Assembly: GCF_900111125.1 (NCBI RefSeq)
Contig: NZ_FOGE01000003.1
Span: 248,001 to 312,000 of the forward strand
DNA length: 64,000 nt
Reading direction: 5' to 3'
Origin: Sphingobium sp. YR768
GTDB lineage: Bacteria > Pseudomonadota > Alphaproteobacteria > Sphingomonadales > Sphingomonadaceae
Shown here: positions 1-64,000 of the stretch, piece after piece
How positions within the stretch are numbered: the stretch's first letter is position 1
Layout: every line of letters starts with the position of its first letter
The notes under the pieces: model-generated
What the model saw: only the letters and a program-made list of their open reading frames with translations
The model's database searches: none
What the model was told of the DNA's origin: nothing
Made by a program: the position numbers and the translations under genes

Positions 1-1537
1 AGGCGGTGGGGCTGAGTGCGCCCACATATTTCATGTCGTCGTCATAGGAGACGGTCATGAATTCCTGCATCGCCCAGTCGGCCTCGATCGGCCCCAGCGC
101 CACATCGTCCCCGGTGTTGGGCTTGCCATCGAGGCCATTGTCATAGCCGATCGCCTCGAACTGCTGATAGCCCTTGGCGAATTTGATGCCGCCCAAGCGA
201 GCCAGCGCGGTTTCCGGAGTCGCCTTGATATAGTCGATATTGCGGTAGACGGGGAACGCCTGTTCCAGCACTGCGCCGGCCAGCGCGACGTCGCGCTGGC
301 CCGATGGCGCGGCAGGCGCAATATCGGCAGTCACGACCAGTTCCTTCGGGCTGGCAGAGACGATCTTCGTCACGGTGACGCCCGCGCCCAGATCGATATC
401 GGCGGCGGTCGGCGCGGCGGGCAGATTGTTGCCGAGGATGCGAAGCTGCACGCCCTTCGTCCCGGCCTTCACGGGTCCCGGCGTCACCGCCAGGATCGTG
501 GGCGCGGCGGTCGCGCGGACCAGCTTCACGTCATAGCCGAATTCCTGATATTCGCCCCAGAACCAGCGGCCCTGCGCACTTTGCTGGTCGGGCGCAAACC
601 ACATCGTCTCGCGCGCTGCGCTGACCAGATCGTCGGGCTTTGCTGGGGCCGCCCCACCCTTTGACGATCCGCGCCAGCTATAGCCGGCATAGAGAATGCC
701 GGTACCGGTGCGGTTGATCGTACCGCCGTCAGCCAGCGACCGCAGCGTCGCGCTGGTGGTGAATTCATCGGCGGCCTTGCCGGGCGCGACATTCAGTTCG
801 CCGACGAACTTGCCCTTGCCCGGCACCGACGCGACCACCAACCATTCCCCGGCAAGGCGCGGATTGCGCTGACGTGCGCTCCATGCCGCCCATTCCGGGG
901 TGTGGAGGCCCGCCACCTTGGGCAGATAGGTCAGTGCATAGTCTCCGCGCGTCAGCTTGTCCTTGGGGTCGCGACCGGCGGGCTGTTCCGCATCTTCGGC
1001 CGGGCGACGATATTGGGCATCGGCTTGCGAATAGAGGGCGACGTGCAGATCCTGCAACGTCTTCCATTCCAGCTTCGATCGCCGCCAGGACAGCGGCTGC
1101 GCATAGGCATGGCAGGAGGCGCAGGCGCCGCGCATCGTCTCATTGGGCAGGGCCTCGTCGATGATCCGCTTTTCGGGCAGATACATGACCGGCCGGGCTT
1201 CTTCAGGCGCCAGGCCATGGGACGAGGCCAGAGACTTGACGATCGACCGGCTTTCCTCCGGCGTGATGTCCAGACCATTGAGGCGCACCATCCGTTTGAT
1301 CGCCTGCGCCCAGCCTTCCGGGGTAGTGCGGACCCAACTGATGCGGGACAAGTTGCCCTTGTCATCGGCGCTGTGACAGCTGCCGCATTTTTCCTTCACC
1401 AGCGGGTCCGCAACGGGGATGCCCGCTTCCGTCTCTTTCATGGTGGCGCTGTCCGGGCCGTTATCGCCCTGCGCGAATACGACCGACGCAGAAAACAGCG
1501 TCAGCAGGCCCAACTTCGTGACGGGAAGCCGCTTCAC
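1..1537 (-). CDS. qhpA: Quinohemoprotein amine dehydrogenase alpha subunit (3' end outside window)
   Basis: Periplasmic di-heme subunit of quinohemoprotein amine dehydrogenase, which oxidises primary amines to aldehydes. The frame opens at a GTG at 1537 with AAGGGGG just upstream and stays open to the window edge (512 residues). Visible parts are a signal peptide ending near residue 22, heme motifs CGSCH (51-55) and CASCH (139-143), then a long beta-rich region with repeated Ig-like segments, as in this family. The mature family protein is about 490-500 residues, so little is missing. The partner genes (radical-SAM qhpD, gamma subunit qhpC, beta subunit qhpB) would lie beyond position 1. It is divergent from the molybdenum enzyme genes. 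Function is recognised from domain order, not from a search. Confidence 0.85.
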   Translation of the reverse strand, partial: MKRLPVTKLGLLTLFSASVVFAQGDNGPDSATMKETEAGIPVADPLVKEKCGSCHSADDKGNLSRISWVRTTPEGWAQAIKRMVRLNGLDITPEESRSIVKSLASSHGLAPEEARPVMYLPEKRIIDEALPNETMRGACASCHAYAQPLSWRRSKLEWKTLQDLHVALYSQADAQYRRPAEDAEQPAGRDPKDKLTRGDYALTYLPKVAGLHTPEWAAWSARQRNPRLAGEWLVVASVPGKGKFVGELNVAPGKAADEFTTSATLRSLADGGTINRTGTGILYAGYSWRGSSKGGAAPAKPDDLVSAARETMWFAPDQQSAQGRWFWGEYQEFGYDVKLVRATAAPTILAVTPGPVKAGTKGVQLRILGNNLPAAPTAADIDLGAGVTVTKIVSASPKELVVTADIAPAAPSGQRDVALAGAVLEQAFPVYRNIDYIKATPETALARLGGIKFAKGYQQFEAIGYDNGLDGKPNTGDDVALGPIEADWAMQEFMTVSYDDDMKYVGALSPTA

Positions 1538-1794
1538 CCTTATGTCCCCCTTCGCACCCGACATTTTGCCTTGGGTGCATATAGAAAGCCTCGGCAGACG
1601 CTCTTGCGGCGTCACATTTTCGATAACGTACAGCCTCATGATAATCCGCCATAGAAAATTTGACGATTGTCATGATTTTTATTCCGCTACACTGCTGGTC
1701 CAGGCCATGTCCGAATGCCGCTGCCCTGATCCGACTGGACAGGAGGGGCGGATCGGCGTTGAATGGCGACAGGGAACAGACATGGGGTAGGCAT

Positions 1795-2265
1795 ATGGCG
1801 GTCAGCTTTACGGTGAATGGCGAAAAACGGCAGGTCGATGGCGATCCGGCCAAGCCGCTGCTGTGGGTGTTGCGGGAAGACCTGGACATGGTCGGCACCA
1901 AATTCGGGTGCGGCGCCGGTCTGTGCGGGGCCTGCACCGTGCATCTGGGCGGCGATGCCGTGCGATCCTGCCAGACGCCGCTGGGCGATGTGAACGGCAT
2001 GGCGATCACCACGATCGAAGGCGTGCAGGCCAGCGATCCGGGCAAGCGTATCGCTGCCGCCTGGATCAAGCTGGACGTGCCGCAATGCGGCTATTGCCAG
2101 GCCGGGCAAATCATGAGCGCGACCGCCTTGCTCGCCACCACGCCCAAGCCCAGCGACGAGGAGATTGACGCGGCAATGATGGGCAATCTGTGCCGCTGCT
2201 CCACCTATGTCCGTATCCGCGCTGCGATCAAGGATGCGGCCGGCATCGTGGAGGCCAAGGCATGA
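1795..2265 (+). CDS. Isoquinoline 1-oxidoreductase-like alpha subunit, [2Fe-2S] protein
   Basis: Small iron-sulfur subunit (156 aa) of a xanthine-oxidase-family molybdenum hydroxylase. It passes electrons from the molybdenum cofactor through two [2Fe-2S] clusters. The plant-ferredoxin-like N-terminal cluster is seen as [13 protein letters not shown] with a following RSC. The C-terminal cluster is seen as CGYCQAGQ and GNLCRC. ATG 1795 is the start that fits the family ([10 protein letters not shown]). The stop overlaps the next gene by ATGA, so the two are coupled. No FAD subunit gene is adjacent, as is usual for the two-subunit IorAB type. The true substrate (N-heterocycle or aldehyde) cannot be read from the sequence. 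Confidence 0.9.
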
Positions 2266-4445
2266 GCGCGGCCACCCTTTCCCGCCGGGGCTTCATCTCC
2301 GCCTCCTTGCTGGCAGGCGGCGGCTTGCTGTTCGATCTCAACATGCCCGTCGCCCGCGCGGCGGACGGAACACCGGTGATCCTGACCGCCTTCATCCGCA
2401 TCCTGCCCGACAATCGCGTCATCATCGGCGCGAAGAATGCGGAGATCGGCCAGGGCGCCAAGACGATGCTGCCGATGCTGATCGCCGAGGAGCTGGACGT
2501 CGACTGGAAGCAGGTGACGATCGAGCAGACCCATGCCGACGCCAAGATTTTCGGCGGGCAGAGCGCGGGCGGCAGCCGCACCACACCGCGCGAATGGCTG
2601 CCCACGCGGCAGGCGGGTGCTGCGGCGCGCGCGATGCTGGTCGCGGCGGCAGCGCAAGGCTGGGGCGTGGCGCCCGAAACGCTGAAGGTCGCGGGCGGAA
2701 CCGTGACCGATCCGAAATCGGGGAAATCGGCGACCTATGCGTCGCTGGCGGTGGCGGCGGCGAAACTGCCTGCCCCCGATCCCGCAACATTGAAACTGAA
2801 AGACCCGGCGGATTTCCGCATCATCGGCCAGTCGATCGGCGGCGTCGATACGCCCGCCATCGTTACGGGCAAGCCGCTGTTCGGGATCGATTTCACGCTG
2901 CCGGACATGCTCTATGCCGTGCTGGAAACCTGCCCGGCGCATGGCGGCATTTATAAATCGGCCAATCTGGATGAAGTGAAGGCGCTGCCCGGCATCACCC
3001 ATGTCCTGACGATCAAGGGCGATGGCACGCCCGAATCCGGGTTCGACGGCGTCGCTATCCTCTCCAAAAGCTGGTGGACCGCCAATCAGGCGCGCGAGAC
3101 GCTGAAGGTCGACTGGGATGTCAGTAGCGTCAGCGGCTTTTCGACCGAAGCCTATGCCGCGCAGGCGGCCGAACGGCGCAAGGGCAAGGCCGATGGCGAC
3201 ATCGTGCGCACGGGCGATGTGGACGCCGCCTTTGCCGGTGCAGCGAAGACGGTCAGCGCCGATTACAGCTATCCCTTCCTGGCGCATGGCACGCTGGAAC
3301 CGCAAAACTGCACCGCCCTGTTCAAGGATGGCGCCGTCGAAATCTGGGCGCCGACGCAGAATCCGGAAAGCGGCCGCGCGCTGGTGGCCAAGGCGCTGAA
3401 CCTGCCGCCCGAAAAGATTCGCATCAACTTCACCCGCATCGGCGGCGGATTCGGTCGGCGGCTGATGAACGATTATATGGTGCAGGCGGCATCGATCGCG
3501 GCGCAGGTGCCGGGCACGCCGGTCAAGCTGCTATGGAACCGGCAGCAGGATATCCAGCGGGACTTTTACCGCCCGGCCGGCTGGCACGGCTTCCGCGCGG
3601 CGCTGGACAAGGATGGCGCTCTGACCGGCTTCCACGATCATTTCGTGACCTTCGGCAAGGATGGCAAGCCGGTCCGATCAGCGGAAATGCCGGCCAGCGA
3701 ACTGCCTGCCGGGCTGATCGACAATGTGCTGCTGGAACAGAGTTTTCTGACCACCAACATGCCGACCGGCTGGTTGCGCGCGCCCGGCTCCAACGCGCTG
3801 GCCTTCGTCTATCAGGCGTTTTTGGATGAAGTGGCGGATGCAGCGGGCAAGGATCTGCCGACGCTGATGCTGGAGATATTGGGCGAACCGCGCGAATTGC
3901 CGCGCGGCCCGAACGCGCCGCCCTTCGTCACCAGCCGCGCGAGGGGCGTGATCGAAAAGGCCGTTGCCATGGGCGGCTGGGCAGACCGCAAGACTTTGTC
4001 CAAGGGGACCGGCAAGGGCTTCGCCTTCTACTACAGCCATATGGGCTATTTCGCCGAGGTGCTGGAAGTGGCGATCATCGAAGGCATGCCCAAGGTGAAG
4101 ACCGTATGGGTCGCGGGCGATGTCGGCAGCCAGATCATCAATCCGATCAACGCCCTGCATCAGGCGCAGGGATCGGTGATCGAGGGGCTGGGGCAGGCGC
4201 TGGCCGGGCAGATCATCACCCAGGTCGATGGCGCGGTCGAACAGGCCAATTATGACACCCACCCCTTCCTGCGGATCAACGATGCGCCGGAGATCATCGT
4301 GGAGTTCGTGAAGACGGATTATCCGCCCACCGGCCTCGGCGAACCGGCCCTCCCGCCGGTCATCCCGGCGCTGGTCAACGCGATTCACGCCGCGACCGGG
4401 AAACGCATTCGCAGCCTGCCGGTGACGGCGGAGATGCTGGCCTGA
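2262..4445 (+). CDS. Isoquinoline 1-oxidoreductase-like beta subunit, Tat-exported molybdenum enzyme
   Basis: Large molybdopterin subunit (727 aa) paired with the upstream [2Fe-2S] subunit. The N-terminus carries a twin-arginine signal ([14 protein letters not shown], residues 7-20), so the folded complex should act in the periplasm. Two cofactor-binding segments are visible: GSRTTPREW near residue 109 and IGGGFGRRL near 395. The C-terminal GLGEPALPP holds the glutamate expected in the active site of this family. The family uses cytochrome-type acceptors rather than NAD. The neighbour is a divergent amine dehydrogenase that would make aldehydes in the same compartment. Family placement is firm, substrate is unknown. 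Confidence 0.9.
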
Positions 4446-4481
4446 CTCTGCTACGGCAGTATCGGTCCGGTCATAGTCGCT

Positions 4482-5081
4482 TCAAAGCAGGGTCAGTTGC
4501 GCCACCGGGGCGAAGCTGCGGCGATGGAGCGGGGTCGGGCCGTGGGTGCGCAACGCCGCCATATGCTTGGCGCTGCCATAGCCCTTGTTCGTTTCCCAGC
4601 CATAATGGGGATAGTCGGCCGCCGCCGCGATCATCATCCGGTCGCGCTCTTCCTTAGCAAGGATGGAGGCGGCGGCGATTGACAGGCATTTGGCGTCGCC
4701 CTCCACGATCGCGGTGGAGGCCCAGCGCCATTGGGGGCAGCGATTGCCATCGACCAGCACATGCGCGCAGTCATGGCTCAGCGCCTCGACCGCGCGGGTC
4801 ATGGCCAGCATCGTCGCCCAGAGGATATTGATCTCGTCAATCTCTTCGACACTCGCGATGCCGATGCCCCAGCAGAGGGCCCGCGCCTTGATCTCGCCTT
4901 CCAGCATGGCGCGCTTCTTTGCGCTGAGTTGCTTCGAATCGTTGAGGCCATCGGGGCAATCTTCGGCACGCAATATGACAGCGGCGGCGACCACGGGGCC
5001 GGCCAGCGGTCCCCTGCCCGCTTCGTCCACCCCGGCGACGAGGCCGGGATGGTGCAGCGCTTCGTGCGCGAAATCAGGCAT
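4482..5081 (-). CDS. rnhB: Ribonuclease HII
   Basis: Removes ribonucleotides and RNA from RNA-DNA hybrids. The 199-residue product has the RNase HII signature [15 protein letters not shown] near residue 17, with the catalytic Asp-Glu pair, a VDGNRCP segment, and [15 protein letters not shown] later on. ATG 5081 is chosen because the longer upstream frame lies inside thiD and lacks family similarity. It overlaps the end of thiD by 8 nt, suggesting one transcript with thiD and the DUF1272 gene. It is convergent with the molybdenum enzyme operon, with 36 nt between stops. Confidence 0.95.
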
Positions 5082-5946
5082 AGGCGTGGAAGCCGAAAGG
5101 CGAGCCCATCGGGCCGTGACCGGCGCCAAGGCCGGGGGCAAGGGTCAGCGCCTCACGGACATATTTGCGTGCCCGTTCGATCGCCTCCACCAAGTCCAGC
5201 CCCTGCCCAAGGCCCGTCGCGATCGCGCTGGCCAAAGTGCAGCCGGTGCCGTGGGTGTGCGGCGTATCGATGCGGGCATTGCTCCATGCCTTGAGCACGC
5301 CGCGCGGCGCGATCAGCCGGTCTGTCAGCATCGGGCCTTCGCCATGACCGCCCTTGGCGAGAACATGCGTGTCGAAGCGCACGGCGATATCCTGTCCGCC
5401 CAACGCCTCCAGTTCGGGGATATTGGGGGTAACGAGCGTGGCGATGGCCATCAGCTTTTCAAAGGCCGCGATGGTCGCGTCATCGGCCAGCAGCGAACCG
5501 CTGGTCGCGACCATGACCGGATCGAAGACGATCGGTATTTCCTTTTCGCCTGCATTTTCACGATCCGGAGGGCGACGAAAGCCGAGGCGGGGGTCCATCT
5601 CTCGACCTTGCATTGCAGCGGCCGGTTGGGAGATGGGTTCCCGCCTTCGCGGGAATGACGAAGAGAGGAAGTCGGCCACGGCATGGGCGGTTTGCGCGCT
5701 GCCGATCATGCCGATCTTCACCGCGTCGACGCCGATGTCGCTGATGCAGCTTTCCATCTGGGCCAGCACCATGTCTGTGGGGATCGGGTGGACGCCCTGC
5801 ACACCCAGCGTGTTCTGGGCGGTGATCGCGGTGATGGCGGTCATGCCGAAACCGCCGAGCAGCGTCACGGTCTTCAGGTCCGCCTGAATGCCCGCGCCGC
5901 CTCCGCTGTCGGAGCCGGCGATGATGAGGATGCGGGCAGGCTTCAT
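5074..5946 (-). CDS. thiD: Hydroxymethylpyrimidine/phosphomethylpyrimidine kinase with repeat-derived insertion
   Basis: Phosphorylates hydroxymethylpyrimidine and its phosphate in thiamine synthesis. The ribokinase-fold N-terminus ([20 protein letters not shown]) and the C-terminal [13 protein letters not shown] anion-hole motif are intact. Normal ThiD runs directly from ...AVADFL to [14 protein letters not shown]. Here about 42 residues (roughly 95-136, starting [10 protein letters not shown]) are inserted in frame. The inserted DNA is an interspersed palindrome of the CATTCCCGCGAAGGCGGGAA type. At 290 aa the protein is longer than the usual 260-270. The insertion lies in a loop before a core strand and no catalytic motif is lost, so activity is plausible. 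Confidence 0.93.
5539..5664 (-). repeat. Interspersed palindromic repeat translated inside thiD
   Basis: About 126 nt on the minus strand contain the repeat arm CATTCCCGCGAAGGCGGGAA followed by a wider dyad, CCCATCTC paired with GAGATGGA. The element has no stop codon in the thiD frame and its length is a multiple of three. Boundaries are estimated from where ordinary ThiD sequence resumes. Confidence 0.75.
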
Positions 5947-6167
5947 CCCTTGAAATGCCGCTCCGTCGAGGCCGGGTTATTGGCCAACGCCTTGCCCATA
6001 CGGGTCGGGCGGTCCATCAGTTCGCCGCCGCAATTGGGGCAGCGATCGTCCAGCGCTTCTGCACAGGGCGCGCACCAGGTGCATTCGAACGAGCAGATGA
6101 ACGCGCCGGGCTCGTCGGCGGGGAGATCGACGCCGCAGCGTTCGCAATCGGGGCGCATTTCAAGCAT
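5943..6167 (-). CDS. DUF1272 domain protein, small zinc-ribbon-like
   Basis: A 74-residue protein starting MLEMRPDCERCG. Four CxxC-type cysteine pairs (CERC, a Cys before SFECTWC, CAPC, CPNCGGEL) suggest zinc binding, as in the DUF1272 family, whose role is not known. ATG 6167 is chosen because the longer frame upstream runs through a palindromic repeat. Its stop overlaps the thiD start by ATGA. Genes of this family are often short stand-alone units, so placement ahead of thiD and rnhB may simply reflect a shared promoter. Confidence 0.85.
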   Translation of the reverse strand: MLEMRPDCERCGVDLPADEPGAFICSFECTWCAPCAEALDDRCPNCGGELMDRPTRMGKALANNPASTERHFKG

Positions 6168-6177
6168 GATAGATATA

Positions 6178-6327
6178 TCCGTTCGGGCTGAGCCCTTCGA
6201 CTGCCTGCCAAGGCAGGCGCTCAGGATGAACTTGCCTGCGGCAAGTCGAAGCCCGTGTCTGAGCGGAGGCGAAGACACCTCCCTGCGGTCGGCGATGCCC
6301 TTCGACTTCGCTCAGGACGAACGGAGG
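6178..6327. repeat. Composite palindromic repeat, GACGAACGG family
   Basis: The stretch between the DUF1272 gene and glmM begins TCCGTTCGGGCTGAGCCC and ends CTCAGGACGAACGGA. Inside are further dyads such as CTGCCTGCCAAGGCAGGC. It is one of eight copies or half-copies of this family in the window and shares its ends with those near 7.7, 12.2, 16.6 and 46.2 kb. Confidence 0.8.
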
Positions 6328-6338
6328 TTTTTCTCGCG

Positions 6339-7679
6339 TCACGCCGCCGCCTTCTCCACCGCGGCGCAGATGCGTTCGACAACGTCCTTCACCTGATCCT
6401 CGCGGTCGCCTTCCGCCATGACGCGGATGACGGGTTCTGTGCCGGAGGGACGGATGACGAGGCGGCCGGCGCCGTTCAGTTCGACCTCGGCCTGCGCGAT
6501 GACGCGCTTTACGTCGTCATGCTCCAGTGGCTTGCCGCCCGAGAAACGGACATTTTTGAGCAGTTGCGGCACGGGGTCGAACTGGTGCAACACTTCGCTG
6601 GCGGGCTTGCCGGCGCGGACCAGCGCGGCCAGCACCTGCAACGCGGCGACGGTGCCGTCGCCGGTGGTGGCGTAGTCGGACAGGATCATGTGGCCGGACT
6701 GTTCCCCGCCGACGTTGAAGCCGCCCTCGCGCATCCGTTCCAGCACATAGCGGTCGCCGACCTTGGTCCGCTCCAGCGCGATGCCCTGCCCCGTCAGGAA
6801 GCGTTCAAGGCCGAGGTTCGACATGATCGTCGCGACGAGGCCGCCGCCGCGCAGTGTGCCTTCCCGCGCGAAATTGGCGGCGATCAGGGCCATGATCTGG
6901 TCGCCGTCGACGATCTTGCCCTGTTCGTCCACCACGATCAGCCGGTCGGCGTCGCCATCCAGCGCGACGCCGATGTCCGCGCCGGAGGAGACAACGGTTT
7001 CCTGCAACAGCAGCGGCGCGGTGGAGCCGCAGCCGTCATTGATGTTGGTGCCGTTGGGCGTGACCCCGACCGCGACGACGGTGGCGCCCAGTTCCCAGAG
7101 CGCAGAGGGCGCGACCTGATAGGCGGCCCCATTGGCGCAATCGACCACGATCTTGAGGCCGTCGAGCCGCAGGTCGGCCGGGAAGCTGGATTTGACCGCA
7201 TGGATATAGCGGCCGCGCGCATCCTCGACCCGGCGGGCGCGACCGATATCCTTGGAAGCGGCGAGCGGGATATCCTGATCCAGCAGCGCCTCGATCTTCA
7301 GTTCATCCTCGTCCGACAGCTTGTAACCGTCCGGGCCGAACAATTTGATTCCATTGTCGAAATAGGGATTGTGGCTGGCGGAGATCATGACGCCCAGATC
7401 AGCGCGCATCGAATGGGCGAGCAGCGCGACGGCGGGCGTCGGGATCGGGCCGAACTGCACCACATCCATGCCGACGGCGGTGAAGCCGGCAACCAGCGCA
7501 TTTTCGACCATATAGCCCGACAGGCGGGTATCCTTGCCGATGACGACGCGGTGGCGGTGGCTGCCGCGCAGGAAATGGGTGCCGGCCGCCATGCCGACCT
7601 TCATCGCCAGGTCGGGGGTCATGGGCCATTGGTTGGTGCGGCCACGGATGCCGTCTGTGCCGAAATATCGCCTGCTCAT
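6339..7679 (-). CDS. glmM: Phosphoglucosamine mutase
   Basis: Interconverts glucosamine-6-phosphate and glucosamine-1-phosphate for UDP-GlcNAc and peptidoglycan synthesis. The 446-residue product begins [16 protein letters not shown]. It has the phosphoserine loop [12 protein letters not shown] near residue 100, the metal loop DGDADR near 245, the sugar loop GGEQSGH, and the phosphate loop [12 protein letters not shown] near the end. ATG 7679 is supported by GGAGAAAGG immediately upstream. Length is normal. No operon partner is obvious; palindromic repeats flank both ends. Confidence 0.97.
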
Positions 7680-7723
7680 GCCTTTCTCCATGCACCGATC
7701 AGCCATGAACCCGCAACCCATTA

Positions 7724-7788
7724 TCCGTTCGTCCTGAGCCTGTCGAAGGACGCGCGCAACGTCCTTCGACAGGCTCAGGACGAACGGA
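7724..7788. repeat. Perfect 29-bp inverted repeat
   Basis: Arms at 7724-7752 and 7760-7788 match perfectly around a 7-nt loop (CGCGCAA). Arm sequence starts TCCGTTCGTCCTGAGCC. It sits between the divergent glmM and symporter genes, so it is unlikely to be a simple terminator. It is the most symmetric member of the family in this window. Confidence 0.9.
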
Positions 7789-7840
7789 GTTTAGAAATTG
7801 TCGATCGACTTTCGACGCGCTCGAAGGCATCCGGGCGGAC

Positions 7841-9211
7841 ATGGAAAATTTCAATGCCTTTGTTGACGGCCTGTCCGCCGCCGTCTTTTTCAAGGTGCCG
7901 CTGTTTGGCGCGCAGATCGAACTGATCGTACTCTATCTGGCTTTGCCGATGCTGTTCTTCACCCTGTGGCTGGGTTTCCCCAATGTGACGCAGGTCGGGC
8001 GGGCGATCCGCATCCTGCGCAGCCAGCCGCAGCATGGCGAGGCGAAGGGCGATGTCAGCCAATGGGCGGCGCTTTCCACCGCGCTTTCCGGCACGATCGG
8101 CCTGGGCAATATCGCCGGGGTCGCGGTGGCGCTGACCATGGGCGGACCGGGCGCGATCCTGTGGATGTTCATCATCGGCTGGTTCGCCATGACGGTGAAG
8201 ATGGCCGAGGTGACGCTGGGCCTGAAATATCGCGTGTTCGACAGCCGGGGTCATGTGCATGGCGGGCCGATGTATGTGCTCAAGGCCGTGGGCGCGGCGC
8301 GGGGCTGGCCGAAGCTGGGGATCGTGCTGGGCGGAGCCTATGCCTTTTTCGCCTTGTTCGGGGCGATCCCGATGGTGCAGGTCAACCAGAGTTTCGCGCA
8401 GGTCAAGGTCGTGACCGGCATCACCAATGGCTGGGCCTATGGCGTGTTTCTGGCGGGCGCCGTGGCGCTGGTGACGCTGGGCGGCGCGGCCTGGCTGGGC
8501 GAGGTGTCGAAGCGGCTGACCCCGCTGAAGGTCGCGGTCTATCTGGCGGGCGTGGCGGCGATCCTGATCCTGCATGTCACCGAAATTCCGAGCGCACTGG
8601 CGCTGATCTGGAACGGGGCGTGGAGCGGCGGGGCGATGACCGGCGGCGCGGTCGGCGCCTTTGTCGCGGGGATGCGGCGCGCGGTCTTCGCCAGCGAGGC
8701 GGGTGTAGGGTCTGCCGTGATGGCGCATAGTCTGGCGCGGGCGGAGCATCCGGTGTCGGAAGGGCTGGTCGCGTTGCTGGAGCCGTTGCTGGGCACGATG
8801 ATCGTCTGTGCGCTGGGCGGACTGGCACTGGTGGTCGCGGGGACATGGAATACGGGGCTGGAGGGGATCGCGATCACGTCGGCCGCCTTTGCCAAGGTTT
8901 CGCCCTGGTTCCCCTGGTTGCTGGCGGTGGTGGTGTTCCTCTTCGCCTATTCGACTTTGGTGGCCTGGGGCTTTTATGGCTTGCAGGCCTGGGGTTATCT
9001 GTTCGGCAATGGCCCCAAGGCGCAGTGGGTCTACAAGATCCTCTATGTCGTCGCTTTGCCCCCGGCCGCCGCGATCGACCTCGGCCGGGTGGTCGGGATC
9101 GTCGACAGCAGCTTCTTCCTGATGGCCATTCCCAATGTCATCGCACTGTATCTGTGCGCCGGGGAATTGCGGCGGGACGTGCGGAACTATCTGGCCAAGG
9201 GTGAGGCTTAA
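7841..9211 (+). CDS. Sodium:alanine symporter family protein (AGCS)
   Basis: Inner-membrane amino-acid carrier (456 aa) driven by sodium or protons. About ten hydrophobic segments are visible. The AGCS-type block TALSGTIGLGNIAGVAVAL near residue 80 and the following GPGAILWM are clear, with an internal FASEAGVGSAVMAHS segment typical of the family near 285. Substrate is probably alanine or glycine by family, but this member has an unusual N-terminus, so specificity is open. It stands alone, divergent from glmM. A palindromic repeat and a bidirectional terminator follow. Confidence 0.9.
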   Translation: MENFNAFVDGLSAAVFFKVPLFGAQIELIVLYLALPMLFFTLWLGFPNVTQVGRAIRILRSQPQHGEAKGDVSQWAALSTALSGTIGLGNIAGVAVALTMGGPGAILWMFIIGWFAMTVKMAEVTLGLKYRVFDSRGHVHGGPMYVLKAVGAARGWPKLGIVLGGAYAFFALFGAIPMVQVNQSFAQVKVVTGITNGWAYGVFLAGAVALVTLGGAAWLGEVSKRLTPLKVAVYLAGVAAILILHVTEIPSALALIWNGAWSGGAMTGGAVGAFVAGMRRAVFASEAGVGSAVMAHSLARAEHPVSEGLVALLEPLLGTMIVCALGGLALVVAGTWNTGLEGIAITSAAFAKVSPWFPWLLAVVVFLFAYSTLVAWGFYGLQAWGYLFGNGPKAQWVYKILYVVALPPAAAIDLGRVVGIVDSSFFLMAIPNVIALYLCAGELRRDVRNYLAKGEA

Positions 9212-9331
9212 CTTCGCATATTTCCCGTAAGTTTCGACATTATGTTACGCGGGAGTGATCTTATCGGAAAGTCTCCAACAGGCCGCCAGTAGGTAATAAC
9301 GAGCCGTGATAATAAGACCCTATCGGCTGCC

Positions 9332-9397
9332 GTTCCCCGGCGAAGGCCGGGGTCCAGTTGCGAGCGTGGAACTGGACCCCGGCCTTCGCCGGGGAAC
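9332..9397. repeat. Perfect 28-bp inverted repeat, TTCCCCGGCGAAGGCCGGGG family
   Basis: Arms at 9332-9359 and 9370-9397 are perfect complements around a 10-nt loop. The same arm starts again at 63958 near the window end. It lies downstream of the symporter and could act in transcript termination or mRNA stability, but there is no T-run. Confidence 0.9.
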
Positions 9398-9435
9398 ATT
9401 ATATATCGATTTTCCGTCCTATAGGACAGAAACGC

Positions 9436-9469
9436 AAAAGGCCCCGCTCCATGGGAGCGAGGCCTTTTT
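9436..9469. terminator. Bidirectional intrinsic terminator
   Basis: Stem AAAAGGCC...GGCCTTTTT with inner GCTCC/GGAGC pairing and a T-run on the plus strand and A-run on the left side. It lies just downstream of the minus-strand csbD-like gene and beyond the plus-strand symporter, so it can serve both. Confidence 0.75.
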
Positions 9470-9487
9470 CGTGCAGACGGCTAAGCG

Positions 9488-9670
9488 TCAGATCTTGTCG
9501 CCCAAAGCGCCCTTGACCGATCCGGCCACATCCTGCGCCGTACCCTTGGCCTTCTGCGCCTTGCCTTCGGCTTCCAGACGTTCATTGTCGGTCGCCTTGC
9601 CGATGCCTTCCTTAATAGCGCCAGCGGCCTTGTTGCCTGCGGCCTTCAGCTTGTCGGTTGCTTCGCCCAT
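9488..9670 (-). CDS. CsbD family general stress protein
   Basis: A 60-residue, Lys/Ala/Gly-rich hydrophilic protein with the CsbD pattern: MGEATDKLKAAGNKAAGAIKE, then a second helix with KAQKAKGTAQDVAGSVKGALGDKI. CsbD proteins are stress-induced in many bacteria, often under general stress sigma control; molecular role is not known. The Shine-Dalgarno sequence lies in a hairpin (see 9674-9703). A strong terminator follows. No operon partner. Confidence 0.9.
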   Translation of the reverse strand: MGEATDKLKAAGNKAAGAIKEGIGKATDNERLEAEGKAQKAKGTAQDVAGSVKGALGDKI

Positions 9671-9673
9671 GTC

Positions 9674-9703
9674 GATACTCCTTGGCTAGGGTGTTGGAGT
9701 ATC
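9674..9703 (-). promoter_or_regulatory. Hairpin sequestering the csbD ribosome binding site
   Basis: On the minus strand the leader reads GATACTCC, a 14-nt loop, then GGAGTATC, directly before GACATG. The 8-bp stem is perfect and its 3' arm contains the AAGGAG ribosome binding site. Folding would hide the site, as in thermometers or other translational switches. This is inference from symmetry alone. Confidence 0.5.
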
Positions 9704-9754
9704 AACGATAGTCGGCAGAAAGGGTTTCCGCCGATACGAAGGCGAAACGAAATA

Positions 9755-10912
9755 TCAGAGCGGCTTCTCGTAAATCTGATACACCTTGTTCACCGTGCTG
9801 TTGATGGCGTCGGCAATGGCGTTCATGCCCTGATTGTCGTCCAGCACCCAGCCGATCTCGCCACGGGTCGAGCCATAATGGGCGACCGCTTCCAGACGGA
9901 TCGTCTCGATCATCATGAAGGCAAGCTGGCTGGCCATGCGCGAGCTTTGCAGCCGCTGCACCACGCCCATCAGCGGCACGCGCATCGTCCGCGCCTTGGG
10001 CTTGCGCAGCCATTTCAGCAGCTTGATGAAGCCGAAGGGGAAGAGCGAGCCGTTCAATGACTTGGTCGCTTCGTTGAGGTCGGGCAGCGTCATCATGAAG
10101 GCGACCGGTTCGCCGTCCAGTTCGGCGATCATGATCAGATCCTCGAACACGATCGGCTTCAATTTCTTGCCGGTATGGGCGACTTCCTCGTCCGTGATCG
10201 GCACGAAGCCCCAATTATTGCCCCAGGCGTCGTTCAGGATCGACAGGATGATCGCTGCCTCCTTGTCGAATTTCGACTTGTCGACCTTGCGAATGGTGAT
10301 GCGCGCGTTTTTATGGCCCGACTGGACGATGCGCTGGATCAGCGGCGGGAAGCTGTTCGTGATGTCCAGTTCATAGGTTTTGAGCTGCTTGGCCGGGGCA
10401 TAGCCGGCGCCTTCGATCATCGCCTGATAGGCGGGGCTGTTATGGCCCATCATCACCGTGGGCGGATGATCATGGCCCGCGATCAGCAGGCCCGGCTCTT
10501 CCCAGATGGAGAGCGAGATCGGCCCCAGCACACGGCTCATGCCCTTGCCACGCAGCCAGTCTTCCGCCGTCGCGATCAGCGCCGCGCCGACCGCCGCATC
10601 CTCCGCCTCGAACAGGCCGAAATTGCCGGTGCCCGGCCCCATGCCCTGTTCCACCGGCTGTTGCAGCGCCAGATGATCGATATGGGCGGAAATGCGGCCG
10701 ACCACGGTGGAACCGCGCCGGGCGAGGAAATATTGCGCCTCAGCATGGCCGAAAAAGGGGTTCTTCCCCGGCGTCAGCAATTCCTTCACCTCGGCCTTGA
10801 GCGGCGGCACCCAGTTGGGATCATTGGCGTAAAGCCGCCAGGGCAGATCGATGAAAGCCTTGAGGTCGGCCTTGCCGGAAACGGGGGTAATGACCAGATC
10901 GTTATGCGCCAC
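9755..10912 (-). CDS. YghO-like GNAT-fold acyltransferase, possible ceramide synthase-type enzyme
   Basis: A 385-residue cytosolic protein. The N-terminal half has the pattern LPWRLYANDPNWVPPLKAE, NPFFGHAEAQYFLARR and VGRISAHID typical of the large YghO-like GNAT family. The C-terminal half has the second GNAT-like region (PVAFMMTLPDLNEA). From memory, the Caulobacter ceramide synthase is a GNAT-type acyltransferase; whether this protein belongs to that group needs alignment. Sphingomonads make sphingolipids and the divergent neighbour is a desaturase, which fits. GTG 10912 (AAGG 8 nt upstream) is preferred over a TTG at 10975. Homologues have been labelled dATP pyrophosphohydrolase, which this sequence does not support. 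Confidence 0.7.
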   Translation of the reverse strand: MAHNDLVITPVSGKADLKAFIDLPWRLYANDPNWVPPLKAEVKELLTPGKNPFFGHAEAQYFLARRGSTVVGRISAHIDHLALQQPVEQGMGPGTGNFGLFEAEDAAVGAALIATAEDWLRGKGMSRVLGPISLSIWEEPGLLIAGHDHPPTVMMGHNSPAYQAMIEGAGYAPAKQLKTYELDITNSFPPLIQRIVQSGHKNARITIRKVDKSKFDKEAAIILSILNDAWGNNWGFVPITDEEVAHTGKKLKPIVFEDLIMIAELDGEPVAFMMTLPDLNEATKSLNGSLFPFGFIKLLKWLRKPKARTMRVPLMGVVQRLQSSRMASQLAFMMIETIRLEAVAHYGSTRGEIGWVLDDNQGMNAIADAINSTVNKVYQIYEKPL

Positions 10913-11062
10913 GGGTGCCGCCTTCGAAGAAAAATACAATGCGGTGCAGTTCGGCGCTTGTTTGCGGAATGTCAATCACGCGGCGGAAACAGGCGGGTAA
11001 CATGGTGAATATGTCATGGTGCTGCCATGATATCAGCGCATTTGGAAGCTAGAACCGGCCGC

Positions 11063-12130
11063 ATGACAGTGCATGATCCCATAATTGCCGCCGCGCAAAA
11101 GGCGCGGGCGGCGATCCCTGACGACAACGCCATGCTGCGTGCCGCGGCCGAAATGTCGCGCGACTATGCGGTGGCCAATCCGCGCATCTACTGGCCCGAC
11201 ATGCTGGCATCCGCCCTGATCGGCTGGGGCGCGATGGCCGGTGCGATGCTGGTGAACGATGTGGCCGTGGCGGTCGCCTGCGCCTTTGTCGCGATGCTGG
11301 CGCTGTATCGCGCGGCGAGCTTCATCCATGAGCTGACCCATATCCGCAAGGGCGCGCTGCCCGGCTTCCGCTTTGGCTGGAACCTGATCGTAGGCATTCC
11401 GCTGATGATCCCGTCCTTCCTCTATGAAGGCGTGCATACCCAGCATCATGCCCGCACCCGTTATGGCACGGCGGAAGACCCGGAATATCTGCCGCTGGCG
11501 CTGATGAAGCCCTGGTCTTTGCCGCTGTTCATCCTCGTCGCGTCGTTGGCGCCGGTGGGGCTGATCCTGCGCTTTGGCGTGCTGACGCCGCTGTCGCTGC
11601 TGATCCCGCCGCTGCGGCGCAAGGTGGTCGCGGAATTGTCGGCGCTGTCGATCAATCCCGCCTATCGCCGCCGCACGCCCGAGGGCGAGTTCGCGCGCAT
11701 GTGGCATTGGCAGGAAGCGGGTTCATGCCTGTTCGCTATGGCGCTGATGGGCAGCGTCTTCGCCTTCGGCTGGAAGCCGTTGCTCGTCTATATGGCGATC
11801 CATTCGGCCATGACCGTCATCAACCAGTTGCGCACGCTGGTCGCGCATCTGTGGGAGAATGAGGGCGATGCGATGACCGTGACGGCGCAATATCTGGACT
11901 CGGTCAATGTGCCGCCGCCGGGATATCTGCCTGCTTTGTGGGCGCCGGTGGGGCTGCGCTATCATGCGCTGCACCACCTGCTGCCCAGCGTCCCCTATCA
12001 TGCGCTGGGCAAGGCCCATGCGCGACTGATGGCGACGCTGACGGCGGACTCGCCCTATCATAAGGGCAATTATCGCGGGATGATGCCGCTGGTCGGCAAG
12101 ATCGCGCGGAGCACGATGGGCGCACGTTAA
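11063..12130 (+). CDS. Fatty acid desaturase / hydroxylase family membrane protein
   Basis: Membrane di-iron enzyme acting on acyl chains or sphingoid lipids. The three histidine boxes are clear: HELTHIR near residue 90, HTQHH near 124, and HALHH near 295. Four or more hydrophobic segments lie between them. Start is uncertain: ATG 11063 and ATG 11027 are both in frame and neither has a good ribosome binding site; 11063 leaves more room for a shared promoter with the divergent acyltransferase gene. Its stop codon lies inside the terminal repeat of a MITE-like element. Substrate cannot be assigned from sequence. Confidence 0.85.
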   Translation: MTVHDPIIAAAQKARAAIPDDNAMLRAAAEMSRDYAVANPRIYWPDMLASALIGWGAMAGAMLVNDVAVAVACAFVAMLALYRAASFIHELTHIRKGALPGFRFGWNLIVGIPLMIPSFLYEGVHTQHHARTRYGTAEDPEYLPLALMKPWSLPLFILVASLAPVGLILRFGVLTPLSLLIPPLRRKVVAELSALSINPAYRRRTPEGEFARMWHWQEAGSCLFAMALMGSVFAFGWKPLLVYMAIHSAMTVINQLRTLVAHLWENEGDAMTVTAQYLDSVNVPPPGYLPALWAPVGLRYHALHHLLPSVPYHALGKAHARLMATLTADSPYHKGNYRGMMPLVGKIARSTMGAR

Positions 12131-12268
12131 AGCATCGCGTGCAATATCTATTCGTTCGCCCTGAACCTGTTGAAGGGCTGTACTTCTTGAAAAGAGCAGG
12201 GCTTCGACAGGCTCTCCTGAGCGAAGTCGAAGGGCCGAACGGGTCTTATTTAAGGCGCGATGGTCTAA
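12127..12268. repeat. MITE-like composite repeat, copy 1
   Basis: Ends TTAAAGCATCG (12127-12137) and CGATGGTCTAA (12258-12268) are imperfect inverted repeats. The core begins CGTTCGCCCTGAACCTG and ends GTCGAAGGGCCGAACGGG. The core and the flank GGTCTTATT match the copy at 16506-16665 read on the other strand. The left end overlaps the TAA stop of the desaturase gene. Confidence 0.75.
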
Positions 12269-12553
12269 TGGCAGCGGCGTGGGTCAATGCAACCTCGCGC
12301 AGCCCACCCCTTGATGGGAGTCACGTGCCTCCCATCAACCCCTCCCGCTTGCGGGAGGGGGAACACGAGTGCGAACTGAATCAGCCGACTGCACGCAATC
12401 GCATAATTTTTCCAGTTGCGGGTTGAAACGGGATTTCGGTCGCCCATATGGTGGCTGTTCCGGTCCCTTTCCCCTCCCCCTGACGAGGATCGGAACGCCC
12501 CTACGAAGGCCCCGCGCGACGTCCCTTGGTCGCCGGGGCCTTTAATTTGGCCT
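12131..12553. other. Gene-less stretch between desaturase and lptG
   Basis: No supported gene. It holds the MITE-like repeat (to 12268), a perfect 10-bp hairpin at 12311-12338 (TTGATGGGAG, loop TCACGTGC), a second perfect 10-bp hairpin at 12339-12360 (CCCCTCCCGC, loop TT), and a terminator-like stem at 12506-12543. The genes on either side converge, so the hairpins probably act in 3' end formation. Confidence 0.7.
12506..12543. terminator. Terminator-like hairpin after lptG
   Basis: AAGGCCCCG...CGGGGCCTT stem, extended by GCGAC/GTCGC, with a short AT tail on the plus strand. It lies just past the lptG stop on the minus strand. The T-run is weak, so this is a moderate call. Confidence 0.55.
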
Positions 12554-13654
12554 CTACTCCTCCGTTCGGAACAACACGGTTTCCCCGACCAGCAGGAACA
12601 GGAAGAAGGGCGCCCAGGCAGCCAGGATCGGCGGATAGGCGCCGAGGCTGCCCATCGCCAGCGAGAAGTTATCCGCGACGAAATAGGCGAAGCCCAGCGC
12701 CATGCCCATCACCGCGCGGATGAAAAGCTGGCCCGAACGCGCCAGGCCGAAGGCGGCGACCGATCCCAGAATCGGCATCAGCAGCGCGGAGAGTGGCCCG
12801 GAAATCTTGTGCCACAAGCTGCCTTCCAACTCCGCCGTCGGGCGACCGGCATCGCGCAGGTCGTTGATCGCGGACTGCAATTCGCTGAAGGTCAGTGCGT
12901 CGGCATCGACCTTTGCCAGGGTGAACTGGTCGGGGCGGATATCGCGGCCGAAGCGCACCGTGCCGACATCGCGCATCGTGCCGCGTGCGACGTCGAACTG
13001 GCGGGCATTTTCCAGCAACCAGCTTTTTGTCGCGGCATCATAATGGCCCTTGGGCGCCTGAACGATGGTGATCAGGCTGTTGTTGATGCGGTTGTAAATC
13101 TCGACCTTGCGCAGTTGCACGGCGGTTCCGCGCCCCGCGACGATCGCGACATTGACCAGATTATTGCCGTCCCGCACCCAGGGATTGGCCTTCACGCCGC
13201 TCTCGGCCGGGACCGGGCCATAATCCACCGCCTGCCAGGCGCTGAGCGCCGCCGTAGAACGCACGACGATCCGTTCGCTGAAGACGAAGCTGAGCGCGGA
13301 GACGCCCAATGCGGCGACGACGAGCGGCGCCAGAATCTGGTGCGCGGACAGGCCCGCCGCCTTCATCGAGATGATTTCGCTGTTCTGGTTCAGCGTCGCC
13401 AGCATGATCAGCGTACCGAGCAGGACCGAGAATGGCAGGAATGTGGCAGCAATCTGCGGCGCGCGCAGGCCGGCATAATGCCAGAGCTGCGCATCGCCAT
13501 TGCCGGCATAGGCCAATATGTCGCCCGATTCGCCCAGCAGGTCGAGCGTCAGCAGGATCGCCACCAGCATCGCCAGCACGGCGAAGGTGCGGGTGAAGAA
13601 CAGCTTCATCATGTAGAAGCTGATCTGGCGCGACGGGAAGAAGTGGAGATTCAT
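12554..13654 (-). CDS. lptG: LPS export ABC transporter permease LptG (YjgP/YjgQ family)
   Basis: Inner-membrane permease (366 aa) that with LptF and LptB extracts lipid from the inner membrane and feeds the periplasmic bridge. Hydrophobic segments near the N-terminus, a central periplasmic beta-jellyroll domain (residues about 130-250) and three C-terminal helices match YjgP/YjgQ. ATG 13654 follows the lptF stop by 4 nt, so the two are coupled. Many sphingomonads carry glycosphingolipid in place of LPS, so the cargo here may be a sphingolipid; that is inference. LptG and LptF were assigned by gene order and could be swapped. Confidence 0.88.
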   Translation of the reverse strand: MNLHFFPSRQISFYMMKLFFTRTFAVLAMLVAILLTLDLLGESGDILAYAGNGDAQLWHYAGLRAPQIAATFLPFSVLLGTLIMLATLNQNSEIISMKAAGLSAHQILAPLVVAALGVSALSFVFSERIVVRSTAALSAWQAVDYGPVPAESGVKANPWVRDGNNLVNVAIVAGRGTAVQLRKVEIYNRINNSLITIVQAPKGHYDAATKSWLLENARQFDVARGTMRDVGTVRFGRDIRPDQFTLAKVDADALTFSELQSAINDLRDAGRPTAELEGSLWHKISGPLSALLMPILGSVAAFGLARSGQLFIRAVMGMALGFAYFVADNFSLAMGSLGAYPPILAAWAPFFLFLLVGETVLFRTEE

Positions 13655-13658
13655 GGGG

Positions 13659-14867
13659 TCAGGCCGCTCCTTCCGCGGGCGCGCGTCGCCGGCGCAGGCT
13701 AAGCAGGCGGACGACCTGCTTGCCGAGCTTGCCAAAGGCATATTCCAGCGCGCCGATCGGCTGGCCGCCGGGCCGGTGCGCGATCACATGATACATCCAC
13801 AGCACCAGCGCGGAGGCGACCAGGAACGGTCCCCATAGCGCGAAGATCGGATCGATCTTGCCCAGCGCGCCGACGCTTTCGCCATATTGGTTGATCTTGT
13901 GATAGGTCACGATGAAGATGATCGAGAGGAAGACGCCCAGCGCCGATGTGGATCGCTTGGGCGGGATGGCGAAGGCCAGCGCCGCCAGCGGCAGCAGCAG
14001 CATGAAGACGACCTCCACCATGCGATAATGGAAATTGGCGCGCACTTCATCTTTCAGCTTCTGTGGCGTTTCGGCGTTGCGGCCGATCACCACCAGTTCG
14101 GGGATCGTTTTTTCCCGGTCGACGTCGCGCCCCCGGAAATTCTCGATCTGGGGCAGGTCGATCGGCAGGTCATGGCTGGAGAAGGACAGGATGCGCGGCG
14201 TCTTGTACTTGGGGCCATCATTCACCAGCACGCCGTCACGCAGGCGGAAGATGATGGTGTCGGGATCATCGGTCGCCAGAAAAGTGCCCTGCGCCGCCGT
14301 CACCGCGACCGACTGGCCGTTGCTGCTGTTGGCGCGGACGAAAATGCCCTGAAGATTGCGGCCTTCATCCCGGCTGCGTTCGATGCGCATGGTCATGCGC
14401 TTGCCCATGGTGGTGAACTCGCCGACCTTGATCGATGCCCCCAGCGCGCCCGAGCGCAGTTCGAAGCGCAGCGCCTCATAGGCATGGCGCGACAGCGGCT
14501 GAACGAAACCGACAATGCCGAAATTGATCAGCGCCAGCGCGATCGCATACATATAGGGGACGCGCAGCAACCGGCCATAGGACAGGCCCACCGCGCGCAT
14601 CACGTCCAGTTCCGACGTCGTCGCCAGCTTGCGGAAGGCAAGCAGGATGCCCAGCATCAGGCCGATCGGGATCGCCAGTGACATATATTCGGGCAGCATA
14701 TTGGCGAGCATGCGCCACACCACGCTGACCGGGCCGCCCTGTGCCGCGACAAAATCGAACAGGCTCAACATCTTGTCGAGCATGAACAGCATCGCGGCGA
14801 TCACCAGCGTACCAATCATGGGCACGGCGATCAGGCGGGCGAGATAACGGTCGGTGGCGGTCAGCAT
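13659..14867 (-). CDS. lptF: LPS export ABC transporter permease LptF (YjgP/YjgQ family)
   Basis: First gene of the lptF-lptG pair, 402 aa. The N-terminus (MLTATDRYLARLIAVPMIG) and the segment LPEYMSLAIPIGLMLGILLAFRKL are typical of the family: the first helices plus the coupling region. A periplasmic jellyroll domain follows at about 120-260, then C-terminal helices and a basic tail. It should pair with LptG and the ATPase LptB, which is not in this window. It is divergent from the DUF2141 gene; the promoter must lie in 14868-14993. Confidence 0.9.
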   Translation of the reverse strand: MLTATDRYLARLIAVPMIGTLVIAAMLFMLDKMLSLFDFVAAQGGPVSVVWRMLANMLPEYMSLAIPIGLMLGILLAFRKLATTSELDVMRAVGLSYGRLLRVPYMYAIALALINFGIVGFVQPLSRHAYEALRFELRSGALGASIKVGEFTTMGKRMTMRIERSRDEGRNLQGIFVRANSSNGQSVAVTAAQGTFLATDDPDTIIFRLRDGVLVNDGPKYKTPRILSFSSHDLPIDLPQIENFRGRDVDREKTIPELVVIGRNAETPQKLKDEVRANFHYRMVEVVFMLLLPLAALAFAIPPKRSTSALGVFLSIIFIVTYHKINQYGESVGALGKIDPIFALWGPFLVASALVLWMYHVIAHRPGGQPIGALEYAFGKLGKQVVRLLSLRRRRAPAEGAA

Positions 14868-14993
14868 TCTCTAAGTCGTCGTCCCATCACCATGATTTGG
14901 CCGCAAACCCATCCCATATGCGAGTCAGGTAAGCGGGGCGAACAGGGGCTCGCCAACCGGGTCATGCCGGTGGCTATAGCTTCCAGGAGTCTG

Positions 14994-15488
14994 ATGGTCA
15001 TGTTGAAAGTTGCACTGGGTCTGATGTCGGTAGTAGCGCTGGTCGCTTCTGTCCCGGCGATGGCCCATGGGCAGGAAATTGCCAATGATCTCGAACGCTG
15101 CGGCGCGAGTGCACGGGGACCGGCGGTGCTGGTCGATGTGCGCGGCTTCGTGGCGGCGACCGGCAAGGTCCGTATCCAGTCCTATCCCGCCACGAAATCC
15201 GCCTGGCTGACCAAGGGCGAATGGCTCAATCGAATCGAAACGACGGTCCGTCCGGCCAATGGCGGGATGCGCTTTTGCCTGCCCGTGCCGCAGGCCGGCG
15301 AATATGGCATCGCCGTGCGGCATGATCGCGACGGCAATGGCAAGACCGACATTTCCCGCGACGGCGGCGGATTTTCCAACAATCCGTCGATCAGCATCTT
15401 CAACCTGGGCAAGCCCGGCGTGGAGAAGGCGGCGTTCCATGCTGGCACCGGCGTGACGAAAATCACGATCAACCTCAAATATATGTGA
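14994..15488 (+). CDS. DUF2141 domain protein, exported
   Basis: A 164-residue protein with a signal peptide (MLKVALGLMSVVALVASVPAMA) and a beta-sandwich DUF2141 domain. The domain is recognised by GKVRIQSYP, the block GEYGIAVRHDRDGNGK near the middle, and the C-terminal FNLGKPGVEKAAFH. Function is not known; members are periplasmic or envelope proteins. AGGAG just upstream supports ATG 14994, though ATG 15000 is close. The lipid kinase gene starts 9 nt after its stop, so they share an operon. Confidence 0.85.
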   Translation: MVMLKVALGLMSVVALVASVPAMAHGQEIANDLERCGASARGPAVLVDVRGFVAATGKVRIQSYPATKSAWLTKGEWLNRIETTVRPANGGMRFCLPVPQAGEYGIAVRHDRDGNGKTDISRDGGGFSNNPSISIFNLGKPGVEKAAFHAGTGVTKITINLKYM

Positions 15489-15497
15489 TCGGAAAAG

Positions 15498-16466
15498 ATG
15501 GTCTGCGTCGCGCTCCTGTCCAACCCCAAGTCCACGGGCAACCGGCAGACCCTTCCGCGCGTGCGCAGCTATTGCGCCAGCAATCCGGACATCTTCCACT
15601 ATGAGGTGGAGCAGGTCGACCAGATCGGCCGCGCATTCCAGACCATCGCCCGCGTCAACCCGGCCGTCATCGTCATCAATGGCGGTGACGGCACGGTGCA
15701 GGCGTCGCTGACCGAGCTGTATCAGGGCGAGCATTTCAAGGGCAGGGTGCCGCCGATCGCGGTGCTGCCCAATGGCAAGACCAACCTGATCGCCCTCGAC
15801 CTTGGCATTCATGGCGACCCGATCAAGGCGCTGGAACGGATTGTCGAGATCGCCAAGGCCGGGGTTGCCGACCATGTCGTGGCGCGCGAACTGATCGCCC
15901 TGTCGGACGGCGCGGTCGGCAGCCGGCCGGTGCTGGGCATGTTTCTGGGCGGCGCGGGGCTGGCCGATTACATGCTCTATTGCCGCAACCAGATCTATCC
16001 GCTGGGCCTGTCCAATGGGCTGAGCCATGTGATCACCGCGATCGCGGTGATAGTCTCGCTGCTGTTCGGCATCCGCGCCAAATTCCTGCCACCGTCGAGC
16101 CGCCCGGTCAGCATATCGCTGATCCGCGAGGGGCAGTTGGTGGGACGTTTTGCCGTGCTGATCGTGACCACGCTGGAACGGTTGCTGCTGGGCGTGGACC
16201 CCGGCGACAGCCGGCGCGGTAATATGAAGCTGATGGCGGTGGACCAGAGCCTGCCCGCCTTGTTCCGCCTGATCTGGGCCAGCCTGTTCAAGCGGGTGGG
16301 CAAGCACAAGATGCAGGGCATCCATCTGGAACAGGGCGATGTCATCCGCATCGAGGGCGACCGCAGCAGCGTGATCCTGGACGGCGAATTGTTCGAAGCG
16401 TCGGAAGGCAAGCCGATCGTGCTGCGATCGACCGAGCCGGTGCCGTTTCTAAGGCTGGCGGCTTAG
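15498..16466 (+). CDS. Diacylglycerol-kinase-family lipid kinase
   Basis: A 322-residue protein of the DAGK catalytic family, which phosphorylates lipid alcohols such as diacylglycerol or sphingoid bases. Visible motifs are LLSNPKSTGN at the N-terminus (phosphate-binding), INGGDGTVQASL near residue 60 and PPIAVLPNGKTNLIALDLG near 95; a beta-rich C-terminal domain follows, ending with DGELFEA. Its operon partner is the exported DUF2141 protein, and lptFG lie just upstream in the other direction. A role in sphingolipid or outer-membrane lipid metabolism is inference. Confidence 0.88.
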   Translation: MVCVALLSNPKSTGNRQTLPRVRSYCASNPDIFHYEVEQVDQIGRAFQTIARVNPAVIVINGGDGTVQASLTELYQGEHFKGRVPPIAVLPNGKTNLIALDLGIHGDPIKALERIVEIAKAGVADHVVARELIALSDGAVGSRPVLGMFLGGAGLADYMLYCRNQIYPLGLSNGLSHVITAIAVIVSLLFGIRAKFLPPSSRPVSISLIREGQLVGRFAVLIVTTLERLLLGVDPGDSRRGNMKLMAVDQSLPALFRLIWASLFKRVGKHKMQGIHLEQGDVIRIEGDRSSVILDGELFEASEGKPIVLRSTEPVPFLRLAA

Positions 16467-16505
16467 GGCTGGGTTTGGCGGCTGAGTTAGACTGACGACT
16501 TTCAC

Positions 16506-16665
16506 GCTAGAGCATCGAGCCTTTAATAAGACCCGTTCGGCCCTTCGACTTCGCTCAGAAGAGCCTGTCGAAGCCCTGTTGTTTTCTTCAAGAAGTATGG
16601 CCCTTCGACAGGCTCAGGGCGAACGGATACAAAAGTGATCCCGATTTTGCCCACGATGCGCTAGC
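16506..16665. repeat. MITE-like composite repeat, copy 2 (best preserved ends)
   Basis: Ends GCTAGAGCATCG (16506-16517) and CGATGCGCTAGC (16654-16665) are 12-bp inverted repeats with one mismatch, each carrying CTAG. The interior holds the palindromic family arms (CCCGTTCGGCCCTTCGAC and GACAGGCTCAGGGCGAACGG). Both flanks inside the ends match copies near 12.2 and 51.1 kb. It carries no gene. Confidence 0.75.
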
Positions 16666-16675
16666 TCTGCTCACC

Positions 16676-17065
16676 TCAGAGACAGCCTTCTTCGCGATAC
16701 AGGCCACGAACTGCTGTAACAGCGCCATCTCTGCCGACCCGCCAATATACACGCGCAACAATCCTGCATGGAAAGCTGCTTTCGAGGCGCTTGGCCCCAT
16801 ATTGTCCGTCCGCTTCAAACCACGTGGGCTCAAAACCCTCCTTTCGAAGATCGTTTATGAAAGTCCATGACGACGTGCCGATCGGAAAGCGGGCGCGGAG
16901 GCGTGTGTCAAATATCGTCGAAGCCGCCCGCCAATTTGATGGCAATTTAGCGGTAAGGCTTGAAGATGCTGGCGCAGTTGACCACCAAATCGCGATCCCC
17001 AATCCGACAGCGAGGCCCGCTATGAAAGCCGCTACGCTTTTTACTGTAGGTCCAAACCGCCGCAT
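16676..17065 (-). CDS. Hypothetical protein with N-terminal membrane segment
   Basis: A 129-residue protein starting MRRFGPTVKSVAAF, with one hydrophobic segment (AAFIAGLAVGLGIAIWW) that may be an anchor or uncleaved signal. The rest is a small soluble domain with a Cys near the end of FPCRIVARVYW and a final Cys (REEGC). ATG 17065 has AAGGCAGG upstream. I do not recognise the family. Composition is somewhat richer in A/T than its neighbours and repeats lie on both sides. Confidence 0.6.
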   Translation of the reverse strand: MRRFGPTVKSVAAFIAGLAVGLGIAIWWSTAPASSSLTAKLPSNWRAASTIFDTRLRARFPIGTSSWTFINDLRKEGFEPTWFEADGQYGAKRLESSFPCRIVARVYWRVGRDGAVTAVRGLYREEGCL

Positions 17066-17179
17066 CACAGCCTGCCTTCCATAAATCGGTTGAATGAGGC
17101 TAAGTGGACTTCCGCTTTCGGACAAGATTTGGTCTGCGCACGCGGGCCGCTAATGATTCTAAGCCTATATTCCTCCATC

Positions 17180-17268
17180 GTCATGCCTGACTTGATTCGG
17201 CATCCCGCCTCTCAGAGGGCCGTCAGGAAGGAAGGGGGATCCCGGCTCAAGGCCGGGATGACGGTGCA
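17180..17268. repeat. Imperfect inverted repeat, GGCTCAAGGCCGGGATGACGG family
   Basis: Left arm CGTCATGCCTGACTTGATTC and right arm region CCCGGCTCAAGGCCGGGATG are complementary with several mismatches. It sits between two minus-strand genes and holds no coding signal. Confidence 0.6.
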
Positions 17269-17286
17269 TGACGGGCGTTAGCGGGA

Positions 17287-17808
17287 CTACCCTCCAAATG
17301 CCGGTGCCGCCAGTGCGCGGGCATGGTCGCGGATGCCGGAGGGCCAGTCCTGTGACAGGGATGTGAACAGTTGTTCGTCCTTTGCGAACAGGGCGCGGAT
17401 CGCCGCTTCATAATTGGGGCGGTCGCCGGCCATGGCGGTCAGGAAATGATAGGCGGCATCCATCGCCGCGCGCGGGCTGGGCGTGGTGGCGCTGGTCTTT
17501 CGGGCGTCCTCGACAAGGCGGCGGAGCGTGGCCGATGCGCCGCCGGGCTGGGTGGCGAGCCAGTCCCAATGGCGCGGTAGCAGCGTCACTTCACGCGGCT
17601 GGACGCCGAGTTTGGGGCGGCCCCTGCCCCGTGCTTCTTCGATGGCGGGACCGCGCAGGTCGATATCCACCTGACGGCCCGTTGCATCGTCGAACAGCAG
17701 GATATTCTGGGCTTCGTCCCCCATCGCGCGCAGGGCTTCGCGCACTTCGCCTTCGTCGCCCGTGGCGATCCACAGCTCACCTGCGAAAGCCGTAAATGTT
17801 CGTTCCAT
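17287..17808 (-). CDS. DUF2239 family protein
   Basis: A 173-residue soluble protein recognised as DUF2239 by its N-terminus (FTAFAGELWIATGDEGEVREAL), the central GRPKLGVQPREVTLLPRHW and the C-terminal QDWPSGIRDHARALAAPAF. Its biochemical role is unknown. The middle block with R-x-V-T-L-L-P-R-H-W resembles a DNA- or protein-contact segment. ATG 17808 has AAGGAG seven nt upstream. A 45-bp near-perfect palindrome lies 25 bp before the start and probably controls it. Confidence 0.88.
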   Translation of the reverse strand: MERTFTAFAGELWIATGDEGEVREALRAMGDEAQNILLFDDATGRQVDIDLRGPAIEEARGRGRPKLGVQPREVTLLPRHWDWLATQPGGASATLRRLVEDARKTSATTPSPRAAMDAAYHFLTAMAGDRPNYEAAIRALFAKDEQLFTSLSQDWPSGIRDHARALAAPAFGG

Positions 17809-17832
17809 GCCGAGTCTCCTTCGGCATGGGTT

Positions 17833-17877
17833 ATTATTACCCGGATTTTATTGAGTCAATATAATCCGGGTAATAAT
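17833..17877. promoter_or_regulatory. 45-bp palindromic operator upstream of DUF2239 gene
   Basis: Two 22-bp arms, starting ATTATTACCCGGATT and ending with its complement AATCCGGGTAATAAT, flank a single central G. Only one position breaks the symmetry. It is AT-rich, lies 25 bp upstream of the DUF2239 start, and differs from all the REP-like repeats, so it is best read as a binding site for a dimeric or tetrameric repressor. No regulator gene is adjacent. Confidence 0.7.
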
Positions 17878-17892
17878 GATTTCTGGCTATAG

Positions 17893-17945
17893 CCGTTCGT
17901 GATACGTCTGTTGCGCGTGTGCTTCGACAGGCTCAGCACGAACGG
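17893..17945. repeat. Degenerate palindromic repeat
   Basis: Ends CCGTTCGTG and CACGAACGG are inverted; the right part contains CTTCGACAGGCTCAG, the family arm. A short, decayed copy between the DUF2239 palindrome and the end of xth. Confidence 0.6.
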
Positions 17946-17967
17946 ACGTTAGGGGACTGGCCTTTGA

Positions 17968-18744
17968 TCAGAGGTCGCGCAATTCCACCCAGGTCGGGGC
18001 GTGGTCGCTGGCCTTTTCACGGCCGCGAAATTCTTTATCGACCTGGGCGTCGATCAGGCGATCGGCGGCGGCGGGGCTGAGGAGGAGATGATCGATGCGG
18101 AAGCCCGCGTCGCGCGGCCAGCTGTTCGCCTGATAGTCCCAGAAGGTCCAGACGCCGCCATTGGGATGGCGGCTGAGGATCGAGTCGGTCCAGCCGTCGG
18201 CCAGCAGGCGGCGATAGGCGGCCCGGCTTTCGGGCTGCATTAGCGCATCGTCCTGCATCGCCTTGACCGAGAAAGTGTCCACGTCGCGCGGGATGACATT
18301 ATAGTCGCCGGCCAGGATCGCGGGGACTTCCTCCGCCCAGATTTCGGCGGCGCGTGTCCGAAGGCGCTTCATCCAGCGGAGTTTATAATCGAATTTGGGG
18401 CCGGGCTGCGGATTGCCGTTGGGCAGGTAGATGCTGGCGACGCGCACGCCCTTTACGTCTGCTTCCAGATAGCGGCTATGCTCGTCCTCCGGTTCGCCTT
18501 CCAGACCGCGGCGCACTTCGACCGGGGTTTCGCCGCGCGCGAGGATGGCGACGCCGTTGAACCCCTTTTGCCCGTGCCAGATCACGCCATAGCCGGCGGC
18601 CTCGATATCCTTGACCGGGAAGGTTTCGTCGCTGGTCTTGATTTCCTGAAGACAGGCAATGTCCGGGCGCGTTTCATCCAGCCATTCCAGCAGGCGCGGC
18701 AGGCGCGCCTTGATGCCGTTGATGTTGAAGGTGGCGATGCGCAT
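17968..18744 (-). CDS. xth: Exodeoxyribonuclease III
   Basis: Mg-dependent AP endonuclease and 3' exonuclease in base-excision repair (258 aa). Starts MRIATFNINGIKARL. Catalytic motifs are CLQEIK near residue 33, the IYLPNG segment near 110, GDYNVIP near 150, WTFWDYQ near 205 and the terminal DHAPTWVEL with the catalytic Asp-His. ATG 18744 fits the family; an upstream in-frame ATG adds four residues only. It appears monocistronic, with repeats on both sides. Confidence 0.96.
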   Translation of the reverse strand: MRIATFNINGIKARLPRLLEWLDETRPDIACLQEIKTSDETFPVKDIEAAGYGVIWHGQKGFNGVAILARGETPVEVRRGLEGEPEDEHSRYLEADVKGVRVASIYLPNGNPQPGPKFDYKLRWMKRLRTRAAEIWAEEVPAILAGDYNVIPRDVDTFSVKAMQDDALMQPESRAAYRRLLADGWTDSILSRHPNGGVWTFWDYQANSWPRDAGFRIDHLLLSPAAADRLIDAQVDKEFRGREKASDHAPTWVELRDL

Positions 18745-18818
18745 GGGGCGGCCCAATCTCTTTTACGTTCGTGGATGCTGTCCATCCACCCAATAGGATC
18801 GCCCGCATAATATGAAAC

Positions 18819-18893
18819 GTGCTCCGGCGAAAGCAGGAGCCTAGAGTCGAACGATGTGCCCCGCATTCTGGGCTCCTGCGTTCGCAGGAGCAC
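18819..18893. repeat. Inverted repeat, GTGCTCC-GCAGGAGCC family
   Basis: Arms 18819-18842 and 18870-18893 match at 21 of 24 positions (GTGCTCCGGCGAAAGCAGGA against its complement). A third repeat family of the window, between the start of xth and the end of erpA. Confidence 0.75.
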
Positions 18894-18902
18894 GGCGTTC
18901 CG

Positions 18903-19229
18903 TTACACCGAGAAGCTGGTGCCGCAACCGCAGCCGGCGGTGGCGTTGGGGTTCGTGACCTTGAACGCCTGCCCACCGAGGTCAGAGACGAAATCGACGG
19001 CGGAGCCGCGGACCAGGTCGATGCTGACATCATCCACCACCAGAGTCACGCCGTCGCGTTCGACCGTGAGGTCTTCCGCCTCGATCGCTTCAGCCAGGCC
19101 GAACCGGTACTGGAAGCCGGAACAGCCGCCGCCCTCCACCGACAGGCGGAGAATCGCCGGCTTGCCCTGCTTGGCGGCGATGGCGGCCACGCGAGCGGCT
19201 GCGGAGGGGGTCAGGTCGATGTCGGACAT
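18903..19229 (-). CDS. erpA: Iron-sulfur cluster insertion protein, HesB/IscA/ErpA family
   Basis: A-type carrier that inserts Fe-S clusters into target enzymes (108 aa). The three conserved cysteines are present: GGGCSGFQY near residue 35 and CGCGTSF near the C-terminus. The start MSDIDLTPSAAARV is typical. It has no isc or suf neighbours here. Many genes in the window need Fe-S clusters (molybdenum enzyme, Rieske oxygenase) but that is not evidence of a specific link. A terminator lies upstream of its start, separating it from the M23 gene. Confidence 0.92.
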   Translation of the reverse strand: MSDIDLTPSAAARVAAIAAKQGKPAILRLSVEGGGCSGFQYRFGLAEAIEAEDLTVERDGVTLVVDDVSIDLVRGSAVDFVSDLGGQAFKVTNPNATAGCGCGTSFSV

Positions 19230-19248
19230 GATGCCTAGATAGGATCAA

Positions 19249-19288
19249 GCAAAAGGCCCGGCAACCCATGGGGCGCCGGGCCTTTTGC
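19249..19288 (-). terminator. Intrinsic terminator of the M23 peptidase gene
   Basis: GCAAAAGGCCCGGC and GCCGGGCCTTTTGC form a 14-bp stem with a GC-rich core and A/T flanks. It lies 20 nt after the M23 gene stop on the minus strand and would also work on the plus strand. Confidence 0.85.
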
Positions 19289-19307
19289 AAATTCGGTCAA
19301 AAAGCGA

Positions 19308-20036
19308 TCAGTCGACCGCCTTTTCCTCCGCCTTGGTCGGGCCGCCCATGGCGAGCGGCGGCTTGCCGTTCATCGCGACCAGATAATCGGGGCCGGCGAC
19401 GAAGGGCAGCGGGTTGATGGCTGCGCCATCGACGCGGACTTCATAATGAAGGTGGCTGCCGGTGGAACGGCCGGTCGAACCCATCAGGCCGATGATCTGG
19501 CCGCGCTTCACATAGGAATTTTCGGCGACCAGCAGCTTCGACATATGGCCGTAGCGCGTTTCCATGCCGCTGCCATGCGAAATCTGGACGAGATTGCCGT
19601 AACCGCTGGCCCAGCCGGCGCGGCTGATGATGCCGTCTGCCGTGGCGTGGATCGGGGTGCCGATCGGGCCGGGAATGTCGATGCCCTTGTGCATGCGGGC
19701 GGAGCGGTTGAACGGGTCGGACCGAACGCCGAAGTTCGAGGTCAGCGAGAGCTTTTCGACCGGGCGGCCCGACGGGATATAGGCTGCGGTCTTGGCATTG
19801 CCGTCCAGTCGCTGGAGGCTGGAGAAAAGATTGGAGAAGCCGACGTCGGAGGGGCCAAGCGGGCTGGTGTTGATTTCCGACGCATCGCCATAGGGATCGT
19901 CGCTTTCGGTGGCGCTGGCGGGTGCCGCTGCACAGAGCGCGCCGACCATGGCCATGCTGGCTAACGCCATTTTAACCTTGATGCCCGTTTGGAACAAATG
20001 CGACCGACGAGCATTAACCGTATGAAGTACCGACAT
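19308..20036 (-). CDS. M23 family peptidoglycan metalloendopeptidase
   Basis: Secreted or periplasmic LytM-type hydrolase (242 aa) that trims peptidoglycan cross-links. An N-terminal hydrophobic segment ends in APASA near residue 41. The zinc-binding motifs are MHKGIDIPGPIG (H-x3-D) near 117 and GSHLHYEVRVDGAAINP (H-x-H) near 194, so it should be catalytically active, unlike divisome EnvC types. A short Gly/Lys-rich tail follows. It has its own terminator. ATG 20036 is far upstream of the hydrophobic segment; a start nearer MALASMAMVG is possible. Confidence 0.92.
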   Translation of the reverse strand: MSVLHTVNARRSHLFQTGIKVKMALASMAMVGALCAAAPASATESDDPYGDASEINTSPLGPSDVGFSNLFSSLQRLDGNAKTAAYIPSGRPVEKLSLTSNFGVRSDPFNRSARMHKGIDIPGPIGTPIHATADGIISRAGWASGYGNLVQISHGSGMETRYGHMSKLLVAENSYVKRGQIIGLMGSTGRSTGSHLHYEVRVDGAAINPLPFVAGPDYLVAMNGKPPLAMGGPTKAEEKAVD

Positions 20037-20142
20037 GCAGACCCCGACTATGTCACCGGAGACTTATGTCGCTCGGTGCTTCCCGTGTTATGTATATGGC
20101 GACCTAGATCGCCCCCGCTGAGTGCAGACTGCAAATTGCCGG

Positions 20143-20952
20143 TCATGTTGCAAGCGCGGCGTAGAAATCTTCCGTCAAACCGGCCTGTCGACGCGCTGAG
20201 TCGTTGAACGGCGGCTTAACGCTGCCGCGAAAATGGCGTTTCACCAGCATTTGATAGTGGTTAGCGGATTCGACGCCCAGTCGGTTCGTCGCCCAGCTAA
20301 ACCATGTCGTCCCCGCTGACACGTGACGAATCTCGTCATGCATTATGCGTTGCAACATCTTAGCCGTGGTGCTGTCGCCCACGCTTTCGAACCGTTCGAC
20401 CGTGGCGGGGGTGATGTCGAGCGCGCGCGCCTCCAGCACCATTGGGACGATGGCGAGGCGGGCGAGCGCATCACCGGCCGTTTCTTCCGCCGCCTGCCAC
20501 AGGCCGTCATGCGCGGGCAGCGCGCCATAATGGCTGCCCATCTGCCGCAGCCGCCGGTCGAGCAGGGCGAAATGCATCGCCTCTTCCGCGCCGACCTGCA
20601 TCCACTGGTCGGTGAAGGCGCGCGGAAATTCGCCGCCGAAACGGCCAATCAGATCGAAGGCCAGATCGATCGCGACAAATTCGATATGGGCGAGCGCATG
20701 GAGCATGGCGATGCGCGCGCGTTCGGAGCCGATCTTGCCGCGCCGGGGCATCTGGCCCGGCGGCAGCAGTTTTGGCGTGGCGGGGCGTGCGGGCCGATCC
20801 GGCATGGCCGTGTCGAACCGATGGGCGAGACGCCCAAGACGCCAGGCACGCGCGACGGCTCGCGCCGCCATCAGCTTGGCATAAGGATCGGGCGTCAACA
20901 TCACGTAAGCGCAGGCCGCGCCCACGCTGTCGATCGAAACCGGAAGGGTCAA
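20143..20952 (-). CDS. DUF455 ferritin-like domain protein
   Basis: A 269-residue helical protein of the DUF455 family, ferritin-like with a probable di-metal site. Candidate ligands are in HIEFVAIDLAFD, GAEEAMHFALLDRRL and HDEIRHVSAG, spaced as in four-helix carboxylate proteins. Function is not established; some members are linked to tRNA hydroxylation by fold only. The start is a TTG overlapping the bcp stop (TTGA), supported by AGGCGC upstream and translational coupling; a GTG ten codons later is an alternative. Confidence 0.8.
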   Translation of the reverse strand: MTLPVSIDSVGAACAYVMLTPDPYAKLMAARAVARAWRLGRLAHRFDTAMPDRPARPATPKLLPPGQMPRRGKIGSERARIAMLHALAHIEFVAIDLAFDLIGRFGGEFPRAFTDQWMQVGAEEAMHFALLDRRLRQMGSHYGALPAHDGLWQAAEETAGDALARLAIVPMVLEARALDITPATVERFESVGDSTTAKMLQRIMHDEIRHVSAGTTWFSWATNRLGVESANHYQMLVKRHFRGSVKPPFNDSARRQAGLTEDFYAALAT

Positions 20953-21410
20953 AGCGCCTGCACCGCCTCCAGCACTTCGGCGGCATGGCCCTTCACCTTC
21001 ACCTTGGGCCAGACGCGCAGGATCGTGCCATCCGCGCCGGCCAGGAAGGTCGCCCGCTCTATCCCCATATATTTGCGGCCATAGAGCGACTTTTCGACCC
21101 AGGTGCCAAAGGCTTCGCAGGCATCGCCCGGCTCGTCCGACGCGAGGATGACGGTCAGGCCATATTTTTCGGCGAATTTCTTGAGCCTGGCCGGCTTGTC
21201 CTTCGAAATGCCGATCACCGGCGCCCCGGCGGCGGCATATTCGTCGGCCAGCGCGGTAAAATCCTTCGCTTCATTGGTGCAGCCGGGCGTATCCGCCTTG
21301 GGATAGAAATAGACGACCAGCGGTTTGCCGCGATAGCTTTCGAGCGTGAAGTCGACGCCATCGGCATCCTTGAGCGTGACGGCGGGCAGCACGCCCCCTT
21401 GTTCCAGCAT
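20949..21410 (-). CDS. bcp: Thioredoxin-dependent peroxiredoxin, Bcp/PrxQ type
   Basis: Reduces hydrogen and alkyl peroxides (153 aa). The peroxidatic site is KADTPGCTNEAKDF, in which the usual resolving Cys five residues later is replaced (TNEAK in place of TxEAC), so it is a one-cysteine or alternative-resolving form. Later motifs VIGISKDKPARLKKFAEKYGL and RATFLAGADGTILRVWPKV fit. Three ATG codons in a row start it; the third (21410) has the best distance to AGGAGG, which lies inside the end of glnE. Co-transcribed with glnE and the DUF455 gene. Confidence 0.92.
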   Translation of the reverse strand: MLEQGGVLPAVTLKDADGVDFTLESYRGKPLVVYFYPKADTPGCTNEAKDFTALADEYAAAGAPVIGISKDKPARLKKFAEKYGLTVILASDEPGDACEAFGTWVEKSLYGRKYMGIERATFLAGADGTILRVWPKVKVKGHAAEVLEAVQAL

Positions 21411-21412
21411 CA

Positions 21413-24097
21413 TCATTCCTCCTGATAGGGTGCGGCGAGCGCGGCCCAGGCCTGGCCGACGCATATCCGCGCCTGCGCATAGCTGGCAAGCAGTCCGTCC
21501 CAATCTTCGGCTCCGCAGGCGCGGGCTACCAGCGGGCGCGTGGCTTCGGGCGGCTCGGTGGATTTGGGCGAGACGAGACGCGAGACGACGAGATAGCGGG
21601 TGATGAGGTCATGCGCGGCGATCAGGTCGGCGGGCAAATGGCCGGCGGCGACCAGTTCACATAGCGCCTTGCCCAGATCGGGGTCGAAGGCCATGCCGTG
21701 GCGAAACTGGGTGATGTGGATCAGAAATTCCAGATCGACGAGCCCGCCGGGCACGAGCTTGACGTCGAGGTCGCTGGCGGGTGGCTTATGTTTGGCGATG
21801 TCGCCGCGCATCTTGACCGCCTGTCGCGCCAATGCATCGAAGTCGCGGGGGCGCTGGAGCGTTTCGGTCAGGATGGCGTCGATCGCCGCACGCGCCTGTG
21901 CCGAACCGAAGACCGGGCGGGCGCGGGTGAGCGCCAGATGCTCCCAGGTCCAGGCTTCCTCGCGCTGATATTTGGCGAAACTGTCGAGGCTGACCGCCAG
22001 CAGCCCCTGCGCGCCGGACGGACGCAGGCGGGTGTCGACTTCATAGAGCGGGCCGGATGCGGTGTGGACCGACAGGGCATTGGTGATCCGCTGGCCAAGG
22101 CGGTTGAAATATTGGGTGGCGCCCAGCGGCTTCGCCCCGTCGGATTCGGTAGAGAAGCTGCCGGTGAAGAGATAGACGAGATCGAGGTCGGAGGCGTGGG
22201 TCAGGACGCCACCACCCATGCGGCCGAGCGCCAATATGATCATCTCGCCGCCGGGCACCCTGCCATGGGCCGCTTCGAATTCGGCGACGGTGCCGCTGGC
22301 CAGCGCCTCGATCGCGGCCTGCGCGACGCGGCCATAGCCCCTGCCCGCCTCCAGCGGATCGCCGCCGCGAATAATCTGCGCGCCGATCGCGAAACGGCGG
22401 TCGCCCACGCGCTGGCGCACCCGGTCGAGCAGGGTCTGATAATCCTCGCCCGGCTCCAGCGCGCCGAATTGCTTCGCCAGTGTCTCGACCGAGGGCGGCG
22501 GATCGAAGGCGGTGGCGTCGATCAGCCCGTCGATCAGTTCCGCCCGGCGGCTGAGCGCATCGGCGAGCGTGGGCGCATGGCTGAGCAGTTCGGCGAGCAG
22601 TTCGACCAGCGCCGGGCGGGCAGCGAGCAGCTTGAAGAAGTTGATCGCGCTGGGCAGGCGGCCGATCATGTCGTCGAGGCGATTGAGCGCGCGCGAGGGA
22701 TCGGGCGCCCTGGCCAGCGTGCGCATCAGGCCGGGTAGCAAAGCCTCCAGCGCTTCGCGGGATGGCGCGCTGCGCAGCGCGCGGATCGTTCCGCCGCGCC
22801 AGCGGGCGATGCGGGCGATCGGCGTGTCGGGATCGGCAAAGCCCAGGTCGACCAGTTGCTGCTTCAGCCGATCCTCATCATGGGAGAGCGAGGCATCCGC
22901 CTTCTCCGGGCTGAGGCGGTCATAATTGCGGCCGACCCAGTCGACATGGGGCCGCAGCAGATCGAGCAAAGCCGCGCTGTCGGGCAGGCCGTGGAGGCGC
23001 GCGACATTGTCCAGACTGTCGGGCGATTTGGGCAGTTCGTGGGTCTGGCGATCCTCGACCATCTGGAGCCGATGCTCGATGGTGCGGAAGAGGATATAGG
23101 CGGTGTCCAGCCGGGCAGCGACGTCCGCTTCGATGACGTTCGCCGCGGCCAGCGCCCGCAACGCCTCGCGCGTGTTGCCCGACCGCAGGGAGGGATCGCG
23201 GCCGCCATGGATGAGTTGGTGGACCTGCGCGAAAAATTCGACCTCGCGGATGCCGCCGCGCCCGCGCTTGAGGTCATAGCCCGGCCCAAATGCCTGCCCC
23301 TGCGCATAATGGTCGCGGATGCGGCGGGATATGTCGACGATCGCGTCGATCGCGCCGAAATCGAGGCTCCGCCGCCAGACGAAGGGGCGAATCTGGCGCA
23401 TAAAATAGTCGCCCAGCGCGATATCGCCCGCCGCCGGGCGAGCGCGGATGAAGGCCGCCTGTTCCCAGCCCATGGCGGTCGATTCATAATAGCCGATCGC
23501 CGCCTCCACCGGCAGGGCGATCGGCGTGGCTTCGGGTGACGGGCGCAGGCGCAGGTCGACGCGGAAGACATAGCCGTCGCCGTCCCGCTGGGTCAGCAGT
23601 TCGCTCATGCGGCGGCCGATGCGGACGGCGGCATCGGCCACATCCTCCCGCTCATGATGCGGCAGGATCGTGGGATCATAGAGCAGGATCGGGTCGATAT
23701 CGGACGAATAGTTCAGTTCACGACTGCCATGCTTGCCCAGCGCGAGGACGACGAAGCCCTTATGCTCGGCATCGGGGTAGCGCTCCTGCATCGCGGCGGC
23801 GAGCGCTTCCCCCAGCGCCTGATCGGCAAAGTCGGACAATGTCCGCGTCACCCGGTCCATATCCCAGGCCCCAGCCAGATCGGCGGCCGCGACGGCAAGG
23901 GCGATCGCCCCGCGCCGACGCCGCAGCGAGCGGGCAATACCATCCTCCGGCGTGCCAGCCGCCTGCGCCAACGCCAGCGCGCCATCGAAATCGGCTGCGG
24001 CCAGCCGTTCCGCCACAGCCGGAAAACGGTCCAGCGCCCGCGCCAGAAAGGGCGAATGCGCCCGGATTCGCGCTTGGGTTTCCGACCAGTCCGTCAC
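21413..24097 (-). CDS. glnE: Bifunctional glutamine synthetase adenylyltransferase/deadenylase
   Basis: Controls glutamine synthetase by adding and removing AMP in response to PII (894 aa). Both nucleotidyltransferase halves are visible: LGKHGSRELNYSSDIDPILLY with downstream RVDLRLRPSP in the first, and LGRMGGGVLTHASDLDLVYLF with DTRLRPSGAQGLL in the second. GlnE-type central helical region lies between. The GTG at 24097 is preceded by AAGGAGAG and begins VTDWSETQ; the longer frame upstream is unsupported. Stop overlaps the bcp start region, so the two are coupled. Confidence 0.96.
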   Translation of the reverse strand: MTDWSETQARIRAHSPFLARALDRFPAVAERLAAADFDGALALAQAAGTPEDGIARSLRRRRGAIALAVAAADLAGAWDMDRVTRTLSDFADQALGEALAAAMQERYPDAEHKGFVVLALGKHGSRELNYSSDIDPILLYDPTILPHHEREDVADAAVRIGRRMSELLTQRDGDGYVFRVDLRLRPSPEATPIALPVEAAIGYYESTAMGWEQAAFIRARPAAGDIALGDYFMRQIRPFVWRRSLDFGAIDAIVDISRRIRDHYAQGQAFGPGYDLKRGRGGIREVEFFAQVHQLIHGGRDPSLRSGNTREALRALAAANVIEADVAARLDTAYILFRTIEHRLQMVEDRQTHELPKSPDSLDNVARLHGLPDSAALLDLLRPHVDWVGRNYDRLSPEKADASLSHDEDRLKQQLVDLGFADPDTPIARIARWRGGTIRALRSAPSREALEALLPGLMRTLARAPDPSRALNRLDDMIGRLPSAINFFKLLAARPALVELLAELLSHAPTLADALSRRAELIDGLIDATAFDPPPSVETLAKQFGALEPGEDYQTLLDRVRQRVGDRRFAIGAQIIRGGDPLEAGRGYGRVAQAAIEALASGTVAEFEAAHGRVPGGEMIILALGRMGGGVLTHASDLDLVYLFTGSFSTESDGAKPLGATQYFNRLGQRITNALSVHTASGPLYEVDTRLRPSGAQGLLAVSLDSFAKYQREEAWTWEHLALTRARPVFGSAQARAAIDAILTETLQRPRDFDALARQAVKMRGDIAKHKPPASDLDVKLVPGGLVDLEFLIHITQFRHGMAFDPDLGKALCELVAAGHLPADLIAAHDLITRYLVVSRLVSPKSTEPPEATRPLVARACGAEDWDGLLASYAQARICVGQAWAALAAPYQEE

Positions 24098-24194
24098 ATT
24101 TTCTCTCCTTGGCCCTGTCCCGGCGCCGCGGCGATATCGCGCGCGGCTGCGACGAATGCCAGAAACTTTTCGTGTCGACGACCGTTCTTGGGTC

Positions 24195-24386
24195 ATGGAA
24201 ATGCAGCGCAAAATATTCGGCCAAGGGGCCAGCGGAGGGGACGGCGGCAAAGGTCGCATGGTCACCGTCGCGCTGCCCACGCCCTATGAAGGGGTCGGCA
24301 ATGCGCTGCGATCCACCTATGCGCCGGGACGGGATGCTCTGCCCGACGATATGGCCGCCCTGCTGGCGAAACTGGACCGGCGCTAG
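24195..24386 (+). CDS. NepR-like anti-sigma factor (orphan)
   Basis: A 63-residue protein whose C-terminal half, VGNALRSTYAPGRDALPDDM followed by AALLAKLDRR, fits the NepR pattern (G-x-x-LR-x-x-Y ... P-x-x-x-x-x-LL-x-x-LD). NepR proteins hold the general stress sigma factor EcfG until PhyR releases it. No phyR or ecfG gene is adjacent, so this would be an orphan or second NepR. It runs divergently from glnE. ATG 24195 is the likely start, but no clear ribosome binding site is seen and an ATG at 24156 is possible. Confidence 0.55.
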   Translation: MEMQRKIFGQGASGGDGGKGRMVTVALPTPYEGVGNALRSTYAPGRDALPDDMAALLAKLDRR

Positions 24387-24459
24387 GGGTTAAGGGCTTT
24401 CTTTACCCCTTGGCTATAGGCTGCTGCGCCATCCCATTACGATAAAGCAGTCGCCCGCC

Positions 24460-24783
24460 ATGATGTACCGCAATTTTGCCATCGCCATATTGCTCGCCGC
24501 GCCGATCATCGTAATGGGGGTGCAATCCTTCACGCCCAAAGTGCATCATGACGAACAGGCAGCAAACGCGGTTCCGCCGCCGCCACCGCCCCCTCCGGTC
24601 GTTGTCGCGCCACCGCCCAGCGAGCCTGTCGCCAGCTTCGCCCCGCCCGTGAGCGACGCCGGACAACCCAGCCTGACGCCAGGATCGGGACTGCCTGACA
24701 CGTCCGTCGCGCCCATTGTCAATCCGACCCCGCCGACTTCGCCCGGCATGGCCCCGCCCGGCTCCCCGAACGCGGAACCCTAA
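24460..24783 (+). CDS. Hypothetical proline-rich membrane-anchored protein
   Basis: A 107-residue protein with an N-terminal signal or anchor (NFAIAILLAAPIIVMGV) and a proline-rich remainder, including a run of eight prolines and many Pro-Pro-Ser/Ala repeats. Low complexity gives little functional information; it may span part of the cell wall or periplasm. It starts ATGATG with no strong ribosome binding site. It is convergent with the zinc metallopeptidase gene, with 3 nt between stops. Confidence 0.6.
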   Translation: MMYRNFAIAILLAAPIIVMGVQSFTPKVHHDEQAANAVPPPPPPPPVVVAPPPSEPVASFAPPVSDAGQPSLTPGSGLPDTSVAPIVNPTPPTSPGMAPPGSPNAEP

Positions 24784-24786
24784 GGG

Positions 24787-25665
24787 TCAGATCGCCCCCT
24801 TGAACGTATCGCATTGCGCCGGATCGCCGGTAGACAGCCCCTTGCGCAGCCATTCCATCCGCTGCGCGCTGGTGCCGTGGGTGAAGCTCTCCGGCACAGG
24901 ACGACGTCCGGCGGCTTTCTGCAACGTATCGTCACCGATCGCTTCGGCTGCGCGCATGCCTTCTTCCAGATCGCCTTCTTCCATCAAATTGGTGTCGCGC
25001 GCCGCCCAGACGCCGGCATAGCAATCGGCCTGTAGCTCCATCTTCACCTGAAGCGCATTGCCGTCCGCTTCGCTCGCGCGCTGCTGCGCCTTGCGAATCT
25101 TGTCCGCCTCGCCGGTGATGGTCTGGATATGGTGGCCGACCTCATGCGCGATGATATAGCCGATCGGGAAATCGCCGGGTGCGTTGAAACGGGTTTCCAT
25201 CTCGTTGAAAAAGTCGGTGTCGAGATAGATGCGCTGGTCGGCCGGGCAATAAAAAGGCCCCATCGCCGATTGCGCCGCGCCGCAGCCCGACTGGCCATTC
25301 TGGCTGTAGAAGACGAGGGTCGGCGGCGGATATTGCTGCCCTTCCGCCTTGAAGATGTCGGTCCAGCGCCGCTCGGTCGACCCCAGCACCTTGAGCGACG
25401 TGCGCTGTACATCGGTCAGTTCCTTCGTTGCGGGACGCTCGGTCCGCACGCTCGACGGCTGCCCGCCGCCGCCAATCAGGCTGAGCGGGTTCATGCCCAT
25501 CACCACCATGATGATCAGCACCACCGCGATGCCGCCGCAGCCGAACCGGCTGCCGATCAGGGGCAGCAACATGCCAAGGCCACCGCCCAGGCCACCGCCA
25601 AAGCCGCCACCCCGGCCGTCCTGCACTTCGAAATGGCTGCTTTCCTGTTCGTCGTCGAGCCGCAT
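24787..25665 (-). CDS. Putative neutral zinc metallopeptidase, YpfJ family
   Basis: A 292-residue membrane-anchored protease-like protein. After a Gly-rich N-terminus there is one membrane segment (CGGIAVVLIIMVVMGM, about residues 43-58) and a domain with the zincin motif AHEVGHHIQT near 175, the downstream MELQADCYAGVWA that supplies another ligand, and SFTHGTSAQRMEWLRKGL near the end. Family members (Zn_peptidase) are widespread and poorly characterised. ATG 25665 fits the usual MRLDDEQESSHFEVQD start. Confidence 0.9.
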   Translation of the reverse strand: MRLDDEQESSHFEVQDGRGGGFGGGLGGGLGMLLPLIGSRFGCGGIAVVLIIMVVMGMNPLSLIGGGGQPSSVRTERPATKELTDVQRTSLKVLGSTERRWTDIFKAEGQQYPPPTLVFYSQNGQSGCGAAQSAMGPFYCPADQRIYLDTDFFNEMETRFNAPGDFPIGYIIAHEVGHHIQTITGEADKIRKAQQRASEADGNALQVKMELQADCYAGVWAARDTNLMEEGDLEEGMRAAEAIGDDTLQKAAGRRPVPESFTHGTSAQRMEWLRKGLSTGDPAQCDTFKGAI

Positions 25666-25811
25666 CGCGCCCTCCCTTTCCTTGCCCCTTGCCTACGCCA
25701 TTGCGGCGACACGGGAAACCACCCACGCGCAGGCGAGTTGCCCAGGATTGATGATTTGTTACGAGACATTAAGTTGGAATGCCGGTGCCAATGCCTATAT
25801 TGCACTGCGAC

Positions 25812-27005
25812 ATGGCAGATATCGAACCCCAGCAAGCAGAGGCCCGCCGCCCGCGCCGTGCGCGGACGCCGCTCTCCCTTCCCCGTGAAATCGCATTGCT
25901 GCTTCAGGGCGGCGGTGCGCTCGGCTCCTTCCAGTCCGGCGTTTACGAGCGGCTGGACGAACTGGGGGTCGACGTCACCTGGGTCGCAGGCATTTCGATC
26001 GGCGCGGCCAATGCCGCGATCATCGCGGGCAATCCACCCCATCGGCGCCTGAGCCGCCTGAAGAAATTCTGGTACACGCTGTCGGGCGGCATGCCCAACA
26101 TGATCCTGCCGGAAATCGACCATATCCGCGAAGCCGCGCATCTGGGTGCGGCCGCCACCGTGGCCGCCTTTGGCGTGCCGGGCATGTTCCGCCCGCGCCT
26201 GTGGCCAGCGACCCTGATGCCCGAAGGCAGCGCCGGGGCGATCAGCTTCTACGACACCGCCCCGCTCAAGGATACGCTGGACGCCTGTGTCGATTGGGAT
26301 TTGCTGAATGACGGACCGGTCCGCCTGTCGGTGGGTGCGGTCGATGTCGAAACCGGCAATTTCGCCTATTGGGACACGCGCGGCCCCGGCGGCAACACCC
26401 GCATCGACGCGCGCCATATCATGGCGTCGGGCGCCCTGCCGCCCGGCCTGCCACCGATCGAGATCGATGGCCGCTGGTATTGGGACGGCGGCATCGTGTC
26501 CAACACGCCCTTATCGCATGTACTGGAACATCAGACCGAGGATATGCTGGTGTTCCAGGTCGACCTGTTCCCCGCCGAAGGGCCGATGCCGCGCCAGATG
26601 ACCGACGTCTATTCGCGGATGAAGGACATTCAATATAGCAGCCGCACCCGGCAGGTGACCGACCAGTATCTGCGCCTGCGCCGCGAACATGGCGCGATCC
26701 AGTGCCTGCTCGACAAGCTGCCGCCCGAGTTGCAGGACAGCGCAGAGGCTCAGAAACTGCGCGAGATGCTCGATGGCGGATCGGTGAATATCGTCCACCT
26801 GATCTATCGTTCGCGCAACTGGGAAAGCGGCGCAAAGGATTTCGAATTCTCCCGGTCGACCATGCTCGACCATTGGAGCCAGGGCCGCGACGCGGTGGAG
26901 GAAGTGATGCACAAGGGCGACCTGATTGCCCGCAACATCCTCGACGGCAAGAGCGCGGCCTTCGACCTCGACGCACCGGATCATCTCAAGGAGAAGAAGG
27001 CATGA
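25812..27005 (+). CDS. Patatin-like phospholipase with C-terminal DUF3734
   Basis: Serine lipid acyl hydrolase (397 aa). The oxyanion motif LQGGGALGSFQSG near residue 33, nucleophile elbow GISIGA near 67 and catalytic DGG (WYWDGGIVSNTP) near 220 form the Ser-Asp dyad. A DUF3734-like C-terminal region follows (DIQYSSRTRQVTDQYL onward). Its stop overlaps the 3-hydroxybutyrate dehydrogenase start by ATGA. The pairing suggests a role in mobilising storage polyester or lipids, but this is inference. ATG 25812 is preferred over 25779; neither has a good ribosome binding site. Confidence 0.88.
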   Translation: MADIEPQQAEARRPRRARTPLSLPREIALLLQGGGALGSFQSGVYERLDELGVDVTWVAGISIGAANAAIIAGNPPHRRLSRLKKFWYTLSGGMPNMILPEIDHIREAAHLGAAATVAAFGVPGMFRPRLWPATLMPEGSAGAISFYDTAPLKDTLDACVDWDLLNDGPVRLSVGAVDVETGNFAYWDTRGPGGNTRIDARHIMASGALPPGLPPIEIDGRWYWDGGIVSNTPLSHVLEHQTEDMLVFQVDLFPAEGPMPRQMTDVYSRMKDIQYSSRTRQVTDQYLRLRREHGAIQCLLDKLPPELQDSAEAQKLREMLDGGSVNIVHLIYRSRNWESGAKDFEFSRSTMLDHWSQGRDAVEEVMHKGDLIARNILDGKSAAFDLDAPDHLKEKKA

Positions 27006-27793
27006 GCAAGTCGCTACAAGGCAAGACCGCCCTGATCACCGGATCGACATCGGGCATCGGGCTTGCCTATGCCAAGGCGCTGGCGGGTGAAGGCGCCAAT
27101 GTCGTGATCAACGGCTTTGGCGACAAGGATGCGATCGAAAAGGAGCGGCTGGGTCTGGAGGCCCTGAGCGGCGCCAAGGCGCTCTATTCGGGCCATGATC
27201 TGACCAAGGTCGACCAGATCGAGGCGATGATGAGGGAAGCGGCCGATACATTTGGCGGCGTCGACATATTGATCAACAATGCCGGCATGCAGCATGTCGC
27301 CCCGGTCGAGGAATTTCCGCTCGACAAATGGGATCTGATCATCGCGCTGAACCTGAACGCGGCCTTCCACACCACCCGCCTTGCCATCCCCTATATGAAG
27401 GAAAAGAAATGGGGGCGGATCATCCAGACCGCATCGGCCCACTCGCTGGTCGCCTCCCCCTTCAAGGCCGCCTATGTGACGGCCAAGCATGGCCTTAACG
27501 GCTTTACCAAGACGGTGGCGCTGGAAGTCGCGACCTTTGGCATCACCGCCAACTGCATTTCGCCCGGCTATGTCTGGACCCCGCTGGTCGAAAACCAGAT
27601 TCCCGACACGATGAAGGCGCGCGGCCTGACCCGCGAGCAGGTGATGAACGACGTGCTGCTGGCCGGCCAGCCGACCAAGCAGTTCGTGACGGCGGAGCAG
27701 GTGGCGGCGACGGCGCTATACCTGTGCAGCGATGCAGCGGCGCAGGTGACGGGCGCGAATCTGAGCATCGACGGGGGCTGGACCGCGCAGTAA
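27002..27793 (+). CDS. bdhA: 3-hydroxybutyrate dehydrogenase
   Basis: NAD-dependent short-chain dehydrogenase interconverting 3-hydroxybutyrate and acetoacetate (263 aa). Features: TGSTSGIGLAYAKALA, NNAGMQHV, catalytic Ser in TASAHSLVASPFKAAYVTAKHG (S-Y-K), and the family-specific AGQPTKQFVTAEQVA and LCSDAAAQVTGANLSIDGGWTAQ. Length and motifs match PHB-degradation enzymes closely. It is translated with the patatin gene. No phaZ or phaC gene is present in the window. Confidence 0.93.
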   Translation: MSKSLQGKTALITGSTSGIGLAYAKALAGEGANVVINGFGDKDAIEKERLGLEALSGAKALYSGHDLTKVDQIEAMMREAADTFGGVDILINNAGMQHVAPVEEFPLDKWDLIIALNLNAAFHTTRLAIPYMKEKKWGRIIQTASAHSLVASPFKAAYVTAKHGLNGFTKTVALEVATFGITANCISPGYVWTPLVENQIPDTMKARGLTREQVMNDVLLAGQPTKQFVTAEQVAATALYLCSDAAAQVTGANLSIDGGWTAQ

Positions 27794-27849
27794 AGCGCAG
27801 TTTCCTTCTATCAGCCTGGGCCGGAGACGCTGATCTTCGGCCAAGGGCA

Positions 27850-27875
27850 GAGGACAAGCTCTTGAGCTTGTCCTC
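27850..27875. promoter_or_regulatory. 12-bp perfect palindrome ahead of ParDE-type module
   Basis: GAGGACAAGCTC, loop TT, then its exact complement GAGCTTGTCCTC. It lies 57 nt after bdhA and 36 nt before the antitoxin start. It could be a terminator stem without a T-run or an operator for the antitoxin-toxin complex. Confidence 0.5.
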
Positions 27876-27910
27876 AATATTCCATATCTTGTGGACAGGA
27901 AGGTATCTCC

Positions 27911-28168
27911 ATGTCCAAATCGATGACATTGAATGTTCGCGTCAGCGGAACGCTCAGCGACTTCGTCGCCGCCAATGTCGGAGAATCCGGCAGCTATGAA
28001 AATGTCAGCGAATATGTCCGGGATTTGATCCGGCGCGACAAGGAACGGGTCGAAAGCGAGCATCTGGGGCGACTCAAGGCGGAACTGACTGTAGCCTTCG
28101 CAGCGCCCGAGAGCGATTATCAGTCGCTGGATGCGGACGCCGTCATCGCCCGCAACGCGCTAACCTGA
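27911..28168 (+). CDS. ParD/CopG-type antitoxin, module 1
   Basis: An 85-residue ribbon-helix-helix protein: beta strand SMTLNVRVSGTLSDFV, helix SYENVSEYVRDLIRRDKER, and an acidic C-terminal tail that would wrap the toxin. RHH antitoxins repress their own operon. The toxin gene follows 4 nt after the stop. Identification rests on fold pattern and gene pairing. Confidence 0.85.
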   Translation: MSKSMTLNVRVSGTLSDFVAANVGESGSYENVSEYVRDLIRRDKERVESEHLGRLKAELTVAFAAPESDYQSLDADAVIARNALT

Positions 28169-28172
28169 ACTT

Positions 28173-28487
28173 GTGACCAGCTATCGCGTACAGCAGATGG
28201 CTGGCCGTCGGATCGACGACATCTACCTCTATACGCGCGAAACATGGGGTCAGGATCAGGCAGAACTTTATATTCGTGGCCTCTTTCAGCGATTTGAGGA
28301 TATTGCCGCGCGACGTGTCGCCTGGCGAGCCGTGCCGGCGGAACTCGACGTTCAGGGCTTCTATTGTCGCTATCAGCGCCATTATATTTACTGGCGGCTG
28401 TTGTCAGATGGCGCCGTGGGCATCGTGACGATCCTGCATGAGCGGATGCATCAGATGGATCATTTCCGGCAGGATGCGTCCAACTGA
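28173..28487 (+). CDS. ParE/RelE-type toxin, module 1
   Basis: A 104-residue toxin-like protein starting at a GTG (VTSYRVQQMAGRRIDDIYLYT). The helix pair, the central FQRFEDIAARRVAWR, and the strand run YCRYQRHYIYWRLLSDG then VGIVTILHERM match the ParE/RelE fold. ParE members poison gyrase, RelE members cleave mRNA; which applies is not clear. The C-terminal HERMHQMDHFRQD is common in ParE proteins. Coupled to the antitoxin upstream. Confidence 0.82.
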   Translation: MTSYRVQQMAGRRIDDIYLYTRETWGQDQAELYIRGLFQRFEDIAARRVAWRAVPAELDVQGFYCRYQRHYIYWRLLSDGAVGIVTILHERMHQMDHFRQDASN

Positions 28488-28584
28488 TCCATGCGGAAAA
28501 CTCGATCATGGCCCGCTGCGTAATCCCCCTTCCCGTCGGCGCGCCTCTCCGCTAGCCAGACGATCGTAAAATAAGGGGAATATC

Positions 28585-30093
28585 ATGCGCTTGATCACCA
28601 GCCTCGCCACTCTGGCGCTGGCCCTGTCCGCCACCGCCGTTCAGGCGCAGGAGGATGGCAAGAAGAAGGACGATGGGGCGGAAAGCCCCGTCGCCGCTCC
28701 CAACGTCTCGGTCACCCATCATAAGGGCGTGTTCGGCGGCAAGGCGATCAGCTATACCGCGACCACCGGCGAAACCTACCTCAAGGACAAGGATGGCAAG
28801 CCGCTCGCGGCCATATACGCCACTTCCTACGTCAAGGATGGCGGGGACAAGACGCGGCCGATCACCTTCCTCTATAATGGCGGCCCCGGTTCCGGATCGC
28901 TGTGGCTGCATATGGGCGCCTTCGGCCCCAAGCGCGTGGTGCTGCCCGATGCGAAGGATGATGGCGCGCCGCCCTATCCGGTCGTGGACAATGCGGAATC
29001 GCTGCTGGACGTTACCGATCTGGTCTTCATCGATCCGGTCGGCACCGGCTTTTCCCATGCCATCGGCAAAAAGGACCCCAAGGATTATTGGGGCGTATCC
29101 GCCGACGCAAAATCGATATCGGACTATATCCGCCTGTGGCTGAACGAGAATGGCCGCTGGTCCTCGCCCAAATATATTGGCGGCGAAAGCTATGGCACCA
29201 CCCGGTCGGTGGCGCTGATCAACGAACTGGAAGGCACCTATAACGACGTCGCGGTCAACGGGATCATCCTGATCTCGACCATCCTCGACTTCGGCGCCAC
29301 GGCCGAGGTGCAGGGCAATGAAATGCCCTATATCATCAACCTGCCGTCGATGGCGACGACCGCCTGGTATCATAGGAAGATGGGCAATCCGCCCGCGACC
29401 GTGGCGGAGGCCGCACAGCAGGCCCGCGCCTTCGCCATCGGCCCCTATGCTGCCGCGCTGCTGAAGGGCAATGCCCTGTCCGCCGAGGAACGGGCGAGCG
29501 TGCGCGCCGAACTGGCCCGTCTGACGGGGCTATCGGAGCAGTTTGTCGACCATGCCGAACTGCGCATTTCGCCCGGCCGCTTCTACAAGGAATTGCTGCG
29601 CGACAAGGGCATGAGCATCGGCCGGCTCGACACGCGCTATACCGGCAAGGATTATGACGCCGCGGGCGAGGAGCCGGACAATGATCCCAGCTTCTACGCG
29701 ATCGACGGCGCCTATACCGCCGCGATGAACAGCTATGTGCGCGATGAACTCAAGTACAAGACCGACCGCTCCTATGTGACGATCGGCGGGGTCAGCGGAT
29801 GGGACTGGAAGCTGGATGGCAAGAGTGGCCGGGCGAGCGAAGTCTATGGCAGCGTGGCCCCCTATCTGGGCAAGGCGCTGCGCGAGAATAGCGGCCTCAA
29901 GGTCTTTGTCGGCCAGGGCTGGTATGATTTCGCGACGCCCTTCTTCGGCGCGGAATATGCGATGAGCCGCACCGGCTTCGATGCGTCGCGTATCCAATAT
30001 CATTATTATGACGCCGGCCACATGATGTATGTCCGCCCCGACGATCTGCACAAGTTGAGTGCGGACATCCGGGCGTTCATTTCGGCGCGTTGA
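28585..30093 (+). CDS. S10 family serine carboxypeptidase-like peptidase
   Basis: Exported peptidase (502 aa) with a clear signal peptide (MRLITSLATLALALSATAVQAQ). The alpha/beta hydrolase core has FLYNGGPGSGSLWLHMGAFGP, the nucleophile elbow GGESYGTTRS near residue 203, an Asp region FVGQGWYDFATPF and the catalytic His in YDAGHMMYVRPDD near the end. This is the full Ser-Asp-His triad of S10. Ribosome binding site AAGGGG precedes ATG 28585. The gene is bracketed by two antitoxin-toxin pairs. Confidence 0.93.
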   Translation: MRLITSLATLALALSATAVQAQEDGKKKDDGAESPVAAPNVSVTHHKGVFGGKAISYTATTGETYLKDKDGKPLAAIYATSYVKDGGDKTRPITFLYNGGPGSGSLWLHMGAFGPKRVVLPDAKDDGAPPYPVVDNAESLLDVTDLVFIDPVGTGFSHAIGKKDPKDYWGVSADAKSISDYIRLWLNENGRWSSPKYIGGESYGTTRSVALINELEGTYNDVAVNGIILISTILDFGATAEVQGNEMPYIINLPSMATTAWYHRKMGNPPATVAEAAQQARAFAIGPYAAALLKGNALSAEERASVRAELARLTGLSEQFVDHAELRISPGRFYKELLRDKGMSIGRLDTRYTGKDYDAAGEEPDNDPSFYAIDGAYTAAMNSYVRDELKYKTDRSYVTIGGVSGWDWKLDGKSGRASEVYGSVAPYLGKALRENSGLKVFVGQGWYDFATPFFGAEYAMSRTGFDASRIQYHYYDAGHMMYVRPDDLHKLSADIRAFISAR

Positions 30094-30138
30094 TAATAGT
30101 TGATAAAAGCCCTAGGGTCGGCGCTGGAGATTAGAGAT

Positions 30139-30396
30139 ATGATCAGCGCCGATCTGGGCAAGCAACTGGAAGCCTTTGTGGCCGGGTTGGTGGAAACCGG
30201 CCGCTATAACAGCAAGAGCGAAGTGCTGCGCGAAGGCGTGCGCCTGATTCAGGAGCGAGAGACGCGACTGGCAGCGCTGGACGCATCGATCATGCGCGGG
30301 ATGGCCGATGTCGATGCGGGTCGTACCAAAGATGCCGCCTCTGTCTTCGACCGGCTGGAAAGCAAATATCGCGCCCTGTCCGACAGCGCGGAATGA
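30139..30396 (+). CDS. ParD-type antitoxin, module 2
   Basis: An 85-residue RHH protein of the ParD family: MISADLGKQLEAFVAGLVET followed by GRYNSKSEVLREGVRLIQERE, the standard ParD signature, and a polar C-terminal tail for toxin binding. ATG 30139 (GGAG about 10 nt upstream) is preferred over an upstream TTG. Stop overlaps the toxin start by ATGA. Confidence 0.9.
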   Translation: MISADLGKQLEAFVAGLVETGRYNSKSEVLREGVRLIQERETRLAALDASIMRGMADVDAGRTKDAASVFDRLESKYRALSDSAE

Positions 30397-30689
30397 AGGT
30401 CGAACTGACCGCCGAAGCCGAGCGCGATCTGGAAGCGATTGCGGACCATATCGCGGTCGACAACCCGGCCCGCGCGATCGGATTCATTCTGGAACTCAAG
30501 GACAAATGCCTTGGCCTGGCCGACTATCCCAGAGCCTTCCCGGTCGTCGATCTTTATGCCCATCTGGATATTCGGCGGCGGGTACATGGGCGATATCTGA
30601 TCTTTTACCGGGTTGAAGCACAACGGGTAGTCGTGCTGCATATCCTCCATGGGGCCAGCGATTATCTCGACTGGCTCGACCACGATTGA
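30393..30689 (+). CDS. ParE-type toxin, module 2
   Basis: A 98-residue ParE-like toxin: MKVELTAEAERDLEAIADHI, then NPARAIGFILELKDKCLGLADYP, RRRVHGRYLIFYRVE and a final VVVLHILHGASDYLDWL. The pattern matches the RelE/ParE superfamily well. Coupled to ParD by ATGA. This module is not closely similar to the one at 27.9-28.5 kb, so they are probably separate acquisitions. Confidence 0.9.
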   Translation: MKVELTAEAERDLEAIADHIAVDNPARAIGFILELKDKCLGLADYPRAFPVVDLYAHLDIRRRVHGRYLIFYRVEAQRVVVLHILHGASDYLDWLDHD

Positions 30690-30765
30690 GCAATGCCAAT
30701 CGCGTAACAATCCCCCTTCCCCGGCCATAAAATCCCCTTATGCTTCGGATCAGCAAGGGAGATTC

Positions 30766-32136
30766 ATGAATATGCGCCACGCGCTCACGGCCGTTCTGGC
30801 CGCCGTCAGCCTATCGTCCATCGCCAGCGCCCAAACTGCGCCTGAGACCACGGCTCCAACTCCGCCCGCTGCCCCGGCGCAGAGCGAAATCGGGGCGGCG
30901 GTGGCCAAGGATATGGACGGGCTGATGACGCTCTATCGCGATCTGCACGCCAATCCCGAACTGTCGTTGCAGGAAGTGAACACTGCCGCGAAGCTCGCCA
31001 AGCGGCTGAAGGCGCTGAAGTTCGACGTGACCGAGAAGGTCGGCGGCACCGGCGTCGTCGCGGTCATGACCAACGGGTCCGGTCCGACGCTGCTGATCCG
31101 CGCGGATATGGACGGGTTGCCGGTGGTCGAGCAGACCGGCCTCGACTTCGCGTCGAAGGTCCGCACCAAGACGCCCGAGGGCGTGGAGACAGGCGTAATG
31201 CACGCCTGCGGCCATGACACGCACATGACCGCCTTCATCGAGACGGCCAAGCTGATGGCAGCGCGCAAGAAGGACTGGAAGGGAACGCTGGTGATGATCC
31301 TCCAGCCTGCCGAGGAAGTGGGCAAGGGCGCCCGCAACATGCTGGAGGACGGGCTATACACCCGCTTCCCGCGGCCGACCCACGCCATCGCCTTCCACGA
31401 TGCCGCCAATCTGGAGGCGGGCGTGGTCGGTTATACGCCCGGCTATGCGCTGGCGAACGTCGACAGCGTCGATATTTTGGTGAAGGGACTGGGCGGCCAT
31501 GGCGCCTATCCGCAGACGACCAAAGACCCGATCGTGCTGGGCGCCCGGATCGTCACCACGCTACAGACGCTGATCAGCCGGGAACAAGAACCGCAGGACC
31601 CCGCCGTCGTTACGGTCGGCAGTTTCCAGGCCGGGGCCAAGCATAATATCATCCCCGATCAGGCGAAGCTGTTGCTGACGGTGCGCAGCTATTCCGACGA
31701 GACGCGCGCCAAGCTGATCGAGGGGATCAAGCGCGTGTCGCGGGGCGAGGCGATCGCGGCCGGGGTGCCGGACGACAAGATGCCGGTAGTGACGGTGCAG
31801 GATGAATTCACCCCCTCCACCTATAACCCGCCCGAATTTGCCGAGCAGATGGCCGGATTGCTGAAGGGGCATTTCCCCGACGGTCGGGTGATCAAGACTC
31901 CGGCGGTGATGGGCGGCGAGGATTTCGGTCGCTTCTATCGCGCGGACAAGTCGATCAAGAGCTTCATCTTCTGGGTGGGCGGCGTGCCGGCGGACAAGAT
32001 GGCGGCATCGGCCAGCGGTCAGGTGACGCTGCCATCGCTGCACAGCCCCTTCTGGGCGCCGCAGGCCGATAAGGTGATCGCCACCGCCAGCGAGGCGATG
32101 ACCGTGCTGGCGCTGGACATATTGAAAAAGGACTGA
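30766..32136 (+). CDS. M20 family amidohydrolase/metallopeptidase, exported
   Basis: A 456-residue zinc hydrolase with a signal peptide (MRHALTAVLAAVSLSSIASAQ) and a proline-rich linker. Metal ligands appear in HACGHDTHMTAF near residue 144, QPAEEVGKGA near 180, AFHD near 208 and near the end in MGGEDFGRF. The lid domain (VKGLGGHGAYPQTTKDPI) and order are those of hippurate hydrolase or N-acyl amino acid amidohydrolase. AAGGGAG supports ATG 30766. Likely periplasmic; substrate unknown. Confidence 0.9.
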   Translation: MNMRHALTAVLAAVSLSSIASAQTAPETTAPTPPAAPAQSEIGAAVAKDMDGLMTLYRDLHANPELSLQEVNTAAKLAKRLKALKFDVTEKVGGTGVVAVMTNGSGPTLLIRADMDGLPVVEQTGLDFASKVRTKTPEGVETGVMHACGHDTHMTAFIETAKLMAARKKDWKGTLVMILQPAEEVGKGARNMLEDGLYTRFPRPTHAIAFHDAANLEAGVVGYTPGYALANVDSVDILVKGLGGHGAYPQTTKDPIVLGARIVTTLQTLISREQEPQDPAVVTVGSFQAGAKHNIIPDQAKLLLTVRSYSDETRAKLIEGIKRVSRGEAIAAGVPDDKMPVVTVQDEFTPSTYNPPEFAEQMAGLLKGHFPDGRVIKTPAVMGGEDFGRFYRADKSIKSFIFWVGGVPADKMAASASGQVTLPSLHSPFWAPQADKVIATASEAMTVLALDILKKD

Positions 32137-32176
32137 GGTTCGCGACGCGCCTGAGCGGGGGCCGCACGGCTTTCGC

Positions 32177-33175
32177 TCAGGCGGTTCGGCGGTCCAGCAT
32201 GGCGACATAGGCGCGGATCAGCGCCAGCGCCGTCAGCGCCACGCCCACGCCCAGGATCATGTCGATCAGATAATGGGTGCCCTCGACCGGGGTGGACAGC
32301 AGCATCGCGGCGTTCAGGGCGACGATCGGCCAGCGCAGCGCCGCCATATGCCAGCCCGCGACGATGTAGAGCATAGCAGCGGCGGTGTGAAAGCTGGGCG
32401 CCGACACGATGCCGCGCAACTGGCCCAGATCCACGATATGAACGCTATGCGCGCGCAGCGCCGGGATCAGGCCGGATTGCCACAATTCGCTTTCGGGCAT
32501 GTAGCGGATCGGTTCGTGCCACAGATAGGAAAAGGGGCCGACCGCCGGCATCAGGCTGAACAGGATCAGCGTGATCACCGCCGCCAGCCAGAAACTGGCC
32601 ATGAAGCGCCAGGCGCGGTCATAATGGCCGGCGCGCGCGAAATTCCAGAGCAGCAGTGCGGGCGTGACATAGATGCTCCGATAGGCGACCGTTCCGGCGA
32701 ACTGGAGCGTGGGGGAATCCGCCGCCAACCGATACCAGGCCAGCCAGTCGAACCCCAGCGCCTCGTCGATCCGTTGCAGTAGCGGGTCGGCATAGCCATG
32801 GGTCAGGGCCGCCACCGGATAGCTGGCCGCCGCGCCCATCAGCGAGATGAGCATGAACAAGCCGACATAGAGGCTGAAATGCGCGACGGGCAGCGCATGG
32901 CGCCAGCGCGTGCGGGGCAATCCGAAACGCAGCGCCGCCGCCGCCATGAACACCGCATAAAAGGGGCGGTTGCTTGGCAGGAACGGATCGATCCGCAACT
33001 GCGCGGCATGCATCAGCGCCGCAAGCAGCAACATGCTGAAGCCCAGCGCGATCAGGAAATGCCGCCCTATGGTGGACTGCGCGCTTCCCACGGACGGCCT
33101 GCCGATCGGCATCGCCGCTGCTGTGGCCAGACCTGCCGCATCGGGCATGGACCAGGAATGCTGCATCGAAGGCAT
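32177..33175 (-). CDS. PAP2 superfamily membrane protein, Aur1/inositolphosphotransferase-like
   Basis: A multi-pass membrane protein (332 aa) of the PAP2 superfamily. The active-site motifs are SFHTAAAMLYIVAGWH (C-terminal third) and GTHYLIDMILGVGVAL at the end, supplying the two catalytic histidines. The R near YLWHEPIRYM may complete the phosphate site. Similar Aur1/Ipt1-type proteins transfer phospho-head groups to ceramide in fungi; in bacteria the substrate is usually unknown. In a sphingomonad, sphingolipid head-group transfer is possible but unproven. ATG 33175 is a best guess; ATG 33148 is an alternative. Confidence 0.8.
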   Translation of the reverse strand: MPSMQHSWSMPDAAGLATAAAMPIGRPSVGSAQSTIGRHFLIALGFSMLLLAALMHAAQLRIDPFLPSNRPFYAVFMAAAALRFGLPRTRWRHALPVAHFSLYVGLFMLISLMGAAASYPVAALTHGYADPLLQRIDEALGFDWLAWYRLAADSPTLQFAGTVAYRSIYVTPALLLWNFARAGHYDRAWRFMASFWLAAVITLILFSLMPAVGPFSYLWHEPIRYMPESELWQSGLIPALRAHSVHIVDLGQLRGIVSAPSFHTAAAMLYIVAGWHMAALRWPIVALNAAMLLSTPVEGTHYLIDMILGVGVALTALALIRAYVAMLDRRTA

Positions 33176-33517
33176 CGCATTATGTCCGGGCGTGGGATGG
33201 GAAAGGCGGAAGCAAACACCTGCCCATCGGCTATCCTCGCTTAAGACGGGATGAACCGAATGACGGACAGGATGAACGCCCCCGCCTTTGCTGATGTCAT
33301 CCTGTCCGTGCAACCGGAAACACACCCTGTGCGATAATGTCGCGCCTCTCATTCGATCCTGCCGAAAAGTCGGCGCGTGAGGTTCTCGACAGGCTCGAAC
33401 CGAGCGGAGGTAGTGCGAATTCACGTCCCCCAACCATGGCTATCACGTGGAACGCAGGTCGAATGCTATCCCGGCGCGACCGATTCGATGGTTCGAATCG
33501 ATCGCGCCAACCGAAGA
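33176..33517. other. Gene-less stretch between PAP2 and SDR genes
   Basis: No supported gene. Contents: a perfect 12-bp inverted repeat CGGACAGGATGA at 33264-33275 and its complement at 33297-33308 with a 21-nt spacer, and a decayed family repeat near 33379-33410 (CTCGACAGGCTCGAACCGAGC). It lies upstream of the PAP2 gene, so it should hold that promoter. Confidence 0.7.
33264..33308. promoter_or_regulatory. 12-bp inverted repeat, possible operator of PAP2 gene
   Basis: CGGACAGGATGA and TCATCCTGTCCG are perfect complements with a 21-nt spacer, about two helical turns, as for a dimer of dimers or a looped site. It lies about 90 bp upstream of the PAP2 start. It does not belong to the interspersed repeat families. 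Confidence 0.45.
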
Positions 33518-34231
33518 TCAGGCGCCGAAGCCGCCGTCGATCGTGTGCAGCGCGCCGGTGATGATGCCCGCTTCCGGCCCGGCGAGATAGGCGGCGAGGC
33601 CGGCAATTTCCTGCCCCGTGGCGTGACGCTTGATCGCCATGAAACCGTGCATCAGGCTGGCCATCGGGCCATCGGACGGGTTCATGTCGGTGTCGGTCGG
33701 GCCGGGCTGGATGATGTTGACGGTGATGCCGCGCGCCCCGAAATCGCGGGCGAGGCCACGGGCCATGCCCTGCAGGGCCGACTTGGTCATCGCATAGGCC
33801 GCGCCGCCTTCGAACGGCATCCGATCGCCATTGACCGATCCGATGACGATGATCCGGCCGCCGTCGCGCATCTGGCGGGCGGCTTCCACGGCGGCATGAT
33901 AGGGCGCGCGGACGTTGATATCGATCATGCGGTCGACGGCATCGGCGTCCAGCGCCAGCGGATCACCCAATACCAGCGCACCGGCATTGACGATCAATAT
34001 GTCGAGCGGCCCCTGCGCCGAGACGACGTCAATCACGGCCTGCCGATCGGCGGCGTCGGACTGGACCGGCGTTGCGCCCGTGTCGGTCGCCAGCGCCTGC
34101 GCGGCGTCATGCGATCCGGCATAGGTGAAGGTGACGTCAGCGCCATCGCTCGCGAAACGGCGAACGATCGCCGCGCCGATGCCACGGCTGCCGCCGAGAA
34201 TGAGGGTCTTTTTGGCAGAGAAGTCGGTCAT
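33518..34231 (-). CDS. bdcA: BdcA-like short-chain dehydrogenase
   Basis: Short-chain dehydrogenase fold protein (237 aa) very like E. coli BdcA, known for binding c-di-GMP and promoting biofilm dispersal. Points of agreement: KKTLILGGSRGIGAAIVRRFA, NAGALVLGDPLALDAD, RAPYHAAVEAARQMRDGGRI, IGSVNGDRMPFEGGAAYAMT and the C-terminal LHTIDGGFGA. The Ser-Tyr-Lys site is intact. A divergent TetR gene matches the BdcR arrangement. AAGGA precedes ATG 34231. That this copy binds c-di-GMP has not been shown. Confidence 0.85.
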   Translation of the reverse strand: MTDFSAKKTLILGGSRGIGAAIVRRFASDGADVTFTYAGSHDAAQALATDTGATPVQSDAADRQAVIDVVSAQGPLDILIVNAGALVLGDPLALDADAVDRMIDINVRAPYHAAVEAARQMRDGGRIIVIGSVNGDRMPFEGGAAYAMTKSALQGMARGLARDFGARGITVNIIQPGPTDTDMNPSDGPMASLMHGFMAIKRHATGQEIAGLAAYLAGPEAGIITGALHTIDGGFGA

Positions 34232-34304
34232 GGGAAGCATCCTTGCTAAATTTGTAATGATCGCTATATAAATGAGCAAACGAACAGGTCAAGGTATTTT
34301 TGTA

Positions 34305-34901
34305 GTGGTCGATAAAGAAAAATCCAAAGGCCGTGGTCGCCCCCGCGCTTTCGATCGGGACAGGGCGCTGGATCAGGCGCAGGCGCTGTTCCATGCGCAG
34401 GGCTATGAGGGCATCGGCGTTGCCGCGCTGGCGCAGGCGATGGGTGTCAATCCGCCCAGCCTCTATGCCGCTTTCGGCAGCAAGGCGCAGTTGTTCGAGG
34501 AGGTGCTGGAGCGTTATGCCCGCAGCGCGCTGCCTGTCGACACGCTGCTGGCGGAGGGTGCGGAACCGGTTGCCGCGCTGACGGCGTTGTTGCGGGTAGC
34601 CGCCGCCATCTACACCGCCGATCCGCAGGCGCCCGGCTGTCTGGTGCTGGAGGGTGCGCGCGGGGCCGACCCGGACGCCGCCCTGCGCGCGCGGGTGTGG
34701 CGAGAGGCCAGCGCGGCGCGCATCGCCGCCTTCGTCGCCCACACCCATGCAGGCAAGGCCGCGACCGTGGCGGATTATATGGTGTCGATCATGTCAGGCC
34801 TGTCGGCCGATGCGCGGGCGGGCCATGATGTCGCGCGGCTGACTGCGGTCGCCGATATGGCGGCGCTGGCGCTTCAGGAAATGCTGACGAAGGCCGGTTA
34901 A
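34305..34901 (+). CDS. bdcR: TetR family regulator, BdcR-like
   Basis: A 198-residue TetR repressor: GRGRPRAFDRDRALDQAQAL, then the HTH in IGVAALAQAMGVNPPSLYAA and FGSKAQLFEEVLERY. It lies divergently from the BdcA-like gene and should repress it. Start is uncertain: GTG 34305 matches the short N-terminal arm of BdcR and has AAGG upstream; ATG 34272 would add 11 residues and leave only 40 bp of promoter. The 34232-34304 gap is A/T-rich and likely holds the operator. Confidence 0.82.
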   Translation: MVDKEKSKGRGRPRAFDRDRALDQAQALFHAQGYEGIGVAALAQAMGVNPPSLYAAFGSKAQLFEEVLERYARSALPVDTLLAEGAEPVAALTALLRVAAAIYTADPQAPGCLVLEGARGADPDAALRARVWREASAARIAAFVAHTHAGKAATVADYMVSIMSGLSADARAGHDVARLTAVADMAALALQEMLTKAG

Positions 34902-35713
34902 TCGGCGATGTCGCTGGCAACCAGGGTCGTTTCCTTCCGGTCGACGGACCAGAGCCGATTCCTGACCTTGGGGTCCCAGTCGATCGCCTGTCCAGGCGAG
35001 GCGATGCCGATCGTCCGTTTCCATTCCAGCACCGACCCCGCTTCCGGCAAGGCCAGTTCGTACATTTCCGGCCGGTCGTGCCCCGTGACATAGAGGCGGC
35101 CGTCCGCGCTCCAGCTTGCGCCTGAACAACTGAACGGTGCGAACCGGGCCAGCACCTGTTGCGGGAAGGTCCAGGCGGCCTCCTGCCGGAAGACGTCGTC
35201 CATGCGCACCAGCAAGGTGTAGCGATAGTCCCTGTTCGGCTCCCCGCCCTTGCCCGCATAATTGGCGTAGACCGCCCACCATTTGCCGGCATGGCGATCC
35301 AGCACGGTCAGCGATCCGGGCCCAAAACCCAGGCTGACGGTGCGCAGGTGATGCAGCGTCTTCGTATCGAAAATCTCGATCGCGCTGGTCTGCGGCACGG
35401 CGGGATAGTTGGACGCGGCGCAGACCAGTTCGCGCCCCGCCACGGTGCAACTGTTCATATGCGGGAACAGGCGGCGTTCCCCCTGCCACTGGGCGATACG
35501 CTGGCCGGTGGCGATGACATATTTGCCGATCCGGTCATTGTCGATCGCATAGACATGGATACCGTCGGACGCGACACCCTGCCGCGCTTCGGGGGCCGGC
35601 AGGCGCAGCGCAACCGGTGCGGGCGATGGCGAGGGCGCGTTATTTTCCTGCGCCTGCGCCATGCCGACGCATGCGAGGGCCGACAATGCCATGCCAATCG
35701 CTTCACGCCGCAT
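34898..35713 (-). CDS. Hypothetical secreted beta-propeller-like protein
   Basis: A 271-residue protein with a signal peptide (MRREAIGMALSALACVGMAQAQ). Repeating strands such as VASDGIHVYAIDNDRIGKYV, SNYPAVPQTSAIEIFDTKTL and WSADGRLYVTGHDRPEMYEL suggest a propeller. No catalytic motif is evident and the family is not recognised; propellers of this type often bind ligands or partners. GGGAGCAAG precedes ATG 35713. It is the last gene of the minus-strand block, 67 nt after the barrel gene, and converges with the TetR gene (4-nt overlap). Confidence 0.65.
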   Translation of the reverse strand: MRREAIGMALSALACVGMAQAQENNAPSPSPAPVALRLPAPEARQGVASDGIHVYAIDNDRIGKYVIATGQRIAQWQGERRLFPHMNSCTVAGRELVCAASNYPAVPQTSAIEIFDTKTLHHLRTVSLGFGPGSLTVLDRHAGKWWAVYANYAGKGGEPNRDYRYTLLVRMDDVFRQEAAWTFPQQVLARFAPFSCSGASWSADGRLYVTGHDRPEMYELALPEAGSVLEWKRTIGIASPGQAIDWDPKVRNRLWSVDRKETTLVASDIAD

Positions 35714-35779
35714 CACTTGCTCCCGTCCAGACATATCCCGCCGGTAGGGCGGGATTGCTACAGAAAAAGGACGGTCCGC

Positions 35780-36913
35780 CTACCAGCGCAAGGCAGCGTT
35801 GAGCATCAGGGCGCGCGCCTGATCGGCAGCACGTATCGGGCCTGAGAGAGGCTGGTCGGCCAGACGGCCGCTCATCAGCCGGTCGGGATCGGTAAGGTGC
35901 AGGCCGATGCGCGGCGCGCGCGGATCGGCCGGGACATAATCGATGCCCGCTTCGACCCGCACCGCCCGCCTGCCCTGCCCCCATGCCGAACCGCTGGTGC
36001 GTGCGGCCGTCACCGTTCCGCGCCAGGGGCCGCTATGCCATGATCCGCCCAGTGCCAGCCGCTGTTCGGCGACACCATTGTCCAGTTGCGCCCGATCATA
36101 GCGCAGTTTCCAGAGCAGATTGCGCGACAGGCTGTGTCCCGCCTCCAGCGCCATGCCGCGTAGCCGGGTCGACCCCAGATTGCGGGGCAGATAGGCTTGC
36201 GACGCGAAGGCCAGCCGGTCCCGCACCTGTCCGTCATAGGCGGCCAGTTCCAGCCGCAGCGTCGGCGTCATCCAGCGCAGGGCGACGCGGGTCCGACTGT
36301 CCCGTTCGGGCCGCAAATCATTTCGAAGCGCGCGGAAAGTGGGCATATCCAGCCCCAGCGCGCCGATCCGGCCGATATCGCCATAGGCCCGCATCGTCTC
36401 GCGATAATCGGCACCCATCGTCAGGCGCGGCGTGGCGGCGAATGCCAGTTGTGCCGAGGGTAGGAAATCGTCCCGCACGCGCAGATCGTCGCGACTGTAG
36501 GGCGACGTGACATTTACCGCCTTGCTGCTGAACTTGACCGCCTGCCACCCCAGATTGGCCGACAGCCGGTCGTCGATCGACGGCAGATCGAACAGCAGGT
36601 CGACCATGCGCGCGCTGCTGCGTGGTTCGATGCCGGTCCTCGCCGCACCGAGCGCCGCGAAACGCTGTCGCCGCCGCTGCAAGGCCAGATGCAGGTCGGC
36701 CGGCTCGGCGGGGGCGGTCGTCAGTTCGATGGCATAGATGCGCGCGGGACGCTGAGAGGGTGGCAGCAGAGGCGCCGGATGGACAGCGATGCTCACCCGC
36801 GGCTTCAAGGCAAAATGGCCATGATCGGGCCAGATCGTCTCCGCCATCGCGGCGCCGGGCAGACCGGCGACGGCAAGCGTGCAAGCAAGAGTGCAGGCGG
36901 GCGGCGCGCGCAT
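35780..36913 (-). CDS. Hypothetical outer-membrane beta-barrel protein
   Basis: A 377-residue exported protein; signal peptide ends in AAMAE near residue 24. Alternating amphipathic strands with ...W at the C-terminus (MLNAALRW) match a BAM-assembled beta-barrel. It resembles the C-terminal half of a TonB-dependent receptor but lacks the plug domain and TonB box, so it is either a truncated receptor or a different porin-like family. ATGA overlap with the upstream exonuclease-endonuclease-phosphatase gene indicates one operon. Confidence 0.65.
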   Translation of the reverse strand: MRAPPACTLACTLAVAGLPGAAMAETIWPDHGHFALKPRVSIAVHPAPLLPPSQRPARIYAIELTTAPAEPADLHLALQRRRQRFAALGAARTGIEPRSSARMVDLLFDLPSIDDRLSANLGWQAVKFSSKAVNVTSPYSRDDLRVRDDFLPSAQLAFAATPRLTMGADYRETMRAYGDIGRIGALGLDMPTFRALRNDLRPERDSRTRVALRWMTPTLRLELAAYDGQVRDRLAFASQAYLPRNLGSTRLRGMALEAGHSLSRNLLWKLRYDRAQLDNGVAEQRLALGGSWHSGPWRGTVTAARTSGSAWGQGRRAVRVEAGIDYVPADPRAPRIGLHLTDPDRLMSGRLADQPLSGPIRAADQARALMLNAALRW

Positions 36914-37989
36914 CAGCGGTTCTCCAGCGATGCGAAGCGGATGGTATCGCCACCCGGCGCATAGCACAGCGCATAGCCGACATGATCGGACAGGCGTGTC
37001 GCCTCCGGCCCGCCAAAGGGCACCTGCGCCTGCACGACAGGCATCGCCGATCCGGCCGCATCGCGGGCGAACAGCCAGTCCTTGCCGCGATCGACCGCTT
37101 CGGCCAGATCGTGCCGTTCGGTCGCGTCGGCCAGGAGCGCATCACCGAGCGCACGCCGCCCGCCACCGAGCGGCGGCGCGACGAAATCCATGCTGGCCCG
37201 CGCCATTTGACCGAAAAAGGCGGCAACCCGTTGCCGGTCGCCGCCGATGTTGAAGTCGCCCCCCAGGATCATCATCCGGTCACGCGGCACATGGCGGTTG
37301 ACGAAAGCCGCCAGCAGGCCTGCCTGACGGTCGAAGGCGCGCAACGAGCGCGCAACCGGCACGCCGGCCGCCTTGCGCGCATTGAGATGACTGTTGACGA
37401 TCGCGACCGGTGCGGCAACGCCGGGCACGCGCAGATGCGCGATCATCGCCCCCTTATTGGCGAGACAATCGAAGCCGGCACAGGCGAAGGCGGGATAGGC
37501 GATGCGATCGACCGCCATGATCGGCCAGTCGGACAGGATCAGCAATCCGCTGCCCATACGCTTGCCGATGGCTTCACCCCGGTCCCAGCGCGCATCTTGC
37601 AGAAAGGCCTGATCGGCAGGCAAAGAAGTGACCGGACTACGCATCGCCACATCCGGGCCAGCCGCGACATGGGCATAGCCGGCGCGACGCGCAAATTCCA
37701 CCGGATCGGCAATGAAGGCTTCCTGCAACAACAGGATATGGGGCTGTCGCCGCTGCGCGCGCAAATCGGCCAGCCGGTCGGCGATCTGCCCCAGCGCCTC
37801 TTCCCGCCCGAAGGCGACCGGCCAGGGCAGGCCCATGACATTATAGGTCATGACCGACAGCGGCAAATCCGGACCGGGCGACGCGGTCGGCACCGCGCCG
37901 AGCGCGCCCGGCGAACTCGCACTGGGCGAACTGGCGGCAAGCAGGACCGTCAGACTTGCGAAAAACAAGGCGCGCAAAGGTTTCGACAT
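36913..37989 (-). CDS. Exported EEP-family phosphodiesterase, sphingomyelinase-like
   Basis: A 358-residue endonuclease/exonuclease/phosphatase-fold enzyme with a signal peptide and an Ala/Ser/Pro-rich linker. Catalytic blocks in order: MTYNVMGLPWP, LLLQEAFIADPVEF, NSHLNARKAAG, LGGDFNIGGDRQR and LSDHVGYALCY. This is the metal site and Asp/His set of neutral sphingomyelinases and related phosphodiesterases. Export argues for lipid rather than nucleic-acid turnover. It leads the operon with the barrel and propeller proteins. Exact substrate is unknown. Confidence 0.8.
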   Translation of the reverse strand: MSKPLRALFFASLTVLLAASSPSASSPGALGAVPTASPGPDLPLSVMTYNVMGLPWPVAFGREEALGQIADRLADLRAQRRQPHILLLQEAFIADPVEFARRAGYAHVAAGPDVAMRSPVTSLPADQAFLQDARWDRGEAIGKRMGSGLLILSDWPIMAVDRIAYPAFACAGFDCLANKGAMIAHLRVPGVAAPVAIVNSHLNARKAAGVPVARSLRAFDRQAGLLAAFVNRHVPRDRMMILGGDFNIGGDRQRVAAFFGQMARASMDFVAPPLGGGRRALGDALLADATERHDLAEAVDRGKDWLFARDAAGSAMPVVQAQVPFGGPEATRLSDHVGYALCYAPGGDTIRFASLENR

Positions 37990-38121
37990 GATTTCAGACC
38001 CCCGCCGCGCCACCTAGCGCGCGCCTGGGTCATGCCGATGTCGCCGTCGTGGCGAAGCGGTGAAGGTTGCAAGTCAATGATCGTCACCGCACCGACGCGG
38101 GACTGTCATTATTGCGCCTAT

Positions 38122-39111
38122 CTATTGCGGGCGATGCCCCTTGCGCCATTTGATCCACAGATGGCGGGCCAGCATCAGCGGCGGCATGCGCAACCAGTGG
38201 GACCGGACATAGAAAGCGAAGACCAGCAGCTTGCGCGTCTCCCGCCCCCAGCCGTCACGGGCGAGCAGACGGGCGCGTATGAGGCGATCCCACAGCGTGA
38301 GGCGTACGCCATGGCCATAGATCGCGTCGGCCAGCCTGCGGGCCTGCGCGACATGGCGCGCCAGTCCATGATGGGCGGCGCGTGCCTTCAATGCGGCGCG
38401 ATCCGTTTCGGGCAGCAGGCAGTAGATATCCCACAGGTTGCGCAGACCGCCCTGCAGGTCGCCATCCGCCAACATATGGGCGGCGGCATGGACGACGCGA
38501 TCCTCGGCCGACAGCACATATAATCCATCGGTAATGGCTATGGCGTCCGCGATCATCGCCGCCGCGTCCGGGGTCTGGCGCGCCGTCAGCGGCAGCACGG
38601 TATGGTGGACGTCGATCAGCCGGTCGCGCTCGATATGGATCAGCGGCGGGAGTTCATGCATCCACTGGCGATAATAGGCGTCGTCATAGGCATCTTCCTT
38701 CACCCATTCCCAACCCGCGCCGATCAGCGCCTGCTCTGCGGCGCTCACGACTTCACGAGGGACGAGAATGTCGAGATCGCCGATGAAGCGGCCCTGCCCC
38801 GCCTGCAAATCCGCCGCCGCATAGGCCGTGCCTTTGAGCAGGACGACCCGCAGGCCAAGCGGCGCGAGTGCCAGCGCGGCGCGATCCGCCTCCCACAGCG
38901 CCTGTTGCGCCTCGCGCGCGCTATCGCGGCGGGCATCGTCCAATATCGGGCGGACGGCCGGGGGTATGGCAATGCCATCCAGCCGGCAGGCCAGCGTGCC
39001 GATCAGCCGCTCCGCCTTTGCTGCGGCGATCAGCGCGTTCCAGCCCGTCGCATCCAGCCCGGCGACACCGGCCGGTTCGCGCAGGCTGCGGACCAGCAGC
39101 GCGGCGCTCAT
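38122..39111 (-). CDS. Nucleotidyltransferase family protein (PF14907-like)
   Basis: A 329-residue soluble protein. The nucleotidyltransferase core is seen as VVLLKGTAYAAADLQAGQ then FIGDLDILVP (G-D-x-D-I metal site), DVHHTVLPLTARQT and later a helical region (VHAAAHMLADGDLQGGLRNL) typical of PF14907. In phosphorylating lasso-peptide clusters such proteins add nucleotides to the peptide phosphate. Stop and start overlap the HprK gene by ATGA. The peptide substrate is not identified. Confidence 0.85.
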   Translation of the reverse strand: MSAALLVRSLREPAGVAGLDATGWNALIAAAKAERLIGTLACRLDGIAIPPAVRPILDDARRDSAREAQQALWEADRAALALAPLGLRVVLLKGTAYAAADLQAGQGRFIGDLDILVPREVVSAAEQALIGAGWEWVKEDAYDDAYYRQWMHELPPLIHIERDRLIDVHHTVLPLTARQTPDAAAMIADAIAITDGLYVLSAEDRVVHAAAHMLADGDLQGGLRNLWDIYCLLPETDRAALKARAAHHGLARHVAQARRLADAIYGHGVRLTLWDRLIRARLLARDGWGRETRKLLVFAFYVRSHWLRMPPLMLARHLWIKWRKGHRPQ

Positions 39112-39971
39112 AGATGTTCCTCCCACAGGCGATCGACCATCTCGATCGCGGCATCGCCCGACGGGAAATCGATGGCGCGGGCCGGCACGCCGGTCACGAA
39201 GCGGGTCAGGGCGGCAAAGGCCGGCTCGCCCAGCGCGACATAATTGGTAGACGCCTGGGTCAGGCGCATGAAAATCTCGCCCCGCCCCACCGCGCGCATC
39301 GCCGGATCATGGCCGAAACGGGGGAAGAGCAACAAAGCGGGCATCGCCCCATGCCCCATGCGCGCGATGGCATCGGCGCGGGGGATCATGTGGCGGATGT
39401 CGCCCTTTGCCGTCGCCCTGAGCAGCGGCCCCATGCGGGTTTCGCCAACTTCCTGCGCGACGACATCGATCGCGCGATTCTTGAGGCTGACGAGGCGCGG
39501 AAAGGGCAGGATCGCGCCGCTGTCGAGATCGAGCAGCGCAAATTCGTCGCCCATCAGCCGCCAGCCCCGCTCCCCCAGCAGCGCCGCCAGCGTCGATTTG
39601 CCCGATCCGGATTCGCCGGTCATCACCAGCGCGCGTCCGTCTTTCTCGACGCTGGACGCATGGAGCAGCAAATGCCGCCGCCAGCCCAGCGCCATTTGCA
39701 GGTTCATGCCCATTTCGGCGGCCAGCAGACCATGGGCTAAGCTCATCGGCGCGGCGTCGGCCAGACCATGATCGCCGGTGATGAAGATGGAGGGGCGCAC
39801 ATAGCGGCGCAGCCTGCTGGCTGGCTGAAGCCGCACGGTAAAATCGGCGATCGCGCCGAGGATGTCGGGATAGGCGGCATAAAGGCGCGCCAGTTCGGCG
39901 ATCGGTTGCGGCCAGGCGGAGCCGATGCGGAAGGTGGCGGGGCCGATACGCAGGGTGATCGCATGCTTCAT
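39108..39971 (-). CDS. HprK-related kinase A
   Basis: A 287-residue kinase related to HPr Ser kinase. Walker A is VMTGESGSGKSTLAAL near residue 118; GDEFALLDLDSGAILPFPRL supplies Walker B-like and substrate elements, with RHMIPRADAIARMGHG later. It lacks the long N-terminal domain of true HprK and there are no PTS genes nearby. Such HprK-related proteins sit in peptide-modification clusters and phosphorylate peptides. Gene order PqqD-like, kinase, nucleotidyltransferase with ATGA overlaps on both sides marks one operon. Confidence 0.88.
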   Translation of the reverse strand: MKHAITLRIGPATFRIGSAWPQPIAELARLYAAYPDILGAIADFTVRLQPASRLRRYVRPSIFITGDHGLADAAPMSLAHGLLAAEMGMNLQMALGWRRHLLLHASSVEKDGRALVMTGESGSGKSTLAALLGERGWRLMGDEFALLDLDSGAILPFPRLVSLKNRAIDVVAQEVGETRMGPLLRATAKGDIRHMIPRADAIARMGHGAMPALLLFPRFGHDPAMRAVGRGEIFMRLTQASTNYVALGEPAFAALTRFVTGVPARAIDFPSGDAAIEMVDRLWEEHL

Positions 39972-40264
39972 GCCGGGCGCACCAGACCCAGCGCGACCAG
40001 CGCGTCCAGATGAGCGCCGATTTCCTCGACCGCTTCTTCGCGCGGGCCGAGATCGAAATCCTGCGCCAACCGGTCATGCATCTGCGCCGCCGTCAGTTCT
40101 GCGCCGTCGGTCATCCGTTCCAATATCTCCGGCACCGGGCTGATCACCATATGGGTCTGGCCGGAACGATGGTGATAGAGGAGGACAAGATCGTCGAGCG
40201 TGCAGACGGCAACCGCGTCGCGCACGTCCCGGCGATAGGCTTTGATCGCATCCAAATCCGGCAT
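39968..40264 (-). CDS. PqqD-like protein of HPr-rel-A system (RiPP recognition element)
   Basis: A 98-residue PqqD-like winged-helix protein: CTLDDLVLLYHHRSGQTHMV, then ILERMTDGAELTAAQMHDRL and a C-terminal helix pair ending LDALVALGLVRPA. PqqD-fold proteins recognise leader peptides and present them to modifying enzymes. ATG 40264 is used because the longer frame upstream crosses a structured palindromic element. It overlaps the kinase start by ATGA. Its partner peptide is not obvious; the Tat-exported protein upstream is one candidate. Confidence 0.85.
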   Translation of the reverse strand: MPDLDAIKAYRRDVRDAVAVCTLDDLVLLYHHRSGQTHMVISPVPEILERMTDGAELTAAQMHDRLAQDFDLGPREEAVEEIGAHLDALVALGLVRPA

Positions 40265-40311
40265 CCCTGGCTGGTGTCCCCCACGCTGTAGCGCGCAAGA
40301 TGTAGCCAAGT

Positions 40312-40473
40312 GCCTAAGAGTCTGTTTGGAAAATGTGCGAACGAGCACATTTTCAATGCCGCACCGGCCCACACCCCCACCCGACCTCCCAGACATGGTA
40401 CCCTGATGGGCGGTCGGGTGGGGGTGTGGGCCGGTGCGGATGCGCCATAGGCGCATTCCCAAACAGACCCTAA
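40312..40473. repeat. Four-way cloverleaf palindromic element
   Basis: Outer arms GTCTGTTTGG (40320-40329) and CCAAACAGAC (40459-40468) enclose three hairpins: 10-bp arms at 40329-40338/40345-40354 (GAAAATGTGC), 28-bp arms at 40359-40386/40412-40439 (start CCGCACCGGCCCACAC), and 7-bp arms at 40440-40446/40450-40456 (ATGCGCC). CCTAA flanks both ends, as a target duplication would. All arms are perfect. It separates the glycosyltransferase gene from the PqqD-like gene. Confidence 0.85.
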
Positions 40474-40477
40474 CGCA

Positions 40478-41638
40478 TCAGGACAGGGCTGGCGATGGCT
40501 GGCGTGCCCGTGCGGGGGCATCGGCCAGCGATTCGAAGGCGCGCAGATAGCGGTCGAGCGCCCGGTCGACGCCATGATCGTCCACCGCAGCCGCAGCCCT
40601 TACGGGACAGGATGGCTGGGTCAGCGCCCGTTCGATCGCGCGGGCGAAGGCGGCGGCATCGCCCACCGGCGTCGCGGGGTGCTGGGCTGCATCCGCCAGA
40701 AGGGGGCGGATATTCGGCGTGCTGTCGGTCGCCACGACCTGCGCACCACAGGCCAGCGCCTCTATCAGCGTGGCGCACAGCCCTTCCCAGCGGGATGGCT
40801 GGAGCAGCAGGTCGGCCTGCGCCATCAGGGTCGCCAGCGCTTCGGGGCAGCCGACATAGCCGGCGAAGTCCACGCGATCGGCGATGCCCAGCGCCGCGCA
40901 TTGCCGTTGCAGATCGGCCTGCAACGGCCCCTGCCCGACGATGGTCAGCCGCCAGTCGAGATGCGGCAGCCGTGTGAGGGCATGAAGCGCCGTCGCCTGA
41001 TCCTTCTGCTCGGCCAGCCGACCGACCATCAGCAGGCGGTGCGGGCTACCCGGCGCGCGCAGGGCACGCGCGGCGCGCGCCCGCTCCATCGCCGGCGTCA
41101 CGGTCGGGCGAGGAAGCAGGCGTACGTCGCCGCTCTGTGCCAGCAGCGCGCGATCATGTTCGCCCATGACGATGGTCAGGTCCGACAGGCGCGCGATCGC
41201 CCGGAATTTGGCGAGCCGTGTCCAAGCGCCCGCGCCGCGCTGCCCGGGGCGCACGATCGGATTGGAAATGCGGCCAACCGCCCGCGTATCGCTGCCAAGT
41301 GCGGCCAGCGCGACCAGCATATTGCTCTGGTTGCCGGCGGAATAGAGGATCGCGGGCCGATGCCGCCGCACCATGGCCGCCAGCGCCGGAAATTGCGCGA
41401 TCATGGACAGGCGACGCACGCCGCCGGGTGATGGCACCAGCCGGACGGGCAAGGCGGGATCGATCAGATGGGCGGCGGGACCATCGCGATGCGCCATCCA
41501 CAATTCCACCGGCACGCCCCGGCGCAGAAGATGATTGGCCAGCAGGATGGCGACGCGATCCAGCCCGCCATCGCCGGGTCGATAGAGATAGACAGCCACC
41601 GAAAATGCGCGCCCCACCGGGCGGCCAACCTGAAACAT
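40478..41638 (-). CDS. Glycosyltransferase family 4 protein
   Basis: A 386-residue GT-B fold glycosyltransferase. The N-terminal domain has YRPGDGGLDRVAILLANHLL, and the C-terminal domain has LLMVGRLAEQKDQATALHAL with the donor-binding block SRWEGLCATLIEALACGAQV followed by VATDS. No membrane segments, so cytosolic. Sugar and acceptor are unknown; context (Tat-exported protein upstream, peptide-modifying genes downstream) allows protein, lipid or polysaccharide glycosylation. The structured element at 40312-40473 lies just beyond its stop. Confidence 0.9.
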   Translation of the reverse strand: MFQVGRPVGRAFSVAVYLYRPGDGGLDRVAILLANHLLRRGVPVELWMAHRDGPAAHLIDPALPVRLVPSPGGVRRLSMIAQFPALAAMVRRHRPAILYSAGNQSNMLVALAALGSDTRAVGRISNPIVRPGQRGAGAWTRLAKFRAIARLSDLTIVMGEHDRALLAQSGDVRLLPRPTVTPAMERARAARALRAPGSPHRLLMVGRLAEQKDQATALHALTRLPHLDWRLTIVGQGPLQADLQRQCAALGIADRVDFAGYVGCPEALATLMAQADLLLQPSRWEGLCATLIEALACGAQVVATDSTPNIRPLLADAAQHPATPVGDAAAFARAIERALTQPSCPVRAAAAVDDHGVDRALDRYLRAFESLADAPARARQPSPALS

Positions 41639-41739
41639 CGCGCTGTCCTTGCCTTCAAAACACGAACCTGCGTGTTCGACGGCATCAACGCGACATACCC
41701 GTATCGGTTCAATTCGCTACGGGTGAGCCTGCAAGGGGA

Positions 41740-42165
41740 TCAGCGCGGCATTTGCAGCGAGGCGTAGCAGGTAAAGCCGCTCGTCCCACGCTGTAACCTG
41801 CGGATATAGTTCAGATAAGTCTGATTTTGTTCGTAACTGGTGCCGGGCAGCGGCCGACCGCGCATGGCCTGTTTCACCTGCTCCCCGGTGAAGCTGCGGC
41901 CGGTGCCGGGAAAGGCGCCCTGTGTACCGGCCGGGACGAGTTGACCGCTGGGGGCGATATAATTTCCGGCGCGGCCCTGATCGGGCACGGGGATGGTGCA
42001 GTTGAGCACGGAGGCCGCCGTATTGGCGAGCGCGGGGCGGATCGACACGATCGCGGACGCCGCGGCGGCGCCGCCCATCAGCAACTGGCGGCGCGACGGC
42101 GTCAGCGAAATCGCGTCCTGCGGCTCCACTGCCGGGCCTTCCTGTTCGGGCGTCGGTTCGCTCAT
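41740..42165 (-). CDS. Tat-exported hypothetical protein, candidate substrate of the modification cassette
   Basis: A 141-residue protein with an acidic N-terminus, a twin-arginine signal (SRRQLLMGGAAAASAI, about residues 24-39) and a short mature part with two cysteines (VLNCTIPVPDQGR and SGFTCYASLQMPR). I do not recognise an enzyme fold. Its location at the head of the glycosyltransferase, PqqD-like, kinase and nucleotidyltransferase genes makes it a plausible substrate or carrier. AAGGACGAA precedes ATG 42165. Divergent from phoR. Confidence 0.7.
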   Translation of the reverse strand: MSEPTPEQEGPAVEPQDAISLTPSRRQLLMGGAAAASAIVSIRPALANTAASVLNCTIPVPDQGRAGNYIAPSGQLVPAGTQGAFPGTGRSFTGEQVKQAMRGRPLPGTSYEQNQTYLNYIRRLQRGTSGFTCYASLQMPR

Positions 42166-42257
42166 TTCGTCCTTATCCGCGTATCACACTTGTCAAAGCG
42201 TAAAGATTGCACGCTATTGGGACCAGACATTCGCAGCAAATGCGCGACAAATCCAGC

Positions 42258-43556
42258 ATGGTAACCATGAATCGACTGAGTATTTCACAGATTACCGCCT
42301 CCCTCGCCATGCTGATGCTTGGCACGGGCGGCGCCCTGATGCTGGGTGCGCATCCGATCGGCATCGCCCTGCCGGTGTTGGCGGGGGTGCTGGTGCTGAT
42401 CATCACAGCCGGCGATTCCGGGGCGCGGCCCGCCGCAGCGCCCATCGTGGTGCTCGACCAGCCGGACCTGATCACCCATCCGGATTTCGCCAGCCTGCTG
42501 GAGGGGATATCCGATCCGCTGATGCTGGTGGAAAAGGGACGGATCGTCCGTGCCAACCGGGCGGCGCAGCGCCTGCTGGGCGCGCATATCGAGGGGGAGG
42601 ATGCGCGCATCGCCATCCGCCATCCCGCCGCCGCCGAACGGCTGGCGAGCGTGGCACCGCTGGCCGAACCGATCATGATCGAACTGGTGGGTCTGGGCAC
42701 GCGCGACCAGCGCTGGCAGATGCGCGTGGCGCCGGTTGGCGCGGTGCGCGACATGCGCCGGCTCGTCCATCTGGTCGACCATAGCGGCACCCATGCGGCC
42801 GAGCGGATGCGGGTCGATTTCGTCGCCAATGCCAGCCATGAGCTGCGCACGCCGCTGGCGGGGATATTGGGCTTCATCGAGACGCTGGCCGACCCGGAAC
42901 TGGGCAAGGACGACGACACGCGCCAGCGATTCCTGACCATCATGGATCGGGAAGCGCGACGGATGCAGCGGCTGATCGACGATCTGATTTCGCTGAGCCG
43001 GATCGAATCGGAAAAATATCGCCCGCCAGATGCGCGGGTCGACCTGTCCGAACTGGCGGCCGAAGTGGTCGGCGTGTTCCGGTCCAGCCATGGCGACCGG
43101 GGGCGTGAGGTGGAGATGGAGATCGCGCCGCAATTGCCTGTGGTGCAGGGCGACCGCGCGCAACTGTCGCAACTGCTGCACAATCTGATCGGCAATTCGG
43201 TGAAATATGGCCGCCCCGGCACGCCGATCCATGTCACCCTGAACGAAGGGCCGAGCGGCATGACCCGGCTGATCGTGGCGGATGAGGGGGAAGGCATCGG
43301 CCCGGATCACCTGCCTCGCCTGACCGAGCGATTTTATCGCGTTGATTCGGGGCGAAGCCGGGCGATGGGCGGCACGGGACTGGGCCTGGCCATCGTCAAG
43401 CATATCGTGGAGCGGCATCGCGGCCGATTCGACCTCGCCAGCACATTGGGCAAGGGCACGACCATCACCGTGCTGCTGCCCCCGCCGGTGGAAGATATAT
43501 CGGGCAAAACAGACGAAAAGAAGCGGCCGTCGGCGCTTTCGGGCACGGTGTCATAA
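42258..43556 (+). CDS. phoR: Phosphate regulon sensor histidine kinase
   Basis: Membrane sensor of the Pho system (432 aa). Two N-terminal helices (LAMLMLGTGGALML and IGIALPVLAGVLVLIITAG), a PAS-like domain, then the dimerisation box NASHELRTPLAGILGFIETL with the phospho-His, the N box LLHNLIGNSVKYG, the G1 box DEGEGIGPDHL and G2 GGTGLGLAIVKHIVE. It phosphorylates PhoB and works with PstSCAB and PhoU encoded downstream. ATG 42258 is the usual choice; ATG 42267 is equally possible. Confidence 0.93.
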   Translation: MVTMNRLSISQITASLAMLMLGTGGALMLGAHPIGIALPVLAGVLVLIITAGDSGARPAAAPIVVLDQPDLITHPDFASLLEGISDPLMLVEKGRIVRANRAAQRLLGAHIEGEDARIAIRHPAAAERLASVAPLAEPIMIELVGLGTRDQRWQMRVAPVGAVRDMRRLVHLVDHSGTHAAERMRVDFVANASHELRTPLAGILGFIETLADPELGKDDDTRQRFLTIMDREARRMQRLIDDLISLSRIESEKYRPPDARVDLSELAAEVVGVFRSSHGDRGREVEMEIAPQLPVVQGDRAQLSQLLHNLIGNSVKYGRPGTPIHVTLNEGPSGMTRLIVADEGEGIGPDHLPRLTERFYRVDSGRSRAMGGTGLGLAIVKHIVERHRGRFDLASTLGKGTTITVLLPPPVEDISGKTDEKKRPSALSGTVS

Positions 43557-43580
43557 AAAGGAAACCTGACTGTCACAAAG
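43549..43580 (+). promoter_or_regulatory. Pho box-like repeats upstream of pstS
   Basis: TGTCATAAAA and TGTCACAAAG occur 22 bp apart, a multiple of the 11-bp repeat of PhoB sites. Consensus is matched in the CTGTCA part only. They lie about 90 bp upstream of the pstS start. Weak but in the right place. Confidence 0.35.
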
Positions 43581-43659
43581 GCGCGATGGTCCGCGACTAG
43601 GGCGCTTCCACAGGGGGGCGGCGACATGCGAATCGCGGCCTTGATGTATGGAGGTTCCC

Positions 43660-44712
43660 GTGAAGAAGTTCGCTCTGCTCGCCGCCACGACCGCGAGTGT
43701 TTTCAGCCTTGCCGCCTGCGGCGACCAGACCGGCGGCGCCGGCGCGACCCGCGACCAGATCCGCGCGGTCGGTTCCTCCACCGTCTACCCCTTTGCCACG
43801 GCGGTCGCCGAACTGTTCGTGCAGGGCAATGCCGGCATGAAGTCGCCGATCGTCGAATCGACCGGCACCGGCGGCGGCATGAAGCTGTTCTGCGCGGGCG
43901 TGGGCGCCCAGCATCCCGACATTGAAGACGCATCGCGCCGCATCAAGAAGTCGGAATATGAACAGTGCCAGGCCAATGGCGTGAAGGACATCATCGAAAT
44001 CCAGATCGGCGTCGACGGCCTGGCCTTTGCCGAATCGAAAAAGGGTCCGGGCCTGAAGCTGACCCCCAAGATCGTCTATGAAGCGCTGGCCGCCAATCCC
44101 TATGGCAAGGGTCCGAATAAGGCCCAGACCTGGAAGGATGTGGACCCCAGCCTGCCGGCGATCGCCATCTCCGTCTTCGGTCCGCCCTCGACCAGCGGCA
44201 CCCGCGACTCGCTCGCCGAACTGATCCTGGAAAAGGGATGCCAGAGCGACGAGGCGATGAAGGCGCTCAAGGAAAAGAGCGAGGACGAATATAAGGCGAC
44301 CTGCACCCGCATCCGCGAAGACGGCAAATATGTGGATTCGGGCGAGAATGACAATCTGATCGTCCAGAAGCTGAACGCCAATCCCAACGCCGTCGGCGTG
44401 TTCGGCTACAGCTTCCTGGAGGAAAATAAGGACACGCTGAACGACGTGCCGATCAATGGCGTCGAGGCGACCTATGAAACGGTGTCGACCGGCCAGTATC
44501 CTGGCGCGCGCCCGCTCTACATCTATGTGAAGAAGGCGCATATGCAGGCCATTCCGGGCCTTCAGGCCTATCTCAATGCCTTCGCCGCCAACTGGGCGCC
44601 CGACGGCGCACTGACCAAGCGCGGCATGGTCGCCGCGCCGGAAGACGTGCGCAAGAAGAGCGCCGAGACGGTCAAGTCGCTGACCGTGCTCGACGGCTCC
44701 GACCTCAAATAA
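43660..44712 (+). CDS. pstS: Phosphate-binding lipoprotein PstS
   Basis: High-affinity phosphate-binding protein of the Pst transporter (350 aa), anchored by a lipobox (FSLAAC). The GTG at 43660 is the start because GGAGG sits 5 nt upstream and the in-frame ATG at 43648 overlaps that ribosome binding site. Phosphate-binding motifs include AVGSSTVYPFA, ESTGTGGGMKLF and PPSTSGTRDSLAELI. First gene of pstSCAB-phoU-phoB. Confidence 0.95.
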   Translation: MKKFALLAATTASVFSLAACGDQTGGAGATRDQIRAVGSSTVYPFATAVAELFVQGNAGMKSPIVESTGTGGGMKLFCAGVGAQHPDIEDASRRIKKSEYEQCQANGVKDIIEIQIGVDGLAFAESKKGPGLKLTPKIVYEALAANPYGKGPNKAQTWKDVDPSLPAIAISVFGPPSTSGTRDSLAELILEKGCQSDEAMKALKEKSEDEYKATCTRIREDGKYVDSGENDNLIVQKLNANPNAVGVFGYSFLEENKDTLNDVPINGVEATYETVSTGQYPGARPLYIYVKKAHMQAIPGLQAYLNAFAANWAPDGALTKRGMVAAPEDVRKKSAETVKSLTVLDGSDLK

Positions 44713-44723
44713 GCGAAGGCCTG

Positions 44724-46118
44724 ATGACCGGACCAGCCATCCTCCTGCTGCTCGCGGGCCTGGGCGCCATCGCCTGGGTCAGCGCCCGCGCCCGCGCGCT
44801 GCGGTTACAGACCGTAGCGCGCGCCACCGGGCGGCGTGACGCCGTCCACTCGCTGCCCGGCTATCATGGCTGGTATGTCGCGCTGTGGACGCTGATCCCC
44901 GCCGGCCTGTTCCTGGCCGTCTGGGCCAATGTGTCGCCCGGACTGGTGACGCAGGCCGTGCTGGCCGATCCGGCGGCGCAGAGCCTGCCCCTCGACGCCT
45001 TCTCCCGGTCCGCCGTCCTTGGCGAAGCGCGGGCGATCGCCACAGGATTGCAGTCCGGCGCCTTCAACCCGGCCAGCCAGGCGCTGGTCGAACCCTATAG
45101 TGCCGCGCTGAACACCTATGGCGTGGCCGGCGCGGTGCTGGCGCTGATTTTGGCCTTTGCAGGCGGCGCCTATGCCTTTACCCGCGTCCGTCCCGATTTC
45201 CGGGCGCGCACGCGGGTCGAGCGGCTGGTGATGGCGACCCTGCTGGTCGCATCGCTGCTGGCGATCGTCACCACGCTGGGCATCGTCGCCTCGCTGCTGT
45301 GGGAGAGCTTCCGCTTCTTCTCCATGGTGAACCCCATCGACTTCCTGTTCGGCCTGAAATGGTCGCCGCAGTCGGCCGCCATGGGCTATGGCAATGACGA
45401 TGCGTTCGGCGCGGTGCCGCTCTTCTGGGGCACCATCTTCATCGGCGCGATCATCGCCATGATCGTGGCGATCCCGCTGGGCCTGATGAGCGCGGTCTAT
45501 CTGACCCAATATGCCAGTTCGACCGTCCGCAAATGGATGAAGCCGATCCTGGAAGTGCTCGCGGGCGTGCCCACAGTGGTCTACGGCTATTTCGCCGCAC
45601 TGACGGTGGCCCCGGCCCTGCGCGATCTGGCCGTGTCGGTCGGCATCCATGGTGCCTCTTCGGAAAGCGCGCTGGCCGCAGGGCTGGTGATGGGCGTGAT
45701 GATCATTCCCTTCGTATCCTCCATGGCCGACGACAGCATCGCCGCCGTGCCGCAATCGATGCGCGACGGCAGTCTGGCGATGGGCGCGACGACCAGTGAG
45801 ACGATTACCCGCGTCCTCATTCCCGCCGCCCTCCCCGGCGTCGTCGGCGGCGTGCTGCTGGCCGTCAGCCGTGCGATCGGCGAAACGATGATCGTGGTGA
45901 TGGCCGCTGGCCTTGCCGCCAACATGACCGCCAATCCCTTCGCCAGCGTGACCACCGTGACGACCCAGATCGTCCAGTTGCTGACCGGCGATCAGGAGTT
46001 CGACAGCGCCAAGACGCTGGCGGCCTTCGCGCTGGGACTGGTGCTGTTCATCGTCACCCTGCTGCTCAACATCGTGGCCCTGCGGGTCGTGAAGAAATAT
46101 CGCGAGGCTTACGAATGA
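44724..46118 (+). CDS. pstC: Phosphate ABC transporter permease PstC
   Basis: Inner-membrane permease (464 aa). The extended N-terminal region (two extra membrane segments and a 100-residue insert) is usual for the alphaproteobacterial form; enteric PstC is about 320 aa. The EAA-type loop is AMGATTSETITRVLIPAALPGV near residue 352. Pairs with PstA. A composite repeat follows, so transcription of pstA must pass through it. Confidence 0.94.
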   Translation: MTGPAILLLLAGLGAIAWVSARARALRLQTVARATGRRDAVHSLPGYHGWYVALWTLIPAGLFLAVWANVSPGLVTQAVLADPAAQSLPLDAFSRSAVLGEARAIATGLQSGAFNPASQALVEPYSAALNTYGVAGAVLALILAFAGGAYAFTRVRPDFRARTRVERLVMATLLVASLLAIVTTLGIVASLLWESFRFFSMVNPIDFLFGLKWSPQSAAMGYGNDDAFGAVPLFWGTIFIGAIIAMIVAIPLGLMSAVYLTQYASSTVRKWMKPILEVLAGVPTVVYGYFAALTVAPALRDLAVSVGIHGASSESALAAGLVMGVMIIPFVSSMADDSIAAVPQSMRDGSLAMGATTSETITRVLIPAALPGVVGGVLLAVSRAIGETMIVVMAAGLAANMTANPFASVTTVTTQIVQLLTGDQEFDSAKTLAAFALGLVLFIVTLLLNIVALRVVKKYREAYE

Positions 46119-46130
46119 GCCCGGAACTTC

Positions 46131-46273
46131 AACATCCGTTCGCCCTGAGCCTGTCTAAGCCTGTCCCGAGCGACGCCTCAGGCGGCGTCGAAGGGGGCTC
46201 GCCTGAGCGACGCGAAGGCTCTGCGCTTCGCTCCGCTCAGCAAAGGGCTTCGACTTCGCTCAGCCCGAACGGG
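46131..46273. repeat. Composite palindromic repeat inside the pst operon
   Basis: The pstC-pstA gap begins ATCCGTTCGCCCTGAGCC and ends GACTTCGCTCAGCCCGAACGG, with inner dyads such as GCGACGCCTCAGGCGGCGTCG. Same family as copies near 6.2, 7.7, 12.2, 16.6 and 51.1 kb. No TSD is obvious. Confidence 0.8.
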
Positions 46274-46284
46274 GATATGCTATC

Positions 46285-47529
46285 ATGACCGCTCAACGTC
46301 TCCCCACCGACTGGAAGTCCGATGCGATGCGCAAGCGGATCGCCCGGCGCTATGGTGCCGAGCGCCGCTTCAAGCTGGCCGGTCTGGCTGCCGTCGCTTT
46401 GTCCGCCGCCTTCCTCGCCTTCCTGCTCTTCACCATGATGGGCAATGGCCTGCGCGGCTTCACCCGGACCGAGATTGCGCTGACGGTCGACTTCCCGGCA
46501 TCGCCGTTGCTGCTCGATCCCAATGCGATCACCGACGAGGCACTGGCGAACGCCAACCTGCCTATGGTGACCGGCGAAGTGGCGAAGAAGGCGCTGGGCG
46601 GTGACGCCGACGCGCTGCTGTCGCCCACTGCGTGGATCAGCATCCGCGATGCGATCAAGGCCGATCCCAAGATATTGAGCCGCACCGAAACGATCCGCGT
46701 GCCCGCATCCACCGCGATCGACCTTGCCGCCAAGAGCAAGGGATCGCCGGAGGCCGAAGCGGAAGTCGCGCGGCTGAAGCAACAGGGCGTGCTGTCGACC
46801 GGCATCAACTGGAACTTCCTGACCGCCAGCGATGGCACCGATCCGACGCAGGTCGGCATCTGGGGCGCGTTCAAGGGGTCGTTGCTGACGATGCTGGTGA
46901 CGCTGTTGCTCAGCTTCCCGGTTGGCGTGGCGACCGCCCTCTATCTGGAGGAATATGCGCCCAAGGCGTGGTGGACCGACATCATCGAAGTGTCGATCAA
47001 CAATCTGGCCGCCGTCCCCTCCATCATCTTCGGCCTGCTGGGCCTGTCGATCTTCCTCAACTTCCTGCACCTGCCCCGATCGGCTGCGCTGATCGGCGGC
47101 ATGACGCTGGCGCTGATGACGATGCCGGTCATCGTCATCGCCGGGCGCAACGCCATCAAGGCGGTGCCGCCCAGCATCCGCGACGCAGCGCTCGGCATCG
47201 GGGCCAGCCCGGTACAGGTGGTGTTCCAGCATGTCCTGCCACTGGCCCTTCCCGGCATCCTGACCGGCACGATCATCGGCATGGCCCGCGCGCTGGGCGA
47301 GACGGCACCGCTGCTGATGATCGGCATGCGCGCCTTCATCGCCACGCCGCCGGGCGGGATCACCGACCCTGCGACCGTGCTTCCGGTGCAGATCTTCCTG
47401 TGGTCGGACGAAGTCTCCAAGGGTTTCGTTGAAAAGACCTCTGCCGCCATCATCGTTTTGCTGGTCTTCCTGCTCGCGATGAACGGCCTCGCCATCTACC
47501 TGCGCAACAAGTTTGAAACACGGTGGTAA
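46285..47529 (+). CDS. pstA: Phosphate ABC transporter permease PstA, with DUF3333 domain
   Basis: Permease (414 aa) with the N-terminal DUF3333-type region (about residues 50-180), then the transport core: [30 protein letters not shown]-like segment ([16 protein letters not shown]) and the EAA loop [23 protein letters not shown]. Works with PstC, PstB and PstS. Its last codons overlap a possible GTG start of pstB. Confidence 0.94.
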
Positions 47530-47537
47530 TCGACCCC

Positions 47538-48326
47538 ATGACGCAAGAACAAACCGACCTGACCATCGCCAATCCGAAGATGTCGGCCCGCGACGTCAAG
47601 GTTTTCTATGGCCCCAAACAGGCGATCAAGGGCGTGTCGATCGATGTCGACATGGACCATGTCACCGCCTTCATCGGCCCGTCGGGCTGCGGCAAGTCGA
47701 CCTTCCTGCGGACGCTGAACCGCATGAACGACACCGTCGCTTCGGCGCGGGTCGAAGGCGAAATCACGCTAGACGGCGAGAATATCTACGCCCCGACGAT
47801 GGACGTGGTGCAGTTGCGCGCGCGGGTGGGCATGGTGTTCCAGAAGCCCAATCCTTTCCCCAAGTCGATCTATGAAAATATCGCTTACGGGCCGCGCATC
47901 CACGGCTTGGCCGCGGGCAAGGCGGACATGGACGTGATCGTCGAAAAGTCGCTGCGCCGCGCCGGCCTGTGGGACGAAGTGAAGGACCGGCTGAACGATA
48001 GCGGCACCGCGCTTTCCGGCGGCCAGCAGCAGCGGCTGTGCATCGGCCGTGCGATCGCGGTGGAGCCGGAAGTCATTCTGATGGATGAGCCCTGTTCGGC
48101 GCTGGACCCGATCGCCACGGCCAAGATCGAGGAACTGATCCACGAACTGCGCGGCCGCTACGGCATCGTGATCGTGACTCATAACATGCAGCAGGCCGCC
48201 CGCGTTTCACAGCGGACCGCCTTCTTCCACCTTGGCGAACTGGTCGAATATGGCGTGACGAGCGACATCTTCACCAATCCGCGCCAGGAGCGGACCAAGG
48301 ACTATATCACCGGCCGTTACGGCTGA
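47538..48326 (+). CDS. pstB: Phosphate ABC transporter ATPase PstB
   Basis: ATPase of the Pst system (262 aa). Walker [21 protein letters not shown], signature [16 protein letters not shown], Walker [16 protein letters not shown], and the H-loop [18 protein letters not shown] are all present. ATG 47538 is taken as start; a GTG at 47523 overlapping the pstA stop is an alternative with five extra residues. Confidence 0.96.
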
Positions 48327-48356
48327 TTTTGAGGCTGATCGCCGGAGAGACGAGAC

Positions 48357-49052
48357 ATGGCTGAACATACGATCAAGGCATTTGATGAGGAGATCGACCG
48401 GCTGCGCGGGCTGATCGCCGAAATGGGCGGGCGCGCGGAAGCGGCGATCGAAAATGCGATGCTGGCGCTCCAGCGGCAGGACAAGGTGCTGGCCGCGCAA
48501 GTCGTGGCCGACGACAAGCGCATCGACGCGATCGAGGCGGAAGTCGAGAAGCTGGTCATCCAGGTGATCGCCCTGCGCGCGCCGATGGCCAACGACCTGC
48601 GCGACGTGATCGCCGCGCTCAAGATCGTCAGCGTGGTGGAACGCATTGGCGACTATGCGAAGAATATCGCCAAGCGCGTGCCGCTGATCGCGACCAACAC
48701 CCGCACGCTGGAGCCGATTTCGCTGCTGCCGTCCATGGGTCAGGTCGCCGGTGAAATGGTGCATGATGCGCTGAACGCCTTTGCCGCGCGCGACGCCGAT
48801 CTGGCGCTGGCGGTGGTGAAGCGCGATCAGGTGGTCGACGATTTCTACAACAGCGTGTTCCGCACGCTCGTCACCTTCATGGTCGAAAATCCCAAGACGA
48901 TCAGCGAGTGCGCGCATTTGCTGTTCATCGCCAAGAATATCGAGCGGATCGGCGACCATGCGACCAATGTCGCGGAAATGGTCTATTATGCCGCGACCGG
49001 CCAGACCCTGCCCGAGCGTGAGCGCGGCGCCGACCTGCAGCCGGAGGACTGA
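48357..49052 (+). CDS. phoU: Phosphate transport system regulator PhoU
   Basis: Negative regulator (231 aa) linking Pst transport to PhoR. Two PhoU helical bundles with metal motifs VVERIGDYAKNIAKR near residue 93 and AKNIERIGDHATNVAEM near 191. Standard length and place between pstB and phoB. Confidence 0.96.
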   Translation: MAEHTIKAFDEEIDRLRGLIAEMGGRAEAAIENAMLALQRQDKVLAAQVVADDKRIDAIEAEVEKLVIQVIALRAPMANDLRDVIAALKIVSVVERIGDYAKNIAKRVPLIATNTRTLEPISLLPSMGQVAGEMVHDALNAFAARDADLALAVVKRDQVVDDFYNSVFRTLVTFMVENPKTISECAHLLFIAKNIERIGDHATNVAEMVYYAATGQTLPERERGADLQPED

Positions 49053-49055
49053 TCC

Positions 49056-49757
49056 ATGGCACGGGCCAAGATGCTGCTGGTGGAGGATGACGCGGCGCTC
49101 GCCGAACTGCTCATCTGGCATTTCAAGCGGGAGGATTTCGACGTCGCCCATACGGTTGACGGCGAGGAAGCGCTGCTGATGGCGCAGGAGAATACGCCCG
49201 ACATCGTACTGCTCGACTGGATGGTCGAAAGCCTGTCCGGGATCGAGGTGTGCCGCCGCCTGCGTCGCATGAACGGCACCGCCAATGTGCCGATCATCAT
49301 GCTGACCGCGCGCGGTGAGGAAGAGGATCGGGTCCGGGGTCTCGAAACCGGCGCGGACGATTATGTGACCAAGCCCTTCTCCCCGCGCGAACTGGTGGCG
49401 CGCGTGGGCGCGGTGCTGCGCCGCGTGCGACCGGCGCTGGCCGGCGAGACGCTGACCTTCGCCGATGTCGAGATGGACACGGTGGGGCACAAGGTGCGGC
49501 GCGGCGGTCAGGTGATCCCGCTTGGTCCGACCGAATTCCGCCTGCTCAAGCATTTTCTGGAGCATCCGGGCTGGGTCTTTTCCCGTGAAAGATTGCTCGA
49601 CAGCGTGTGGGGGCAGGACAGCGATATCGAACTGCGCACGGTGGACGTGCATATCCGCCGCCTGCGCAAGGCGATCAACGCGGACGGCCAATATCAGGAC
49701 ATCATCCGCACCGTGCGGTCGGCCGGCTATGCGCTGGATACCGAGGGCATGGGCTGA
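49056..49757 (+). CDS. phoB: Phosphate regulon response regulator PhoB
   Basis: OmpR-type response regulator (233 aa). Receiver: acidic pair in LLVEDDAALAELL, phospho-Asp in DIVLLDWMVESLSG, Thr in IMLTARGEEEDRV, Lys in YVTKPFSPREL. Winged-helix DNA-binding domain: LGPTEFRLLKHFLEHPG and RTVDVHIRRLRKAI. GGAGG in the end of phoU serves as ribosome binding site, so phoB is coupled to it. Confidence 0.96.
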   Translation: MARAKMLLVEDDAALAELLIWHFKREDFDVAHTVDGEEALLMAQENTPDIVLLDWMVESLSGIEVCRRLRRMNGTANVPIIMLTARGEEEDRVRGLETGADDYVTKPFSPRELVARVGAVLRRVRPALAGETLTFADVEMDTVGHKVRRGGQVIPLGPTEFRLLKHFLEHPGWVFSRERLLDSVWGQDSDIELRTVDVHIRRLRKAINADGQYQDIIRTVRSAGYALDTEGMG

Positions 49758-49782
49758 CGCTGCGCGACCGTCATGTGAACGC

Positions 49783-49819
49783 GAAAGGCCTCTTCAGAGC
49801 GATCTGAGGGGGCCCTTTT
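49783..49819 (+). terminator. Terminator of the pho operon
   Basis: AAAGGCCTCTTCAGA pairs with TCTGAGGGGGCCCTTT (with G-T pairs) and is followed by TTTTG. It lies 25 nt after the phoB stop. Confidence 0.7.
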
Positions 49820-49911
49820 GTATTCAGCCTACGCACACATCGAATCGGGCGAGAAAGCCACAGGCGGATTGCTTCCCGCATGAGCCTGAAATTTTGGTTC
49901 GCAGAAGAAGA

Positions 49912-49986
49912 TGGCTGGGGCGGCAGGATTCGAACCTGCGCATGGCGGCATCAAAAGCCGCTGCCTTACCGCTTGGCGACGCCCCA
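49912..49986 (-). tRNA. tRNA-Gln (anticodon TTG), CCA encoded
   Basis: The minus strand folds as a complete tRNA of 75 nt: acceptor TGGGGCG/CGCCCCA, D arm with AAGCGGTAAGG, anticodon stem GCGGC/GCCGC around loop TTTTGAT (anticodon TTG), T arm GCAGG TTCGAAT CCTGC, discriminator G and encoded CCA. Confidence 0.95.
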
Positions 49987-50112
49987 GCAACGCCGATATC
50001 GCTTCGACGTGGGGACGCCATATAGCGTGTGATTGGCGAAAGGAAAGCCTAGTCATCATAGTTTGATGCCGCCAATATGCGGCCTGCCCTTTCGTCCGGA
50101 TCACACGCCTTC

Positions 50113-50622
50113 ATGTCGGTTTCCAACGCGCCTTCCGCCCAGATATCGCCTGCCTCCCCGCTGTTTCTGCGCGAGGATGAGATTCGGCGCGGCATAGAGA
50201 TGCTTTATTTCGGCTATTCGGCCCTAACCCGCTCGATCGACGAGGGCTTGGCGGCGCAGGGGCTGGGCCGGGCGCATCACCGCGCGCTCTATTTCATCTC
50301 GCGCCAGCCGGACCTGACGGTGAAGGAATTGCTGCGCCTACTGGCGATCACCAAGCAATCGCTGGGCCGGGTGCTGAGCGACCTGATCGACCGCGGCTAT
50401 ATCGAGACGCGGACCGGGACCAGCGACCGGCGGCAGAAATTGCTGCGGCTGAGCCCGTCCGGAAAGGCGCTGGAAGCGGAGATGTTCCGGGCGCTTCGCG
50501 AGAAGATGGCGACGGCCTATGCGCAGGCGGGCCAGGGTTCCGTGACCGGATTCTGGCGCGTGCTGGAGGGGCTGATTCCCGAAGCCGACCGGTCGATGGT
50601 GTTCGGACTGCGCAGCCGATAA
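50113..50622 (+). CDS. MarR family transcriptional regulator
   Basis: A 169-residue winged-helix regulator. Helices MLYFGYSALTRSIDEGL and GRAHHRALYFISRQPDLTVKEL lead into the recognition region LAITKQSLGRVLSDLIDRGYIE and the wing TSDRRQKLLRLSPSG. MarR proteins often repress the adjacent gene or themselves; the downstream gene encodes a small lipoprotein, but the target is not certain. ATG 50113 is preferred over 50077. Confidence 0.88.
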   Translation: MSVSNAPSAQISPASPLFLREDEIRRGIEMLYFGYSALTRSIDEGLAAQGLGRAHHRALYFISRQPDLTVKELLRLLAITKQSLGRVLSDLIDRGYIETRTGTSDRRQKLLRLSPSGKALEAEMFRALREKMATAYAQAGQGSVTGFWRVLEGLIPEADRSMVFGLRSR

Positions 50623-50694
50623 GGGCGGCCGCGCGAAACCTTCTGCGCCGCCACGCGCTTATCGGGCTCCTGAATCGATGAAAGAGGAGCCAAC

Positions 50695-51009
50695 ATGCGC
50701 ACATATCTTATTGCCGCGACTGCCCTGCTGACCGCAACTGGTCTGTCCGCCTGTTCGGAAAAGGCGCAGGACAATCTGGACAATGCCGGGTCGGCCATCG
50801 GCGACGATGTGAGCAATGCGGTCGATCATGCCGGTGCGAAGATCGACAACGGTCTGGATGATGCAGGCCGCGCGATCGACAATGGCGCGGCCAAGATCGG
50901 TGCGGCGACCGACAAGGCAGCGGCGGACGCGAAGCGCGAGGCTGGCGAAACCAAGCAGGATGTCAGTCAGACGCTGGAAAATGCCGGCAAGGATCTGCGC
51001 AACGAATAA
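50695..51009 (+). CDS. Small lipoprotein with amphipathic helical repeats
   Basis: A 104-residue protein with a lipobox (ATGLSACSEKA), then repeating segments of about 11-13 residues rich in Asp, Ala, Asn, Gly and Lys (DNAGSAIGDDVSNA, DHAGAKIDNGL, DDAGRAIDNGA) that would make an amphipathic helix. Similar low-complexity envelope stress proteins are common in sphingomonads; function is unknown. AGAGGAG precedes ATG 50695. Confidence 0.75.
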   Translation: MRTYLIAATALLTATGLSACSEKAQDNLDNAGSAIGDDVSNAVDHAGAKIDNGLDDAGRAIDNGAAKIGAATDKAAADAKREAGETKQDVSQTLENAGKDLRNE

Positions 51010-51023
51010 GAGCGACGGGCGGG

Positions 51024-51180
51024 TGCTGGGCCCTGGGCAAAATCAGGATAACTTTGGTATTCGTTCGCCCTGAGCCTGTCGAAGGGCCGCACTTTTTGAA
51101 GAACAGGACAGGGCTTCGACAAACTCTCCTGAGCAAGGTCGAAGGGCCGAACGAATCATATTGTAGGCACTTTGCCCTAG
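51024..51180. repeat. MITE-like composite repeat, copy 3
   Basis: Core CGTTCGCCCTGAGCCTGTCG to GTCGAAGGGCCGAACG matches copies near 12.2 and 16.6 kb. The left flank (GGGCAAAATCAGGATAACTT) matches the reverse of the 16.6-kb copy. The right end reaches the TAG stop of the minus-strand regulator gene. The terminal repeats are more decayed here. Confidence 0.65.
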
Positions 51181-51776
51181 AAAACCACATTGCGGACGAA
51201 GCGGACGGGATCGGCTTCGCGATTCGCGAACAGATAGGGGCGGTCGCTGGTGAAGATGAGAAAGTCGCCAGCGGCCACCCGACTGGGCGCCTCCCCGTCT
51301 CTTTCGACCGTCAGCACGCCTTGCATGACATAGAGCATTTCATGCCAGTCGGCGGCATCCGCTTCGGCCGGATAGACTTCGTCCGCACCCAGCGACCATG
51401 TCCATAATTCCGCTTCCCGCGCGGCCGGGACGGTGCCGAGCAGGGTGGCGCGGCTGTCGTCGCTGATCCCGCGCCAGGCGAGGCTGTCAATCCGGCTGTT
51501 GTCGCGCATGTCCGGCGGACGGACAAGGCGTGAGAAGCTGACGTCGAGCGCCTGCGCCAGCCGGTCAAGCGTGGACAGGCTGACATTCGCCTCCCCGCTT
51601 TCGATGCCGGAGATCATGCGGCGACTGACGTCCGCCTGCGCCGCCAGCGCATCCTGACTGAGGCCGCGTTCGGCGCGCAGCGCGCGGACATTGCCCGCGA
51701 CATGGGCAAGGACATCTGGCCGCTTGGGCAAGCGATCCTGCGTCGCGGCGTCTTGACTGTGCAATATAGTGCTCAT
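51177..51776 (-). CDS. XRE-family regulator with cupin domain
   Basis: A 199-residue regulator: HTH (LRAERGLSQDALAAQADVSR then RMISGIESGEANVSL) and a C-terminal cupin-like sensor domain (WHEMLYVMQGVLTVERDG). Such proteins control small-molecule transport or catabolism genes. It is divergent from the EamA exporter and both starts overlap a repeated dyad (see 51759-51799), so mutual control is likely. Confidence 0.88.
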   Translation of the reverse strand: MSTILHSQDAATQDRLPKRPDVLAHVAGNVRALRAERGLSQDALAAQADVSRRMISGIESGEANVSLSTLDRLAQALDVSFSRLVRPPDMRDNSRIDSLAWRGISDDSRATLLGTVPAAREAELWTWSLGADEVYPAEADAADWHEMLYVMQGVLTVERDGEAPSRVAAGDFLIFTSDRPYLFANREADPVRFVRNVVF

Positions 51777-51799
51777 AGGGCATGTGCATTATGTTGCAC
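51759..51799. promoter_or_regulatory. Two dyad sites at the regulator/exporter divergent start
   Basis: GTGCATTATGTTGCAC (51784-51799) has perfect 5-bp arms GTGCA/TGCAC; GTGCAATATAGTGCTC (51759-51774) is a one-mismatch version 25 bp away. They lie over the start codons of both genes, as expected for an autorepressed divergent pair. Confidence 0.55.
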
Positions 51800-52690
51800 A
51801 ATCCCGCTCTCGACAAGCCCGCTCAGCCCCGCCTGATGATCGGCCGCCCGGAACTCGCGCTGATCGGCGTGACCGTCCTGTGGGGCGGCACCTTCCTCAT
51901 CGTGCATCATGCGGTGCAGGCGACCGGGCCGTTCTTCTTCGTCGGGCTGCGTTTCGGGACGGCGGCGCTGCTGGCCCTGCCCTTCGCGCTGCCGGTGCTG
52001 CGCGGGCTGACCGCGCGGGAAATGCTGGCAGGGCTGATGATCGGGCTGGGCATCTTCATCGGCTATTCGCTCCAGACCTGGGGTCTCCAGACGATCAGCA
52101 GCAGTACATCGGCCTTCATCACGGCGGCCTATGTGCCGCTGGTGCCAATTCTCCAGTGGCTCATCCTGCGGCGGCGGCCGAGGCTGGCAAGCTGGGTCGG
52201 GGTGGCGCTGGCCTTTGCCGGGCTGGTGCTGATCGCCGCCCCGGAACAGGGATTTGCCCTGGGCAAGGGCGAGGCGCTGACCCTGATTAGCACGCTGGCG
52301 ATCGCGCTGGAAATCATCTTCATCAGCCTGTGGGCGGGCAAGGTGAATGTCGCGCGAGTGACGCTGGTGCAACTGGCGGTAACGTCGCTGCTCGCTTTTG
52401 CCTGCATGGCGCCGGCGGGTGAGGCCGTGCCGCCCTTCAACTGGATGGTGGTGCTCAGCGCCTGTGGCCTTGGTGCGATGACCGCGCTGATCCAGTTCGT
52501 GATGAACTGGGCGCAGCGGAGCGTCTCCCCCACTCGCGCCACGCTGATCTATGCCGGGGAGCCGGTATGGGCGGGCATCATCGGCCGGATCGCGGGGGAA
52601 AGGCTGCCCTCGACTGCGCTGGTCGGCGGCCTGCTGGTGGTGGCTGCCGTGATCGTCAGCGAAATCGAGTTCAAGCGGAAGAAGGGTTGA
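51791..52690 (+). CDS. EamA/DMT family transporter
   Basis: A 299-residue membrane protein with ten hydrophobic segments and two EamA repeats (LALIGVTVLWGGTFLIVHHA in the first; ALIQFVMNWAQRSVSPTRATLIYAGEPVWA in the second). DMT members export metabolites or amino acids; substrate unknown. The start is uncertain among ATG 51782, 51791 and 51836; the first two overlap an operator-like dyad. A terminator-type hairpin follows at 52737. Confidence 0.88.
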   Translation: MLHNPALDKPAQPRLMIGRPELALIGVTVLWGGTFLIVHHAVQATGPFFFVGLRFGTAALLALPFALPVLRGLTAREMLAGLMIGLGIFIGYSLQTWGLQTISSSTSAFITAAYVPLVPILQWLILRRRPRLASWVGVALAFAGLVLIAAPEQGFALGKGEALTLISTLAIALEIIFISLWAGKVNVARVTLVQLAVTSLLAFACMAPAGEAVPPFNWMVVLSACGLGAMTALIQFVMNWAQRSVSPTRATLIYAGEPVWAGIIGRIAGERLPSTALVGGLLVVAAVIVSEIEFKRKKG

Positions 52691-52736
52691 GAGCGTCGTG
52701 CGCTAAATTCGGGATGGCGTAAAGCGAGCAAAATTG

Positions 52737-52760
52737 GCCCCTCCCTTTCAAGGGAGGGGC
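52737..52760. terminator. GC-rich terminator hairpin after the EamA gene
   Basis: GCCCCTCCCT, loop TTCA, then AGGGAGGGGC, followed by TTATATA. It lies between the convergent ends of the transporter and enoyl-CoA hydratase genes. Confidence 0.6.
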
Positions 52761-52819
52761 TTATATAGTGTTCCCACGCAAATCCGTCATTTAACGGCGC
52801 TTTAATGCCTCAGCGCCGC

Positions 52820-53578
52820 CTATCCCCGTCGGAACACCGGCGCGCGTTTTTCGAAGAAGGCGGCGAAGGCTTCCTGGGCTTCGGGCGAGGAGAGGGTTTC
52901 GCGGAACAGGCGGGCTTCCTCTTCCATCCTGGCGTTGAGCGCGGCGGGATCGCCCTTCATCAGGCGGCGGGTGGCAAGCAGGGCTTGCGGCGGCTTGGCC
53001 ATCAACGCGGCGGCCTTTGCCCGGGCATGGGCCAGCAGGCCTTCCGCCGGGACGATGGCGGTAACGAGGCCGGCACGATCGGCCGCGTCGGCGTCCATCG
53101 GTTCGCCGAGCAACAGCATCGCCGCCGCCTTGGCATGGCCCAGCGTCGTGGGCGCGAGCAGGCTGGAGCCGGCTTCGGGCACGAGGCCCAGATTGACGAA
53201 GGGCATGATGAAGCGCGCGTCGGGCGCGGCATAGACCAGATCGCAGTGGAACAGCATGGTCGTGCCGACGCCGACCGCCAGCCCCTGCACCGCGGCGATC
53301 AGAGGTTTGTCGAAGGCGGCGATCGCCTGGATGAAGGCGAAGGCGGCGGCGGCGCCCTCCGGCCCGGCCATGAAGTCCTTCAGGTCATTGCCCGCGCAAA
53401 AGGCGTCCCCCTGCCCCGTAAACAGGACTGCGCCAATGTCCGGCCGGGCGGAGGCATCGGCCAGAGCGGCCGTCATCGCGCGATACATCGGGCCGGTCAG
53501 CGCATTCTTCTTGTCGGGGCGATCGAACTGAATCTCGATGACGCCGTCCGTTTCCATGATCCTGATACCGTCGGACAC
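52820..53578 (-). CDS. Enoyl-CoA hydratase/isomerase family protein
   Basis: Crotonase-fold enzyme (252 aa) for fatty-acid or related acyl-CoA steps. The oxyanion pocket is seen as FCAGNDLKDFM and VGVGTTMLFHCDLVYA, and the Glu-containing segment as VNLGLVPEAGSSLLAP. GTG 53578 is the start: GGAGAGG lies 7 nt upstream and the protein begins VSDGIRIMETDGV. The much longer frame through the transporter gene is not translated from any supported site. Stand-alone gene. Confidence 0.92.
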   Translation of the reverse strand: MSDGIRIMETDGVIEIQFDRPDKKNALTGPMYRAMTAALADASARPDIGAVLFTGQGDAFCAGNDLKDFMAGPEGAAAAFAFIQAIAAFDKPLIAAVQGLAVGVGTTMLFHCDLVYAAPDARFIMPFVNLGLVPEAGSSLLAPTTLGHAKAAAMLLLGEPMDADAADRAGLVTAIVPAEGLLAHARAKAAALMAKPPQALLATRRLMKGDPAALNARMEEEARLFRETLSSPEAQEAFAAFFEKRAPVFRRG

Positions 53579-53678
53579 GGTCCATCCTCTCCTTTTTGGA
53601 CTCCAAGGGGAAATTGTTGGCGCAGCCGGAGCGCCGCGTCTATCCCCCGCGCAAACCGCCGCTGCCATGGGAAAGCCG

Positions 53679-54659
53679 ATGAATCGCCTGCGCCAAGTCC
53701 TGGACCCGTTCCTGTTGCTGCTGATCGCGACCGTCGCCCTAGCGTCCGTCCTGCCTGCAAGGGGCGAAGGCGCGCGGATAGCCGACATGGCGGCGGACGC
53801 CGGCATCGTGCTGCTTTTTTTCCTGCATGGCGCAAAATTATCGCGTGAGGCGATCTGGAGCGGCGCGAAAGCGTGGAAACTGCATCTGGCGACGCTCGGC
53901 ACGACCTTCGTCGCTTTCCCGATTCTGGGGCTGATCATCGGGCGATTCGGCATCGTGCCGCAGGATATGCGGGCGGGCCTGCTGTTCCTGACGTTGCTGC
54001 CTTCGACGGTGCAATCGTCCATCGCCTTCACCGCGATCGCGCGGGGCAATGTGGCGGCGGCGGTGGTCAGCGCCTCCTTCTCCAACCTGCTGGGCATTTT
54101 CCTGACACCCGTTTTGGTCGCCCTGCTGATGCAGAGAAGCGGCAGCGGGAGCCTGATTTCCCTGTCTTCGGTCGAAGGGATCGTGTTGCAATTGCTGCTC
54201 CCCTTCGTCGTGGGGCATTTGCTGCGGCCGTGGATCGGCGGCTTCGTGACGCGGCACAAGAGCCTGCTGGGCAAGGTCGACCGGGGATCGATCCTGCTGG
54301 TGGTCTATGCCGCTTTCTCCGCCGCCGTGGTCGAGGGGCTGTGGTCGAAAGTGTCGGGCTCGGAATTGCTGGCGCTGGCGGGGCTGTGCATCGCGATATT
54401 GGCGGTCATCCTGCTGTTCACGCTGGCGCTGGGGCGGATGATGGGTCTGTCGCGGGAAGATGCGATCGTGCTGCAATTTTGCGGGTCGAAGAAGAGCCTC
54501 GCGTCCGGCGTGCCGATCGCTGGCGTGTTGTTCCCGGCGGCGGCGGTGGGGCCGATCCTGCTGCCGATCATGCTGTTCCACCAGATCCAGCTGATGGCCT
54601 GCGCCTTTCTGGCGCGCCATTATGGGGCACAGGTGGACGATAAAAAAGACAGCGAGTGA
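53679..54659 (+). CDS. Bile acid:sodium symporter family protein (SBF-like)
   Basis: A 326-residue, ten-helix transporter of the SBF-like group. Motifs LLFFLHGAKLSREAIWSG and FCGSKKSLASGVPIAGVLF are typical. Substrates in bacteria are organic anions or are unknown. Divergent from the crotonase gene. ATG 53679 has GGGAAAG upstream and is preferred over ATG 53667. Confidence 0.88.
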   Translation: MNRLRQVLDPFLLLLIATVALASVLPARGEGARIADMAADAGIVLLFFLHGAKLSREAIWSGAKAWKLHLATLGTTFVAFPILGLIIGRFGIVPQDMRAGLLFLTLLPSTVQSSIAFTAIARGNVAAAVVSASFSNLLGIFLTPVLVALLMQRSGSGSLISLSSVEGIVLQLLLPFVVGHLLRPWIGGFVTRHKSLLGKVDRGSILLVVYAAFSAAVVEGLWSKVSGSELLALAGLCIAILAVILLFTLALGRMMGLSREDAIVLQFCGSKKSLASGVPIAGVLFPAAAVGPILLPIMLFHQIQLMACAFLARHYGAQVDDKKDSE

Positions 54660-54730
54660 GACATAGGAATCGACTCTGCCGAGGTGCTTTTATACATACG
54701 TAAAATATAAGCTGGTCTGGGGTAATCGCA

Positions 54731-55897
54731 TTGGTCCAAGGGGTGCTGGCCGGGAATGATCCCGACGCGGGGTGGAGCCTGCCGGCCTGGACCTATGCCG
54801 ATCCCGAATTTTTCGCGGTGGAGGTGGAGCGGATATTCCGTCCGTCCTGGCAGATCGTCTGTCATGAGAGCGACATTCCCCTTCCCGGCGACTATCATAC
54901 GCTCGATTATATTGGCGAAAGCGTGATCCTGATGCGTGGCGACGATGGCGTCGTGCGCGGCTTCACCAATGTCTGCCGCCATCGCGGCGCGCGGATCGTG
55001 GACGGGACGAGCGGCTGCGCGAAGAAGCTGGTCTGCCCCTATCATGGCTGGACCTATGAGACGGACGGCCGCCTGTCCGGCGTGCCGATGAAGGCCAGCT
55101 ATGGCGCGGGTTTCGCGCTGGCCGACCATGGCCTGGCGCCCGTCGAAGTCGAAAGCTGGCAGGGCTTCCTGTTCGTGCGGCTGATCAACGATGGCGGGCC
55201 ATCTGTAGCGCAGATGATGGCGCCCTATGTGCAGGAAATTGAAGCCTATCGCTTTGGCGACTTGCGCGCGCTGGGGCGGGTGACGTTGCGGCCGCGCGAT
55301 GTGAACTGGAAGAATATCGGCGATAATTATTCGGACGGACTGCATATCGCGGTGGCGCATCCGGGGCTGAAGCGGCTCATGGGTGACGGCTATGGCGTGG
55401 AGACGTCGCTCCATGCCGACAAGATGTGGGGGCCGATCCTCGATCGCCCGTCGGTCAACCTGTCCGAGCGGGCCTATCAGCATTTTCTGCCGTCCGTGCC
55501 GCATCTGCCGCCCGAGCGGCAGCGGCTCTGGACCTATTATAAGCTGTGGCCCAATTTCGCCTTCGATATCTATCCCGATCAGGTGGACTTCATGGCCTGG
55601 CTGCCGGTGTCGCCGACGCAGACTTTGATCCGCGAGATTTCTTACGCCTTGCCGGATGATCGCAGGGAGATGAAGGCCGCCCGCTACCTCAACTGGCGGA
55701 TCAACCGGCAGGTCAATGCCGAGGATACGGAACTGGTCGGGCGGGTGCAGGCGGGTATGGCCTCGGCCAGCTTCACCGTCGGCCCCTTGAGCGAACAGGA
55801 AGTGGCGCTGCGGCATTTTTGCGGGCGGGTGCGGGAGCTTATCCCGCAGGCGCGGCTGCATCGCGCGCCGGGAATGGGATGGAGCAGCAGGGCATGA
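54731..55897 (+). CDS. Rieske non-heme iron aromatic ring-hydroxylating oxygenase, alpha subunit
   Basis: A 388-residue oxygenase. Rieske centre CRHRGARIVDG and CPYHGWTYE; mononuclear iron site in NWKNIGDNYSDGLHIAVAHPGL (Asn/Asp and two His). Starts with TTG 54731, with GGGG about 8 nt upstream; the family start is near LVQGVLAGNDP. Coupled to the FAD oxidoreductase gene by ATGA. No ferredoxin or reductase gene is next to it, so electrons must come from elsewhere. Substrate unknown; possibly carnitine-, betaine- or sterol-type as in similar stand-alone oxygenases. Confidence 0.88.
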   Translation: MVQGVLAGNDPDAGWSLPAWTYADPEFFAVEVERIFRPSWQIVCHESDIPLPGDYHTLDYIGESVILMRGDDGVVRGFTNVCRHRGARIVDGTSGCAKKLVCPYHGWTYETDGRLSGVPMKASYGAGFALADHGLAPVEVESWQGFLFVRLINDGGPSVAQMMAPYVQEIEAYRFGDLRALGRVTLRPRDVNWKNIGDNYSDGLHIAVAHPGLKRLMGDGYGVETSLHADKMWGPILDRPSVNLSERAYQHFLPSVPHLPPERQRLWTYYKLWPNFAFDIYPDQVDFMAWLPVSPTQTLIREISYALPDDRREMKAARYLNWRINRQVNAEDTELVGRVQAGMASASFTVGPLSEQEVALRHFCGRVRELIPQARLHRAPGMGWSSRA

Positions 55898-57501
55898 GCA
55901 AATCCTACGACGCGGTCATCATCGGGGGTGGGCATAATGGCCTCACCTGCGCCTTCTATCTGGCGCGGGCGGGATACAAGGTCCGCATCCTGGAGCGGCG
56001 CAATGTCGTGGGCGGCGCGGCGGTGACGGAGGAATTCCACCCCGGTTTCCGCAATTCGACCGCCAGCTACACGGTCAGCCTGCTCAATCCCAAGGTCATC
56101 CGCGACATGAAGCTGGCCGATCACGGCTATCGCGTGATCGAGCGGCCGATCAGCAATTTCCTGCCGCAGGAGGATGGCGGCTATCTGAAGCTGGGCGGCG
56201 GACTGGAGAAGACGCAGGCCGAGTTCGCCAAGTTTAGCGCGAAGGACGCCGCGGCGCTGCCGGCTTATTATGATGCGCTGGAGGTAGTGGCCGATATACT
56301 GCGCGATCTGGTGCTGAAAAGTCCGCCCAATGTCGGCGATGGGCTGACCATGATCGTCGATGCGCTGAAACAGGGCCGCCGGATCGCGGGCCTCGGCATC
56401 GAGCAGCAGCGCGATGTGCTGGACCTGTTCACCAAATCGGCCCGCAGCTTCCTCGACTCATGGTTCGAGAGCGATGCCGTGAAGGCCGCGTTCGGCTTCG
56501 ACGCCGTGGTCGGCAATTATGCCAGCCCCGACACGCCGGGCAGCGCCTATGTGCTGCTGCACCATGTGTTCGGTGAGGTGAATGGCAAGAAGGGTGCCTG
56601 GGGCCATAGCGTGGGCGGCATGGGCACTATCACGCAGATCATGGCGAAGGTCGTGGCGGCCATGGGCGTGGAGATCACATTGGAAGCGCCTGTCGCATCG
56701 GTGCTGGTCGATGGCGCGCGCGCGGTCGGGGTGAAGCTGGAGAGCGGCGAAGAGGTGATGGGCGGCGCGGTGATCGCCAATGTCGGGCCGAAACTGCTCT
56801 ATGAGCGGATGATGGCCCCCGCCGACCTGCCGGCCGATTTCCTGAAGCGCGTGAAGGCGTTCAAGGCGGGATCGGGCACGTTCCGCATGAATGTGGCATT
56901 GGATGCCTTGCCCGACTTCACCTGCCTGCCGGGCGTGGGGGAACATCATCAGTCGGGGATCATCATCGCGCCGACTTTGGACTATATGGACCGGGCCTTT
57001 CTGGATGCGAAGCGCGATGGTTGGTCGAAAGCGCCGATCGTGGAAATGCTGATCCCCTCGACTATAGACGACACGCTGGCCCCGGCCGGGTGCCATGTGG
57101 CAAGCCTCTTCTGCCAGCAATTCGCGCCGGACCTGCCGGACGGGCGCCATTGGGACGATGAGCGCGAAGCAGCGGCCGATGCGATCATCGCCACGGTGGA
57201 GGCGCAGGCGCCGGGCTTTACGAGAAGCGTGATTGCAAGGCAGATTCATTCGCCGCTGGATCTGGAGCGGAAATTCGGGCTGGTCGGCGGCGACATCATG
57301 CATGGCAATCTGACGCTGGACCAGATGTGGGCCGCGCGCCCGGTGCTGGGCCATGGCGCCTATCGCGGACCGGTGAAAGGCCTCTATATGTGCGGCGCAG
57401 GCACGCATCCGGGCGGCGGCGTGACCGGCGCGCCGGGGCATAATGCGGCGCGGGAGGTGTTGCGCGACGGGACGCTGATCGGGAAATGGCGGCGAAGGTA
57501 A
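55894..57501 (+). CDS. FAD-dependent oxidoreductase, phytoene desaturase/PYROXD2-like
   Basis: A 535-residue flavoprotein with the dinucleotide-binding motif YDAVIIGGGHNGLTCAFYLARA at the N-terminus and RRNVVGGAAVTEEF. The C-terminal GLYMCGAGTHPGGGVTGAPG completes the FAD site. Family members saturate or desaturate isoprenoid or related lipids or are of unknown function. ATGA overlap with the Rieske oxygenase suggests two steps of one pathway. Confidence 0.85.
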   Translation: MSKSYDAVIIGGGHNGLTCAFYLARAGYKVRILERRNVVGGAAVTEEFHPGFRNSTASYTVSLLNPKVIRDMKLADHGYRVIERPISNFLPQEDGGYLKLGGGLEKTQAEFAKFSAKDAAALPAYYDALEVVADILRDLVLKSPPNVGDGLTMIVDALKQGRRIAGLGIEQQRDVLDLFTKSARSFLDSWFESDAVKAAFGFDAVVGNYASPDTPGSAYVLLHHVFGEVNGKKGAWGHSVGGMGTITQIMAKVVAAMGVEITLEAPVASVLVDGARAVGVKLESGEEVMGGAVIANVGPKLLYERMMAPADLPADFLKRVKAFKAGSGTFRMNVALDALPDFTCLPGVGEHHQSGIIIAPTLDYMDRAFLDAKRDGWSKAPIVEMLIPSTIDDTLAPAGCHVASLFCQQFAPDLPDGRHWDDEREAAADAIIATVEAQAPGFTRSVIARQIHSPLDLERKFGLVGGDIMHGNLTLDQMWAARPVLGHGAYRGPVKGLYMCGAGTHPGGGVTGAPGHNAAREVLRDGTLIGKWRRR

Positions 57502-57508
57502 TTATATT

Positions 57509-58141
57509 TCAGAGATCGTATATCGGCCGCCCTGCATTCACCCACTCTCGCATCGATTGTACCATCTGTACGGTGGGATATTCTCTTATATCATCTTTGG
57601 ATGCCCCACATGCCAGTTCACGTTCGACATACCAAGCCTGGAAAACATCGTAATCACTGAGTATCTTGCTGGCTCCGATGGACGGTGCGCCCGCGTGATG
57701 AACCAGCCAATCACGAACATGGCGAACTATCTTGATATGATCGCCGCCATGTGCGCGAATATCCCAACCTGCGATATCGGATAACGCCTTGTGATAATCG
57801 AACCGCGTTTCCTCCAGAATCAGGATCGCCTTGGTTTCCAACTGTCCTTCACCGAAACGACGACATCCATGATCTATGCCCAGTTCGAACGGCATGTTCA
57901 TGCGTGCATATTCGTTCCCGCTGGCGGACTTACATCGACTGAGATCATGGATTGCATATTTCGAACCGCGAACGAGTTCGACAATGCGATCCAGTCTATT
58001 CGCCGCATTGTCTGCATTTTCGGGCGCCAGACGAGGATAATATCCTAAATCCGTTACACAAAAAGCCATAGCTTGAAGCAGCGGCGCGAACTCTTCATCA
58101 AACGGGCAATTGATGAAGACAGACAATTCGAATGGCGCCAT
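57509..58141 (-). CDS. TIR-like / nucleoside-deoxyribosyltransferase-like protein of unknown function
   Basis: A 210-residue protein with the pattern VFINCPFDEEFAPLLQAMAF at the N-terminus, then SKYAIHDLSRC, ARMNMPFELGIDHGCRRF and ILEETRFDYHKALSDIAGWD. The FELG glutamate after a Rossmann-like beta-alpha repeat resembles the active site of nucleoside deoxyribosyltransferases and TIR NADases. It is separated by 6 nt from the DUF2188 gene upstream. A/T content is clearly higher than the surroundings, a sign of transfer. The catalytic role is inference. Confidence 0.7.
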   Translation of the reverse strand: MAPFELSVFINCPFDEEFAPLLQAMAFCVTDLGYYPRLAPENADNAANRLDRIVELVRGSKYAIHDLSRCKSASGNEYARMNMPFELGIDHGCRRFGEGQLETKAILILEETRFDYHKALSDIAGWDIRAHGGDHIKIVRHVRDWLVHHAGAPSIGASKILSDYDVFQAWYVERELACGASKDDIREYPTVQMVQSMREWVNAGRPIYDL

Positions 58142-58147
58142 TCCGCC

Positions 58148-58372
58148 TCAACCGATGGCCGGATGGATATCACCCATGTAGGAATTGCGCTCTCGGATAC
58201 GACCGTCCCTATCATGAATATACAGAACGGTTTTCTGATTTCTCGCAATTTTCACAGCAGCAGCAATGGCTTCTTCCTGAGTTGAATGCGTACTGCTGGC
58301 CCTTACCGAACCCGTCTTTTTTACGCTCCAGCCCCTCGGACCGGGAACGACATGCTGTCCGCCCTTAGCCAT
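58148..58372 (-). CDS. DUF2188 domain protein
   Basis: A 74-residue protein with the DUF2188 pattern: QHVVPGPRGWSVKKTGSVRA, then a helix TQEEAIAAAVKIARNQ and IHDRDGRIRERNSYMGDIHP. These small beta-alpha proteins have no established function but occur near defence and toxin-type genes. AGGAG lies 10 nt before ATG 58372. First gene of a two-gene operon with the TIR-like protein. A/T-richer than its neighbours. Confidence 0.82.
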   Translation of the reverse strand: MAKGGQHVVPGPRGWSVKKTGSVRASSTHSTQEEAIAAAVKIARNQKTVLYIHDRDGRIRERNSYMGDIHPAIG

Positions 58373-58501
58373 GGATCACGCACTCCTTAGGCTCTTCATA
58401 TAGGGATTTTCGAGTAAAACAGCTACTAAATCTCGATGCTCAACCGAGGCAACCGCCTGCCGCCTTGCCCTCCCCCGCTCGCTTCCCTAAAGCACCGGCT
58501 C

Positions 58502-59497
58502 ATGCCCGATATCTTCATTCCTGACGCGACTCCCGAGCTGACTGGCCGGGCGTTGTTTCCGCATCGGCATCTGCTGTCGATCGCCGACCTCAAGCCCTGG
58601 GAAATCCGCTTCCTGCTGGATGAGGCCGAACATTGGGCCGCGACCAACAAGGGGCAGGCGCGCAAGCATGACGGGCGGCTGGCGGGGATGACCCAGATCA
58701 ACGCCTTTTTCGAGAATAGCACGCGCACCTTGCTGTCGTTCGAGATTGCCGGCAAGCGACTGGGCGCGGATGTGGTGAACATGGCCGCCGCCACGTCCAG
58801 CCTGAAGAAGGGCGAGACGCTGATCGACACGGCGATGACGCTGAACGCCATGGCCGCCGATGTGATCGTCATCCGTCATGCCAGTTCGGGCGCGGTGCGG
58901 CTGATCGCCGACAAGGTGGATTGTCCGGTGCTGAACGCAGGCGATGGCTGGCACCAGCATCCCACGCAGGCCCTGCTCGACGCGCTGACCATTCGCCGTC
59001 GCAAGGGCAGTTTCGAAGGGCTGGTGGTCGCGATCTGCGGTGACGTGCTGCATAGCCGGGTGGCGCGGTCGAACATGCTGTGCCTCGCTGCGCTGGGCGC
59101 GCAGGTGCGCGCGGTGGCGCCGCCGACGCTGCTGCCGCCTGAGGTCGAGATGCTGGGGGCGACGCCCTATACGCGGATGGACGAAGGGCTGGAGGGCGCG
59201 GACGTGGTGATGATGCTGCGGCTTCAGAATGAGCGGATGGACGGCGCCTTCATCCCGTCAGCGCGCGAATATCATGCGCTGTACGGCCTGACGCCCGAAC
59301 GGCTGGCCATCGCCAAGCCCGACGCGCTGGTCATGCATCCCGGCCCGATGAACCGGGGCGTGGAAATCACCAGCACGGTGGCCGACCATCCCGATCGTTC
59401 TGCGATCACCGAACAGGTGGCGATGGGCGTGGCGGTGCGCATGGCGTGCCTGGATGTGCTGACGCGCAGCGCGCGTGCTGTGGAGGGCTGGGCATGA
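58502..59497 (+). CDS. pyrB: Aspartate carbamoyltransferase catalytic subunit
   Basis: Second step of pyrimidine synthesis (331 aa). Carbamoyl-phosphate site [19 protein letters not shown]; the common second Arg-Thr is replaced by Leu-Leu (STRTLLSFE). [23 protein letters not shown] and [12 protein letters not shown] match the family. ATG 58502 begins MPDIFIPDA. Stop overlaps the next gene by ATGA; no regulatory subunit gene is present. Confidence 0.95.
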
Positions 59498-60717
59498 CCA
59501 AGATCGCCATCATCAACGGCAAGTTGGCCGATCCCGCCGGTGATGCGCTGACATCCGGTACCGTGCTGATCGAGGGCGACCGGATCGTCGCGACGGGCGC
59601 GGTCGATGTGCCGACCGATGCGCAAACGATTGACGCACAGGGGCTGGTGGTCGCGCCGGGCCTGATCGATCTGGGTGTGTTCGCCACAGACAAACCCGCC
59701 TTCCACTTTGGCGGGATCACACGCGCGGCGCTGATGCCGGACCAGCGCGCGCCCCTGGACGAAGTCGGCCTGATCCGGGAGGCGACCCGCGCGGGCAAGC
59801 CCGATTTCTGGGTGCACCCGATCGCGGCGGCGACGCGGGGCCTCAAAGGGACCGAAATGGCCGAAATGGGCCTGATGCAGATGGCCGGGGCGAAAGCCGT
59901 GGGCACCGGGCGCCAGTGGATCGCCGATTCGGGCGTGATGCTGCGCGTGCTGGCCTATGCCAGCGGGCTAGGCCTGACATTGATCGCTCATGCAGAAGAT
60001 GGCGGCCTGTCGGCCAAGGCGGTAGCGACCAGCGGCGAGACGGCGACGCGCCTCGGCCTGCCTCACGCTCCGGCCTGTGCCGAGGCGATGGCGATCGCCC
60101 GCGACCTGATGCTGGTGCGGCAGACCGGCGCGGCGATCCATTTCCGGCTGGTGACGACGAAGGCGGGCTTCGATCTGATCCGCGCCGCCAAGGCCGAAGG
60201 ACTGAAGGTAAGCTGCGGCATCAGCCCGGCCTATCTCTATCTCAACGATCAGGCGGTGACGGATTTCCGCACTTTTGCCCGCCTGTCCCCGCCTCTGCGT
60301 GACGAGCGTGATCGGCAGGCTTGTCTCGCGGCGGTGGCCGACGGCACGGTCGACGTCATCACCTCCAGCCATGATCCGCGCGGGCCGGAGGACAAGCGCC
60401 TGCCCTTCGCCGATGCCTCACCGGGCATGGCGGGAGCGGAAACGCTGCTGGCGCTGTCGCTCAATCTGGTGCGCGACGGGCAGCTTTCGATCAACCGGTT
60501 GATGACGCTGCTGAGCGCCAATCCGGCGAAGATATTGGGCGTGGACGCTGGCAGCTTTGCGAGCGGCAGCGCGGCGGACCTGATCTTCATCGATCCGGAT
60601 GCACCCTGGATCGTCGATTCGGGCAAGATGGCGGCAGCGGCGGGCAACACCCCATTCGACCGCCTGCCGGTGCAGGGCCGCGCGCGGCGGATCATGAAGG
60701 GTGGGCTGTTCCTGTAA
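59494..60717 (+). CDS. pyrC: Dihydroorotase-family protein lacking the HxH metal motif
   Basis: An amidohydrolase-fold protein (407 aa) placed with pyrB. The usual D-x-H-x-H after GLID is [13 protein letters not shown] here, and the carboxylated Lys region is altered. Other blocks remain: [25 protein letters not shown] and [16 protein letters not shown]. It resembles the non-catalytic DHOase-like partner that stabilises PyrB in several bacteria. A catalytic DHOase may be elsewhere. Symbol is by position. Confidence 0.8.
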
Positions 60718-61684
60718 CGGCCGCCATCATATGATCGTCGACCTGCGCCTGTGACATCAGATGCAGGGCGCAGCGTTCGTCATCAATGCCATAAGCGAGC
60801 AGCCAGCCTTCGGGCAGGCGGAGTGCTCCGCACACATAGATGACCGATCCGGCGTTGGGGTTGAGCGGCGGATAGAGCCGGTCCGAGGCGAAAGGGTTGG
60901 GCAACTCGATGGCACGCCGGGCGATACGCCGGAGGCCAGTCCGGCAGTCCGCGTCGAAGGTGAAGACCGCTGCCTTGTAGCTGCGTGTCGAAGTGCCGCT
61001 GTAGAAAGTGGCGTGGCAGAAGTGATAATATTCGCCCTGCCACAGGATCGGCGCGGCGCCGCCGCGAAGCAGTCCGAGGCCGGGAGCAGACGGGACAAGC
61101 GGCCCACGCACATCGACCTCTTCGAACAGCAGATCATCGTCGCCGATCGTGCGGACGGCCATGACCGTGAACGGGTCCGATGCGTAGAGCGCCTTGATCT
61201 GCCCGTCGAAGAAGAGGCCCCAATTCTTCTCGATCATCTGGCGATCGCCGGTCTTCCCCAGCAACAGAGGCCGCCCGACCGGTCGGAGTGCGTGGCGATC
61301 GATGGCGCAGACGAACTGGTTGTTGTGCGGCTTCTTATAGCCGTCATTCCAGTAGAGATAATCGCGCCCGTCGAGGCGGAACAGGCGGGGATCGGCATGC
61401 CAGGACAGGCTGGCGGACGGATAGCAGGCCGGATCGAGCAGCAGATGATCCGAAAAGGGCGTCACGCTGTCCGCGATGATATCCAGATTGGCATTCAGGC
61501 GACAAAAGGCGATCTTTCGCCCCAACGCCTCCGAAACCACGCGATAGGCCATGATATAGCCATCGCCATCAGCCAGCAGGCTGGGGTTGAACACGCGAAA
61601 GCCGTCGCCCCGGCTATCTCGCCAGGATTGCGGCACCAGCGCTTCATTGTCGAAGATGCGCGTGAACCCCGTCGTCAGCGTCAT
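60692..61684 (-). CDS. GH130-like five-bladed propeller glycosidase/phosphorylase family protein
   Basis: A 330-residue soluble protein with repeated blades: FRVFNPSLLADGDGYIMAYR, SWHADPRLFRLDGRDYLYWN, EKNWGLFFDGQIKALYASDP and GGAAPILWQGEYYHFCHATF. The N-P-S-L-L, D-P-R-L-F and H-F-C-H-A positions are those of GH130-like or related propellers acting on mannosides. It is convergent with the dihydroorotase-family gene and overlaps it by 26 nt. Substrate and activity are not established. Confidence 0.7.
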   Translation of the reverse strand: MTLTTGFTRIFDNEALVPQSWRDSRGDGFRVFNPSLLADGDGYIMAYRVVSEALGRKIAFCRLNANLDIIADSVTPFSDHLLLDPACYPSASLSWHADPRLFRLDGRDYLYWNDGYKKPHNNQFVCAIDRHALRPVGRPLLLGKTGDRQMIEKNWGLFFDGQIKALYASDPFTVMAVRTIGDDDLLFEEVDVRGPLVPSAPGLGLLRGGAAPILWQGEYYHFCHATFYSGTSTRSYKAAVFTFDADCRTGLRRIARRAIELPNPFASDRLYPPLNPNAGSVIYVCGALRLPEGWLLAYGIDDERCALHLMSQAQVDDHMMAAVTGTAHPS

Positions 61685-61816
61685 GCCTGCATCCCCATCT
61701 CGATCCGACGTCCCGTCTTACAAAGCCGTTGATCGCCCCGCTATGGCTGTTGCGCGGGCGCGAGGGAACCTGCGTCGTGCTGACGCGCTTGCCCTGTTGG
61801 ACAGCAGGGGATGATG

Positions 61817-62734
61817 ATGACCGATCGAATTGCGCAACAGGTGCATGTCGACGCGCCGTGGAAGATTCCGCCGCGGGCCTGGTGGGAGATTTTGAAGCGG
61901 GTCTATGCCGCCATGTCGGGCAATCATCTGGGCCTGTTGTCGGCCGGTGTCGCTTATTATGCCTTTCTGTCGATCGCGCCGCTGCTGGCGGCGGTGGTGC
62001 TGACCTATGGGCTGATCGGCGATCCGTCGCTGGTGCAGCGGCATATGGCCGCGATCATTACCGTGGTGCCAAGCGACGCGGCGCAGATCATCAACGACCA
62101 GTTGATAAGCGTGGTGTCCGCCGCCAAAGGGACGACCGGCCTCGGCCTTGTCATGGCGCTGGCGCTGGCGGTCTATGGCGCGACGCGCGCGGCGACCGCG
62201 ATCATGGAGGCGCTCAACATCGTCTACGCTTCGAAGGAATCGCGCGGCATCATCGCCCTCTATCGGGTGTCGATGGGCATCACCTTTTCCGCCGTGCTGG
62301 TGGTGGTGGCGGGCGTGATCACCGCGACCATCATCGGGCTTGTCCAGAAATTGCTGACCGGCTGGGGTGGTGGCGTGATCTTTGCGATCAAGGCGACGAC
62401 ATGGGTGTGCGCCGGGCTGCTGGCCAGCACGATATTCGGGCTGATCTATCGTTTCGGGCCGCATCGGCGCAAGGCGCAGTGGCAATGGCTGACGGTGGGA
62501 TCGGTGACGGCCACGCTCTTCTGGCTGCTGGTGACGCTGGGCGTATCCTTCTATGTGTCGCGCTTCGGCAATTATAACGAGACTTATGGATCGCTGGGCG
62601 CGGTGGTGGTGCTGCAATTGTGGCTGTTCGTGTCCGCCTATGTCGTGTTGCTGGGCGCGCAGATCAACGCGGAGGCCGAGCGGCAGACCAGCGTGGACAC
62701 GCAGGTCACGGAGCCGATGCAAAAAGCCGCATAA
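61817..62734 (+). CDS. YihY/BrkB family inner-membrane protein
   Basis: A 305-residue, six-helix membrane protein of the YihY/BrkB family: LGLLSAGVAYYAFLSIAPLLAA near residue 38, MALALAVYGATRAATAIMEAL, and the C-terminal YGSLGAVVVLQLWLFVSAYVV. Function is not settled (the old ribonuclease BN label is wrong). Three consecutive ATG codons; the third has the best distance to AGGGG. Confidence 0.9.
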   Translation: MTDRIAQQVHVDAPWKIPPRAWWEILKRVYAAMSGNHLGLLSAGVAYYAFLSIAPLLAAVVLTYGLIGDPSLVQRHMAAIITVVPSDAAQIINDQLISVVSAAKGTTGLGLVMALALAVYGATRAATAIMEALNIVYASKESRGIIALYRVSMGITFSAVLVVVAGVITATIIGLVQKLLTGWGGGVIFAIKATTWVCAGLLASTIFGLIYRFGPHRRKAQWQWLTVGSVTATLFWLLVTLGVSFYVSRFGNYNETYGSLGAVVVLQLWLFVSAYVVLLGAQINAEAERQTSVDTQVTEPMQKAA

Positions 62735-62797
62735 TGGCGCTTGCCCTACCCGACAGCCCGCGCTAAAGCGCCCTCCTTCGCTGGTCCCGGCCAGTGC

Positions 62798-62873
62798 AGG
62801 AGTGTAGCTCAGTTGGTAGAGCGTCGGTCTCCAAAACCGAATGCCGTGGGTTCGAGTCCCTCCACTCCTGCCA
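62798..62873 (+). tRNA. tRNA-Trp (anticodon CCA), CCA encoded
   Basis: A 76-nt cloverleaf: acceptor AGGAGTG/CACTCCT, D arm GCTCAGTTGGTAGAGC, anticodon stem with loop CTCCAAA (anticodon CCA), T arm GTGGG TTCGAGT CCCTC with one mispair, discriminator G and CCA. Its place ahead of secE and nusG is conserved in alphaproteobacteria. Confidence 0.95.
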
Positions 62874-63047
62874 AGCGAACTGGCCGCGAACCCTTGAAAA
62901 ACCATGGGTTCGCGGCTAGGTGCGCTTAGCGAAGCATGGATCGCGGAGCATGCGGTCGCACCCCCGGACGCTGAAACCAAGCGGGATCGGGAGGGCGGAC
63001 TGTTGCTTCGCGAATTGGTGTTGGTTCAAGGTTCAAGAAGGCAGGCG

Positions 63048-63254
63048 ATGGCGAAGGTTTCCCCCGGCGAATTCGTCAATCAGGTGCAGACCGAAGCGAA
63101 GAAGATCGTGTGGCCAACCGGCCGCGAAACGATCATGACCGGCGTGATGGTCGTCATCATGACGACCCTGCTGGGCCTCTTCTTCTTTGGCATCGACACC
63201 TTCTTCGGCGCGATCGTTCAGTGGTTGCTGAGCGTTGCAGCCGGCCAGGCCTGA
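63048..63254 (+). CDS. secE: Preprotein translocase subunit SecE
   Basis: A 68-residue single-helix subunit of the SecYEG channel. N-terminal amphipathic part KVSPGEFVNQVQTEAKKIVW with the conserved VWPTGRET, then the membrane helix MVVIMTTLLGLFFFGIDTFF. AGAAGGCAGG precedes ATG 63048. First gene of secE-nusG. Confidence 0.95.
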   Translation: MAKVSPGEFVNQVQTEAKKIVWPTGRETIMTGVMVVIMTTLLGLFFFGIDTFFGAIVQWLLSVAAGQA

Positions 63255-63322
63255 TTTTAGGCGGGATTTTGATTGGCGCGATTTCTCAAGCGAAATCGCA
63301 CATGGGAGTTTGAGACGGTAAC

Positions 63323-63859
63323 ATGGCGCGCTGGTACATCATCCACGCCTATTCGGGCTTCGAAAACAAGGTCAAGGAATCGATCCTGTCCGAAGCCGAG
63401 CGCATGGGCCTCTCCCAACTGGTCGAGCAGGTGGAAGTCCCCACCGAGACCGTGACCGAAGTCAAGCGCGGCAAGAAGGTCCAGGTCGAACGCAAGTTCA
63501 TGCCCGGCTACGTCCTAGCCAAGCTGGCGATGAACGACGACATCTATCACCTGGTCAAGAACACGCCCAAGGTGACGGGCTTCCTGGGATCGAGCGGCAA
63601 GCCGCAGGCGATCAGTGAATCCGATGCCGCCCGCTATTTCGGCGCCCAGAAGGAAGCCGAAGCCGCCCCCAAGCACAAGGTCAATGTCGATTACGAAATC
63701 GGCGACAGCGTCAAGGTGCTGGACGGCCCCTTCGCCAGCTTCAACGGCGTGGTCGAGGAACTGGATTTCGAAAAGAACCGGGTCAAGGTGTCGGTGTCGA
63801 TCTTCGGTCGCGCCACGCCGGTCGAGTTGGACTTCGAACAGGTCGAACTGTCGAAGTAA
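63323..63859 (+). CDS. nusG: Transcription termination/antitermination protein NusG
   Basis: RNA polymerase elongation factor (178 aa). NGN domain WYIIHAYSGFENKVKESI and KFMPGYVLAKLAMND; KOW domain GDSVKVLDGPFASFNGVVEE and the C-terminal GRATPVELDFEQVELSK. Typical length and place after secE. Confidence 0.97.
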   Translation: MARWYIIHAYSGFENKVKESILSEAERMGLSQLVEQVEVPTETVTEVKRGKKVQVERKFMPGYVLAKLAMNDDIYHLVKNTPKVTGFLGSSGKPQAISESDAARYFGAQKEAEAAPKHKVNVDYEIGDSVKVLDGPFASFNGVVEELDFEKNRVKVSVSIFGRATPVELDFEQVELSK

Positions 63860-63878
63860 GAAGCCGCGAGACGGTTTT

Positions 63879-63917
63879 CAAAAAGGGTCGCCTATCTTCG
63901 GATCGGCGGCCCTTTTT
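63879..63917 (+). terminator. Terminator after nusG
   Basis: AAAAAGGGTCGCC and GGCGGCCCTTTTT form a stem with one mismatch and end in a T-run, 20 nt after nusG. It would separate secE-nusG from any ribosomal-protein operon beyond the window. Confidence 0.8.
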
Positions 63918-63957
63918 GCTTTCGGATGATAGGACAGTAGCGAACCGGGAACGGAGC

Positions 63958-64000
63958 GTTCCCCGGCGCAGGCCGGGGTCCAGTTCAATGCTCCGACCTG
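63958..64000. repeat. Left arm of TTCCCCGGCG-AGGCCGGGG repeat, cut by window end
   Basis: GTTCCCCGGCGCAGGCCGGG and following TCCAGTT match the left arm at 9332-9359 at all but one position. The right arm should lie beyond position 64000. Confidence 0.65.

What the first reader, a model, noticed from the sequence alone, without database searches (positions are those of the whole stretch)
38122..42165. HprK-related kinase, PqqD-like and nucleotidyltransferase cassette without lasso cyclase, with a Tat-exported candidate substrate
Minus-strand genes run: Tat-exported small protein, GT4 glycosyltransferase, PqqD-like protein, HprK-related kinase, PF14907 nucleotidyltransferase, the last three with ATGA overlaps. 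In known lasso-peptide tailoring, HprK-type kinase and nucleotidyltransferase modify the peptide, and a PqqD-fold element recognises the leader. Here no asparagine-synthetase-like cyclase or leader protease is present. A phosphorylated or nucleotidylated envelope peptide or protein would be new. The two-cysteine Tat protein is the leading substrate candidate but no modified residue is known.
Basis: partly seen in the sequence, partly recalled or inferred. Interest (0 to 1): 0.75.

Follow-up and report, generated by a model that had tools for sequence, protein, structure and literature searches.

The report
Kinase cassette with Tat-exported client protein
Next to a three-enzyme cassette that is thought to phosphorylate peptides sits a small exported protein with a strongly conserved serine-containing tail, and in the bacterial genomes sampled the two are almost always found together, which makes that protein the likely target and gives a concrete site to test.

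Summary
On the minus strand the genes run Tat-type protein, GT4, PqqD, HprK-related kinase, PF14907 nucleotidyltransferase; ATGA overlaps join the last three. The enzymes are NCBIfam's 'HPr-rel-A system' (TIGR04352/TIGR04353); open-licence paper searches found nothing on it. The Tat protein tracks the kinase: 54 of 54 kinase-positive congeners have it versus 1 of 7 without (that one at a contig edge); in the family 23/23 versus 0/41; in 349 phylum genomes 48/59 versus 1/290, and 9 of the 11 kinase-only genomes carry a second class of Tat protein in the same slot. It tracks the kinase even where unlinked. GT4 is a clade-specific insertion. Among 23 Tat proteins only the twin Arg and C133/S136 are invariant, giving a C-terminal [S/T]-C-phi-x-S-phi motif; S136 is my candidate acceptor. 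No modification was shown. A Bacillota analogue without cyclase (linear polyphosphorylated peptides) was published in May 2026, so a cyclase-free cassette is not itself new; a Tat-exported, proteobacterial protein substrate with this motif is what I did not find in print.

The parts
41740..42165 (-). Tat-type small protein (141 aa), proposed client; twin Arg R25R26, mature Cys56, C-terminal motif T132-C133-Y134-A135-S136-L137
   Evidence: invariants; co-occurrence; model: residues about 60-126 ordered, tail low confidence
40478..41638 (-). GT4 glycosyltransferase, found in part of the genus only, not core
40311..40477 (.). palindromic repeat (MITE-like), many copies in the genome, lies between GT4 and PqqD
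39968..40264 (-). PqqD-like / RRE-like protein, TIGR04353, 98 aa
39108..39971 (-). HprK-related kinase A, TIGR04352; invariant H104, G122, G124, K125, D142, E143
38122..39111 (-). PF14907 nucleotidyltransferase; invariant K93, G94, D112, D114, D167; model resembles nucleotidyltransferases
42207..43556 (+). divergent PhoR-like histidine kinase, frequent neighbour (not proposed as part of the mechanism)
   Evidence: best NCBIfam model phoR_proteo, 290 bits, below its cut-off of 334

Best explanation
The cassette is a cytoplasmic protein-modification system whose dedicated client is the Tat-exported small protein. The PqqD-like protein binds the client through its N-terminal Tat leader (inferred), as RiPP recognition elements bind leaders, and presents the C-terminal tail to the HprK-type kinase, which phosphorylates the invariant Ser of the [S/T]-C-phi-x-S-phi motif (S136 in the window; inferred). 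The PF14907 nucleotidyltransferase then acts on the phosphate, adding a nucleotide or (as reported for PsmN in pseudomycoidin) enabling attachment of a sugar (inferred). The finished protein is exported by Tat to the envelope, where it probably serves polysaccharide or surface functions (weakest step). Shown here: gene content, family membership, co-occurrence, motif invariance, presence of the expected catalytic residues. Inferred: binding, phosphorylation, acceptor residue, second step, export, role.
For: Co-occurrence: genus 54/54 kinase-positive carry the Tat protein, 1/7 kinase-negative (p=1.3e-7); family 23/23 vs 0/41 (p=6.8e-18); phylum 48/59 vs 1/290 (p=4e-47), and 9 of the 11 kinase-only genomes have a class-B Tat protein in the same slot. 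Unlinked cases keep both genes (L183-L187; L202-L206); in L183, L203, L204, L205 and L206 a PqqD gene lies beside the Tat gene. Local slot: 125 of 152 non-redundant loci have a CxxS-type Tat protein, 13 another Tat-type protein. Motif: in 23 sequences only R25, R26, C133, S136 are invariant; in 121 script-found proteins, selected on CxxS plus the residue after it, the unselected residue before Cys is S/T in 121 and the one after it aromatic/aliphatic in 121. Tandem or extra clients with the same tail (L005; L189, L190). One 706-residue ORF of L077 matches both my kinase and NTase profiles (kinase part also TIGR04352). Kinase motif residues present, corresponding by motif reading, not alignment, to those tested in BsfK (PMC10368454, passages).
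Against: No modification of this protein was observed in anything I read. Class B clients lack CxxS, so the acceptor cannot be the same everywhere; 3 of the 48 phylum hits (G531, G555, G604) match only in the signal half of the profile, and the two of these fetched (L078, L084) lack CxxS. Nine of the 48 phylum genomes, five of the 23 family genomes and three of the 54 genus genomes gave a row to the profile used, so those hits are built in. C133/S136 invariance could serve a disulfide or a binding site. Seven loci without a local Tat gene were not pursued in the rest of their genome (L088 and L131, cut by contig ends; L133, L150, L153, L174, L179). The leader pattern is enriched over shuffles (121 of 121 vs mean 44) but fits only 9 of 13 in the non-CxxS group, and ordinary Tat signals were not used as control.
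Confidence: 0.66

Rival explanations
1. The enzymes modify a saccharide or polysaccharide intermediate of the XrtA/PEP-CTERM exopolysaccharide pathway, and the Tat protein is a periplasmic partner of that pathway, not the substrate.
For: In distant locus L064 the cassette lies between XrtA-system FemAB/glycosyltransferases and the TIGR03108 amidotransferase, and L071 has that amidotransferase downstream and L066 the XrtA TPR protein upstream; in the order 72 of 79 kinase-positive genomes also have TIGR03108 (E <= 1e-200) vs 36 of 68 others; a TPR-sulfotransferase lies between kinase and NTase in L074.
Against: PqqD/RRE proteins bind peptides (family knowledge); TIGR03108 occurs in 36 genomes without the kinase whereas in the family the Tat protein never did (0 of 41); the invariant Ser-containing tail is unexplained; in the window genome TIGR03108 is on another contig.
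Confidence: 0.17
2. The Tat protein is the client, but the chemistry differs: phospho-Ser is only an intermediate, for example eliminated to dehydroalanine and captured by a Cys (C56 or C133) to form a thioether, as in lanthipeptides with kinase-type enzymes (recalled).
For: The two invariant tail residues are a Cys and a Ser three apart, and a Cys near the mature N-terminus is at least 90% conserved.
Against: No lyase or cyclase family matched in the cassette; the PF14907 model matches nucleotidyltransferases.
Confidence: 0.08
3. The association is regulatory or structural only: the cassette and the Tat protein belong to a phosphate-responsive module with PhoR, and the Tat protein is not covalently modified.
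For: A divergent histidine-kinase gene lies within 900 nt of the Tat gene in 84 of 121 representatives (its false positive L041 left out); it is PhoR-like in the window and followed by pst-phoU-response-regulator genes.
Against: No Pho-box enrichment upstream of the Tat gene compared with shuffles; in 37 of the 121 no such gene was found within 900 nt (some stretches are short); the cassette keeps its Tat protein in other contexts.
Confidence: 0.09

Closest known systems
HPr-rel-A system (NCBIfam TIGR04352 kinase, TIGR04353 PqqD)
   Same: Kinase and PqqD exceed the curated cut-offs; this is a member.
   Different: The names shown give no substrate, and neither Pfam nor NCBIfam has a model above cut-off for the Tat proteins scanned; the client and its motif are the addition.
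Linear polyphosphorylated peptides (LPP), Popov et al. 2026, PMC13381572 (abstract, Results section 6, Discussion and passages read)
   Same: HprK-like kinase, discrete RRE, NTP transferase, no macrolactam cyclase; conserved N-terminal leader with variable C-terminus; often in capsule loci.
   Different: LPPs are stated to be restricted to Bacillota, use a SipW-like leader peptidase, an exporter and a YxxP leader motif, with Ser3 of the core phosphorylated; here a Tat signal, no such peptidase or exporter among the neighbours scanned, and a C-terminal Ser candidate. Tat, twin-arginine and Proteobacteria do not occur as whole words in that main text.
Paeninodin/pseudomycoidin/Bsf phosphorylated lasso peptides (PMC9266682 and PMC10368454, passages only)
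   Same: HprK-type kinase; RRE boosts phosphorylation (BsfB1); NTase PsmN reported to put hexoses on the phosphorylated Ser.
   Different: No cyclase or B2 protease among the neighbours scanned; the client is a longer protein (99-261 residues from the twin Arg in the 121 script-found) rather than a short peptide.
HPr kinase/phosphorylase (HprK)
   Same: Weak match over the P-loop region; solved HprK structures are the top matches of the kinase profile (E 1e-4).
   Different: 18.9 bits against a cut-off of 240; the residue after the invariant Asp142 is Glu in all 15 aligned.

Membership tests
HPr-rel-A system | kinase above TIGR04352 cut-off | tested here: met
   226 vs 200 bits
HPr-rel-A system | PqqD-like protein above TIGR04353 cut-off beside it | tested here: met
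   71.6 vs 35 bits, ATGA overlap
Lasso peptide cluster | AsnB-like macrolactam cyclase | tested here: not met
   none among 17 window proteins scanned, 33518-49757; the genome's TIGR03108 protein is on another contig
Lasso peptide cluster | B2 leader peptidase | tested here: not met
   none among the same 17 proteins; rest of genome not searched
Linear polyphosphorylated peptides | kinase + discrete RRE + NTP transferase without cyclase | tested here: met
Linear polyphosphorylated peptides | SipW-like leader peptidase and MsbA-like exporter | tested here: not met
   none among the 17 neighbours scanned apart from the phosphate ABC transporter
Linear polyphosphorylated peptides | YxxPxVLxHQxIxFETxxS leader motif | tested here: not met
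   absent from the leader by reading; a YIAP in the mature part is not conserved in 13 aligned
Linear polyphosphorylated peptides | phosphorylation of the precursor | not testable with these tools
   needs mass spectrometry
Tat substrate | twin Arg n-region, hydrophobic h-region, A-x-A site | tested here: met
   RRQLLMGG...RPALA by reading; both Arg invariant in 23; no signal-peptide predictor run, export not tested
Classical HPr kinase | TIGR00679 above cut-off | tested here: not met
   18.9 vs 240 bits

The most novel reading that the evidence does not exclude
A phylum-wide class of RiPP-like exported proteins: the PqqD protein is a chaperone of the Tat signal itself, the kinase and nucleotidyltransferase install a phospho-linked nucleotide or sugar on the Ser of a C-terminal [S/T]CphixSphi tail, and Tat exports the finished protein, so that a Tat leader doubles as the RiPP recognition leader. 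One kinase would serve several such clients in some genomes, and the phospho-linkage would tie the protein to envelope polysaccharide.
Probability: 0.3. Interest if true: 0.88.

Novelty: new variant of a known kind. Interest (0 to 1): 0.7.

Why it matters
Kinase/NTase/RRE modification is known from small secreted peptides; here a widespread, named but unexplained system acquires a candidate protein substrate, a precise candidate residue, and genomes in which substrate and enzymes were separated yet both kept. That turns an annotation ('HPr-rel-A system') into a direct experiment, and if true would show phosphorylation or nucleotidylation of a protein before Tat export.

Tried and rejected
Pho-box regulation of the Tat gene: a recalled consensus scored no better than shuffles; dropped. 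PqqD-kinase fusions (L067, L069, L090, L091) suspected from ORF lengths: rejected, my PqqD profile finds nothing in the kinase ORFs, and the extra length reads as start-codon over-extension. Fold search of the Tat protein model: 44 matches, none with E <= 0.001. PDB sequence search with the Tat profile: best E 0.19, not credible. PDB search with the NTase profile: best E 0.27. Paralogue of the Tat protein in the window's own genome: next best E 0.026 over 27 signal-region positions. Plasmid search of the region: two records, each matching about 40 bases or fewer. The 121-of-121 versus 0.96 shuffle figure is partly circular, those proteins having been picked for CxxS; I rely instead on 125 of 138 local Tat-type proteins having CxxS and on the unselected flanking residues. 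My codon-based gene caller misassigned starts and missed short genes, so slots were re-checked in stop-to-stop frames. L041 was removed by hand from the positives (an arginine-rich stretch in a 335-codon frame that does not look coding); L092 and L099 are below the kinase cut-off and stay in the denominator of 152. Papers: searches; searches listed none; the others listed, by title and abstract start, nothing on this system apart from the lasso/LPP papers used.
Full report
What is there. PqqD (39968-40264), kinase (39108-39971) and nucleotidyltransferase (38122-39111) are linked by two ATGA overlaps. The kinase and PqqD pass the curated cut-offs of TIGR04352 and TIGR04353, which NCBIfam labels the HPr-rel-A system; the third is PF14907, 'uncharacterised nucleotidyltransferase'. 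The Tat protein matches no Pfam family, and in NCBIfam only its signal region gives a sub-threshold match. A ~165-bp palindromic repeat with many copies in the genome (78 match rows, several being the two orientations of one copy) separates GT4 and the Tat gene from the three enzymes.

Which genes belong together. TIGR04352 exceeds its cut-off in 54 of 61 genomes of the genus, 79 of 147 of the order, 7 of 240 of the class and 58 of 349 of the phylum. With the window these are 181 loci, 152 after removing kinases at 90% identity or more. In 125 of the 152 a Tat-type protein with a C-terminal CxxS lies upstream of PqqD or the kinase (121 by script after removing the false positive L041, plus L069, L122, L125 and L146 seen). 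Thirteen more have another Tat-type protein in that slot (L063, L065, L066, L075, L078, L079, L082-L087, and L089 with a CxxSG). Twelve lack a local one (L004, L037, L041, L076, L088, L098, L131, L133, L150, L153, L174, L179; L088 and L131 are cut by contig ends). Two (L092, L099) score below the kinase cut-off. GT4 was found in 8 of the 61 loci compared, all in the genus; 9 of the 121 script-found representatives have the long gap it fills.

I searched the same genome sets with profiles of the Tat protein. In the genus all 54 kinase-positive genomes have it, 6 of the 7 others lack it, and the seventh (G020) has it at the edge of a contig, next to the usual histidine-kinase gene. In the family, 23 of 23 kinase-positive and 0 of 41 other genomes have it. 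In the phylum sample the diverse profile finds it in 48 of 59 genomes with a kinase match at E <= 1e-25 and in 1 of 290 without. Three of the 48 (G531, G555, G604) match only in the signal half; L078 and L084, from two of them, are Tat-type proteins without CxxS. Some hits are built in, because the genome gave a row to the profile: three in the genus, five in the family, nine in the phylum. Of the 11 kinase-only genomes, nine have a class-B Tat protein in the slot, one (G474) has a sub-cut-off kinase, and one (G612) is 57% complete and was not fetched. The single Tat-only genome (G497, E 7e-7) carries more distant kinase and NTase relatives near that gene.

Unlinked pairs. The association is not mere operon inheritance. 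In G113 the Tat and PqqD genes sit by a histidine-kinase gene on one contig and the kinase on another; in four genomes of one genus (g6: G095, G140, G157, G179) the Tat gene stays by such a gene while the kinase is elsewhere. In G512, G501, G554 and G459 the Tat gene lies on a contig other than the kinase's, in three of them with a PqqD gene next to it; G608 has a linked copy and a second one on another contig with its own PqqD gene. In G564 the hit is next to the kinase on the opposite strand. So five of the twelve loci without a local Tat gene (L004, L037, L041, L076, L098) have one elsewhere or inverted; the other seven were not pursued. Two order members (G089, G115) have an extra Tat protein with the same tail away from the cassette, and L005 has two in tandem, so one kinase may serve several clients.

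The motif. In 23 Tat proteins (the other 22 are 14-65% identical to the window's) the only invariant residues are the twin arginines, C133 and S136; C56 is at least 90% conserved. Among the 121 script-found proteins the residue before the Cys is T (81) or S (40) and the one after it F, Y, W, L, I or V in all; neither was a selection criterion. The Ser is usually followed by five or six residues (82 of 121), at most 49. In the AlphaFold2 model (mean pLDDT 67) residues about 60-126 are ordered and the tail with the motif is low-confidence. A pattern of two hydrophobic residues, T/S and another hydrophobic residue in the h-region fits 121 of 121, against a mean of 44 in shuffles, and 9 of 13 of the non-CxxS group; this is a candidate for PqqD binding, but ordinary Tat signals were not used as control.

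The enzymes look active. The kinase keeps H104, G122, G124, K125, D142 and E143 in all 15 aligned sequences. By motif reading these correspond to residues tested in the lasso-peptide kinase BsfK, where His, Lys and the acidic pair mattered (PMC10368454, passages). The nucleotidyltransferase keeps K93, G94, D112, D114 and D167 in 52; its model (pLDDT 91.9) matches MenT1 best (E 5e-4), with ANT(2'')-Ia (0.012) and LnuA (0.12) weaker. In L077 one 706-residue ORF matches both my kinase and NTase profiles.

Surroundings. In 84 of 121 representatives, the window among them, a divergent histidine-kinase gene, PhoR-like in the window, lies within 900 nt of the Tat gene, but no Pho box is enriched. In L064 the cassette lies inside an XrtA/PEP-CTERM polysaccharide locus, between FemAB/TIGR03087/TIGR03088 genes and the TIGR03108 amidotransferase; L071 and L066 also have XrtA-system genes beside it, and L074 a TPR-sulfotransferase. 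In the order, 72 of 79 kinase-positive and 36 of 68 other genomes have TIGR03108 at E <= 1e-200. An envelope-polysaccharide role is plausible, but the link is looser than that to the Tat protein.

Comparison. Popov et al. 2026 (PMC13381572; abstract, Results section 6, Discussion and passages read) describe linear polyphosphorylated peptides of Bacillota: HprK-like kinase, RRE, NTP transferase, a SipW-like peptidase and an exporter, no cyclase, with Ser3 of the core phosphorylated; they call the family restricted to Bacillota. In pseudomycoidin the kinase PsmK phosphorylates the C-terminal Ser and PsmN puts hexoses on it (review PMC9266682, passages). So a cyclase-free cassette of this type is already known; the proteobacterial, Tat-exported protein client with a conserved tail is not in what I could search.

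Verdict. The Tat protein as client: likely (about 0.75). Ser136 as the modified residue: about even. Nature of the second step and biological role: open.

Noticed in passing
40311-40477: Palindromic, MITE-like repeat with a 33-nt hairpin; 78 match rows in the window's genome, several being both orientations of one copy.
   Followed up: partly
36913-38013: Endonuclease/exonuclease/phosphatase-family protein next to the cassette with a weak match to a sphingomyelin phosphodiesterase model (28.5 bits, cut-off 248).
   Followed up: no
L063, L065, L066, L075, L079, L082, L083, L085, L086, L087 (about 1 kb upstream of the kinase): Second class of Tat-type proteins in the same slot, longer, several with an S/T-P-G-x-W/F stretch and a YLNA-like stretch instead of CxxS.
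   Followed up: partly
L189:5303-5923 and L190:5735-6328: Extra Tat-type proteins with SCIxSI tails away from the cassette, beside a gene that looks like a sigma factor by eye; possible second clients of the kinase.
   Followed up: partly
L207: Distant kinase and NTase relatives around a small Tat-type protein without the CxxS tail; perhaps a sister system.
   Followed up: no
L074:7692-9404: TPR-sulfotransferase gene between kinase and NTase; genes of 555-754 aa occupy that place in several related loci and may add a further modification.
   Followed up: partly
G000:C37:118079-119953: XrtA-system amidotransferase (TIGR03108) of the window's genome, on another contig than the cassette.
   Followed up: no
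L157: Record titled Bacillus sp. 2B10 holds a sphingomonad-like copy of the kinase (61% identical); probably a mislabelled or contaminated record.
   Followed up: no
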